DNA from: a virus
Reading direction: 5' to 3' (one strand)
IMG/VR virus record: IMGVR_UViG_3300035698_013554
Span: 1 to 42,496 of that record
Length of the DNA stretch: 42,496 nucleotides
The notes beneath the pieces were generated by a model. That model was not told where the DNA came from. It worked only from the letters and a program-made list of their open reading frames with translations, and did no database searches. The translations under genes were made by a program, and so were the position numbers. Below are positions 1 to 42,496 of the stretch, in pieces. The stretch's first letter is position 1. Every line of letters begins with the position of its first letter.

Positions 1-1938
1 ACATTACTCATACAAAACAAAATGTTGGAAAAAAGTAATGCTGAAGCTCTGCGTCTACAAATGCAAACACAAAAGTTTATATCTAATAAAAGCGTCACAA
101 CAACACAAAAAAGAAAAACTGCAAAAGATTTCATTCAAAAAAAAGACCCAGATGAAGGTATGAGAAAAAACATCGGGGATATCGAAGGTGTATTATTAGG
201 TATCCGTAAAGATGGTAAAGAAAAATCTGAAAAGAAATCTTCAATTTTTTCAACTCTATTAAAAGGATTTGGTATTGGTGGATTGATTGGTTATTTACTT
301 ACAGGTAAAGGTGAGATGGTGACTGAGTTAAGAGCTGGTATTAAACAATCAATGATTAGTGTTTGGGGGTTTATATCAAACTGGTATAGTGAAGGTGGAG
401 GTAAAGAATTATTAATCGACACAGGAAAGGCTATAGCGGGTGGTATAACGAAGGGTGTGAAATGGTCACTCTCAACTATTTGGGATAATAAAGAATCATT
501 AATCGACACAGGAAAGGCTATAGCGGGTGGTATAACGAAGGCTGTGAAATGGTCACTCTCAACTATTTGGGATAATAAAGAATCCATTGTGAAGACTATG
601 TGGAAGCATAAAGGGCTCATTGGTGGTGGATTGATTGGGATGTTGTTAACTGGAAAAACTGGACTTCTTGGACCCCTGGTAAAAACAATGGGAAAAGGTT
701 TGTTTGGTGTGTTGAAGCATGCTATTGTCCCAGCTTTAAAATTTGCATTTATGAATCCGGCTCTTCTCGGTGTTCTCGGTGCGGCTATTTGGTCAGGCAC
801 AAAATTATTTAAGTTAGGTAAAGCAATTGCTGATGGGATGGAATCTCGAAAAGAAGCAAAACGAATGAAATCTGAAGTTATAAAGAGTGGTACGAGTGCT
901 GCATATGAACGTGCTAAGAGATTAAATTTTGATAAAAAAACTACAGAGACGTATATGGAAAACCACAAATCTATAAATCTTATAACACGTATGATGGGTG
1001 ATGAGACAGGAATTGGTGCTGGAATTGGTGCTGATATGTTAATTAATAAACACAGTAATTTGCCTTTAATGAAAAAATGGAAAAAAAAGAGAGGTTTTTT
1101 TGGATTGTCAGAAGATGAGAAATCACAATTTGCACAGGAAGCATTAATATATTTTAATAAACAAAATCAAAATATTATTAAGTCTAATAAAGATAAGGGT
1201 GGCGATGAAATTTCGGTTAAATCTAATCACAGTACTGAGTTTACACCTGATATGTTTGGTTTTAAAAATGGAAAAGTTGGATTGGCTGATGAATACCACA
1301 GTTCAATATATGAAGATGGTGGAATTAAAGACCCACGGAAACAGGGGTCTAAATATTATGGTGTTGTGTTAAATGAGAATCCTAATATTGCAGGATTACA
1401 ACCAAAAATGAAAAATGGTTTTTTAGCAATGGCAAAAGAATATTATGATTTAACTGGTGATAGTATTCAAGTTAATTCTGCAAAGCGTAATGGTAGTAAA
1501 AGAAGTTCTCATAATTTTGGTTGGGCTATTGATATGCAATCTGTTGACGCAAATGCATTAGAAAATATGGGGTTGATGAAAAAATATGGGTTTCATAGAC
1601 CATTGAAAAATTATGTTAATTCTAAAGGTAAGAAAGAAACATGGCACGTTGAACCATATCCGGGAAAAGATGTGTATGGTCCACGTGATACAATTAATAA
1701 TGAATTCAGAATACCAACATTAATGAAAGGTAATCCAACTCAGGTAGGTGGTGATGAATATAATTTACCACGAGGTAATGTCGAAAGTAAACTCAAGAGT
1801 GATACACCTATGCAAGTTTCACTATCAGATGGTGACATAGACCGTCTGGTGGCAGGATTTGGAGAGGAATTAAGAAGAAATAAACCAGAGGTTGCTTCAG
1901 CGTCAAGTATGCAAGCAATGTCTGGAAGAAAACTATAA
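1..1938 (+). CDS. Tail/baseplate hub protein with C-terminal M15-type peptidase domain (5' end probably beyond the window)
   Basis: The reading frame is open back to base 1. The first ATG (22) has no Shine-Dalgarno sequence, so the true start probably lies upstream; numbering here is from that ATG (638 aa). The N-terminus is charged and helical. Residues about 75-260 contain several Gly-rich hydrophobic stretches and a tandem 29-residue duplication. The C-terminal part carries the M15 D,D/L,D-carboxypeptidase signature SSHNFGWAID (H497, D504) with a second zinc-ligand candidate in TWHVEP (H542). M15 enzymes cut peptide cross-links of peptidoglycan. Its place ahead of the hub and spike genes suggests a virion-borne wall-penetrating enzyme; the spike gene has no lysozyme domain of its own. 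The peptidase fold is well supported; the structural role is inferred from position. Confidence 0.8.
   Translation, partial: TLLIQNKMLEKSNAEALRLQMQTQKFISNKSVTTTQKRKTAKDFIQKKDPDEGMRKNIGDIEGVLLGIRKDGKEKSEKKSSIFSTLLKGFGIGGLIGYLLTGKGEMVTELRAGIKQSMISVWGFISNWYSEGGGKELLIDTGKAIAGGITKGVKWSLSTIWDNKESLIDTGKAIAGGITKAVKWSLSTIWDNKESIVKTMWKHKGLIGGGLIGMLLTGKTGLLGPLVKTMGKGLFGVLKHAIVPALKFAFMNPALLGVLGAAIWSGTKLFKLGKAIADGMESRKEAKRMKSEVIKSGTSAAYERAKRLNFDKKTTETYMENHKSINLITRMMGDETGIGAGIGADMLINKHSNLPLMKKWKKKRGFFGLSEDEKSQFAQEALIYFNKQNQNIIKSNKDKGGDEISVKSNHSTEFTPDMFGFKNGKVGLADEYHSSIYEDGGIKDPRKQGSKYYGVVLNENPNIAGLQPKMKNGFLAMAKEYYDLTGDSIQVNSAKRNGSKRSSHNFGWAIDMQSVDANALENMGLMKKYGFHRPLKNYVNSKGKKETWHVEPYPGKDVYGPRDTINNEFRIPTLMKGNPTQVGGDEYNLPRGNVESKLKSDTPMQVSLSDGDIDRLVAGFGEELRRNKPEVASASSMQAMSGRKL
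402..584 (+). repeat. Tandem duplication, 87-bp unit, two copies
   Basis: Bases 411-497 and 498-584 are identical except at one position (G455 versus C542), and the match extends a few bases upstream of 411. The period of 87 bp equals 29 codons, so the frame is kept and the protein repeats a 29-residue Gly/Ala-rich amphipathic segment, with one Gly-to-Ala difference. Near-identity at DNA level points to a recent duplication. Confidence 0.95.
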
Positions 1939-1948
1939 GGAATAAATT

Positions 1949-2932
1949 ATGTTTACAGATATAGATGTATTTAAACCAACGTCGTGGTTGGAGTCGGGAA
2001 TAAAACAATCTAATGAGCGTAACGATGGAGCTGCTACAGGACATAGTGTAATTAAGATTGTACCAAATTATCATTTCTGGAATCCTGATAGAAATGATTT
2101 AAAACCTGTTATTGGAGTTACTACCAGTCAAGTTACTATTGATGTTACAAGTGAATGGACCAAAATGGGAGTTCCTAAATTACCAATAATTAGAAGTATG
2201 GGTAATTTTGCAAATTCTGTTTCTGATTACACCGCCCTTGCAGGTGGAGGTGAATTAGGGTCTGTATGGATGTCAAAACAATTATGGCGAAAAAATGGAT
2301 ATTTGAAAATCTCTCCAAAATTCAGAATTGTTGACTGGGAAGGTAATGGAAAACCATTAACCAATGCGTTATTATTGGCAAAGATGTGTTTACCTGGTGA
2401 ACCTGATTCTGGGGTTACTAAAAAACTTAAAGAATTGGAAACAACGATTATAAAACATGCTGATACATATATACAAAAATTAACATCTGACACATCTAAG
2501 AATGATAATGCTAATAAAAAACGTTCAACAACATCAAATTTGAATATGGTGGTTGACGCTTTAAAGGGGGGAACGAGTAGGTTTCTCACCGCAAGTAAAA
2601 CGGTGTTAGAAGACATGCATGATATTATTACATTGAAAAAAGCTCCACCACCGGTTAGAATTCAGATTGGTCAATATTTTTATCATCCTGATATGATAAT
2701 TAAAAATGCTAATTTTACTTTTTCAAAAGAAGTATCTGATTTAGGACCATTATTTGTTGACGTGATATTAAGTCTCGAAACAAGAAAAATAATGTCTGGT
2801 ATTAGAGATGTTGGATTTGTTGAAGTTGATAAATTAGCGTCACGTGTTAGGGTTGCTGATGTGAATACAGAAGTTAATAATCAAAATGCTGATATAAATA
2901 GACCACAACGAACTGGATTAGGTGGTAGATAA
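1949..2932 (+). CDS. Baseplate/tail-tube junction protein, gp48-like (tentative)
   Basis: 327 aa. It starts at an ATG after AAGGAATAAATT and ends in a TAATG-type overlap with the next gene. The C-terminal part (about residues 230-290) has the pattern PPVRIQIGQYF, then D-M-I-I-x-N-A-x-F-x-F-S-K, which resembles the C-terminal beta-sandwich of contractile-tail tube-initiator and baseplate proteins such as T4 gp48. The middle has ISPKFRIVDWEG followed by a leucine-rich stretch. Operon position before the gp53-like and hub genes fits a baseplate component. The family assignment is by pattern and context only. Confidence 0.5.
   Translation: MFTDIDVFKPTSWLESGIKQSNERNDGAATGHSVIKIVPNYHFWNPDRNDLKPVIGVTTSQVTIDVTSEWTKMGVPKLPIIRSMGNFANSVSDYTALAGGGELGSVWMSKQLWRKNGYLKISPKFRIVDWEGNGKPLTNALLLAKMCLPGEPDSGVTKKLKELETTIIKHADTYIQKLTSDTSKNDNANKKRSTTSNLNMVVDALKGGTSRFLTASKTVLEDMHDIITLKKAPPPVRIQIGQYFYHPDMIIKNANFTFSKEVSDLGPLFVDVILSLETRKIMSGIRDVGFVEVDKLASRVRVADVNTEVNNQNADINRPQRTGLGGR
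2893..2900 (+). promoter_or_regulatory. Possible T4-type late promoter TATAAATA inside a gene end
   Basis: An exact TATAAATA lies 39 nt before the ATG at 2932 but inside the 3' end of the preceding coding sequence. The spacing matches the intergenic copies. Chance occurrence is quite possible in AT-rich coding DNA. Confidence 0.3.
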
Positions 2933-3267
2933 TGATTGATAAATATAACAGAACAAGATATATGCCAGTGGTTTCTGCTGGAGATAATTTAGAAAGAGAT
3001 ATGATTCTTTCTAATTGGGATTTATTTAACATTAAGAGACCTGTTCGGTTTGAAAATATTAAACGACAAGATATACAACGTCCTGATTTATTTTCATTGC
3101 GTGTGTATGGGACAATGAGTTTCTGGTGGATTCTTTCAAAAGTAAATCAAATTGATGATTGGTGGAATGATGTTGGAGTGGGACAAGATATTGTTGTTCC
3201 TCATAGACAAGATATTGTTGATTTTAATTTGAAGTTACGAGCACGACAACGAAAAAGTGAGTTATAA
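2932..3267 (+). CDS. 53: Baseplate wedge protein, T4 gp53-like
   Basis: 111 aa. The segment RPDLFSLRVYGTMSFWWIL, followed by N-x-I-D-D-W-W and a late V-V-P-H, matches the short LysM-like core of T4 gp53 and related wedge proteins (R-P-D-x-x-x-x-x-Y-G-x-x-x-x-W-W-x-I). In T4, gp53 clamps the wedge to the hub. The start overlaps the upstream stop (TAATG), with GGTGG as ribosome-binding site, and the stop overlaps the next ATG, so translation is probably coupled. It is about half the length of T4 gp53, a common size for minimal homologues. Confidence 0.65.
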   Translation: MIDKYNRTRYMPVVSAGDNLERDMILSNWDLFNIKRPVRFENIKRQDIQRPDLFSLRVYGTMSFWWILSKVNQIDDWWNDVGVGQDIVVPHRQDIVDFNLKLRARQRKSEL

Positions 3268-4475
3268 TGTCATTACCTGCACAACATTTTTATTTAGAAT
3301 TAAAAATAAAGAATAAAAGTAATGTTAATTCCAATGTTGAAGATATTGTTATTACTAAAAATAACATCGAAGAATTGACTATTAGGGAAGATGTGTTGTC
3401 AATTTTACCAAGAATTGAAATTGTAATAAATGATGTTGGAGGACTTGTTGACTCATTTCCTATTTTGGATGAAGATGTGATGAGTGTGGTGGTATCTCAA
3501 TTTGAAGATGATGTGCCTGTGATTGATATGGAATTTATTATAAGTGATTTGTCGTTTGATGGGGATTCCGGTTCAAATCATTTTAACAAAGTAAAACTTG
3601 TTGGATATGCCAATTCTCTGGATTTATTTGTTCCTTATAAAAATAGGTCATTTAATGGAACTGGTGCTGATGTGTTGAAAAAGATTGCCAAAGAGACAGG
3701 AATTAAATTTACTAATCCACACAATGTTGCGTCAAGTGATAAAATGATTTGGTATCAAAATTCTAATAATTATAATTTCATAAAACATATTTTGAAACGT
3801 TCATATATTTCTAATGATGGTGTTTTCTTTTATTCAAACACTAAAGACAATTTTGTATACACATCATTTAATTCTGAATTTGATAAGGAAGAAAACTTTT
3901 ATACAGAATTTGATAAGACTCGTGTTGATAATTTCATTTTAGCTGAAGATGAAAAGGGTGTTATGTTTTTTGACGCTTATGATGTTGTGAATTTAAATGG
4001 GTTGTTTAATAAGATGAGTAATTATGCAGCAACATTTGGATTTTATGATTTGAAAGGTAAATATCAAGGCGGTATTGTTGACAAAATAAAGAATATTGCG
4101 GATTTACATAATAAGAAAAAACGATATGATGGTCAACCATCAATATTTTGTAACGTTGGTATGTTTGGGAATAAGAATGTGTTTGAAGAGTTCCCACGTG
4201 GGATTGTACAAAATTTATTTTATAAGTATAATTTATTTTCAAATTCAGTAATTTTGAACATCAACTCAATGACAGACGTGAAACTTTTCGATAAAGTGAA
4301 TTTAGCTATTCCTGCAATACTTAATGGTGATTTTAATGAAGTGTATTCTGGTTATTATTTGGTAACAGCAATCACACACAACATAACATCTGATGGTATA
4401 TATCAAAAGAAAGTACTCGTGTGTCGTAATGGTATAAATGAATCAGAAGAGCTTAAAGAATATGATGTGAATTAA
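3267..4475 (+). CDS. Baseplate hub protein, gp27/VgrG-N-like
   Basis: 402 aa. An N-terminal beta-rich domain (about 1-130, with I-V-I-T-x-N-N-I-E-E-L-T-I-R-E-D and a later L-V-G-Y-A-N-S-L-D-L-F) is followed by a domain with ADVLKKIAKETGIKF, typical of hub proteins of the gp27, P2 gpD and VgrG type (late-control D family). Hub trimers sit at the end of the tail tube and carry the spike. The next gene is the spike, as expected for a hub/spike pair. The fold assignment rests on pattern and context; the exact subfamily is uncertain. Confidence 0.6.
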   Translation: MSLPAQHFYLELKIKNKSNVNSNVEDIVITKNNIEELTIREDVLSILPRIEIVINDVGGLVDSFPILDEDVMSVVVSQFEDDVPVIDMEFIISDLSFDGDSGSNHFNKVKLVGYANSLDLFVPYKNRSFNGTGADVLKKIAKETGIKFTNPHNVASSDKMIWYQNSNNYNFIKHILKRSYISNDGVFFYSNTKDNFVYTSFNSEFDKEENFYTEFDKTRVDNFILAEDEKGVMFFDAYDVVNLNGLFNKMSNYAATFGFYDLKGKYQGGIVDKIKNIADLHNKKKRYDGQPSIFCNVGMFGNKNVFEEFPRGIVQNLFYKYNLFSNSVILNINSMTDVKLFDKVNLAIPAILNGDFNEVYSGYYLVTAITHNITSDGIYQKKVLVCRNGINESEELKEYDVN

Positions 4476-4484
4476 GGTGAAAAT

Positions 4485-5300
4485 ATGCATAAAAATAATG
4501 AACGAATAAAAGAGACAATTGGAAAAGATATAATGGAAACATTAGATTCTTTTCTTAATGATGATGAAGGGTATGAAGAAAAATACGAAGGTAATTTTAC
4601 GGGTATTGTGGTTGATAATAAAGACTCTGATAGAGAAGGCAAATGTAAAATTCGAGTGTATGGTGTTCATGGAGATAATATCCAAGATAACGATTTGCCT
4701 TGGGCATTTCCTGATTTTAATTTTAGAGGTGGGTTAAAAGGTTCTTTTGTTGTTCCTCCTGTTAAATGTATTGTGAATGTTTATTTTGAACGTGGTGAAA
4801 TTTATATCCCACGATATTCGAGTAAAGTAATTGATACAAGTAATTTACCATCCAATAAGGATAAGAGTTATCCTGACAATATGGTTTTTTATGAAAGCGA
4901 TAATGGGGACACTTTTGAAATTGATAGGAAGAAAAAGGAAACAACGTTGACACATAGTTCAGGTACTAAGTTTTTTATGGATGTTAATAAAGCATTGCTT
5001 GAACATAATATTGGAAGTAAAATTGAAATTGATAAACAAAAAATGGTATTTGAACACAATATTGGTGCTAAAATAACAATGGACGCTACTAAGGTTGAAA
5101 TTACCGATTCGATAGGGAATACTATAACAATGAACGGAGCTGGTATTAAAATTGCAGCTAAGACTATTCTCGACCTGAATCATGGTGTTATGACCAAGAG
5201 TAACGGTAAGGTTGTTATTCCTTCAGGAACGGGCTGTTTTTGTGCTTTACCGGCATGTATAATAACTGGGTCCCCTCATTCTGGTCAGATAACTGTATAA
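4485..5300 (+). CDS. Baseplate spike protein, gp5 OB-fold type, without lysozyme domain
   Basis: 271 aa, preceded by AAGGTGA at good spacing. Residues about 35-110 (G-I-V-V-D-N-K-D-S-D-R-E-G-K-C-K-I-R-V-Y-G through LPWAFPDF and G-S-F-V-V-P-P) are the OB-fold of the T4 gp5/P2 gpV spike family. From about 150 a run of short repeating strands (I-G-S-K-I-E-I-D, I-G-A-K-I-T-M-D, I-G-N-T-I-T-M-N) suggests the triple-stranded beta-helix needle. Unlike T4 gp5 there is no lysozyme domain between OB-fold and helix, so wall cleavage probably falls to the M15 protein at the window start. The Cys-containing C-terminus (GTGCFCALPAC) is unusual and could bind a metal at the tip. Confidence 0.8.
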   Translation: MHKNNERIKETIGKDIMETLDSFLNDDEGYEEKYEGNFTGIVVDNKDSDREGKCKIRVYGVHGDNIQDNDLPWAFPDFNFRGGLKGSFVVPPVKCIVNVYFERGEIYIPRYSSKVIDTSNLPSNKDKSYPDNMVFYESDNGDTFEIDRKKKETTLTHSSGTKFFMDVNKALLEHNIGSKIEIDKQKMVFEHNIGAKITMDATKVEITDSIGNTITMNGAGIKIAAKTILDLNHGVMTKSNGKVVIPSGTGCFCALPACIITGSPHSGQITV

Positions 5301-5334
5301 AAATCAATTGTTTATGGGCACATTTTCGAATTTG

Positions 5335-5351
5335 TATAAATTTTATAAATA
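5335..5351 (+). promoter_or_regulatory. T4-type late promoter(s)
   Basis: TATAAATA at 5344-5351 lies 26 nt before the ATG at 5370, in a 69-nt gap; a near-match TATAAATT lies at 5335-5342. In T4 this octamer alone forms the -10 region read by the gp55-containing polymerase. Confidence 0.7.
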
Positions 5352-5369
5352 ATTAAAAAGGATATAATT

Positions 5370-5774
5370 ATGGCATTAAACGCTAACGCATTAATTGAAG
5401 ATATTTTGGATGAAGGTAAAAATTTACAAAAAGATATAATTGAACAGTTATCTAAAGTTGCCTTGACCATGCCGGGAATGGTTGATAAAAATGGTAAACC
5501 TGCTGGTGAAACATTTCCATTTGTACCAACTGAACAGGGGCAAATGATGGAGTTTGGTGATTCAAATAAAGAAAAGGCAAGTGTGGATGAAAAGTATACA
5601 GGTATTGAAGCTATTGTTGAAATAATGGTTGAAAATATTGTTAGGGTATCAATACCAGAGATACTTAAACATATAACAGATAATTTAGAAATCACAGTTC
5701 CAACGAATTCGGTGATTACGAAAGTTTCTGGTGGTACATTAAATGTTTCACCAATTGAATGTAAACAAGAATAA
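5370..5774 (+). CDS. Unknown baseplate-cluster protein
   Basis: 134 aa, start preceded by AAAAGGATATAATT and by its own late-promoter element. I do not recognise a family. The N-terminal 35 residues look helical. A middle segment is rich in Pro, Gly and Glu (G-K-P-A-G-E-T-F-P-F-V-P-T-E-Q-G), and the C-terminus is beta-prone and Thr/Val-rich. It lies between the spike and the gp25-like wedge gene, each preceded by a late promoter, so a small structural or assembly role in the baseplate is likely but not shown. Confidence 0.75.
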   Translation: MALNANALIEDILDEGKNLQKDIIEQLSKVALTMPGMVDKNGKPAGETFPFVPTEQGQMMEFGDSNKEKASVDEKYTGIEAIVEIMVENIVRVSIPEILKHITDNLEITVPTNSVITKVSGGTLNVSPIECKQE

Positions 5775-5780
5775 AAATAA

Positions 5781-5788
5781 TATAAATA
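5781..5788 (+). promoter_or_regulatory. T4-type late promoter
   Basis: Exact TATAAATA in the 32-nt gap before the gp25-like gene, 26 nt from its ATG, the same spacing as the element before the preceding gene. Confidence 0.7.
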
Positions 5789-5806
5789 ATATAAAGGGAT
5801 ATTGTC

Positions 5807-6199
5807 ATGAATTTTGAAAGAATAAAAAAATATTCTGATGATTGGGCATTTGATTTTTCTGTACAGACACAAACAGTGGGTGAAATAAAGAATGAAGATG
5901 TTATCAATCAGAGTATAGAAATGATATTGTCTACATTACCGGGAGAAAGATTGTTTAATCCTACATTTGGTTCAGATTTTCAATTGAGAATTTTTGATAC
6001 TATGGATAACGAATTTCTTGAACGACTAATTGATGACACTGTTGGTGCTATTCAACGGTGGGAAACACGAATTGAAATTATAGAAGGTGAAATACAATTA
6101 ACTATCAATCCTGACGGCAATAGTGCTCTTATTTATATTCCATATATTATGTTGGAAAGACAAATGAAAGCTGCGTTTCAAAGAAAGATAACACAATAA
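5807..6199 (+). CDS. 25: Baseplate wedge subunit, gp25/GPW family
   Basis: 130 aa, the usual family length (T4 gp25 is 132). Diagnostic features are the N-terminal W-A-F-D-F, then N-x-S-I-E-M-I-L-S-T-L-P-G-E-R and FNPTFGSDF, the conserved loop of gp25-like proteins, followed by L-E-R-L-I-D-D-T-V and a beta-rich C-terminus. gp25 is a core wedge protein that also touches the sheath. The next gene is gp6-like, the standard gp25-gp6 order of contractile injection systems. AAGGGATATTGTC precedes the start. Confidence 0.92.
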   Translation: MNFERIKKYSDDWAFDFSVQTQTVGEIKNEDVINQSIEMILSTLPGERLFNPTFGSDFQLRIFDTMDNEFLERLIDDTVGAIQRWETRIEIIEGEIQLTINPDGNSALIYIPYIMLERQMKAAFQRKITQ

Positions 6200-6208
6200 G
6201 GAATTGAC

Positions 6209-9007
6209 ATGGCTGAAAATTTTTTAAAATATACAGAATTAACTTATGAAAAAATTCATGAGCAAGTACGAGATAAATTAAATGCGGACACAAGATTTGA
6301 TAATCCACGGGAATCCGCTATATTCCAAACTTTAATTGAAGTGTTTGTTGGTTGTACCGATATGGTCAATTATTATGTTCAGAGAAGAGCTGAGGAGTGT
6401 TATTTTGATACAGCTCAGTTAAAATCATCTGTGATACTATTGGCACGTCAATTGGGATATGTTGTAACACGACCTCAACCTGCTACATCAAAATTGAAAA
6501 TTATATTGGGTGGTAATTTCACAGGTGTATTTGATACAACACTGGGTGCTGATAATAAAATTCAAATTCCATATTTTACAAAATTTGCTCATGATGGTGA
6601 CGATTTTGTATTGGTTGATACATACACATATAATGTAAGTCCAACTGTCGTTCAACAGATGGTTGATGATGGGGATGATTTTGAATTGACATTAACGAAA
6701 GATTCATTTGATAATGATATTGTTATAACTCAAGGTGATATCCGTGAACGTGTTATTGTTGGTAATACAAATACACAAGTTGGAAGTAATTTTCAAATAT
6801 ATAAAGTTGAAGATAACGAATTTTCAAATGTGTATGGAGATAAAGATTTCTTTTTCAGTGATGTTACACAAGTGTATGTCGGTAATAAAAAAGACGCAAC
6901 AACTCAATATCAAATTGATAGACGTTCATTAATTAATTGGGAATCGTTAGCAAGTAATGATTTATCAACAGCAACTAAGATTTGTTTTATTAGAACTACT
7001 CCTGATGAATTTATTGAATTGATTTTTGGGGATGGTTCATTTGCTGCTAAAGGACCAATAACAAGAGAAGATAATGTTTATCTTCAATATCTTGCAACTA
7101 AAGGTCATGATGGTAATAGAGTTGGTGTAATTGATGACAAAGTTAATTTTTCAGGAAAAGTATTTACTAATACTGGTATTGAAGTTACTAACAAAATAAC
7201 TTTCAAATTACATGCCAATATTACAGGTGGTGCTGATATTGAAGATAATGATTCAATAAAATTTTCTGCACCAAAAATATATTATTCTCTTGATAGATTG
7301 GTTTCTAAATCAGATTATATAAATTTCTTGAAAACTTTAAAATCACCTATTGTTGTTCAAAATGCAATAGCGTGGGGTGAACAAGAGGAACGTGATTTTG
7401 CAGGAGTTTTTGCTGACATAAAAATGTTTAATGTTGCATTATTTTCAGTTGTTGGTAGTTTATATAATTTAGATGGTAATATCTATTCTGTAAAAACTAC
7501 AGATAATTTATTAGACACTGCTGTGCTTGATTTAAATTATGACCCATACTCAATTCAGATTCAGAGTTATTTTAATGTGTATACACGACAAGCCATTGCA
7601 TACCAATTAAAGAAATATGATATTCTTTATTATTATAATAAAATTGTTGGTGATTTAATAAGAACCGCTCCAATTTATTTTGTTAATGAATATGGTGACA
7701 ATGGTGTTTTAAAATTTAAATATAAATCTGATATTGACGCAAATGCAAGTAATATCTTAGCAGATGGGGAAGTTGTTGTAGATTTTTCAACATTATCAAA
7801 CCCAACAATGACTGATGTTGCTGATAAAATAAATACAGAAATTGAAGCATTTATAGACAACAGAGCAAATGTCTTTGATAATGCTAACTATAATCAAAAT
7901 GCTTTTGATAATGGTAGTGAGGATGTTGTAAATTGGATTACAAGTGGTAGTCGATATGAATTTGCATTTGATACTGACACATCTTGTTATATTTATGAAT
8001 TTTATGGATCATTGGCAGAAGATTTAGCGGTCACTAACAGAGAATTAAATTCTATTGCTGTACGTATTGATGGGGAAATTAGTGGAAAGATAACTCAAGT
8101 TGTTAATGAATTGGATATACGAGCACAATTGAATGTTAAAAATATTTACATTTCACCACTTATTCATAATTTTAATGTTGAGGGTACGGTTTATGTAAAA
8201 TCATTGTATGACAAAGAAGCATTAAAAACTGAATTGAATAATAAATTATATGAATGGGTGAATTTGAATGCTGATTTTAATGCACCGATATATATTTCAA
8301 AAATCATAAATCAATTTGAAACACATCCGGGTATTATTAATGCTGATATTAAATTGATTCCTGAAGATATTACCGCAGGTGTTAACAATGAGGAAAATAA
8401 ATATTATCAAGGTTGGGATGACCCAACTCTTGTTACATATGGGTCTGAATTGGTGGTTATATTTTTCAGTATGTTGATTAATTATTTGGAAGGGACTGGA
8501 AGTTATCCTGAACTTAATGAATTGAGAAAGTTTTATATAAACTGGCCCGTTGAATTAGAAAAGAAAATATATCAGATTCAAAATTACATCAATGAAAGAA
8601 CATTTTTTAATGATTTCTTGAAAAAATTATTTGATGAATTGGTTATTCTTGCGGAACAACAAGTACCACCAGATAATTTGGCTGATGTGAATAATTCAAA
8701 ATATAAAGATAGTAATGATGATTGGATTGTTAATTATAGAAAATTTTTGGGATATGTAAGCCCAAGTGCGTCATTCAAATCATTTAATAGGTTTTTTCCT
8801 ATAACACAAGATTGTGATTTTATTAGAGTTGTAACAAGAATTCACAAAGATTTGTCTTATACAATTAAAGCAAATTTACTTGATAGTAATGGAAATGTTT
8901 ATCCTGAACATGATAATGAAGATAATTTTCTTAGAGGTGGATATTCTCTTGGTTCAGAAATAATCAAAGTTAATTTATCAACAATAAACTATGTTTATAA
9001 AAAATAA
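6209..9007 (+). CDS. 6: Baseplate wedge protein, gp6/gpJ-like
   Basis: 932 aa. The N-terminal 110 residues (L-x-Y-T-E-L-T-Y-E, then R-x-S-A-I-F-Q-T-L-I-E-V-F-V-G, then Y-V-Q-R-R-A-E-E-C-Y-F-D-T-A-Q and ARQLGY) match the helical start of T4 gp6 and P2 gpJ proteins. The central part has SDYINFLKT and A-I-A-W-G-E-Q-E, as in gp6 homologues. The gp6 dimer forms the inner baseplate ring around gp25 and gp7. It is longer than T4 gp6 (660 aa); the extra C-terminal section from about 750 on includes a helical stretch with PVELEKKIYQIQ and may replace another wedge part. Short 9-nt gap to the upstream gene. Confidence 0.85.
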   Translation: MAENFLKYTELTYEKIHEQVRDKLNADTRFDNPRESAIFQTLIEVFVGCTDMVNYYVQRRAEECYFDTAQLKSSVILLARQLGYVVTRPQPATSKLKIILGGNFTGVFDTTLGADNKIQIPYFTKFAHDGDDFVLVDTYTYNVSPTVVQQMVDDGDDFELTLTKDSFDNDIVITQGDIRERVIVGNTNTQVGSNFQIYKVEDNEFSNVYGDKDFFFSDVTQVYVGNKKDATTQYQIDRRSLINWESLASNDLSTATKICFIRTTPDEFIELIFGDGSFAAKGPITREDNVYLQYLATKGHDGNRVGVIDDKVNFSGKVFTNTGIEVTNKITFKLHANITGGADIEDNDSIKFSAPKIYYSLDRLVSKSDYINFLKTLKSPIVVQNAIAWGEQEERDFAGVFADIKMFNVALFSVVGSLYNLDGNIYSVKTTDNLLDTAVLDLNYDPYSIQIQSYFNVYTRQAIAYQLKKYDILYYYNKIVGDLIRTAPIYFVNEYGDNGVLKFKYKSDIDANASNILADGEVVVDFSTLSNPTMTDVADKINTEIEAFIDNRANVFDNANYNQNAFDNGSEDVVNWITSGSRYEFAFDTDTSCYIYEFYGSLAEDLAVTNRELNSIAVRIDGEISGKITQVVNELDIRAQLNVKNIYISPLIHNFNVEGTVYVKSLYDKEALKTELNNKLYEWVNLNADFNAPIYISKIINQFETHPGIINADIKLIPEDITAGVNNEENKYYQGWDDPTLVTYGSELVVIFFSMLINYLEGTGSYPELNELRKFYINWPVELEKKIYQIQNYINERTFFNDFLKKLFDELVILAEQQVPPDNLADVNNSKYKDSNDDWIVNYRKFLGYVSPSASFKSFNRFFPITQDCDFIRVVTRIHKDLSYTIKANLLDSNGNVYPEHDNEDNFLRGGYSLGSEIIKVNLSTINYVYKK

Positions 9008-9018
9008 AGAGGAAATAA

Positions 9019-12000
9019 ATGGAAGAGTTTAGTGAAATTTATGTAAATATAGGAAATGTGAGAACTTCATATGGTCTTTATGACCAACGTAACATCATAG
9101 AATGTAATGAATTTACAAAGGCAGGTACACGCACAAATCCATTGACTATACACCAATTTAGAGATTATTTGTATTATGACCACGGGAAAGACCAAACTTT
9201 TCATGTAAAGGGAAGTGCCATACTTGACACCGACAGTTCAAGTGATGTTGCTGAATTGGGTGTTGATACATTATTTGAAACTCCTCATACAAATAGACAT
9301 GTGGTTATTAAAAATTGGGAAAATGAATCTGTTGATGTCCAAGAACCGTGGATGATAACTGTTAGTGGTTCGGATTTCAATGTCACAAATGGACAAATTA
9401 GGATTGTTTCTAATAATGATGTTCTTGAATTAGTTAATGGTGAAATTGAATTAGTAGGAGTTAATACCAGAATATCATTTGGTGTTGCAGATGATAATGT
9501 GTTGTTTGATGATGTTGACAGCAACACAAATAGAATTGGTATTATAAACACTAAAATTTATACGTCAGCCGTTATGGATATTGATAATAATATTCATTCG
9601 TTTAGTTTTAACAATTATCACCATATTGACATAGTGAATTCCATTATTAACAATAGAGAAGAGGGTGGTTCTATAATTGTTAATAATACATATACATCAG
9701 GAAATTCTATTAATTTAGTTAATAGTGTATTTAACAGATTTGACTATTTTTATGGGTTCCCAAGTGCAAAGATTAAAGAATATGACGTCATCAATGCTTT
9801 AGTTAGGCAGTGTGTATTTTCATCACCATTGACAGGATTTGTACGTGGTGGTAATATAGACACATTATATAATTTGTTTAATATAGCAGATTTTAATATT
9901 GATGGGAATGTCCAACTTAGTTGGAGTGGATGTAGTGCATGTGATGAATCATTTGTAAATATGAGTCAATCCGCAGATTTTAATTATTTGAATGAATCGT
10001 GGATTGATATTTCTGTATCTGGATTGACAAGTACTATTGTTGGTACAGTGTATGATGAATATGACATATCACCATATCAATTTACTAAATATCGAGATGG
10101 TATTGGGGCATTATCATTCCCTCCATTGGGGGACGCATTTGTATCAATTGTGAGTGCGGGTGATGTAATGTCAATCTCAGCGTTTAATTTGAGCGGTGGT
10201 ACAGTGTATGATGATTTATATAAACCAAGTTTATATAAATGGCTATTTGATGATTCTTATAATGAATATGCTAATGAGAGTATTTCATCTGCAACATCTG
10301 CATTTGGTGTGACTCATTCTTATAATACATATGGAGACAGAAGAGTTGATGTTGAAATATATTCGCATAATAGATGGTATTCTATATTTGGTCAAGAACC
10401 AGCATATATTGTATTAACACCATCATTTGAAATGATATTGAATCGTGTTGTTGATGATTGTTATCAAGATTATTTTTCATCTGGACTGGATGGTAATGGG
10501 GTTTTGTCAGCATACACACACGATATTATAGATTTGCAAGTGGATAACACATCTGTTGATAGTGGACAGACTTTTAAATTATGGGGAACTGATTTTTCTC
10601 AATACCCAACAAAATATACAAATAATAATATGTTTTGGGAAAAAAATAGTTATCCTGATAGTGGAATGTTTGCACATCAACAATATAGTCATTATGAAGA
10701 ATTTAAATATATACAAAAGGGATATTATCGTGTATTTTTTGGTGCAAAATCTATGAATAATGAAGTGTATATTGATAGTGTGCCAATACAAATACTTGAC
10801 CGTCCACAAGAGGAACATTATGTAAATTTGGATAGCAAGTATGATTACAGTGATAAATGGCTTTATAAAAGAACTGGTGTATATGATACCTTTGAAAGTG
10901 GTGAATTAGATTCCGGGTGGGGAACAGCATTTAAAAGTAATTTTTCTGTTGTTGATATGTGGGGAGATAATTGTGCAACTGGTGATGAGCAATATTTAAT
11001 TGACACATCTGCGTCTTATGCTTTTGATTATGAATGGTCATTTGTAAGAACAGGTCGAGATCCAATTCCATCTGTTAGTTTAGTTTCTGCTGATGGTAAT
11101 ACAGATTTAATGAAAGTTCAATGGGATTATAATAATGATAAAATATTGTTTAAATTAAATGGTGTTACATATCAGGTGAAATATAATTTAAAAAAGATGG
11201 GGCTTTTAAAGGATTTAAATTGTGCAAATTCTTTAAGAGATGTTGGTATTAAGGTTAAAACAAATGTTGGACCATTCACAAATCAGATAAAATTTTATAT
11301 TAAATTTACTGACACGTGGATTGAATATTCGTATATATTTGATGATTTGTTTCCAAGTGAAGCATATCTCATTAAAGCTGATACACCAACTGGTTCTGGA
11401 TTTGGGTATTTAAAAATGCAATCTCGTTGTGGATTTTCATATATTAATGGTTCAGAAGATTACCCATTAACTTTTGATGAGTTTGTTACAGTCACATCAA
11501 TTGACGAATATGATGAAGGAAAACTTAGAAATGTGCTTCCAACTGCTGATTACAAAAGTAAATTTTATTTTACTGGTTATAGAACAGTTGATGATATTAG
11601 TTATAGGTGTATACCAGACAGATTTTATGAAATAGATTCGTGGGATTTTAGTGCGACTGGTCCTTGGATGTTGATTTGGGATATTAGGTATCCTTTCCGT
11701 GTGGACATGAACAACTATTACACAGATAGAATTTCTTTTGATGGTGCAACTTTAAAAAATGGAATTATGTATAACATAAAAGAGGGAGATTCACCGGGGT
11801 TATATATTGTACCAAATCTCGAAATTTCATTTGTATATAATATGGTTATTGTGTGGAATTCTTCTGATGATGATGAAAGTCGTTATTCAGGGTATATTAA
11901 ACTTACAGAATCCCAAAATGAGGATAGAAAAATATATAATACATATGCAAACAATCATGGGTCAACTATTATTGCTGAAAAGGGATTTGCTATATTTTAT

Positions 12001-12021
12001 TATGATTTTATACCAAACTAA
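9019..12021 (+). CDS. Large adhesin-like structural protein with beta-helix, PKD-like and LamG-like regions
   Basis: 1000 aa, start preceded by AAAGAGGAAATAA. The N-terminus (residues 35-60, T-N-P-L-T-I-H-Q-F-R-D-Y-L) shares a motif with the protein encoded at 14129. Residues about 100-330 have recurring I-x-I-V-N-S-x-I-x-N rungs typical of a right-handed parallel beta-helix. Residues about 365-475 look like an Ig/PKD fold (Y-K-W-L-F-D-D-S, then a T-H-S-Y strand). Residues about 620-800 resemble a LamG/ConA-like sandwich. No catalytic motif is evident. Following gp25 and gp6, it is probably a baseplate-attached receptor-binding or depolymerase-like protein. I do not recognise a specific family. 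Confidence 0.6.
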   Translation: MEEFSEIYVNIGNVRTSYGLYDQRNIIECNEFTKAGTRTNPLTIHQFRDYLYYDHGKDQTFHVKGSAILDTDSSSDVAELGVDTLFETPHTNRHVVIKNWENESVDVQEPWMITVSGSDFNVTNGQIRIVSNNDVLELVNGEIELVGVNTRISFGVADDNVLFDDVDSNTNRIGIINTKIYTSAVMDIDNNIHSFSFNNYHHIDIVNSIINNREEGGSIIVNNTYTSGNSINLVNSVFNRFDYFYGFPSAKIKEYDVINALVRQCVFSSPLTGFVRGGNIDTLYNLFNIADFNIDGNVQLSWSGCSACDESFVNMSQSADFNYLNESWIDISVSGLTSTIVGTVYDEYDISPYQFTKYRDGIGALSFPPLGDAFVSIVSAGDVMSISAFNLSGGTVYDDLYKPSLYKWLFDDSYNEYANESISSATSAFGVTHSYNTYGDRRVDVEIYSHNRWYSIFGQEPAYIVLTPSFEMILNRVVDDCYQDYFSSGLDGNGVLSAYTHDIIDLQVDNTSVDSGQTFKLWGTDFSQYPTKYTNNNMFWEKNSYPDSGMFAHQQYSHYEEFKYIQKGYYRVFFGAKSMNNEVYIDSVPIQILDRPQEEHYVNLDSKYDYSDKWLYKRTGVYDTFESGELDSGWGTAFKSNFSVVDMWGDNCATGDEQYLIDTSASYAFDYEWSFVRTGRDPIPSVSLVSADGNTDLMKVQWDYNNDKILFKLNGVTYQVKYNLKKMGLLKDLNCANSLRDVGIKVKTNVGPFTNQIKFYIKFTDTWIEYSYIFDDLFPSEAYLIKADTPTGSGFGYLKMQSRCGFSYINGSEDYPLTFDEFVTVTSIDEYDEGKLRNVLPTADYKSKFYFTGYRTVDDISYRCIPDRFYEIDSWDFSATGPWMLIWDIRYPFRVDMNNYYTDRISFDGATLKNGIMYNIKEGDSPGLYIVPNLEISFVYNMVIVWNSSDDDESRYSGYIKLTESQNEDRKIYNTYANNHGSTIIAEKGFAIFYYDFIPN

Positions 12022-12030
12022 GGAGAAAAA

Positions 12031-14106
12031 ATGGCAATTTATTATATAAATTCACGCAATGCGAGTAGTAATGCTTTGCGTCCGTATGATAGACCGGAAA
12101 AAGGAGCAAATAATTTTTATCAATTGGTTGTGAATCCGGCTACAAAAATTAATTTATTTGATGGAGATGAGATTGTATTATATAATCCATGCCCAGATGG
12201 TGTATGTATAATTGATGATTCTACTTATGATGTAGACATTGATAAAGGTGTTGTCATAAGAACACATCTTGATGATAATGGGATTCATGTGAAATTAAAA
12301 GATGGTGGTTTTGGGATAACTTTTAAAAAAGGTGCGTCTGGTGCGTTAATAAAGGGTGTTAATTTTTTTAAAAATAGTTTTGATAATGGTTCTTTAATTT
12401 TTTTGAATGCAGTGAATGGTATATTTATTCAGAATTGTAAATTTTATAGTTCCACTGTTACAAGTGACGCTATTTCTATTTATATGAAAGATTCAAAATA
12501 CTGTAAAGTTTATAATTGTCATATTGAAGTTCCGACTATCAGTTTTGGGTATGGTATTAAAATTGAAAATTGTGATAGGATTAATGTGTATGATAATAGC
12601 ATTGATTTTAATTCTCTCAATGGTGGTACTGGTGTTGGTATAGAATCATATGAGATTGAGGATTTTGGCATGGATATACATGCTAATGTTTTTTATAATA
12701 TGAATTTTGACTCAAAAGGATTGGCTGCTAACGGGAGTCTTAATAATCTTATATTCCATTCTAATGTTTTTCGGTTGTATGGTGAATCAGTTGGTATATT
12801 TACAAGCATAAATGGTGGGTATGGTGAAGGTGTTGACATTTCTAACAACACTATTATATTTGAAGATAATAGTGATAATAGGGGTATTGTTAAACCAGAC
12901 ACAGGATCCAATGACGTTGAATTGTATCATATAGTTAATAATTCATTTTACTATGAACCAACTGGAACATTCACAAATGGGTATTGTGTGGACACACAAT
13001 TACAAAACACACAAGAACATGTTGTTAATAATAATGCGTTTTATAAAATTGCCGGTGACACTATGTTTTATTGGCAAGGAAATCCATCAACGGTAAGTGC
13101 AATGGGTAATAAGTTGATAACTGGCATTGATCCATTGATGAAACATTATCATAATACTGATAGTGAGTCGTATCCATTGTCAGCGTCTACAGGATATACA
13201 CTATCAGGGACGTCACAATATCATGGTATGGGAATTGATAATGAAAATATTGGAAATGATGGTAGGAATTCTTTGGAAATTGCAAATCCATCCACTGGTC
13301 AAATAGAACCCAATCAAAATATGATTTCTTTTGTTGATAGTTTTGTTGGGCAATATATTAAGTGTTCAATCGAATCCGCAGTTTATGTTATTTTGAATTG
13401 TGTTATGGGTGATAGTGCTGAAAAACAAAATCAATACTTTATGGGAAGAAATGAAAGATTAGGTCCTGATGACAATTATGATAATCAATACAAATGGGGT
13501 GATTTACAGGTAGATAGCTATCCGTTTACGCCGAATAATAAATTTTATAAAAAATCTTTGGATTATGTGATTTCTAATAAAAATGAATTTGGACCATTTA
13601 ATGATATTTTATGTCCACCTAATCCGGGATATAATTATCCAGATTATCCAAATTATGAAACTGGTTTATTTGGAGGATCGCGAGTGGAATATCCAATAAC
13701 ATGTTCTGGAAATGTTAGTAATGATATGTGGTATGGGTTTAATGGTGGCGTTACTACAAATAAAACTGAATCTATCAAAGTTCAAAAAGTTCCTAATAGT
13801 ATAGATAATGAACATTATGTTAAATTAGTTTATATAAATAATTATACAGTACCTGTAGAGTTATTAAATGTAAGATTAGTTGATTCTGATGGTGTTGTAT
13901 CAACAACATGGGAAATTGATTCACAAACCGTTTCTACGACTGTTTTAGCGGGGGGGGAATATGAAGTTGTTTCTGTCTGTATTGCACCACATGATTTTGA
14001 AATTGGAACAATTGCTAAAGCAACATTAGTTGCGAATATTGCATTACCATATAATGTTCAAGTAATTACTTATTTGGTTTGTGATGTATTGCCTGACAGG
14101 TCATAG
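12031..14106 (+). CDS. Parallel beta-helix (pectate-lyase-like fold) tail protein
   Basis: 691 aa, start preceded by AAGGAG. After an N-terminal segment (MAIYYINSRNAS), residues about 100-350 show repeated rungs with stacked Asn (CKVYNCHIEV, INVYDNSIDF, LIFHSNVFRL, VDISNNTIIF, VVNNNAFYKI), the hallmark of right-handed beta-helix proteins. The C-terminal 110 residues form an Ig-like beta-sandwich (VKLVYINNYTVPVELLNVRL onward). Such proteins in tails bind or cleave surface polysaccharides. Catalytic residues cannot be placed from sequence alone, so enzymatic activity is not claimed. Confidence 0.65.
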   Translation: MAIYYINSRNASSNALRPYDRPEKGANNFYQLVVNPATKINLFDGDEIVLYNPCPDGVCIIDDSTYDVDIDKGVVIRTHLDDNGIHVKLKDGGFGITFKKGASGALIKGVNFFKNSFDNGSLIFLNAVNGIFIQNCKFYSSTVTSDAISIYMKDSKYCKVYNCHIEVPTISFGYGIKIENCDRINVYDNSIDFNSLNGGTGVGIESYEIEDFGMDIHANVFYNMNFDSKGLAANGSLNNLIFHSNVFRLYGESVGIFTSINGGYGEGVDISNNTIIFEDNSDNRGIVKPDTGSNDVELYHIVNNSFYYEPTGTFTNGYCVDTQLQNTQEHVVNNNAFYKIAGDTMFYWQGNPSTVSAMGNKLITGIDPLMKHYHNTDSESYPLSASTGYTLSGTSQYHGMGIDNENIGNDGRNSLEIANPSTGQIEPNQNMISFVDSFVGQYIKCSIESAVYVILNCVMGDSAEKQNQYFMGRNERLGPDDNYDNQYKWGDLQVDSYPFTPNNKFYKKSLDYVISNKNEFGPFNDILCPPNPGYNYPDYPNYETGLFGGSRVEYPITCSGNVSNDMWYGFNGGVTTNKTESIKVQKVPNSIDNEHYVKLVYINNYTVPVELLNVRLVDSDGVVSTTWEIDSQTVSTTVLAGGEYEVVSVCIAPHDFEIGTIAKATLVANIALPYNVQVITYLVCDVLPDRS

Positions 14107-14128
14107 TAAAAATAAAAGGAAAAAATAA

Positions 14129-16729
14129 ATGTCTACGTATTATGTAAATATAACAAGTGGTACAACGTCTGGCACTGGTGCAGATGACGCACCGTTTAAT
14201 TATAATCAATTTGTAAATTATCTTGATCCAGATTATAATATAGAATTTAATCCAAGTGATTTGGAGACATCTGCGATACCTGGAGTATCTGCTATTGATG
14301 GGGATATTGTTAAGGTTAGAGGGTATTCTGATGTGGGATTAATGACTTCCGCATTAAGTTCATCAATTTCCGAGTATAGTTTTTTTAGTTTTCATGATTC
14401 TTTAAGTGGTTCTATTGATATAGAAGCATGGGATTTGAGTGCTTATGGACCGCCATTGTTATATGTTCCTTCTGATGGTCTTGATATGCAGTTTTTTAAT
14501 TTAGGGTTGAGTGGACAGGGTTATGGTGGAGAATTATCAGCAACGATAAAGGATTTTGTTTTAAATGCTAAACGGATATCTGATTCTGGTAATTATCATA
14601 TGTTTGGTAATGGTCAGGAGAATTTAGCTAAAAAATTAAATATCAAATTAAAAAATTCTACATTTATTGCAACTCAGGGATATGGTGCATATTTATTTAG
14701 TGGTCTTAATGTAGACATGGTGGTAAGTGCTCATCCTAATTTTGAAGTGTATGGGTGTACAATTATGGCTACACAGTTTAAAGATATATATACTATTGAT
14801 AATTTCGAAGTATATGATTCTGTGATTCCTGGAGTGGAAATACAAGCGGGTGCTCAATCATATTATTCTTCTGCAACAACTTGGGTTTTCGAAAACAATA
14901 TTTCATATAGTGATATTTTTCAAATTTCAAGTGGTGATACAACTAATGCCAATGAACCTGTTTATATAGATGATATTGTTATTTCTGATACGACATCAAG
15001 TGCGGTTGACATTCAACATGCATATTTTTCAAATTCAGCTACAATGGATTATAGAAATTTTAATATACCGAGTGGTGGTGCTACTGAAGCATTTAGAATT
15101 GATAATGGGTATGATTATGGTATTACTGTTGATAAACGATTGGCGTTTGGGCATTATGCATTCATACCACCAAAATCATTTTATACAGACATAACAGAAG
15201 GTGTGGATGTTGGTTATGGGACAAAAGGGAGTCCTTTTAATTATAACCAATTTGTTAATTTTTATAACCCTGATTATGTTATTGGAGGTGGACTTGCTGG
15301 TACATCAGCACTTTCTGTTGATGTTATGTATGTCAGGGGAAATAAAAATATTAATTTTCTTGAAATAGAAAATCCAGAGTTTGAATTTTATAACTTTGAC
15401 TGTTTCGTAAGTATACATGAATCATTAAGTGGTGATGTAGATATACGGGGATGGGATATTGAAACGAATGGACCTCCTGTTGTTATTTATCGAGTTAATG
15501 GTGATGGGGGTGACGAAGAATCTTTTAATGATTTTGGTATTTTTGATTTGGGAAATATGTCAGCATATTCTCTTGGTGATGAAGTCACATTAAAAATAAA
15601 AGATTTTATGTTTGACAGATACCTTGGTGATGAAGATGACTATGTTGAAGGTTATGGTGGTTTGGTTGTTACTTTGATTGAGTGGCAACAACCTGAAAAG
15701 AAATTTAATTTTGAATTCAGAGATGTTGGATTCAAAGCGTCAAAATTTGAAAAAATGTATGTGGAGCATTATCAAGGTCTTGATGACGAAACTATAAGTA
15801 CGAGTGCACATGGTGATATATCATTTTATGGATGTACTTTTGATATATCTTATTATTTTGGTCAATGGCAAAAACATATTGTAACGTATGAATCATATGA
15901 TTCTGTTTATAATTGTCTTGATTTTATTGAAGCAACATCTATGACCGATATGGGATTTGAATCATATAATGTTGTCAAAATGAATAATAATGTGACAAAT
16001 TTATCGGACTTTACAACTTATCATTTAGGTAGCCCGGGTGACGTTGTTGATTATGTTGAACCTGTTGAAAATTCATATATTTTGCGATATACAGATAAAG
16101 GTAATACAACAGACCAAGCAGCTTATTATAAAAACAAACAGTTTATGGCATATACCAATTTTAATTTGGTGGATGGTGGTGCTACTGAAACATTTAGAAT
16201 TACCAATGGGTATAATAATGGTTTGTTTGATGGGCTTCGATTATCTGAAGGTGCATATTCGTTTCTGGAGGTGAGTGCGACGTCAGGTACTGGACATATA
16301 GGTTCTTTTTATTTTGGCGAAGGATTTAATAATGCGTTGATTAGTGCTAATCCAGCGGCAATTTTATTGTATCCTGCGTTAAGTGCAATTAATAATCAAA
16401 GTATTGGTGTAGTTGGTGTTATAAAATTAGTTGTACCTGTAGTTGAAGTTACAACAACAAAAGCGTTTGATTTTGATTTTAGTGCTGTTCCACGAACAGG
16501 TTCTACACCTCTGTTGGTTGATTTTCATGTGTATGGTTATGAACCGACGGGAAGATATGTTGATGTATGGGAACCTTTTGAATTTAGATGGTGGTTTGAT
16601 TATGGAATATCTGGAGGAATCAATGATTATGTAACATGTGCAAGTGATAGAGCTGAATGGGTTTATTATGGTTTTAATGGACAACAATATGATGTGCGTT
16701 GCTGTGTGATGTACAGAATTAAAACATAA
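14129..16729 (+). CDS. Adhesin-like tail protein with an internally duplicated beta-rich module
   Basis: 866 aa. Two copies of a roughly 350-residue module are visible. Copy 1 begins at YYVNITSGTTSGTG and APFNYNQFVNYLDPDY; copy 2 begins near residue 350 at FYTDITEGVDVGYGT and SPFNYNQFVNFYNPDY. They end with matching segments GGATEAFRIDNGYDYG and GGATETFRITNGYNNG. A C-terminal beta domain (about 770-866) has R-W-W-F-D-Y-G and a W-V-Y-Y-G-F strand like PKD domains. The copies have diverged at DNA level, so the duplication is old. Role inferred: virion surface adhesin, from its neighbours. Confidence 0.6.
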   Translation: MSTYYVNITSGTTSGTGADDAPFNYNQFVNYLDPDYNIEFNPSDLETSAIPGVSAIDGDIVKVRGYSDVGLMTSALSSSISEYSFFSFHDSLSGSIDIEAWDLSAYGPPLLYVPSDGLDMQFFNLGLSGQGYGGELSATIKDFVLNAKRISDSGNYHMFGNGQENLAKKLNIKLKNSTFIATQGYGAYLFSGLNVDMVVSAHPNFEVYGCTIMATQFKDIYTIDNFEVYDSVIPGVEIQAGAQSYYSSATTWVFENNISYSDIFQISSGDTTNANEPVYIDDIVISDTTSSAVDIQHAYFSNSATMDYRNFNIPSGGATEAFRIDNGYDYGITVDKRLAFGHYAFIPPKSFYTDITEGVDVGYGTKGSPFNYNQFVNFYNPDYVIGGGLAGTSALSVDVMYVRGNKNINFLEIENPEFEFYNFDCFVSIHESLSGDVDIRGWDIETNGPPVVIYRVNGDGGDEESFNDFGIFDLGNMSAYSLGDEVTLKIKDFMFDRYLGDEDDYVEGYGGLVVTLIEWQQPEKKFNFEFRDVGFKASKFEKMYVEHYQGLDDETISTSAHGDISFYGCTFDISYYFGQWQKHIVTYESYDSVYNCLDFIEATSMTDMGFESYNVVKMNNNVTNLSDFTTYHLGSPGDVVDYVEPVENSYILRYTDKGNTTDQAAYYKNKQFMAYTNFNLVDGGATETFRITNGYNNGLFDGLRLSEGAYSFLEVSATSGTGHIGSFYFGEGFNNALISANPAAILLYPALSAINNQSIGVVGVIKLVVPVVEVTTTKAFDFDFSAVPRTGSTPLLVDFHVYGYEPTGRYVDVWEPFEFRWWFDYGISGGINDYVTCASDRAEWVYYGFNGQQYDVRCCVMYRIKT

Positions 16730-16730
16730 A

Positions 16731-16738
16731 TATAAATA
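16731..16738 (+). promoter_or_regulatory. T4-type late promoter
   Basis: Exact TATAAATA starting one base after the upstream stop codon and 32 nt before the ATG of the Ig/PKD protein. Confidence 0.7.
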
Positions 16739-16762
16739 GATAAATAAAATTTGAGGATATAG

Positions 16763-19700
16763 ATGGCTACTTTTTATGATAGTTTTGACAACGATTTGAG
16801 TGCATTCAATTATTATGCTGTTGATGGATATAGTGTATATAGAAATTGGTGGGTAGACAATGGTGTATTAAAAACACAAGACGGTGTTGCTTATCGTCCG
16901 GGGTTTTTAATTGCTGATGTGTCGGTACCACCTGCTACAAACCGCACCATTTCTGCTTCACATGTGGGGTTGGATGAGTACAACGGGTGTGATAATCATC
17001 TTATCATTAAATACATAGATAATACACATTTCCACGGGTTACGTTTGAATCCGGGTAATCTTGACGTGAAAGGTATTTATTTTGCAACAGATAATACTAA
17101 TCAGTGGCAAGGACAAGGTAATGCAATTGGTCAAGGTGATGTAAAGATTCCATTATATAGACCTGATGGATTCCCATTGACTTCTGAGATATGGCCCAAT
17201 AAGACTGACCTTCCTAATGACGGTACTATTGTTTGTACGATATCAAATGGGTATGATTTTTATGTTGCATGGTATAATTCTGGTGGAAGCCTTGTGGCTT
17301 CTGGTACACACGTTGATACTACTTATGAAAATTCTGCGGGGTATGCAGGATTTTTCCATACTGATAAATGGAACTCCAATATTTATGGTTGGAGTGATTT
17401 TACAATAACGAGTGGAACATCTGGAGTTAGTGTGGTTGGACCTGATATTACATATTTAAGTGCTGTCAATCCAATTATAACAAGTGGTAATTCAACTGAT
17501 TTAAATTGGGCTGTTACAAGCGGCACAGATACCACAGTTTCTTGGTTTGATAATCTTATAGGAGTTGTTAGTTTAACCGGTTCAACTACGGTGAGTCCGA
17601 CTGTTGACACAACATATATATTGTCTGCATGGAATGCTTATGGCACGGATGTTAGTGCTGTTGATGTTACGGTAATATCAACCTCCGCTGAAGTTCCTGA
17701 AATAATTATATTATCTGCTATCAGTCCGGTAGAACATTACACTTCTGCTGAAGTTGGGTGGGTAACGTCTGGTTGTGTTAGTGCATTTATGCGAGTTGTT
17801 GGTGCAGCTAATTATTCATTTTGGATAGATACATCCGCTATTAGTGCAGGTACGTTGCATGTACCTAATGTGAGTGGTACATTTGTATATATATTATCTG
17901 GATATGGTGCAGAGGGAACCGTTGTTAGGGCGGTGACGCGGATTGACCATATAATCGACCCTCAGATATGGTATTTTGGTGCTGTACCAAATCCTGTGTG
18001 TTCTGGTGTTGACTTTGATATGACATTCAGAACAAGATTTGCAGTTAGTGCATTTATAGATAATGGAGTAGGGTGGTTTGATATTCCACTCCCATATTAT
18101 AATTATACTGTTAGTTCATTCTCTATATCAGCAAACCTTCCAACAATTTATAGGATGTCGGCATGGAATCCAATTGGTGTAATGCATACACAAGCATATA
18201 TTCAGAATGTTTACTATCAAGATCCTGTAGCAGACCCGGGAGTATATCAGGTTGGTTCAATTACAACAACGAGTGGTTTTCCAATAACGTTCAATGCAAG
18301 TGCAAGTTATGACCCTGATGGGCAACCAATAGATTCATATTTATGGACATCTGGTAGTGGGGAGGTTCTTGCAACGACTGAAACATTCACTTCTGCATTA
18401 TCAGGAGTTGGATTTCATGATTTTAATTTGACAGTATGGGATAGTTGTGGACAATCTGGAACTGCCCCTTATCAGGTGTATTTGATTGGTTTGATACCAC
18501 CTGTTGCAATAGCAAGTGCAACACCAAATATAGTTGCTGGTGGACAAATATTTAATCTTGATGGTAGTGAAAGTTATGACCCTGATGGTTCGATTGCTTC
18601 ATATCAATGGGATTTGAGTGGAACTTCAATTTCAGCCACTGTATCTGCTGACCATTCACAATTAGCAAATGGTGATTACACATACACATTAACGGTTTTT
18701 GATTTGAGTGGGCTATCTGCTTCTGATGATGTTACTGTTAATGTTGAAGGTATTTTTTCACCAAGTGCAGACGCAGGTGCAGACCAATCATATTGTTTAC
18801 CACCGGGAGTAAGTTCGACTAATATTACTCTTGATGGTACAGGAAGTATTGACCCACAAGTTGGGGGTACAATTAATTGGTTTGAATGGGATTTGAGTGC
18901 ATTTGGGATTTCTAATATATCAAGTGCTGTGTCTGCTGTTGACGACATATATGTAAGTGTGTTAGGAGTTAGTGCTACTGGTGAGATGGTTATTGGGTTA
19001 TTAGTATCGGCTACTAATGGTCAATTTGATACCGACACAACAACACTTACACTTACACCACAACCATCAGTATCTGCTAATGGAGATTATGCTTATAGTT
19101 CAATTTGTGATTACTCTTATCAAACCGTTATGTTGTCAGGTAGTTCTGATACATCTGGTGTTGAGTATAAGTGGACATTTGAAGATGGTGATATATTGTA
19201 TGGTCAACAAGTTGAAAAAGAATTTACACCAGGGGAAACAAGTGCAACATTAGAAGTGTACACAACAGCGTCTCCTTATGAGTGTGGTTCTGAAATTGAA
19301 CTGTTTACAATTGTGGTTGATGGGAATCCATTAAAAATTAATTTGTTTACATTTAATCCAAATGTTGTTAATCTTGAAAGTGGAATTGCTAACACTACTT
19401 TATATTGGGAAACAAGTGGTGCGACATCTGCATTTATTGACAATGGTATTGGGTGGCTTGATACATCGGCTGTTAGTGCCGGAAATTACGCTGTTACTGC
19501 TATTGATGATATCATATATGGTGTGTCTGCTTATGACGTTGACGGGTGTGTTGTAACTAAATATACATTTGCTGCTATTAATATTGGTGTGTTATCAGCA
19601 TGTTTACTTAAAGAAAATTATATTACAGTTTATGCTCCTGATGATATTAGATGGGGTGCTACCCGTGATATCAATTTAACATTGATGTTACCAAATAGAT

Positions 19701-20839
19701 TAGACGATACTGAGACGTCACAATATGTTGGTGTGTTTGAAGATTATATGAATGAAATGTATCCGGGAAAAGACGGATATGTGTTAAGTTCAACTGATTT
19801 ACCTATAATCGGGTGTGAAGTTTCTGGGTGTTTATTATCTGCTGTTGATAATTCATTTACACATGAGCAATATGTTGATGTGTCTTCAACTTCAGGAAAT
19901 ATTGTTGAAACACCATCAATTGATGTTGGGGAAATTTATGTTGACAATTTAGTGAACTGTACAAGACCAAAAGAAAATATTTCTGTATTGGAAAAAATAT
20001 ATAGATTGACAGAGTTATTTGACCCGGACCTTATACCGATAGAGTTGATACAATTTTATGCAAGTAATCTTGGATATGATGTTGGGTTGAGTCGTAATAA
20101 TGTCGGGTTTGATGGGATACTTTCGGGTGCAACTGATAGTGATTTGATTGACCAAAATAAATATTTGAGATTCATGATTCGTAATTTACCAACATGGTAT
20201 AAGATTAAGACAACACGTAATTCTATTAAGATGATGTTGTATTCTTTTGGACTTGTTGGGGATTTCATTTATTATTTTACAAAAAATTATAAAGACCCAA
20301 CAACAGGGATTGGTATTGATACTTTAGAGTATGGTGGTCAAGACCCAAATAATTATGGTGTTAATCCAGATGAAGGAAAATATACTCATCCTGAAAATTT
20401 GACATCTACAGAATTAAATGAGTTGAAATGTGACCCGGTAGAGTGGAAAAAATTTAAGGAAAATAGAAGTAAATATATTGGTGTGTTGAGAGAGATTACA
20501 CAATCTGAAAATAATGCAGATTGGGTTTTGACTGATGTTGATTTGACTACCACTAATGAAGATATTTCAAATATCCCTAATGGGTATTTCCCAACACCAC
20601 ATTTCAAGTTGTGGTTTGATATTCTTGAAAGTATGAATAATGGGAATTTATCAACAGATTTAAAAAGACAAGAATTAATTTCTGAAGCAATAAAGGCAAT
20701 AAAACCAATCAATACTGTGTTTGAAGGTATTACTGGTGTTTTTGAATCATTTAAAACAATATATGTACAACCATATGTTAGATATAGAAAACACATCACT
20801 ATGATAAGTGATGGTAATGCAGATTATTGGAATGAATAA
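16763..20839 (+). CDS. Giant multi-Ig/PKD protein fused to a tail-protein-I-like baseplate domain
   Basis: 1358 aa. Residues about 1-215 resemble a LamG/ConA-like sandwich (FYDSFDNDLSAF, N-H-L-I-I-K-Y-I). From about 225 to 490 there are Ig-like units, two sharing the strand SAFxDNGxGWxD, which recurs near 880. From about 490 to 770 there are PKD units with S-Y-D-P-D-G and Y-x-W-x-x-S signatures. Residues about 1065-1358 (LEKIYRLTELFDPDLIPIEL, N-L-G-Y-D-V-G, LRFMIRNLPTWYKIKTTRNS) match the pattern of P2 gpI-like tail proteins: conserved L-P, an LGW-like step, and an R-G-T-like turn before a helix. That suggests the C-terminus docks in the baseplate wedge (the role gpI or gp7 fills elsewhere) and the beta-domains project outward. 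The Ser-Ala-rich Ig region is strikingly low in charge. Confidence 0.65.
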   Translation: MATFYDSFDNDLSAFNYYAVDGYSVYRNWWVDNGVLKTQDGVAYRPGFLIADVSVPPATNRTISASHVGLDEYNGCDNHLIIKYIDNTHFHGLRLNPGNLDVKGIYFATDNTNQWQGQGNAIGQGDVKIPLYRPDGFPLTSEIWPNKTDLPNDGTIVCTISNGYDFYVAWYNSGGSLVASGTHVDTTYENSAGYAGFFHTDKWNSNIYGWSDFTITSGTSGVSVVGPDITYLSAVNPIITSGNSTDLNWAVTSGTDTTVSWFDNLIGVVSLTGSTTVSPTVDTTYILSAWNAYGTDVSAVDVTVISTSAEVPEIIILSAISPVEHYTSAEVGWVTSGCVSAFMRVVGAANYSFWIDTSAISAGTLHVPNVSGTFVYILSGYGAEGTVVRAVTRIDHIIDPQIWYFGAVPNPVCSGVDFDMTFRTRFAVSAFIDNGVGWFDIPLPYYNYTVSSFSISANLPTIYRMSAWNPIGVMHTQAYIQNVYYQDPVADPGVYQVGSITTTSGFPITFNASASYDPDGQPIDSYLWTSGSGEVLATTETFTSALSGVGFHDFNLTVWDSCGQSGTAPYQVYLIGLIPPVAIASATPNIVAGGQIFNLDGSESYDPDGSIASYQWDLSGTSISATVSADHSQLANGDYTYTLTVFDLSGLSASDDVTVNVEGIFSPSADAGADQSYCLPPGVSSTNITLDGTGSIDPQVGGTINWFEWDLSAFGISNISSAVSAVDDIYVSVLGVSATGEMVIGLLVSATNGQFDTDTTTLTLTPQPSVSANGDYAYSSICDYSYQTVMLSGSSDTSGVEYKWTFEDGDILYGQQVEKEFTPGETSATLEVYTTASPYECGSEIELFTIVVDGNPLKINLFTFNPNVVNLESGIANTTLYWETSGATSAFIDNGIGWLDTSAVSAGNYAVTAIDDIIYGVSAYDVDGCVVTKYTFAAINIGVLSACLLKENYITVYAPDDIRWGATRDINLTLMLPNRLDDTETSQYVGVFEDYMNEMYPGKDGYVLSSTDLPIIGCEVSGCLLSAVDNSFTHEQYVDVSSTSGNIVETPSIDVGEIYVDNLVNCTRPKENISVLEKIYRLTELFDPDLIPIELIQFYASNLGYDVGLSRNNVGFDGILSGATDSDLIDQNKYLRFMIRNLPTWYKIKTTRNSIKMMLYSFGLVGDFIYYFTKNYKDPTTGIGIDTLEYGGQDPNNYGVNPDEGKYTHPENLTSTELNELKCDPVEWKKFKENRSKYIGVLREITQSENNADWVLTDVDLTTTNEDISNIPNGYFPTPHFKLWFDILESMNNGNLSTDLKRQELISEAIKAIKPINTVFEGITGVFESFKTIYVQPYVRYRKHITMISDGNADYWNE

Positions 20840-20843
20840 AAAG

Positions 20844-20857
20844 TATAAATATAAATA
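20844..20857 (+). promoter_or_regulatory. Double T4-type late promoter
   Basis: Two overlapping TATAAATA octamers (20844-20851 and 20850-20857) in the 56-nt gap before the fibre gene; the second is 46 nt from the ATG at 20896. Confidence 0.7.
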
Positions 20858-20860
20858 TAG

Positions 20861-20877
20861 ATAAACACAGTGTTTAT
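20861..20877 (+). other. Hairpin in the 5' leader of the fibre gene
   Basis: ATAAACAC, one A, GTGTTTAT: an exact inverted repeat (about 7 bp of stem with a 3-nt loop in RNA) between the double late promoter and the AAGGAG ribosome-binding site. There is no U-tract, so it is not a terminator. Confidence 0.6.
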
Positions 20878-20895
20878 TATAAGGAGAAAATATTA

Positions 20896-23733
20896 ATGGC
20901 ACAGTATGCAATGATAACAGAAACAGGTTTAAACGAGGTAGATAACGCTAATACACATGGTATTTATATCGAACTCGCTTATTACTTACCTGTTTATGAT
21001 TATAGAATAGATACAACGATAGACCCCACTGATACAAGTATAAGTGCAACTGAAATTGCCACATGTACAAGTTCTGTGGATACAATACCACAAGGTGAAA
21101 TTTTATGGAATTTGTCTGGTACTGATATTTATGGGTTGTCACCTGAGAAAAAATATTTGGTACAAACCGGTTCTGAAACTGTTGTTGTTGGTGGTTCTGA
21201 AACAACTATTACTAATTTTTCACATAGAAATGTTTTTAGCATAAATCAATTTAATGGTGTTAGTGCAATAAGTGAACACTTTACTGCGGATACTGTTGAA
21301 TCACCGGGGAATGTTGGCACAGAATGGGTGTTGTCTAATGCCGGATATGATATTACTGTTCCTCCCACATCAGCAGAAGGATATGGTCCTGAAGATGTTG
21401 ATGACCCAGATTTAAGATTTTTATATCGTGGTGTTTCATATCAACATGTGATTAGTTCGGGTGATAATAGTAGAGGTAATTTTAAAGTGACTATGAATAT
21501 CAATGATGGTCAATTTAAATTTAATAAAATTGGTTTGTATGGTGTTAAAAGAAGTGCTGATGGAGTTTTAATTGGTGACCCATTTCTTTTTGGGCAAGTT
21601 ATAATTCCTGAACCACAAATATTACAAGGTCAGAATATTACAAATAATAATATTGGGGTTACTGAATTTACAATTGATTTTCAAATAGAATTAGCAACAA
21701 CATCCAATGGATTTGAAAATGTAATTTATTCTACATCTGGGGACTACTGGATAAGAACTACTAATGAACAAGATGGTAATTATGGATTAATGTATGACGG
21801 TAGTGTATATATTATCAATAGATTAGGTGTTGATGAAATTGGTGGAGTTATAGCTGGTGACCCTGATAGAAGCGTTGCGAAGTTAATGGCTGCTACTTTC
21901 GAATATGTAAACAAACCAGTTATAAGTGCTGAACGTGACATGCCTCAACTTTGTATGCAATATGTATCAAGTCAAGGGATAGAGTCAAAAAGAATCAGAA
22001 CAACAATGCGTACTATGGAACGTGGACATTGTGAAGTTGATATGTATGGTGCTTGTTTAAGTGGAGATGATGTACGGTACTCATTTATTCCGAAATATGA
22101 TAAAGAATTGGGACTCGGATTAAAAGATAATAGATGGGGACATTTGTTCTTATATGACAATTTTGAATTGTTTGATGATAATATGTCTGCTGTAAATAAT
22201 GATGAAAATTTTAATGGATATTATGTGAGATTGGACTCTTCTGATACTGTGGCTGATTTTTATAACACAGACGTTGTTGTTGGTCCGTATCATAATAGTG
22301 CAATGGCAGCATATTATGATGATGGGGATTATTATTACACAAAACGTCAAAAGAATTATAATTACATTCGAGGAAATATTTCATCATTGAGAATGACATC
22401 AACATATGAAACTGAACAAGATGTATCTCCTGCTAATTATGATTTGTTGGTACGTGGGTTGTTTGACATTGCTATGGTTACATTAAATGCGAAATATGAA
22501 AATGACACAAATTTGGACGCTCAATCAATTATAACAAAAATGTGGAATACAATTTTTCGTAGTGATGCTGATTATTATGAACTTGTGAAAGAGAAAGAAG
22601 ATTTACAAAAATCAATTTCTCGAAATAGGGATTCTGTTGAAGTTGCAGAGTGGAGAAAACGAATTGTTGAAATTGATGAAATTATAAATAGTTTTGATGA
22701 AGATATCACTGGCTATCTTGGTGAAGATAAAGATATTTTATTATTTGCTGGTGGTAAGATAAGAACATATGGTAATATTGAACCGGCACGTTCTGGATAT
22801 CATGATTTGGGACAAGAAAAACATTACTGGAATAAATTATATACGTATGCTATACGTGGTAGTAAAGGTTCTGATTCAGGTGATAGACGAACTATTGACA
22901 TAGATGGTGACCTTGTTCCACGAGGTGAAGGTAGAAAAATAAAAGCAAATCCGAGTCAGGGGGTTTTTTGGAAAGAAATAAATGCTGACAGGTTTGGAAA
23001 TAGTGATGAGTATATTCGTAAATCATATTTGACAGATATTAGAACTACAAATATTGAATTTGGGGATGACGGTATACATTTGGAAAATCATTCAATGGAA
23101 GGTATAATAAATAATATTGGTACTGCGGAAGAGCCTGTTGATTATATCTATGTTAATAATCTTATAATTACAAGTATTAATAAAAAATATAGATTGAAAA
23201 TAAAACGTTTTAATGTACCTTGGGGAGATTTAACATTTTATGAAGACTGGGGTAAATATAGAACTCAACTAAATGGGATGAGTTGGAATACTGGTGAACT
23301 TAATTTAGTATATAATTCAGTAACTAAAAAGGGAACTATTACAACTGGACCTAACACATTTAATGCTAATTTTGCACAAATAATTAGTAGTATTACTACA
23401 TTTGAAAAGAATGTGATATATGATGTTCTTAAAATTCCATTGTATGGTGGCAAGGGTTTATCACATGTGTTAGGTTTTGATACATTGAAAGTTAAAAAAC
23501 TTAAAGGTGAATTTCAAACAAAATTGAATAGAAAAGTTTCACATAGTGTATGGAAACAATCTGGTAGTTCTGATACTCAAAACATAAAATTAACAATTGA
23601 ATTTAGAGGGAGTAATAATCATGCACGACAAAATGAGGTATTGATACATAAACCTCAAGTTGCTGGTGATAATGTGCTGGAGTTTGATGTTGATGGTGAT
23701 ATTGATTTGGATTTATGGGAAGAGGTTGTTTAA
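20896..23733 (+). CDS. Tail fibre protein
   Basis: 945 aa with a strong AAGGAG site. Residues about 170-280 (F-K-F-N-K-I-G-L-Y-G, then F-L-F-G-Q-V-I-I-P-E-P) resemble the N-terminal collar region of phage fibres, where such strands attach the fibre to the baseplate. Two fibre-shaft motifs of the D-L-G-x-x-x-x-W-x-x-L-Y type are present: LGLGLKDNRWGHLFLYDN near residue 400 and YHDLGQEKHYWNKLYTYAI near 640. A helical, coiled-coil-prone stretch lies at about 555-600 (ELVKEKEDLQKSISRNRDSV). The C-terminal 200 residues are beta-rich. This is the likeliest host-recognition fibre in the window; the receptor is unknown. Confidence 0.65.
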   Translation: MAQYAMITETGLNEVDNANTHGIYIELAYYLPVYDYRIDTTIDPTDTSISATEIATCTSSVDTIPQGEILWNLSGTDIYGLSPEKKYLVQTGSETVVVGGSETTITNFSHRNVFSINQFNGVSAISEHFTADTVESPGNVGTEWVLSNAGYDITVPPTSAEGYGPEDVDDPDLRFLYRGVSYQHVISSGDNSRGNFKVTMNINDGQFKFNKIGLYGVKRSADGVLIGDPFLFGQVIIPEPQILQGQNITNNNIGVTEFTIDFQIELATTSNGFENVIYSTSGDYWIRTTNEQDGNYGLMYDGSVYIINRLGVDEIGGVIAGDPDRSVAKLMAATFEYVNKPVISAERDMPQLCMQYVSSQGIESKRIRTTMRTMERGHCEVDMYGACLSGDDVRYSFIPKYDKELGLGLKDNRWGHLFLYDNFELFDDNMSAVNNDENFNGYYVRLDSSDTVADFYNTDVVVGPYHNSAMAAYYDDGDYYYTKRQKNYNYIRGNISSLRMTSTYETEQDVSPANYDLLVRGLFDIAMVTLNAKYENDTNLDAQSIITKMWNTIFRSDADYYELVKEKEDLQKSISRNRDSVEVAEWRKRIVEIDEIINSFDEDITGYLGEDKDILLFAGGKIRTYGNIEPARSGYHDLGQEKHYWNKLYTYAIRGSKGSDSGDRRTIDIDGDLVPRGEGRKIKANPSQGVFWKEINADRFGNSDEYIRKSYLTDIRTTNIEFGDDGIHLENHSMEGIINNIGTAEEPVDYIYVNNLIITSINKKYRLKIKRFNVPWGDLTFYEDWGKYRTQLNGMSWNTGELNLVYNSVTKKGTITTGPNTFNANFAQIISSITTFEKNVIYDVLKIPLYGGKGLSHVLGFDTLKVKKLKGEFQTKLNRKVSHSVWKQSGSSDTQNIKLTIEFRGSNNHARQNEVLIHKPQVAGDNVLEFDVDGDIDLDLWEEVV

Positions 23734-23753
23734 AATAAAAGGAGAAGTTAAAA

Positions 23754-24242
23754 ATGTTATTAACTAACAAAGAAATTATTGAATTGAATTATGCTATCAA
23801 ACAAGTTGGTAGTGAAGAAAAAAATCATAGAATGTTTACATATGCAATAACATTAACAGAGGAGAATATTAAGCCGAATGTTAAAGCTATTCAAAAGGCG
23901 GGTAAAGTTTCTACTGATTATAAAACATATCTTGAACAGAGAAAAAAAATAATTGATGACCATGCTGAACGAGATGAAGCAGATAATATCATTTATAATA
24001 ATATTGATGATACTGTGAAAATTAAAGATGAATTTGGTTCTGATGTGGAATCAAAAATTAAAGAACTGAGTGATAAATATTCAAAAGCTATTGAAGAGAG
24101 AATTGAACAAAATAAAGAATTTGATTCTCTATTAATCAGAGAAGTCGAAGTTGATGTTGAGATAGTTGAATTAGAATATTTACCAGAACATATAAATAAA
24201 ATTATGCTAAAATCATTAATGCCGATGATAAAGAGGAAATAA
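23754..24242 (+). CDS. Small helical phage protein, unknown
   Basis: 162 aa after AAAGGAGAAG. Mostly helical and highly charged, with a coiled-coil-prone middle (residues about 60-125, including KELSDKYSKAIEERIEQNKE). The end, LEYLPEHINKIMLKSLMPMI, is reminiscent of small phage proteins whose C-terminus reads L-P-x-x-I-x-x-x-L-x-x-L-x-P-M-I (DUF1617-like), but I would not assign it on that alone. Its position between the fibre and a tail-tube-like protein suggests an assembly or chaperone role. Confidence 0.7.
   Translation: MLLTNKEIIELNYAIKQVGSEEKNHRMFTYAITLTEENIKPNVKAIQKAGKVSTDYKTYLEQRKKIIDDHAERDEADNIIYNNIDDTVKIKDEFGSDVESKIKELSDKYSKAIEERIEQNKEFDSLLIREVEVDVEIVELEYLPEHINKIMLKSLMPMIKRK
24191..24198 (+). 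promoter_or_regulatory. Possible T4-type late promoter inside a gene end
   Basis: Exact TATAAATA, 55 nt before the ATG at 24246, but within the 3' coding end of the preceding gene. The spacing is plausible; chance cannot be excluded. Confidence 0.3.
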
Positions 24243-24245
24243 CGA

Positions 24246-24878
24246 ATGACATACACTGCATTCCCCAACACATTTCATAATGATAAATGGGTCTTGACAT
24301 TTAGTAATATACCGAATGTCAAAGACCTTGATGATATGAAATATTTTCAGAACTATATTAAAAGTTTAGTGTTGCCCGATTACAATATGGGGAACATTGC
24401 CTCTATTGGTCCGTTGGGGATTCAAGTGAATCATCCGCAAGCTGGTCAGAAAAGAAATACTGAATTGAGTCAGTTACAAATAGAATTTAAAGTTTCTGAA
24501 GATTTTGTAAATTATTTGACTTTTTTCAAATGGATGATGGAACTGAAATATGGACGACTTGAAGATGGAAATTATGAAGGCAAGATTAGAGAATTTAATA
24601 TTAAAAGAGCTGTTCTTAGTTTATTAGATAATCAAAAACGAACGGTTGCTAATATTACGTTTACAAAATTATTTTTGTTAAATTTGAGTTCTATACAATT
24701 GACAATGGGTGCTTCTGATGAAGTATCATTTACATGTAATTTAAATTATGAAGAAATTAGTTATGAATTTAAAGACCCATCACTTGGTGGCTCTAATCCA
24801 ACACAACCTACTCTTATTGACCCATGTGGGACAAGTGGTATGCCACTCACAACAACATCAGCAGATTGGGAGATATAA
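24246..24878 (+). CDS. Tail-tube-fold (gp19-like) structural protein
   Basis: 210 aa with AAAGAGGAAATAACGA before the start. The sequence KSLVLPDYNMGN, then T-E-L-S-Q-L-Q-I-E-F-K-V-S-E-D-F and FFKWMMELKYG, follows the tail-tube/tube-initiator layout of a loop, a beta-strand ending in F-x-V-D/S-E-D, then a helix with a W-M/I pair. Proteins of this fold form the inner tube or its cap and baseplate adaptors. A Thr/Pro-rich C-terminal tail of about 30 residues is extra. A specific T4 counterpart cannot be given. It overlaps the next gene by one base (TAATG). Confidence 0.5.
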   Translation: MTYTAFPNTFHNDKWVLTFSNIPNVKDLDDMKYFQNYIKSLVLPDYNMGNIASIGPLGIQVNHPQAGQKRNTELSQLQIEFKVSEDFVNYLTFFKWMMELKYGRLEDGNYEGKIREFNIKRAVLSLLDNQKRTVANITFTKLFLLNLSSIQLTMGASDEVSFTCNLNYEEISYEFKDPSLGGSNPTQPTLIDPCGTSGMPLTTTSADWEI

Positions 24879-25312
24879 TGGCTTATAAGATTCAAGTTTC
24901 GCCTTATGATGATTTTTCTGAGTTGGTATATAATAAAATTGTTGAAGAGGTTACTTATGATGTTATAACGTATGGGTTAGAACCAAACACACTTTATTAC
25001 TGGAGAGTTAAAAGTATAAATACTATTACTGGGAAAGAAAGTGTGTGGAGTAGTTCATGTTCATTTCGTACACGTGCTGCGGATGTTTTAATTGACCAAG
25101 GTGGTGCTAACGATGATGAAAATATAATTGTTTTTGAACCGGGGAATAATGTTATAGGGACATGTTTTGCTCCAACTGGCATTATATCAGAAAAGTTATG
25201 TCCAGTAATTACTTCTGGATGTGGGTGTTCAGCAACACCAATTGAAACCGTTGTTGGTGGAGATACATTAGGTCAAGGAATGTGTGGACAAAGTTGTTCA
25301 CAATTATTATAA
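24878..25312 (+). CDS. Fibronectin type III domain protein with Cys-rich tail
   Basis: 144 aa. I chose the ATG that overlaps the upstream stop (TAATG) because GGGAG precedes it; an in-frame ATG further upstream lies inside the preceding gene and adds residues foreign to the fold. Residues 1-70 form one FN3 module: Y-K-I-Q-V-S-x-x-D-D-F, then L-x-P-N-T-L-Y-Y-W-R-V, then E-S-V-W-S-S and C-S-F-R-T. The C-terminal 45 residues are Gly/Cys-rich (TSGCGCSAT, GMCGQSC), a possible disulfide or metal cluster. FN3 domains on phage virions usually bind surface carbohydrate weakly. It closes the structural operon before gmd. Confidence 0.7.
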   Translation: MAYKIQVSPYDDFSELVYNKIVEEVTYDVITYGLEPNTLYYWRVKSINTITGKESVWSSSCSFRTRAADVLIDQGGANDDENIIVFEPGNNVIGTCFAPTGIISEKLCPVITSGCGCSATPIETVVGGDTLGQGMCGQSCSQLL

Positions 25313-25332
25313 TTTGAAAAGGTGGAAAGTTT

Positions 25333-26355
25333 ATGAAGAAAGCGTTAATTACAGGCATAACAGGACAATCGGGAAGTTATCTTGCTGAGTTTTTATTGAT
25401 TAAGGGATATGAAGTTCATGGTATTATAAGGCGTAGTTCGTCTTTTAATACTCAACGTATTGACCATTTGTACCAAGACCCACACATAAAGAATAGAACA
25501 TTGTTCTTACATTATGGTGATATGACAGATGGTAATGTCATAAATCAATTAATATCATCTATTCAACCAGATGAAATTTATAATCTTGCAGCACAATCAC
25601 ATGTTGGGGTATCGTTTAAGATTCCTGAATATACCGCTGATGTTGACGGACTTGGGACATTACGAATACTTGAAGCAATTAAAAACCATGCTCCTAATGC
25701 CAGATTATATCAGGCTTCTACGAGTGAGTTGTATGGTAAAGTGGTAGAGACTCCTCAAAGTGAGACTACACCTTTTTATCCACGGTCACCGTATGGTGTT
25801 GCAAAATTATATGGTTTCTGGATGATTAAAAATTATCGTGAAGCATATAACATACATGCAAGTAATGGTATTCTCTTTAATCATGAGTCACCAAGACGTG
25901 GAGAAACATTTGTTACACGTAAAATTACAGTGGCATTGAATAAGATATTTAATGGAAAACAGGAATGTCTTTATCTTGGAAATCTTGACGCTAAAAGAGA
26001 TTGGGGATTTGCTCCTGATTTTGTTGAGGCGATGTGGTTAATGTTGCAGCAAGAAAAACCAGATGATTATGTTATCGCCACAGGTGAGACACATAGTGTT
26101 CGTGAAATGGTTGAGGAGTGTTGCAAACATCTTATGATTGAAATTGGATGGAGAGGTGAAGGTAAAAATGAAGTTGGGTATGATAAAAATAGTGATGTTG
26201 AATTTGTAAAGATTGACCCCGAATATTATAGACCGACTGAAGTTGACATATTGTTGGGTGACCCAAGAAAAGCAATATTGACATTAGATTGGGAACCAAA
26301 GACAAGATTTAAAGAATTAGTTAAAATAATGATGGAAGCTGATTCTGATGTATAA
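25333..26355 (+). CDS. gmd: GDP-mannose 4,6-dehydratase
   Basis: 340 aa, full length for the family, after AAAAGGTGGAAAG. It converts GDP-D-mannose to GDP-4-keto-6-deoxy-D-mannose, the precursor of GDP-L-fucose and other deoxyhexoses. Visible signatures are the NADP-binding [14 protein letters not shown] at residues 8-21, [16 protein letters not shown] (typical of Gmd), the catalytic region ASTSELYG, and the SDR Tyr/Lys pair in SPYGVAK (Y154, K158). [10 protein letters not shown] and E-Y-Y-R-P-T-E-V-D are also Gmd hallmarks. The glycan operon from 29183 to 36657 contains a fucosyltransferase-like protein that could use the product. GDP-fucose synthase is not seen here. Confidence 0.97.
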
Positions 26356-26358
26356 ATA
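26351..26358 (+). promoter_or_regulatory. T4-type late promoter for regA
   Basis: Exact TATAAATA overlapping the gmd stop codon, 37 nt upstream of the chosen regA ATG. Confidence 0.65.
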
Positions 26359-26387
26359 ATTGAAATTGAAAAATGTTAGGAGATAGA

Positions 26388-26759
26388 ATGGAATTTTTAA
26401 AAATAAAGCTATTAGCTGATAAGAAAGTGGTACAAGAAACTACTAACCGTATAGGAATAGCAAATAAACGTAAGAAAATACTTTATCCAAGTTGTTATAT
26501 TTACGAAAAAGATGGTGAAACATATCTTGTTCATTTCAAACAACTATTTGCAATTAGAGACAATGGTTATGACAATGTGTGTGCTGAAGATATAAAAAGA
26601 CGGAATGCTGTAGCCTTCTGTTTAAAAAACTGGGGGTTGATTGAAGTTGATGATGAAGATATAGAACCTCATGATGTATTTGTATTTGTGTTAAGACATG
26701 AATTTAAACATGAATGGAAAATATATCACAAGGTAAATCTTTTTACATTAAATAGTTAA
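26388..26759 (+). CDS. regA: Translational repressor RegA
   Basis: 123 aa (T4 RegA is 122). I chose the ATG at 26388, which follows TTAGGAGATAGA; an in-frame ATG at 26373 has no ribosome-binding site. Similarity to T4 RegA runs through the protein: T-N-R-I-G-I-A-N-K-R-K-K-I-L-Y-P-S-C, Y-L-V-H-F-K-Q-L, E-D-I-K-R-R-N-A-V-A, K-N-W-G-L-I-E-V and H-E-W-K-I-Y-H-K. RegA binds near the start codons of many phage mRNAs and blocks ribosome entry. In T4 it lies among DNA-replication genes; here it follows gmd and tail genes and has its own late-promoter element. Confidence 0.95.
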   Translation: MEFLKIKLLADKKVVQETTNRIGIANKRKKILYPSCYIYEKDGETYLVHFKQLFAIRDNGYDNVCAEDIKRRNAVAFCLKNWGLIEVDDEDIEPHDVFVFVLRHEFKHEWKIYHKVNLFTLNS

Positions 26760-26765
26760 AAAATA

Positions 26766-26773
26766 TATAAATA
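26766..26773 (+). promoter_or_regulatory. T4-type late promoter
   Basis: Exact TATAAATA followed by C, 28 nt before the TTG start of the small acidic gene. Confidence 0.7.
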
Positions 26774-26793
26774 CTTACATCTGGAGAAATATT

Positions 26794-26919
26794 TTGAATA
26801 AAGATGATTATAAATATAACGTTGATGATGTTGAAGACTTCGATGAGTTTGAAGAATTTTACGGATTTGATAATGAGATTGATGAAGATGGTGAACCAAA
26901 AGAACTTGATTTTGGATAA
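26794..26919 (+). CDS. Small acidic protein, TTG start
   Basis: 41 codons, too short for ordinary gene-finding cut-offs. The TTG is preceded by CTGGAG at 8-nt spacing and by a late promoter 28 nt upstream. The product is extremely acidic (MNKDDYKYNVDDVEDFDEF at its start; Asp/Glu make up close to half the residues) and has five or more aromatic residues spaced among the acids. That composition resembles DNA-mimic or acidic virion-core peptides, but no family is recognised. It lies directly before a longer acidic protein. Confidence 0.7.
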   Translation: MNKDDYKYNVDDVEDFDEFEEFYGFDNEIDEDGEPKELDFG

Positions 26920-26927
26920 TATAAATT
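26920..26927 (+). promoter_or_regulatory. Possible late promoter variant TATAAATT
   Basis: Immediately after the stop of the small acidic gene and 33 nt before the next ATG. One mismatch to TATAAATA. Confidence 0.4.
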
Positions 26928-26952
26928 AAAATAAAAATAGGAGACTTAAACT

Positions 26953-28251
26953 ATGGATTTTCTTAACTATTTAAGTAAATATGAAAAAGAAAACGTTTCT
27001 AATACAATAAAACTTGTAAAAGAAAATAATGAAAAATTAAATTGTGTGTTGAAAGAAGCATTTGATACACCATTTTCAACAAAGACTGAAGCGAAACTTC
27101 GTGTTTCTACAGACTTCACTAATATTAAAACAGCACCAAAGAGTGTTGATGTGGCATATGTTACAGAAAATATGGACTCTATTATTAAAAAGATTGATAA
27201 ACTTGACGAAGGTTCTATTAAGATTATAATTAATAATGATGTTGATAAAGGTAAAGGTGCAGGAGGTGGTATGGGTGGTATGGGTTCTGCTGTTCCACCA
27301 ATGGCTATTGTTCCTGATATTGAAGTTGAAGAATCATATGGTAAAGGCAAGAAATTTGGAAAAAAGAAAAAATTTGAAAAAGAAATAGTTGATGAAAGTG
27401 AAACGACTAAAGTCGTTATCGCTGATAAAGAAACTGGTGCAATATGGAGTGGTGTATTTACAGGTGATGATAAAGAAAAAAGATTAAAAGGTGCACGAAA
27501 AAAGAATCCAAATTATGAAATTATGGATTTTGATAAAGCTGAAGATTTGGCTAAAAAATATAAAGAAATGGATGAGTCTAAAGAAGAGCTTGATGAAAAG
27601 AAAGACGACGGACTTAAAGAATCTGCTGTTGATATTAAACTTAAAGATGATAAAGTTGAAATCAAAACTGGTGTGGATGATGACCCTGTTGACGAATTGC
27701 CTATTGATGGGTTGGGTGAGGATGATGAAGACATTGGTGATGAAGAATCTGAAGAGAATTATAAAGAACCTGAAGAGGAATTGGATGTTAAGTGGTCTGA
27801 TATCGAAGCACAACTTGATAGTATCGAAGCTGGTGTTCAATCATTAGTTGATGATAAAGAAGAGAGTGAAGACGACCTTGAAGATGAACTCGGTAATGGT
27901 GAAGAGGAAGAAGAAATTCTTGGTGATGAATATTTAGTTCCTGAGTCTGAAGATGAAGAGGAAGAAGTAGTTGAAGAAAAGAAGGAAGAACTTGACGAAA
28001 CTGAAGATGAAGAAATTGATGAATCATGTAATGATAAAGACAAAATAAAAGCTAATATCGAAAAAATTAGTAAAAAATTAACATCGTTTCCTAAAAAAGA
28101 TGGTCATGTTGACGGAAGCAATCCTGAATATAAAGACTTATCTGATAAACGAGCGAAATTATATGATAAATTAAATTCACTGGAAGAGGGTGACAAACTT
28201 AAAAAAGAAGGCGAAAGTTACTTAGACTATCTAATGGGAGAAGAAGACTAA
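26953..28251 (+). CDS. Large acidic protein, unknown (candidate head-core or scaffold type)
   Basis: 432 aa after ATAGGAGAC. The N-terminal 110 residues are mixed helical (MDFLNYLSKYEKENVSNTIK). A Gly/Met hinge (GAGGGMGGMGSA, about residues 103-114) and a basic KGKKFGKKKKFEKE patch follow, then about 250 residues dominated by Glu/Asp, ending in ESYLDYLMGEED. No family is recognised. The acidic, low-complexity composition is like phage prohead core and internal proteins, which are cut and packaged, but no capsid genes are in the window to support that. The stop overlaps the next start (TAATG). Confidence 0.8.
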   Translation: MDFLNYLSKYEKENVSNTIKLVKENNEKLNCVLKEAFDTPFSTKTEAKLRVSTDFTNIKTAPKSVDVAYVTENMDSIIKKIDKLDEGSIKIIINNDVDKGKGAGGGMGGMGSAVPPMAIVPDIEVEESYGKGKKFGKKKKFEKEIVDESETTKVVIADKETGAIWSGVFTGDDKEKRLKGARKKNPNYEIMDFDKAEDLAKKYKEMDESKEELDEKKDDGLKESAVDIKLKDDKVEIKTGVDDDPVDELPIDGLGEDDEDIGDEESEENYKEPEEELDVKWSDIEAQLDSIEAGVQSLVDDKEESEDDLEDELGNGEEEEEILGDEYLVPESEDEEEEVVEEKKEELDETEDEEIDESCNDKDKIKANIEKISKKLTSFPKKDGHVDGSNPEYKDLSDKRAKLYDKLNSLEEGDKLKKEGESYLDYLMGEED

Positions 28252-28730
28252 TGTTATTAAATGAAAAAAGAGAAACATATTTTGGAGATGTTGTTGGTGA
28301 CGCTAATACATATTACAACCAAAACATTGACGATAAAATGAATGAAGAGACTATTCCTGATGTGACAGCTTTTAAAGACAAAGAAACAGGTCATTTTGTT
28401 GTTACTATCGGAGATAATGTATTTGAAATGGACGAATATGCAACCGCTCCAAATGGTGTTAATACATTTGTTGGAACAAAAACTGAATTGACAGAAGACC
28501 TTGGTGAACCTGTTGATGTTGAAGCATTACCTGAATCAGTGAAAGAAGCAATTCTTGAAAGAATGAAAGGTAAAGTGGAAGAGGGCGAAAGCAAACTGGT
28601 AACTAATGGTTCTAAATATATGGCTGAAGAAATCTTTTATGCTCCTAAAAAAGCAGAAAAGAAAGTTGCAGAACCAAAAGAAAAGATTGAAGAAAATTCT
28701 ATGGTTATTGAGGGCACTAAGTGGCTCTAA
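28251..28730 (+). CDS. Acidic protein, unknown
   Basis: 159 aa, translationally coupled to the upstream acidic gene by a TAATG overlap. Residues about 35-75 form a possible small beta domain (FKDKETGHFVVTIGDNVFEM); the C-terminal third is Lys/Glu-rich (KKAEKKVAEPKEKIEE). No family is recognised. It is the last gene of the operon, followed within 60 nt by a strong terminator. Confidence 0.8.
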   Translation: MLLNEKRETYFGDVVGDANTYYNQNIDDKMNEETIPDVTAFKDKETGHFVVTIGDNVFEMDEYATAPNGVNTFVGTKTELTEDLGEPVDVEALPESVKEAILERMKGKVEEGESKLVTNGSKYMAEEIFYAPKKAEKKVAEPKEKIEENSMVIEGTKWL

Positions 28731-28750
28731 TGTAGTAGAAATAGTGAATG

Positions 28751-28758
28751 TATAAATA
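28751..28758 (+). promoter_or_regulatory. T4-type late promoter abutting a terminator
   Basis: Exact TATAAATA only two bases before the terminator stem. A transcript starting here would begin inside the hairpin, so it could escape termination. Confidence 0.45.
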
Positions 28759-28760
28759 TA

Positions 28761-28789
28761 GGGGAGATTCAATTGAGTCTCCCTTTTTT
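28761..28789 (+). terminator. Rho-independent terminator
   Basis: GGGAGATTC, loop AATT, GAGTCTCCC (9-bp stem with one G-U pair), then TTTTTT. It closes the gmd-regA-acidic gene operon. Confidence 0.93.
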
Positions 28790-28804
28790 ATTTGAAAATA
28801 ACTA

Positions 28805-28833
28805 TTGACTATATTTTTAGAATTTATTATATT
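28805..28833 (+). promoter_or_regulatory. Sigma-70-type (early) promoter
   Basis: TTGACT at 28805-28810, 17-bp spacer, TATATT at 28828-28833. The arrangement is identical to the promoter at 39733-39761. It directly follows a terminator and precedes a small gene, so it probably restarts early transcription. Confidence 0.8.
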
Positions 28834-28873
28834 TAGACATATTTGTTTATAATTGAACCGGAGGAAAGTTTTA

Positions 28874-28969
28874 ATGAAAATGTATTGTTTATATCCTAAT
28901 AATTGGGGTGATGTGTGTTTTGTGATGTCTGATTCTAAAGAAAATGCATTAAAAGCTATATTAATTTAG
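28874..28969 (+). CDS. Small protein, 31 aa, possibly truncated
   Basis: ATG after CGGAGGAAAG, about 40 nt downstream of an early promoter. The product begins MKMYCLYPNNWGDVCFVMSD and ends abruptly at TAG after NALKAILI. It looks like the N-terminal end of a longer domain. The -1 frame is open from 28939 and continues for 80 codons with homing-endonuclease-like sequence, so the gene may have been broken by a frameshift or by insertion of foreign DNA. Confidence 0.55.
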   Translation: MKMYCLYPNNWGDVCFVMSDSKENALKAILI

Positions 28970-29181
28970 GTAAAAAACATACAATTGAAACTAAACAAAA
29001 AATAAGTAATAGTTTAAAAAAGAAATATGTTATACAAAAAGATAATTTTGAAATGTTGATTTTTGATTTAAAACGATGTTGTGGTGAAATGGGATTTGTG
29101 TATAAATCTATTACTTCGGGATATTATATAAATAAAAATAAAAGATATAAGGGTTGGTTAATTAAAACAGTTGAGGTTTGA
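28939..29181 (+). pseudogene. NUMOD3-like homing-endonuclease C-terminal remnant without start
   Basis: An 80-codon open frame with no usable start codon, out of frame with the small gene it overlaps. It reads LGKKHTIETKQKISNSLKKK, which matches the NUMOD3 motif (G-K-x-H-T-x-E-T-K-x-K-I-S-x-S-L-K) found in GIY-YIG and HNH homing endonucleases. About 45 further residues end in KRYKGWLIKTVEV, like the C-terminal NUMOD1/helix-turn-helix region that closes such enzymes. No nuclease domain is present. It is probably a relic of a free-standing endonuclease gene; it ends two bases before the ATG of the glycosyltransferase. The rest of the 28731-29182 gap holds the terminator, promoter and small gene. 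Confidence 0.65.
29127..29134 (+). promoter_or_regulatory. Possible T4-type late promoter for the glycan operon
   Basis: Exact TATAAATA 56 nt before the glycosyltransferase ATG, inside the non-functional remnant frame. Confidence 0.5.
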
Positions 29182-29182
29182 A

Positions 29183-32100
29183 ATGGAAAAGAAAATTGCG
29201 GTTGTTAGTGTTGTTACTGGAGCATATGATACAAAAATATATGAACCACAAAATGTTGATAAAGATAAATATGATTTTATATTATTCACTAATATGAAAA
29301 GAATAAAATCAACTGTTTGGGATATTAAATATAATGATTTAAAAATTCCAAATAATATTTCAAAATCTGCATATTATTACAAATGGAATCTTCATAATAT
29401 ATTAGATAAAAATAAATATGATTATGTGATTTGGGTAGATTCATCAATATGGAAATTTGATTTTAATAAATTTGATGAATTTGTTGATGAATTTATAAAA
29501 TCAGATAATGCTTTATGGATAGAAAAACACCCATCTAATAATTTGGTAAAAAATGAATTAAATCTTAATGTTAAATTAAAAAAAGATAATATTGATAAGA
29601 TGGTAAATCAAGTCAATAGGTATTATAATGAAGGATATAAAGATAAAGATGATAGTTGTGTTGAAACTGGTTTTTCTCTTCGTAAATTAAATGATAATAA
29701 ATTAAATAATATGTGTGATTTAATTTGGAGTGAAATGAAAGATGATTCATCAACAAAACGTGACCAATTAATTTATGATTATGCTTTATGGAAAAGCAGA
29801 TTTAGTAATTATAAATTATTCACATTTCAAGAAAAATGTGAGATTTTACAATTCCAAGACCACCCTAATAGAGCAAAACATATGGAAAGGGTACTGATGG
29901 TTGGGCCTTGGTATGGTAATCCCAAATATGAGCCTGAGTGGGTTGCTTATGTTGAAGAATATCTTGGCAAGACTCCCATTGATACAGTGATGGTTGGATG
30001 TCGTCTTGGGCATGAATCTCTTTATGAATCTATACAACCGGATAAATTTTTTATTAGTGACCCTGAAGGTGCGATACGTAATAATTTACTTGGTGAAAAA
30101 GTTCCAAGATTTAGTGTTACTTCTAAAGATAAAGAAATTATTCAATTAAATCCAGATTCCAAAAGTTTTAATAGATTAAAATTGTTTGACGATTCTGTTC
30201 ATTTTAAAGTTGAAATTACTGGATGGAAAGTTGAAAAATATATTGACAGGTGTATTGCGTCATTATTGAAACAGAAACATACTAATTGGGAAGCCTGTAT
30301 TGTATTAGACCCAAGTGATGATAATACATATAGCATTGCTAAGAAATATGAATCTGACAAAATTAAAGTTGTGATGAATGACGAACGAATGGGTTCTTTA
30401 TATAATCATAGAAAATGTGTTAAATTGATGAATCCTAATCCTGAAGATGTTGTAATGACATTGGATTCTGATGATTGGTTTGCACATGATAGAGTAATGA
30501 CTGTAATAGAAAATACATATTTGCGATATCCTGATACATTGGTGACACATGGTAGTTGGATTGATTATCCGAATCCAGGGTCTTTAAAGCCAAATAATTC
30601 TCAGCCATATCATAAAGAAGAGTTTAATGATATACGTCATGCTTTCTTTAAGGGAACGCATGTGCGAACAATAAAGGCGAAGATATGGAATTCGATTAAA
30701 GAAGAGGATTTAAAGAATGACAATGGTGAATATTTTGAAACGGCTGGTGATGTTGCTCTTATGATTCCTTCATTAGAAATGGCAGGTTTTGATAGAGTTA
30801 AATTTATACCTGATGTTATGTATATATACAACAGAGAAACTGTTTTTAATGATGATAAATTCAGAACAAATCAAGGTGACAATCATATACAAATCACAAA
30901 TAAGAAACCGTACACCCTGTATACTGAAGTAGGGACTGATATAATTGTTTTTAGTAAAGATAGAGCAATGCAATTGGACGCTTTTTTGAGGAGTATGAAA
31001 AAACATCACAAGAATTTGGACTCATGTTCTGTCAATATTTTATACAAATGTTCAGATGAAATTTTTGATAATGGGTATGAAATTTTATGTAACAAGTATC
31101 CAGAATTTAATTTTGTTAAAGAAACTTCATTTAAAGAAAATTTGGTTAATATTTGTAAACATGGAACCAAATCAACAATACAATTTTTTGTTGATGATAT
31201 TATTTGGAAAAGTGATTTTAGTTTTGATGATGACATATATAAGAAATTTGAAAGTGATGAATCTGTATTGGCATTATCATTGAGATTACATCCAGATATA
31301 ACTTTCTGTCATCCATTAAATCGTGATATTGCTAAACCAGAAATGGTAAATAATATGTGGGATTGGAAAGATTGTGAAGGGGATTGGGGATATCCGATGT
31401 CTGTTGATGGAAACATATTTAAGAAGCGTGATGTTATAAATAGTGTGGAGAAGTTTAGTTATACCAATCCAAATTTATTTGAAGCTACTATCACAATACA
31501 TAATACTTCTACAAAAAAACAAATGATATGTTATGATAAATCAAAATTATTCAATATTCCAATGAATAGAGTTCAGAATGTTTTTAGCAACTTGTGTGGT
31601 GATGTATCACCAGAACTGTTAAATGAAAAATTCATATCCGGCAAAACTATAAATATTGATAAATTTGTGGATTTTAAAAATATTTCTTGTCATCAGGATG
31701 TTGAAGTGGAATTTGATGGAGAAAATAAATTTGATGTGTTTCTTGTTTGTGGAATAAAAGATTATCAAAAATTACCATTTTGTGTAGACGCTATAAAGCA
31801 AAATGTTGTTGGGTTTGATAATATACATATTTGTACTCCAAATAAAGTTGATATTGATGGTGTTATATGGCATAATGAAAACGACGTTCTGGAAATTGAT
31901 AAATCCAGAATTAATCACAGACCAAACTGGATATATCAGCAATTTTTAAAATTGTTCCAAGATGTCACTGAAAATGATTATTATATGACTATTGACGCTG
32001 ATACAATAATAAACAAACCAATGTCTATGTTTACTGATGATGGAAAACCAATATGGAATATTAGTTTCGCTCAAAACCATCGACAATATTATGTTTATAA

Positions 32101-32464
32101 TAATGCGATGTTTGGGTATGAAAGACATACTGACCATACATTTTTAGCAGATATGAATTTTTTCAGCAAGAAAATTATTAAGTCGATGTTGGATAAATTT
32201 GATTATACGGTTGAGAGTTTCGTTGAAAAATCTTATGGTGTTATTAAATCTGGTGAATGTTATCCATCAGAAGCTGATGTGTATGGTAATTTCTTTACCA
32301 AATATCATCCAGACTTATATTCCATCAGACAAATATCATCCAATATGGAAGGTAGGCATTGTAGTGTTGATGAAGCTGTGTGGTCTGAAGATGAAATAAA
32401 GAATAAAATAGACCAAATGAAGTTTGTAGATGTTGATACGTTTTCAATGCATTCATGGACATAG
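29183..32464 (+). CDS. Four-domain glycosyltransferase
   Basis: 1093 aa from the ATG at 29183 (GAGG upstream; an in-frame TTG four codons earlier is less likely). Four GT-A-like segments are visible. (i) Residues 1-225, VVSVVTGAYD, F-I-L-F-T-N and YVIWVDSSIW, resembling the DUF616/TOD1 type. (ii) About 345-560, a GT2-type domain with C-I-A-S-L-L-K-Q-K-H-T-N-W-E and the nucleotide-sugar/metal motif DSDDW near 430. (iii) About 585-800, D-I-I-V-F-S-K-D-R-A-M-Q-L and FFVDDI. (iv) About 850-1093, FDVFLVCGIKDY and IDADTI near 938, like DUF6492 transferases. It could add several sugars in sequence. First gene of the glycan operon. Confidence 0.8.
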   Translation: MEKKIAVVSVVTGAYDTKIYEPQNVDKDKYDFILFTNMKRIKSTVWDIKYNDLKIPNNISKSAYYYKWNLHNILDKNKYDYVIWVDSSIWKFDFNKFDEFVDEFIKSDNALWIEKHPSNNLVKNELNLNVKLKKDNIDKMVNQVNRYYNEGYKDKDDSCVETGFSLRKLNDNKLNNMCDLIWSEMKDDSSTKRDQLIYDYALWKSRFSNYKLFTFQEKCEILQFQDHPNRAKHMERVLMVGPWYGNPKYEPEWVAYVEEYLGKTPIDTVMVGCRLGHESLYESIQPDKFFISDPEGAIRNNLLGEKVPRFSVTSKDKEIIQLNPDSKSFNRLKLFDDSVHFKVEITGWKVEKYIDRCIASLLKQKHTNWEACIVLDPSDDNTYSIAKKYESDKIKVVMNDERMGSLYNHRKCVKLMNPNPEDVVMTLDSDDWFAHDRVMTVIENTYLRYPDTLVTHGSWIDYPNPGSLKPNNSQPYHKEEFNDIRHAFFKGTHVRTIKAKIWNSIKEEDLKNDNGEYFETAGDVALMIPSLEMAGFDRVKFIPDVMYIYNRETVFNDDKFRTNQGDNHIQITNKKPYTLYTEVGTDIIVFSKDRAMQLDAFLRSMKKHHKNLDSCSVNILYKCSDEIFDNGYEILCNKYPEFNFVKETSFKENLVNICKHGTKSTIQFFVDDIIWKSDFSFDDDIYKKFESDESVLALSLRLHPDITFCHPLNRDIAKPEMVNNMWDWKDCEGDWGYPMSVDGNIFKKRDVINSVEKFSYTNPNLFEATITIHNTSTKKQMICYDKSKLFNIPMNRVQNVFSNLCGDVSPELLNEKFISGKTINIDKFVDFKNISCHQDVEVEFDGENKFDVFLVCGIKDYQKLPFCVDAIKQNVVGFDNIHICTPNKVDIDGVIWHNENDVLEIDKSRINHRPNWIYQQFLKLFQDVTENDYYMTIDADTIINKPMSMFTDDGKPIWNISFAQNHRQYYVYNNAMFGYERHTDHTFLADMNFFSKKIIKSMLDKFDYTVESFVEKSYGVIKSGECYPSEADVYGNFFTKYHPDLYSIRQISSNMEGRHCSVDEAVWSEDEIKNKIDQMKFVDVDTFSMHSWT

Positions 32465-32474
32465 GAGAAAGAAT

Positions 32475-33341
32475 ATGAATCTGGTATTGATACATATTGG
32501 AAATACCTTACCTGATTATATTGGTGACACAATTGAACAGGTGAGGAAGTTTTATGATGGGAATTTGATTCTCGTCAAATCTAAACATTGTGATATGACA
32601 CATTTGGATGATATGACAGTTATTGATTATGAATCATTACTTGACCATCATAGAGTACAGGAATTTAAAAATGTTTCTACTTTACAAGGATTCTGGGGTG
32701 TGACGTGTGAGCGTTTTATCATCTTAGAATCGTTGATGGAGAAAATAAAATTAGATACTGTATTCCATATCGAAAATGATGTAACGATTTATAATGACCT
32801 GACTAATCTATTACCACTTGTAAAAAAGCATTGTAAAGATTCGGTTGTTATAAATCCAACTGGACCTGAAATATCAACAGGTGCGTTTATATATGTTGAT
32901 AATTTGAAAGCGATTTCTTTTATGAATGAGCAGTTTATAAACTTTTTGCGGAATCCTAATTTGGTTACTGATAGATTAAATGAAAAATTTATGAGTGAAA
33001 TGAAATTTCTGAACATACTTAATTTGGATTATCCTGATAAGGTTCAGGCATTTCCTATACTACCACACCAAGAAGGTTTGGGTGAGTCAACGGATTTGTT
33101 ATTTGATTGTGCTACATGGGGACAGTTGCTTGGTGGTACACCGGGTGGTATGTTGGGTGCAGAACGCTTCCCACATCATTGGATTGGTCAAGAGATGTAT
33201 CCTGAAAGAAAGTATGAATATGAGTGGATAGAAGATGATAAAGGAAGACGCTGTATATTTGTAGTTGATAAAAGTGGTAATAAATACAAATTGAATAATT
33301 TACATATACATTGTAAACGAGTTAAGGAGTTTATGTCTTGA
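32475..33341 (+). CDS. Glycosyltransferase-like protein (GT-A type)
   Basis: 288 aa. I chose the ATG at 32475 because TAGGAG precedes it; the longer frame begins inside the upstream gene. N-terminal strand NLVLIHIGNTLP, then a conserved-looking F-W-G-V-T-C-E-R-F-I-I-L, and FHIENDVTIY near residue 100, where E-N-D stands in the position of a DXD-type motif. No exact family is recognised. Its stop overlaps the TTG start of the next gene (TTGA), so translation is coupled. Confidence 0.6.
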   Translation: MNLVLIHIGNTLPDYIGDTIEQVRKFYDGNLILVKSKHCDMTHLDDMTVIDYESLLDHHRVQEFKNVSTLQGFWGVTCERFIILESLMEKIKLDTVFHIENDVTIYNDLTNLLPLVKKHCKDSVVINPTGPEISTGAFIYVDNLKAISFMNEQFINFLRNPNLVTDRLNEKFMSEMKFLNILNLDYPDKVQAFPILPHQEGLGESTDLLFDCATWGQLLGGTPGGMLGAERFPHHWIGQEMYPERKYEYEWIEDDKGRRCIFVVDKSGNKYKLNNLHIHCKRVKEFMS

Positions 33342-34132
33342 ACAGAGAAGAATTAATTGACGGTGATGGTTTTGAACAAATTGCTAAAGAGTTGGGAATT
33401 GTTTATTGTGAAGGAATAGGTATAAACAATTCACTGGATAATAAGTTTGTGATGTATCATAATGGTGATGGGTGTATTTTACCTTCAGGTCTTATACGAA
33501 AGCCAATGAATGAGGATAGATTTTATGATTTACATTGGGATACTATCCCAGATAAATTAAAAATGATGTTTTCACAAAATGTTGGTGTTGATGATGAACG
33601 TATTGTTTGTTTACCAATAGGACTTGAGAGGAGTCGGTGGTTTAGGAACCTCGATAAACATGGGAAGATTTTAGATATGATGAGATTACAACCACAACGT
33701 GATAAATTAATATTTCTGAATATCAATCCACACACCAATTTATTTTCAAGACCACCACTAATTGAAGCGATGAAAGATAATGTGTGGTGTACTATTGATA
33801 ACAGACCAAATGGTGCTGATTACAACGAATATCTTCACAAAATGAAGGAACATAAGTTTGTATTTTCACCGGAAGGCAATGGTTTGGATTGTCATAGAAC
33901 ATGGGAAGCACTGTATATGGGAGCATATCCAGTAATGGAACGGAATGTATTCGCTGAAACATTTGCTAAAGAACTCCCAATATTGATTGTTGATAAATGG
34001 GAAGATGTGACAGAGGAATTTCTTAATGAACAATATGAAATAATTAATAACACCGAATGGAATTGGGATATGATGAAACTATCATATTGGAAAGATTTCA
34101 TTTCTAACACAATTAACAATTTAAGAGAATAA
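33338..34132 (+). CDS. Exostosin-like glycosyltransferase
   Basis: 264 aa with a TTG start supported by AAGGAG at 8-nt spacing. The diagnostic segment near residues 170-200, KFVFSPEGNGLDCHRTWEAL followed by Y-M-G-A-Y-P-V, matches the nucleotide-sugar-binding C-terminal signature of exostosin/GT47-like transferases (S-P-x-G-x-G-x-D-x-H-R-x-W-E-A-L). Together with its neighbours it probably builds a phage-specified glycan. The N-terminal half is not recognisable. One base separates it from the next gene. Confidence 0.75.
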   Translation: MNREELIDGDGFEQIAKELGIVYCEGIGINNSLDNKFVMYHNGDGCILPSGLIRKPMNEDRFYDLHWDTIPDKLKMMFSQNVGVDDERIVCLPIGLERSRWFRNLDKHGKILDMMRLQPQRDKLIFLNINPHTNLFSRPPLIEAMKDNVWCTIDNRPNGADYNEYLHKMKEHKFVFSPEGNGLDCHRTWEALYMGAYPVMERNVFAETFAKELPILIVDKWEDVTEEFLNEQYEIINNTEWNWDMMKLSYWKDFISNTINNLRE

Positions 34133-34133
34133 T

Positions 34134-34682
34134 ATGGGATATGATTTAAGTTTGCCGATAAAAAATGATTATTACACACATTTGCCATTGATGAAATATT
34201 TGTTTGAAAATGTTATAACAAGTGGTTCTAAAGTTTTAGAGCTTGGATGTGGTGAAGGAAGTTCTCCATTTTTAAAATATGTCCAAGAACAATTGGATTT
34301 GGATGTCTATTCATTTGAAACTGACGCTGGTTGGTTTAATAATATAAAAAATAAATATGGTAGTGAAAAATATAAATTTTCCCATATTGAAAATTGGGAT
34401 GAATTTGGATGTCACTTATTTAATGATAGTGATTTTTTTGATTTGGTTTTTATAGACCAGTCCCCGTGGGAAGCAAGAATTGAAGCTGCATTAAAATTAA
34501 AAGACAGAAGTAATTATGTTGTGATTCATGATTATGATTATTATATTCGAAAATTGAATCATTTACATAAACAAATTGAAGAAAATTTTAAATTTATAAA
34601 ATATTATGATAATATTCATCCAGAAACTATACTGCTTAGTAATTTTAAAGATGTTGAGTTTGATAACATCCAGTGGATATAA
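34134..34682 (+). CDS. Class I SAM-dependent methyltransferase-like protein
   Basis: 182 aa. The SAM-binding motif I is clear: KVLELGCGEGSSPFL (residues about 33-47), followed by the acidic strand end S-F-E-T-D and F-D-L-V-F-I-D-Q near 102-109. The substrate is unknown; sugar O-methylation is plausible given the surrounding glycosyltransferases. The ribosome-binding site is weak (AAGAGA), consistent with coupling to the upstream gene. Confidence 0.75.
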   Translation: MGYDLSLPIKNDYYTHLPLMKYLFENVITSGSKVLELGCGEGSSPFLKYVQEQLDLDVYSFETDAGWFNNIKNKYGSEKYKFSHIENWDEFGCHLFNDSDFFDLVFIDQSPWEARIEAALKLKDRSNYVVIHDYDYYIRKLNHLHKQIEENFKFIKYYDNIHPETILLSNFKDVEFDNIQWI

Positions 34683-34710
34683 ATTATGTTGACAAAAAAA
34701 AGACATTGAA

Positions 34711-35364
34711 TTGATTCATAGTAAATTATATATCCCCCAATATGATGAAACGTTGACAAAGTATAATGATGGGCAGTGGGAATGGGAAAATAAAGCATTC
34801 ACTCGCATCACATCTTTAATCGAATTCAGAAAAATGATTAAAGAACTTGGGATTTCATCAGATAAAATGCTCGTGATGAATGGTGAGGGTGACTCAGAGT
34901 TGGAGTTTATTACAAAGGAATATGTTTCATATTGTAATTATGTTTCAAATCCAGATTTGTATGATTTACATACTATGGATTTAGATGATAAAGATTTTGA
35001 TTTTGTTATATGTAATCAAACAATAGAACATTTGTATAATCCATTTGTGAGTGTTAAAAATATTAACAGTCATATGAAGATGGATGGATATTTTTATGCG
35101 ACTGTTCCAGTTAATAATATGCCACATGATACACCTATTCATTTTTATACTGGATTCACCGCAGTTGGGTTTGGTGCATTGGTGGAAGAGTGTGGGTTTG
35201 AAGTTGTCAAGTTAGGACAATGGGGAAACTTTGAATATTTGGAAAAAATGTTTGTTGAAAATAAATGGGCTGATTATAGACAGGTATCATGGAAAAATGA
35301 TGTAACCTGCCCAATTGATTGTTGGGTGTTAGCAAAAAAAGTAAAGGATGTCTGTAATGATTAG
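34711..35364 (+). CDS. Methyltransferase-like protein, uncertain start
   Basis: 217 aa if it starts at the TTG shown. The region F-D-F-V-I-C-N-Q-T-I-E-H-L-Y-N-P-F, then MKMDGYFYATVPV, is the motif IV-V part of Methyltransf_11/23-type SAM methyltransferases. Motif I is degenerate (KMLVMNGEGDSE), so activity is doubtful. The TTG has no Shine-Dalgarno sequence. An ATG at 34686 begins MLTKK and would run straight into this frame if an 8-A run (34694-34701) were one base shorter, giving a natural-looking N-terminus MLTKKDIELIHSKLYIPQ. A slip, an indel or a sequence error are all possible. Confidence 0.65.
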   Translation: MIHSKLYIPQYDETLTKYNDGQWEWENKAFTRITSLIEFRKMIKELGISSDKMLVMNGEGDSELEFITKEYVSYCNYVSNPDLYDLHTMDLDDKDFDFVICNQTIEHLYNPFVSVKNINSHMKMDGYFYATVPVNNMPHDTPIHFYTGFTAVGFGALVEECGFEVVKLGQWGNFEYLEKMFVENKWADYRQVSWKNDVTCPIDCWVLAKKVKDVCND

Positions 35365-36079
35365 AACAAATTATGTGGGTGGTGTTGGTAACAATATGTT
35401 TCAATATGTGTTTGCCAGAATAATAGCAGAACAAAACAATCTATATTTAGCAGAAACTGTGAGTAATCCAATAACTGAGTTTAAAGTGATGTCTGATAAG
35501 TTCCCTGTTGATACCATACCATATGACACTACGGATAAAATAATATTAACACCTGATTATAGTGATGTTCTGTATATCGGTGGATATTTTCAAGACCCAC
35601 GAATATATGATTTAAATAAAGATTTGATAAAATCATTTTTTGATTATGAAATAAATAAAAGAACGGATGGTTCTGTTACTGCACATATTCGATTAGGTGA
35701 TTATCATCAATTCGATGGTGGTGTTGTTATTCATCCCAATTGGTATCGTAAGAGATTTAAAAAATTAGGGTGTGGTACTAATAGAAAATTGTATATAGTG
35801 TCTGATGATATAAATGACCCATACATGGAAAATTTTAAAGAATTTAATCCTGAGTTTGTGTCAAGTACAGTTCGGTCTGATTTTCAGTTCATTATGAATT
35901 CAGATATCATTGTATCATCTAATAGCACATTTTCTTGGTGGGCTTCTTGGCTTAGTGAGGCGAGTAAGATTTTTATGTTCTCACCTTGGATATATAAAGA
36001 ACATCATAGAAAATTTAATTTGGCATATATGGATAGGGCAACGCTTACAAATGGAGCATTTTTAAAGGAGATTGAATGA
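35357..36079 (+). CDS. GT11-type fucosyltransferase
   Basis: 240 aa. I chose the second ATG (35357), nine bases after AAAGG; the first ATG (35348) directly abuts that site. GT11 family features are the N-terminal GGVGNNMFQYVFARIIAEQN (donor loop G-x-G-N-x-x-F-Q-Y), HIRLGDY at residues 110-116 (the H-x-R-x-G-D-Y motif that binds GDP-fucose), LYIVSDD, and S-N-S-T-F-S-W-W-A-S-W-L near the C-terminus. GT11 enzymes mainly transfer L-fucose in alpha-1,2 linkage. Gmd at 25333 would supply the precursor of its donor. The start overlaps the upstream gene. Confidence 0.88.
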   Translation: MIRTNYVGGVGNNMFQYVFARIIAEQNNLYLAETVSNPITEFKVMSDKFPVDTIPYDTTDKIILTPDYSDVLYIGGYFQDPRIYDLNKDLIKSFFDYEINKRTDGSVTAHIRLGDYHQFDGGVVIHPNWYRKRFKKLGCGTNRKLYIVSDDINDPYMENFKEFNPEFVSSTVRSDFQFIMNSDIIVSSNSTFSWWASWLSEASKIFMFSPWIYKEHHRKFNLAYMDRATLTNGAFLKEIE

Positions 36080-36657
36080 GTTTTATTGGAAGAAGTCAAT
36101 TAGAAGTTAATTTTAATAGAAGTAATCAAGTGGGGCAGATGAGTCCTGATGAACGTGAAGCGATGTATAATCTTGTTATCAAATACAAACCAAGAAATAT
36201 ATTTGAAATAGGTACATGGATGGGTTGTGGTAGCACATATTATTTGGCAGCAGGATTATATAATGTGAACAATGATGGGATGTTGTATACTGCTGAGGCA
36301 CATATAGGTGCATATAATCATGCTTTGAATTTTTATAAAACCCAACCAGATTTGATACCATTGCGGGATAATGTGGAGTTTCATTTTGGAACTGGTGTTG
36401 ATATATTTACTAAGAAGCTCAAAGAATTTGACAAAGTAGATATGGTATTGTTTGATGGTGCTGATGATAATCAAACCACGTTGGATGAATATAATGTATT
36501 TAAGGACAAGTTTAAGACAGACACTATTGTCATTTGTCATGATTGGAAAACCAGAAAGGCAGAATACATCAAAGATTTTTTATTGGATGATACCAAATGG
36601 AAACAATTGTTTATCATGGATACTTTAACTGGGTTTGCTGCATTTAAAAAGAAATAA
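36076..36657 (+). CDS. Class I SAM-dependent methyltransferase (Methyltransf_24-like)
   Basis: 193 aa, overlapping the fucosyltransferase stop (ATGA) with GGAG upstream. Motif I is NIFEIGTWMGCGSTYYLAAG at about 35-54; an acidic residue follows at A-E-A-H; DMVLFDGADD at about 120-129 is the motif IV region typical of cephalosporin-hydroxylase/Methyltransf_24 enzymes, which need a metal and methylate sugars or catechols. It is the last gene of the glycan operon. Sugar methylation is inferred from context only. Confidence 0.78.
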   Translation: MSFIGRSQLEVNFNRSNQVGQMSPDEREAMYNLVIKYKPRNIFEIGTWMGCGSTYYLAAGLYNVNNDGMLYTAEAHIGAYNHALNFYKTQPDLIPLRDNVEFHFGTGVDIFTKKLKEFDKVDMVLFDGADDNQTTLDEYNVFKDKFKTDTIVICHDWKTRKAEYIKDFLLDDTKWKQLFIMDTLTGFAAFKKK

Positions 36658-36677
36658 AATAATAACATAGCAATTTA

Positions 36678-36685
36678 TATAAATA
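36678..36685 (+). promoter_or_regulatory. T4-type late promoter
   Basis: Exact TATAAATA followed by C, 55 nt before the ATG at 36733, in the 75-nt gap that starts the next operon. It lies within the left arm of an inverted repeat. Confidence 0.75.
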
Positions 36686-36715
36686 CTAATATACACAAAA
36701 TATATTAGTATTTAT
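36679..36715 (+). other. 15-bp inverted repeat overlapping a late promoter
   Basis: Arms 36679-36693 and 36701-36715 are exact reverse complements around a 7-nt loop (CACAAAA). The left arm includes the TATAAATA element. Read-through RNA from upstream would fold it fully; RNA started at this promoter would lack much of the left arm. The ribosome-binding site AAGGGGG begins six bases after the right arm. Confidence 0.85.
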
Positions 36716-36732
36716 TATATAAGGGGGTTCTC

Positions 36733-37059
36733 ATGGACATTCTTACAACTGTTCTAATCACAACCGGGGTATCTTCTGTTGTAGCTGTTCTTGTGAAAGC
36801 TATATGGGATTGGGTTACAAATAAGAACGGGAAAAAAGAAATAGAAGAATTAAAGGCTGAAATAAAAAGTCAACGAAAAGAATTTGCTGATTTGAAAAAT
36901 GTGATTTTAACATCATATATCAAGAAAGATGATTTTGAAAAACATCTTGTTAAATTTGAGGATGTTAGAGATAAGACTTTGATGAATGAAAATAATATCA
37001 AAATGATTCGTGATAGTGTTAGACAAAATGTTCAAAGAATGTCACAATTAGAAAAGTAA
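36733..37059 (+). CDS. Membrane-anchored coiled-coil protein, unknown
   Basis: 108 aa with a strong AAGGGGG site. One N-terminal membrane span (residues about 5-27, TVLITTGVSSVVAVLVKAIW) is followed by a Lys/Glu-rich helix that continues as coiled coil to the end (KEIEELKAEIKSQRKEF). Size and topology resemble phage holin-like or spanin-like accessory proteins, but no diagnostic motif is present and no endolysin is adjacent. Next in the operon is a receiver-domain protein, so a signalling-related anchor is equally possible. Confidence 0.7.
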   Translation: MDILTTVLITTGVSSVVAVLVKAIWDWVTNKNGKKEIEELKAEIKSQRKEFADLKNVILTSYIKKDDFEKHLVKFEDVRDKTLMNENNIKMIRDSVRQNVQRMSQLEK

Positions 37060-37069
37060 TGGAGATAAA

Positions 37070-37480
37070 ATGAAAGTTCTTATTGTAGAAGATAGTTTGG
37101 GATTAGTTCAAGTTTATACTGGTATAATAAAACATATTGTAAAAAAACTAAAACCTAACGAGACACTCGAAGTGGTGTCTGTAGCGAACAACGAAGAATA
37201 TTATTATTTTAAACATATGGGGTTTGACTTAGCTATTTTGGATTGGAATATAATCGGTGGTACATCGGAAAGTATAATTCAAGACGCAATAGGTAAAATT
37301 GCATATTCGTATTTTATAACGGGATATGCTAATAATAAACGGGTGCGTGAATTGTCGAAACAATTTAATATTCCTATAATGTCAAAACCCTCAACAGAAT
37401 TAGAAATTATTCAAATATTAGAAAGGGCGATAGAGAAGATTTATAATGGGATTACGACAATGGTTTCTGAAAAAGTGTAA
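37070..37480 (+). CDS. Stand-alone CheY-like response-regulator receiver
   Basis: 136 aa. All key receiver residues can be placed: acidic pair E7-D8 in VLIVEDS, phosphoacceptor D58 in FDLAILDWNIIGG, T84 in FITGYA, and K106 in IMSKPS. There is no output domain; about 30 residues of helix follow. Receivers accept phosphate from a histidine kinase and signal through conformational change. No kinase is in the window, so it would have to draw on host kinases or act as a decoy. It overlaps the next gene by 35 nt, suggesting a paired function. ATGGAGATAAA precedes its start. Confidence 0.85.
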   Translation: MKVLIVEDSLGLVQVYTGIIKHIVKKLKPNETLEVVSVANNEEYYYFKHMGFDLAILDWNIIGGTSESIIQDAIGKIAYSYFITGYANNKRVRELSKQFNIPIMSKPSTELEIIQILERAIEKIYNGITTMVSEKV

Positions 37481-37919
37481 GAAAAAAGAAAATGGTGATA
37501 AAGAAATAAATGAATTAAAAGATAGAATAAATAAATTACAAGCAATATCCGTATTGACTCATAGAACGTTATTAAAGACTCTCTTTAATATCTCATGTGT
37601 GTTACTATTTACAGCTTTGAGTTGTGTTGTATCATTTATTATATTTGGAGTAATTGGGGTTGTATTTAAATTGCTATCAGTGTTTACTATAATTGCATTG
37701 ATACCAATATTAATATTATTGTATTTAATCTTATATGGTAAACATACATTAATTATTTGTTCTAATTGTAGAAGAATAAAATATAATAATAAGTTTTATG
37801 TGTTGGAGGAATTTATTGGAAATCTTTCACATGACATTTGTGCCGAATGTGCAAGGACTGAAACATCAATCGGTATGACTGAAAAAAAACGTCAACACAA
37901 TGGTGGTAAATATGGGTAA
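37446..37919 (+). CDS. Two-span membrane protein with a C-terminal four-Cys domain
   Basis: 157 aa. A basic N-terminus and a short coiled coil (residues 17-35) lead to two membrane spans (about 46-70 and 74-97). The C-terminal domain, IICSNCRRI, then L-E-E-F-I and S-H-D-I-C-A-E-C-A (C105, C108, C132, C135), matches the C-S-x-C-K-K-I-R ... W-x-x-I-E-x-Y-I ... F-S-H-G-I-C-P-E-C module that follows receiver or PAS domains in some bacterial signalling proteins. Here it is detached and membrane-anchored, beside a receiver gene it overlaps by 35 nt. Metal binding is inferred from the Cys spacing. Confidence 0.75.
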   Translation: MGLRQWFLKKCKKKENGDKEINELKDRINKLQAISVLTHRTLLKTLFNISCVLLFTALSCVVSFIIFGVIGVVFKLLSVFTIIALIPILILLYLILYGKHTLIICSNCRRIKYNNKFYVLEEFIGNLSHDICAECARTETSIGMTEKKRQHNGGKYG

Positions 37920-38589
37920 ATTTTTAATAGAATATTATAGTGGTGGTGCTGATTGGAGACAAAAGATTGTAACACATCGAACTCCAACGGGACGTATTTC
38001 ACGTGTTCGTGTTGGTAGTTTGACTCCAGATGAACAACTTAAATACAATCCTAACAGATTTAAACGTGGCAAAGCTGATACTAAAATGACAAAAGGTGAC
38101 TTTGAAAAATTAAGAGACCTTGACAAAAAAATCAGAACAATGGATGTCTATGTTGCGTCAAAGGATTTAGATGAAATTGAAGATGTTCAGGATATCATAC
38201 AAGCAGATAAATTAGTTCTTGGAACAACTGATAGCAAGAATGTAGTGAATCTATTTGATGATGATTATGATGTAGTAAAAATTCATAAACTTCCCGTTAC
38301 AGCAATTAAAAAATACATGACAAAGAATGTCGAAGACGCTGAGTCTATTGATGATTATTCATTCACGGATGTTGATACTGATGATGAAGAGAAGCTCTTT
38401 GAAATAAGTAAATTCAAAGATTCAACGATATTTCTTCTTGATTTATATTCATATTTAAAGGATGTAGAATTTAGTATTGACCATGCTGATGACGATGAAG
38501 ATGATTTTGAAGAGTTGGATGGTCGTGGTGATAGTAAAGAGGAAGAAGTAGAAGAAGGTAAATTTAGTCAGTTTTATAGGGAGGAGTAA
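37912..38589 (+). CDS. Acidic protein, unknown
   Basis: 225 aa from the ATG at 37912, which has GGTGG upstream; an in-frame ATG at 37900 has no such site. It overlaps the preceding gene. The N-terminal 60 residues are basic (MGKFLIEYYSGGADWRQKIV, then H-R-T-P-T-G-R-I-S-R-V-R-V-G) and the rest is increasingly acidic, ending in EEVEEGKFSQFYREE. No family is recognised. Its stop overlaps the next ATG (TAATG) with GGGAGGAG as the site, so it is coupled to the ADP-ribosyltransferase-like gene and may assist or be packaged with it. Confidence 0.78.
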   Translation: MGKFLIEYYSGGADWRQKIVTHRTPTGRISRVRVGSLTPDEQLKYNPNRFKRGKADTKMTKGDFEKLRDLDKKIRTMDVYVASKDLDEIEDVQDIIQADKLVLGTTDSKNVVNLFDDDYDVVKIHKLPVTAIKKYMTKNVEDAESIDDYSFTDVDTDDEEKLFEISKFKDSTIFLLDLYSYLKDVEFSIDHADDDEDDFEELDGRGDSKEEEVEEGKFSQFYREE

Positions 38590-39623
38590 TGTCATTTACA
38601 GAACACTATTTTAATGAGGATGTCATTAATGAAATGCTTCTCAAGGGCAAAAGAAAATCTGAGGGAAGTCAAGATATTATGGCTTTCAATAAATGGATTT
38701 ATTTCCTTGATGATGAATCCCCTGATTGGGAAAACACAAAAAAAGAAATCATTACCAATCTCAATCTTGAGGATAAAATAGGTGAGGGTGATTTGGAAGA
38801 TGTTGATTCTAATGATTTAAAACAACAGGTTTCTGAATATGTACCTGATGTGTTGGTTGGGAGTGTTGATGAATATAATAACATGAATGTTGATTCATAT
38901 GGGTCATTTAAACTCGACCCTAAGTCATCAATTCTTATAAAGAAAGTTGTGAAACAATTGGGAATTGATAATGTAGAATATCCACGAGATGATTATGGTA
39001 GTGAGGAAACTTCAAAATATGAAATCAAGGGCAAGATTCCTGATGTTGCATATCATGGAACGACTTCTGAATATCTTGATGAAATTTCAAGAATTGGTTT
39101 AAGACCGGGAGCAAAAGAATCAAATTGGTTAGCAGGTGCAATAAAAATTGAACACCCTGATAAGATTTTCTTTTCAACACGTATTGATGAAGCGATGAGT
39201 CATGCCCAAATGACTGCGGAAAAACGTGGTGGCGTGTCATTGGTTGTTGAATTTAAAATCCCTAATAAGGATTTGATGGTTGCTGATTATGATGTTGAGG
39301 TTCAAACAGGACAACACATGGATGGTGATTCTGATGTTGGGTTGTTTTATACACATATGGATAAACCAACACACGGGAGTGAAAAAACTCACAAAGAAAA
39401 ACCATTTTCTGTTTCAAAGGAATTTGGTATCTATGGATATAAAGGGGCAATTCCTCCAAAATTTATTTTATCATATTGGGCTGCTGTGGGAAAAGACCCA
39501 GAAGATGTTTATGGTCAAGATGATTATACAGAATTTGACGCTACAGATGTTGGTGAATTAAAATGTGAATTAGACCCAGATGAATGTGATTATGATAATG
39601 AAGAAGAGTATGATGAAGAATAA
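38589..39623 (+). CDS. ADP-ribosyltransferase-like protein
   Basis: 344 aa. After an acidic N-terminal 150 residues (MSFTEHYFNEDVINEMLLKG) comes a domain with VAYHGTTSEYLDEISRIGLR (H156, G157, T158), KIFFSTRIDEAMSHA (S196/T197) and FSVSKEFGIYGYKGAIPPKF (E278). This order of H-G-T, S/T-strand and E before I-P-P-x-x-I is that of PARP/Tpt1-like ADP-ribosyltransferase folds, which use NAD to modify proteins or nucleic acids. The C-terminus is very acidic. T4 carries unrelated-looking ADP-ribosyltransferases (Alt, ModA, ModB), and Alt is injected with DNA; late expression here would allow packaging. Enzyme activity is not proven; another Tpt1-like activity is possible. Confidence 0.6.
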   Translation: MSFTEHYFNEDVINEMLLKGKRKSEGSQDIMAFNKWIYFLDDESPDWENTKKEIITNLNLEDKIGEGDLEDVDSNDLKQQVSEYVPDVLVGSVDEYNNMNVDSYGSFKLDPKSSILIKKVVKQLGIDNVEYPRDDYGSEETSKYEIKGKIPDVAYHGTTSEYLDEISRIGLRPGAKESNWLAGAIKIEHPDKIFFSTRIDEAMSHAQMTAEKRGGVSLVVEFKIPNKDLMVADYDVEVQTGQHMDGDSDVGLFYTHMDKPTHGSEKTHKEKPFSVSKEFGIYGYKGAIPPKFILSYWAAVGKDPEDVYGQDDYTEFDATDVGELKCELDPDECDYDNEEEYDEE

Positions 39624-39655
39624 ATAGCTGATGTGTCATGAGTACAAACAGTTGC

Positions 39656-39682
39656 GAACATGTTCCTATTTGGAACATGTTC
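39656..39682 (+). other. Pair of GAACATGTTC palindromes / 11-bp hairpin
   Basis: GAACATGTTC occurs at 39656-39665 and 39673-39682, centre-to-centre 17 bp. Together they also form an 11-bp perfect hairpin (arms 39656-39666 and 39672-39682, loop TATTT). There is no U-tract after it. A half-copy CATGTTCC lies in the spacer of the promoter 60 bp downstream. It could be operator DNA or an RNA stem. Confidence 0.7.
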
Positions 39683-39686
39683 AGCC

Positions 39687-39727
39687 AAAGGATGAAATTT
39701 TGAAAAAAGTTTCATCCTTTTTTATTT
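39687..39727 (+). terminator. Rho-independent terminator
   Basis: AAAGGATGAAA and TTTCATCCTTT form an 11-bp stem around a 12-nt loop, followed by a T-rich run (TTTATTTT). It ends the late operon that runs from 36733 to 39623. Confidence 0.92.
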
Positions 39728-39732
39728 TACTC

Positions 39733-39761
39733 TTGACATCCATGTTCCCATGAATTATATT
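39733..39761 (+). promoter_or_regulatory. Sigma-70-type (early) promoter
   Basis: TTGACA at 39733-39738, 17-bp spacer, TATATT at 39756-39761, directly after a terminator. Same layout as the promoter at 28805. Confidence 0.87.
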
Positions 39762-39792
39762 GGTGTCAAATAATTTTTCAAAGGAGATGTGT

Positions 39793-40008
39793 ATGTTTTT
39801 TGGTGGTATAGTTTTGAATGCAATGGATGAGATATCTTCTGTGTGTGATAAGGCACAATTAGATAAAGAAAGAATTGAAAAAGAATGGATGGATACATAC
39901 AATTATCCAAGAAAAAAGAAAAAAAGAGTTCGGATAGAATTGCAAGTAGATTATAATATTGCATGTTGGGCTTTGGAAGAAACTGATTTTGAAATTTTTA
40001 AGGTGTAA
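39793..40008 (+). CDS. Small protein, unknown, early-expressed
   Basis: 71 aa. The ATG at 39793 follows AAGGAGAT and lies 32 nt downstream of the promoter; a longer in-frame TTG start would fall within the -10 box. MFFGGIVLNAMDEISSVCDK, a Lys/Arg patch (YPRKKKKRVRIEL) and an acidic end. No family is recognised. Small basic proteins behind strong early promoters in T4-like phages often target host functions; that is inference only. Confidence 0.75.
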   Translation: MFFGGIVLNAMDEISSVCDKAQLDKERIEKEWMDTYNYPRKKKKRVRIELQVDYNIACWALEETDFEIFKV

Positions 40009-40013
40009 ATAAA

Positions 40014-40316
40014 ATGAAAAAACAGGTAATAAAATAAGTAAATGATAGTAAGAATGCAGAACCAAATATAATAAAAATATATTGGTTTCCAGATGAAAAT
40101 GAAGTAAGATTAATAATATTAGAAGATAATATTATATTTAAATCATATAGTGGGTGTGTTGAACCATTTTATTTTGAGTCATGTCCTGAATATGGATACC
40201 CTGCACCAACTGCAATTGCTACTATTTTGCTTGATGAATTTGGGTTGTTAAAATTATCATGTGAGTGGGGTGCCAATTGGGATAATGTTGTAGATACTGA
40301 AAGTGTGGTAAAATGA
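40014..40316 (+). pseudogene. 100-codon ORF interrupted by an in-frame TAA at codon 8
   Basis: Reading from the ATG at 40014 gives MKKQVIK, then TAA (40035-40037), then an uninterrupted 92-codon frame to TGA, overlapping the ATG of the CCA-enzyme gene (ATGA). The downstream part is protein-like: IIKIYWFPDENEVRLIILED, then GYPAPTAIATILLDEFGLLK and E-W-G-A-N-W-D. No alternative ATG, GTG or TTG with a ribosome-binding site restores it. Options are a nonsense mutation, a sequence error, suppression, or re-initiation. The 304-nt stretch between the flanking intact genes holds nothing else. Confidence 0.65.
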
Positions 40317-41800
40317 AATATTGGAAAGATTTTTTAAATTATTCAAAAGAATTATCAGTTGCTGTTGAATTGATGAAAATTCTCAAATATTATGGTTATA
40401 GTTTTAATCATGAAGTTCTTTTGGTTGGTGGACTTGTTAGAGATATGTGTATTGCTATTGATAACTATGAACATCAAAATAATGATGATGTGTTGTGTGG
40501 TAAAGAAAGATATTCTTCATTTTTGGAATATCTTAAGGGTGAAAAATTTAAAATAAATGATGTGGATTTTGCAACAAATATTCCTATTGAAAAATTCGAA
40601 CCTCATTTTGATTGTATTGATATTGGAAAAAATAAGGATTTTGGGATTCTTGTCATTAAATATGAAGATTATGTTTTTGAAATTGCCAATTATCGTCAAG
40701 AATCTGGATATGGTGATGGTAGACATCCAGATTCTGTTATAATGATAAAAGATTTTGAGGGTGACGCAAAAAGGCGTGATTTTGCAATAAATGCAATGGG
40801 TATTGATGTAAATGGGTGTATTTATGATTATTTTAATGGACAAAGTGATATTAGAATTGGGTGTATAGATACTGTCGGTAACCCTGATGAACGTTTTGCT
40901 GAAGATTATCTTCGTATGCTTCGAGCTGTGAGATTTTCTTCAAAATTACAATTCGGTATTGAAAAACGGTGTATTGAAGCTATTCAGAAAAACGCTCATA
41001 AAATTGTAAATGTTTCTTGGGAAAGAATACTCAAAGAGCTTAATAAAATGGCTGACTTGAGTGGTGAACAATTTGCAAATGCTATTGAGTTGATGGATTT
41101 GACTGGATTACTTCAATATATACTTCCTGAGATATCAGCAATGAAATCATTAAAACATAACCCAAAGTTCCATCCCGAAGGTGGCTCAACTGTATATGGA
41201 CATATTATAGAAGCATTGAGATGTAATAAATATGAAGATGTGTTGTTAAATTGGTCAATTCTTTTGCATGATGTGGGAAAAATTTCATGTTATAGTTGTA
41301 AAGATGGTATGTATCATTATTACAAACATCATTTGGAAGCCAAATCGTTGATTGGTATTATAGCAGATAGGTTGAAATTTTCAAATGAATTAAAAGAATG
41401 TTGTCAATTTGTTGCTTTGAATCACATGACACTCCACGATTTTCGAAAAGTTAAAAAATCTAAAGCTATGTTGCTTGTTAACCATAAATATTGGGGTGTT
41501 CTTTTAAAAGCATCATATTGTGATTCTAAGAGTCGTGGAAATATATTTGATAGTTGTGATTGGGATAAGACTGAAATGTATATATCAGGTCTTAATGATT
41601 GGTTTAAAGGCAAACAGGGTATTGATAATATACGTAAGGTTGTTAATGGTGCATTGATAATGAAATTAAGACCCGAAATTAAGCCATCTTCAATTATGGG
41701 AAATATAATAAAGCATACGATTGATTGGATTATAAATGAAAATATCGACATAGAAAAGAATATTAGTGATGTTCATAAATTTGTAAAAGAATTTATATAA
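40313..41800 (+). CDS. cca: CCA-adding enzyme / poly(A) polymerase family nucleotidyltransferase with HD domain
   Basis: 495 aa. Class II nucleotidyltransferase motifs are present: LLVGGLVRD (residues 36-44), the metal-binding D-V-D at 83-85 (NDVDFAT), RRDFAINAMG at 154-163, and DERFAEDYLRMLRAVRF at 192-208, the nucleotide-selecting region. A C-terminal HD-type domain has Y-G-H-I-I-E-A-L (H297) and LLHDVGK (H319, D320). Such enzymes add or repair the 3' CCA of tRNAs; HD-containing versions can also remove 2',3'-cyclic phosphates. That fits a phage that repairs tRNA after host anticodon-nuclease attack, but no tRNA gene lies in the window. Confidence 0.9.
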   Translation: MKYWKDFLNYSKELSVAVELMKILKYYGYSFNHEVLLVGGLVRDMCIAIDNYEHQNNDDVLCGKERYSSFLEYLKGEKFKINDVDFATNIPIEKFEPHFDCIDIGKNKDFGILVIKYEDYVFEIANYRQESGYGDGRHPDSVIMIKDFEGDAKRRDFAINAMGIDVNGCIYDYFNGQSDIRIGCIDTVGNPDERFAEDYLRMLRAVRFSSKLQFGIEKRCIEAIQKNAHKIVNVSWERILKELNKMADLSGEQFANAIELMDLTGLLQYILPEISAMKSLKHNPKFHPEGGSTVYGHIIEALRCNKYEDVLLNWSILLHDVGKISCYSCKDGMYHYYKHHLEAKSLIGIIADRLKFSNELKECCQFVALNHMTLHDFRKVKKSKAMLLVNHKYWGVLLKASYCDSKSRGNIFDSCDWDKTEMYISGLNDWFKGKQGIDNIRKVVNGALIMKLRPEIKPSSIMGNIIKHTIDWIINENIDIEKNISDVHKFVKEFI

Positions 41801-41803
41801 ATA
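41796..41803 (+). promoter_or_regulatory. T4-type late promoter
   Basis: Exact TATAAATA followed by C, overlapping the stop codon of the CCA-enzyme gene, 111 nt before the GIY-YIG ATG. Confidence 0.6.
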
Positions 41804-41809
41804 CATATA

Positions 41810-41873
41810 AGATGATTGGAGGACAGAGATTAATTACCTTTTCTTTGCCAACTCAAAGATTACTTCATCATCT
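41810..41873 (+). other. Structured leader before the GIY-YIG gene
   Basis: AGATGAT (41810-41816) pairs with ATCATCT (41867-41873), enclosing a second stem TCTTTG/CAAAGA (41842-41847 with 41854-41859, loop CCAACT). A GGAGG inside the outer loop is a second ribosome-binding-like site. The same bases are open in frame with the downstream nuclease from 41811, but with no normal start codon. It could be an RNA fold regulating the nuclease or a small RNA. Confidence 0.4.
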
Positions 41874-41906
41874 CTCATTTTAAAACTTAGTTGGAGGTAC
41901 TTCTAT

Positions 41907-42314
41907 ATGTGTTACATAATTTACAAAACTACAAATTTAATTACAAATAAAATCTATGTTGGACAACATTGTTCTTCAGCCGATGATGGGTATTTAGGTT
42001 CTGGTATTATATTAAAACGTTCAGTTGACAAATATGGTAAAGAAAATTTCATTAGAGAAATACTTGACTACTGTACTTCTGGGGATGTCAACGAAAAAGA
42101 AATAGTCTGGATTGCTGAATTAAGTGCTACCGATAAATCCATTGGATATAATATAAATCCGGGAGGTGGTGGGTTTTGTGAAATACCAAATATTGATTGT
42201 TTAGATTATACAGAAGATTATTGTGATTTTTGGAATGGGAGTGTATGTGAATATCCCCACCATTGTGGGTCACAAACTGAAAATGGTGGGTGTCGTAAAT
42301 CTGATAAATTTTGA
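41907..42314 (+). CDS. GIY-YIG homing endonuclease
   Basis: 135 aa with TTGGAGG nine bases before the ATG. The GIY-YIG core is clear: YIIYKTTNLITNKIYVGQHC (the two Tyr-containing motifs), then GYLGSGIILKRSVDKYGKEN, E-K-E-I-V-W-I with the candidate catalytic Glu, and GYNINPGGGG closing the domain. Instead of the usual DNA-binding NUMOD modules it ends after about 45 residues rich in Cys (including DYCDFW, SVCEYPHHCGS and GGCRKSDK), a possible zinc-binding tail. Free-standing GIY-YIG enzymes (T4 Seg type) drive their own spread. The NUMOD3-like remnant at 28939 is the kind of module this protein lacks. Confidence 0.9.
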   Translation: MCYIIYKTTNLITNKIYVGQHCSSADDGYLGSGIILKRSVDKYGKENFIREILDYCTSGDVNEKEIVWIAELSATDKSIGYNINPGGGGFCEIPNIDCLDYTEDYCDFWNGSVCEYPHHCGSQTENGGCRKSDKF

Positions 42315-42364
42315 AGTATGTTGATTTAACATATATATATATTATTTTCTCCTATTCGTTAAAG

Positions 42365-42398
42365 TCCTGAGTGCTTTTTAAAAGTGCTCAGGATTTTT
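42365..42398 (+). terminator. Rho-independent terminator
   Basis: TCCTGAG and CTCAGGA form the base of a stem extended by G-U and A-U pairs, followed by TTTTT. It ends the GIY-YIG/CCA-enzyme transcript. Confidence 0.88.
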
Positions 42399-42406
42399 GT
42401 AATTTA

Positions 42407-42414
42407 TATAAATA
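42407..42414 (+). promoter_or_regulatory. T4-type late promoter
   Basis: Exact TATAAATA followed by C, nine bases after the terminator and 48 nt before the ATG at 42455. Confidence 0.75.
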
Positions 42415-42454
42415 CTTAAATAACAGTAATAATAATAAATTAAGGAGAGGTGAT

Positions 42455-42496
42455 ATGTCAATATTAGATAATATGAAAGAATTGTTGGAGAATAAA
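42455..42496 (+). CDS. Start of a gene running off the window
   Basis: Fourteen codons are visible (MSILDNMKELLENK) after a strong TAAGGAGAGG site, downstream of a terminator and a late promoter. The open frame continues past the window end. Function cannot be judged. Confidence 0.75.
   Translation, partial: MSILDNMKELLENK

Follow-up and report, generated by a model that had tools for sequence, protein, structure and literature searches.

Single-domain receivers and a membrane coiled-coil neighbour recur together in tailed phages

Background

A response-regulator receiver that a virus carries without any output domain raises the question of which partner it works with and to what end. The question is posed here by a T4-like phage contig, referred to below as the window (the whole stretch of DNA that was analysed, 42,496 bases, corresponding to the whole virus record), in which a receiver gene overlaps the gene for a membrane protein with a four-Cys/His module, hereafter the Cys protein. 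An earlier note on this DNA had proposed that these two proteins form a split relay. Phage CheY-like proteins have been published as auxiliary metabolic genes (PMC7289586, PMC10579305) and the receiver of phage R8W as PhoB (PMC8228385); such phage genes have so far been filed with neither a partner nor a site of action assigned to them. Here we argue that the better-supported partner of the receiver is not the Cys protein, but a small coiled-coil membrane protein encoded directly upstream.

Results

The gp6-like protein of the window is ~25% identical to T4-type baseplate wedge proteins. A single relative was detected in IMG/VR, an 84.5-kb contig (L001), and both it and the window are phage fragments. 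IMG/VR scans with two-row alignments of the receiver, the coiled-coil protein and the next gene of the operon each led to this same contig, and no additional relatives were obtained either from the IMG/VR scan with the Cys protein or from tblastn searches in phages with the receiver and the Cys protein as queries. In L001 the genes are ordered as methyltransferase, coiled-coil membrane gene, receiver, a 301-aa gene and an ADP-ribosyltransferase (ART)-like gene; in the window this order recurs, with the Cys gene added between the receiver and the next gene. All features of this run, and those in the gap before it, lie on the + strand. The gene that follows the Cys gene (37912..38589), to which no function was assigned, is 62% identical in L001, where it comes directly after the receiver, and its ATG at 37912 is a likelier start than the 37900 of the open reading frame list, as the start in L001 coincides with it in the alignment. 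The run closes with the ART-like gene (38589..39623), 61% identical in L001, whose product matches phrog_11974 (E=3e-24) and, weakly, Pfam PTS_2-RNA (E=0.06-0.08). Relatives of this protein in the T4-like Schizotequatrovirus phages of Vibrio are annotated as poly(ADP-ribose) polymerase, and the L001 copy lies at 6326-7330. Immediately upstream of the receiver operon the window carries a long run of sugar-modifying genes (25333-36657; GDP-mannose dehydratase-like, glycosyltransferases and methyltransferases) that is partly common to L001, and at 40313-41800 it encodes an enzyme of the PolyA polymerase / CCA-adding type with an HD-like region, also kept in L001.

The open reading frame at 37070..37480 is confirmed as a divergent receiver, single-domain, CheY-like and FATGUY-like, of 136 aa. 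In Pfam and NCBIfam the window protein has no receiver match; its profile matches to CheY are weak (E=0.05), its match to phrog_731 (E=0.013) is too weak for use alone, and among PDB sequences it comes closest to the receiver Sma0114 (2lpm, E=0.011). The L001 ortholog (133 aa, 52% identical) matches Response_reg over its full length with 18.0 bits (E=0.0034), under the curated cut-off of 30.2. The earlier note had made its reading hinge on the prediction of a receiver fold, and the AlphaFold2 model of the window protein is indeed a (beta-alpha)5 fold, with elements in the order E-H-E-H-E-H-E-H-E-H, a mean pLDDT of 78 and a pTM of 0.75; response-regulator receivers dominate its Foldseek matches in the PDB (best E 1.8e-5). 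The description of the protein as a bare receiver with all its phosphorylation residues likewise stands: the receiver fills the whole protein in both phages, leaving no output domain, and the acidic pair E7/D8 (37088-37093), the predicted phospho-acceptor D58 (37241-37243), T84 (37319-37321) and K106 (37385-37387) are all present. Together with P107, these residues are identical in window and L001. Identity between the two receivers amounts to 32/37 positions near the active site vs 37/96 elsewhere (hypergeometric 4e-7), and under a circular-shift null, which is stricter and lends modest support, 5/133 shifts reach this clustering. The concentration of identity around the active site is therefore real.

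Directly before the receiver lies a gene (36733..37059) for a 108-aa protein with an N-terminal membrane span (residues 1-25) and a coiled coil, whose 58% identical L001 ortholog is again directly upstream of the receiver. The earlier note had mentioned this protein in passing, and it proves to be the recurrent element of the locus. At 15/15 phage receiver loci, picked by receiver homology and spread over five phage lineages, a gene of this type directly precedes a single-domain receiver: the window and L001, the V22 group (L089, L093, L094 and L095; L092 is V22 itself), Schitoviridae (L096, L097), Autographiviridae (L099, L101) and siphoviruses (L098, L102-L105). At all 15 the product of the upstream gene has 98-127 aa, is hydrophobic at its N-terminus and is otherwise charged and helical. 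In V22 itself the protein before the receiver, ORF29, is small and hydrophobic at its N-terminus and contains a WFWYDKKKGDK stretch as well as a coiled coil, and receiver homology from V22 led to the pair in V22-like contigs, Schitoviridae (A5), the siphoviruses R9Y1-3 and Autographiviridae (R8W, H4/4). The pair criteria, which were fixed after the first cases had been seen, were passed by 6/6 upstream neighbours vs 3/119 other genes, two of the three being lipoproteins. V22 and A5 share the pair region by exchange (PMC10579305), and the proteins of the Autographiviridae and siphoviruses (R8W, R9Y1) are homologous; hence the loci reduce to ~3 independent cases. Most receiver matches in phage records (Listeria, Enterococcus and faecal sets) were left uncounted because they are likely to represent host DNA in unannotated records, and two phages with full-length regulators and without the pair (L106, L107) were set apart as a different kind.

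The coiled-coil families of the T4-like phages and of V22/A5 align over a juxtamembrane WxW..KxGxK stretch (hhalign P=2.3e-4, vs P=0.05-0.11 for spanin control comparisons), and profile comparisons of the Autographiviridae/siphovirus family with the T4-like family and with the V22/A5 family were not significant. In the V22-type proteins the span is only weakly hydrophobic. Each family has one conserved His (H71 in the window), but its position differs between families, so that a role as phospho-transfer site is only a lead. The Pfam, PHROGs and NCBIfam matches of the coiled-coil and Cys proteins were weak compositional matches and were not used.

The gap of 75 nt ahead of the operon holds an exact match to TATAAATA (36678..36685), the sequence of late promoters in T4. 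Behind it the pair opens a five-gene run, and the description of the operon as late-type is in keeping with this motif. The window holds 20 copies of TATAAATA on the + strand vs 3 on the - strand, and the motif falls within or at the edge of 8/13 of its gaps over 20 nt. The longer pattern TATAAATACTNNTA has 42 matches with up to 2 mismatches vs 20 expected, and position 36678 is one of its two exact matches; L001 carries ATAAATACT at the corresponding place. An AT-rich inverted repeat read from the sequence, ATAAATACTAATATA ... TATATTAGTATTTAT (36679..36717), overlaps the promoter motif and is possibly the terminator of the upstream run; L001 has a similar hairpin at the same place (about 4540-4575).

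The overlap reported between the receiver and its downstream neighbour is 35 nt long (37446..37480), with both reading frames as described. It encodes the receiver tail, which is disordered in the model (pLDDT below 50 for residues 130-136). The downstream frame (37446..37919) encodes a putative accessory protein of 157 aa that, from sequence, hydropathy and AlphaFold2, comprises a basic helix/coiled coil, two spans and the four-Cys/His module. Its hydrophobic region, residues 42-98 (37569..37739), is read as two spans from hydropathy; strong hydrophobicity extends over residues 42-106, which fits two spans, and AlphaFold2 renders residues 3-98 as one long helix. Profile and alignment place the module at C105, C108, H129, C132 and C135 (37752..37850). 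In the model, with pLDDT of about 50-60, a beta hairpin (110-119) is followed by a helix from 133, at the second CxxC, an order of elements that may be treble-clef-like, as in treble-clef zinc fingers, a resemblance in which we place low confidence.

The profile of cellular members scores the phage protein at 17.6 bits, above the best of 2000 Cys-fixed shuffles (15.1), with a best single domain of 16.0 vs 10.2 for shuffles, and seven columns (C105, C108, I111, Y118, H129, C132, C135) show no variation when the phage protein is aligned with 22 other members. The four-Cys module is upheld, on what is read as a two-span anchor. As compared with the bacterial modules, that of the phage keeps the CxxC[KR]xI[RK] ... 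SHxICxxC pattern with the four Cys and the His, but its loop is six alignment columns shorter, the DDxGYW, CPxC and LYP signatures are lost, and it joins the second span directly, whereas the cellular modules are preceded by a coiled linker. The Cys gene has the lowest GC content of the run (27.0%; neighbours 29-34%). It is missing from L001, both at the receiver locus and elsewhere, in a search of that fragment which had no positive control. NG[DK]KEI[NE]ELK occurs both in the N-terminal helix of the Cys protein and in the coiled-coil protein (shuffle p=0.005), which, as weak as such a likeness is given coiled-coil composition, may reflect two coiled coils that meet. The Cys protein, with its module of metal-binding type, is probably an optional extra beside the pair.

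The bacterial four-Cys/His module (L007-L086), for which Pfam has no family, is widespread and its function appears undescribed. A scan of bacterial genomes gave at least 542 confirmed matches, with 2 to 10 copies each in 12 genomes. Among 73 cellular module proteins scanned, PAS_9 and PAS_4 match 27 each, Response_reg 13 and HAMP 11, followed by Cache, GAF, MASE3 and others with fewer matches. The earlier statement that the module usually sits behind receiver or PAS domains is therefore correct as far as it goes (Response_reg in 13 and PAS in at least 27 of the 73) and incomplete, since HAMP, Cache, MASE3 and bare spans also occur. Short cellular proteins made up of membrane spans and the module alone, such as L023, L047, L051, L073, L074, L079 and L080 in an 80-locus sample, establish the membrane-anchored module as an existing bacterial architecture, and the notion that the membrane anchor is unusual had to be given up. 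A temperate phage contig (L006, 3419-4192) encodes a PAS + Cys-module protein between capsid-type genes; this module too is phage-borne, but it is of the soluble PAS type usual in bacteria and adjoins no receiver.

Discussion

The comparison of the two T4-like contigs bears directly on the composition of the signalling unit. The coiled-coil gene and the receiver are kept in L001 and the Cys gene is not. The reading that we favour, at somewhat short of an even chance, is that the core consists of these two genes, not of the receiver plus the Cys module, and that they provide a receiver which is made late, is tethered to the membrane, comes without a kinase of its own and is phosphorylated by kinases of the host. 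This unit is delineated by gene content and order, conservation, the receiver fold, the active-site residues and the recurrence of the pair, all of them observed. The first gene (36733-37059) would place its N-terminal span in the inner membrane and expose its coiled coil to the cytoplasm, a topology suggested by the basic residues after the span, and the second (37070-37480) would supply the single-domain receiver, both being made late in infection. Host histidine kinases would pass phosphoryl groups to the receiver, which, phosphorylated or unphosphorylated, would dock on the membrane coiled coil, and host kinase signalling near the membrane would as a result be drained, rerouted or read out. 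The added Cys membrane protein may join the same assembly. A phage-borne kinase partner was considered and rejected: no HATPase_c domain was found in the window or in L001, both fragments, in a search in which 14/14 controls matched. The possible gain for the phage would be a drained stress pathway, changed motility or timed lysis. More broadly, and with clearly less assurance, one may conceive of a mobile kinase-less coiled-coil/receiver unit that has been passed between unrelated tailed phages, reads the phosphorylation state of host kinases and sets some late event (lysis, for example, or the suppression of a membrane response of the host), and that in some phages recruits extra membrane parts like the Cys-module protein; we consider this wider proposal tentative and, on balance, doubtful.

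The setting of the pair in other phages suggests a more specific function, in which the pair would influence the function of holin or spanin, so that the phosphorylation state of the host determines the time of lysis. In V22, A5, R9Y1 and R8W the pair lies directly beside spanin, holin or endolysin genes (V22 ORF31 matches an Rz-like spanin, phrog_4297, E=8.5e-6), the window pair is in a late-type operon, and the two-span Cys protein, both ends of which are predicted inside, has a holin-like topology. On the other side, neither in the window nor in L001 could a gene next to the pair be recognised as coding for a holin, spanin or endolysin, and lysis cassettes commonly take accessory genes, so that neighbourhood alone proves little. 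A lysis role is something that we infer for the Alteromonas phages, without support from the neighbours in the window, and as a general account of the pair we regard it as unlikely. What the promoter motif in the window and the lysis-gene setting in the Alteromonas phages jointly indicate is that late expression of the pair is likely in both groups, to the extent that promoter function carries over from T4 biology.

Bacteria have single-domain pseudo-receivers. With this precedent, and with a window protein that falls under the Pfam cut-off and far from canonical receivers, the phage protein could be conceived as a phosphorylation-independent fold, which would bind a kinase or motor of the host in a structural role or as a decoy. 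This would leave unexplained that the five active-site residues and their loops are the best-conserved parts between the two phages, and we consider it quite unlikely.

The relay put forward in the earlier note, in which the receiver signals to the Cys protein and the latter substitutes for the usual fused receiver-module protein, draws on the overlap of the two genes and on the cellular proteins in which the module follows Response_reg or PAS. Start/stop overlaps are nonetheless common in phages, and the receivers of V22 and A5 likewise overlap the spanin gene. Many cellular modules are found on membrane spans without any receiver, and the phage module lacks the signatures and the coiled linker of its cellular counterparts. 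Above all, L001 keeps the receiver, the coiled-coil gene and their neighbours without the Cys gene, the next conserved gene following the receiver. The relay has accordingly been set aside as distinctly improbable. Least probable of all, and hardly to be expected, is that the receiver is a cRec protein, proposed as a processing enzyme for cyclic phosphate/ADP-ribose tied to NAD-using genes: cRec has been reported in phages beside NAD/ADPr enzymes (PMC7824862) and the ART-like gene, itself weakly assigned, belongs to the same run in both phages, two conserved genes further downstream, but cREC_REC (PF20274) matches neither contig at E<=10, Response_reg is full length in L001, and in the structure search ordinary viral response regulators and kinases come ahead of a viral cRec protein, which does not rise above rank 34 (E=0.021, TM 0.47).

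The two-gene unit would place phage CheY-like genes in a different light. These genes are already known, and what we did not find described in the literature searched is their recurrent membrane partner and, likewise, a FATGUY-like receiver in T4-like phages. The publications dealing with the V22, A5 and R8W receivers (PMC7289586, PMC10579305, PMC8228385) do not describe the coiled-coil partner, and V22 gp29 and A5 gp10 are listed as hypothetical proteins of unknown function (PMC10579305). The recurrence of a receiver copy with a membrane coiled-coil neighbour in several unrelated phages suggests that viruses may gain access to host signalling at a late stage of infection, and the pair offers a small testable unit of two genes and one predicted phospho-site, with V22 and R8W available as laboratory phages. 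If the pair does read host kinases, two-component signalling would join the inputs for late decisions of phages.

Among known systems, the closest in genetic arrangement are the Alteromonas phages, in which V22 ORF30, A5 gp11, R8W gp48 and R9Y1 gene 12 encode single-domain receivers with lengths of 133-153 aa, each preceded directly by a TM-coiled-coil gene, as in the window, and V22 ORF30 ranks third in the viral structure search with the window receiver. The likeness in arrangement is accompanied by marked divergence in the receivers themselves. Those of the Alteromonas phages are canonical, with 62-83 bits, well over the Pfam cut-off that the window receiver fails to reach; they match phrog_731 at 1e-19 to 1e-24, against E=0.013, and carry a Y at the third position ahead of the KP lysine and a helical extension at the C-terminus, both of which the window receiver lacks. 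The window protein is about 20% identical to them, and their pairs sit among lysis genes, unlike that of the window. R8W gp48 (L099 3513-3974) has been called a DNA-binding PhoB, yet it is a 153-aa receiver with a short helical tail in which no DNA-binding domain was matched. A phage protein that acts on several host two-component systems is also known from Pseudomonas, PIT4 (PMC10714779), the product of an early gene of LSL4.

The receiver itself is better compared with the FATGUY regulators (Sma0114, MrrA and SdrG; PMC5964349), which also consist of a single domain. As in these proteins, the usual end of beta4 is replaced in the window by FITGY, and the aromatic residue of the Y-T switch is lost, I103 standing at K-3 in both phages. 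The full motif, PFxFATG(G/Y) (PMC5964349), is matched in part by the SYFITGY and VIFITGY of the two phages, in which FITGY is present but PF and A are absent. The FATGUY regulators are alphaproteobacterial hubs for HWE/HisKA2 kinases. Output-less single-domain receivers are known that serve as hubs or as sinks for phosphoryl groups (PMC5964349), and in the FATGUY-like end of beta4 and the loss of the aromatic switch residue the window receiver resembles single-domain receivers that work as phosphoryl hubs with sinks.
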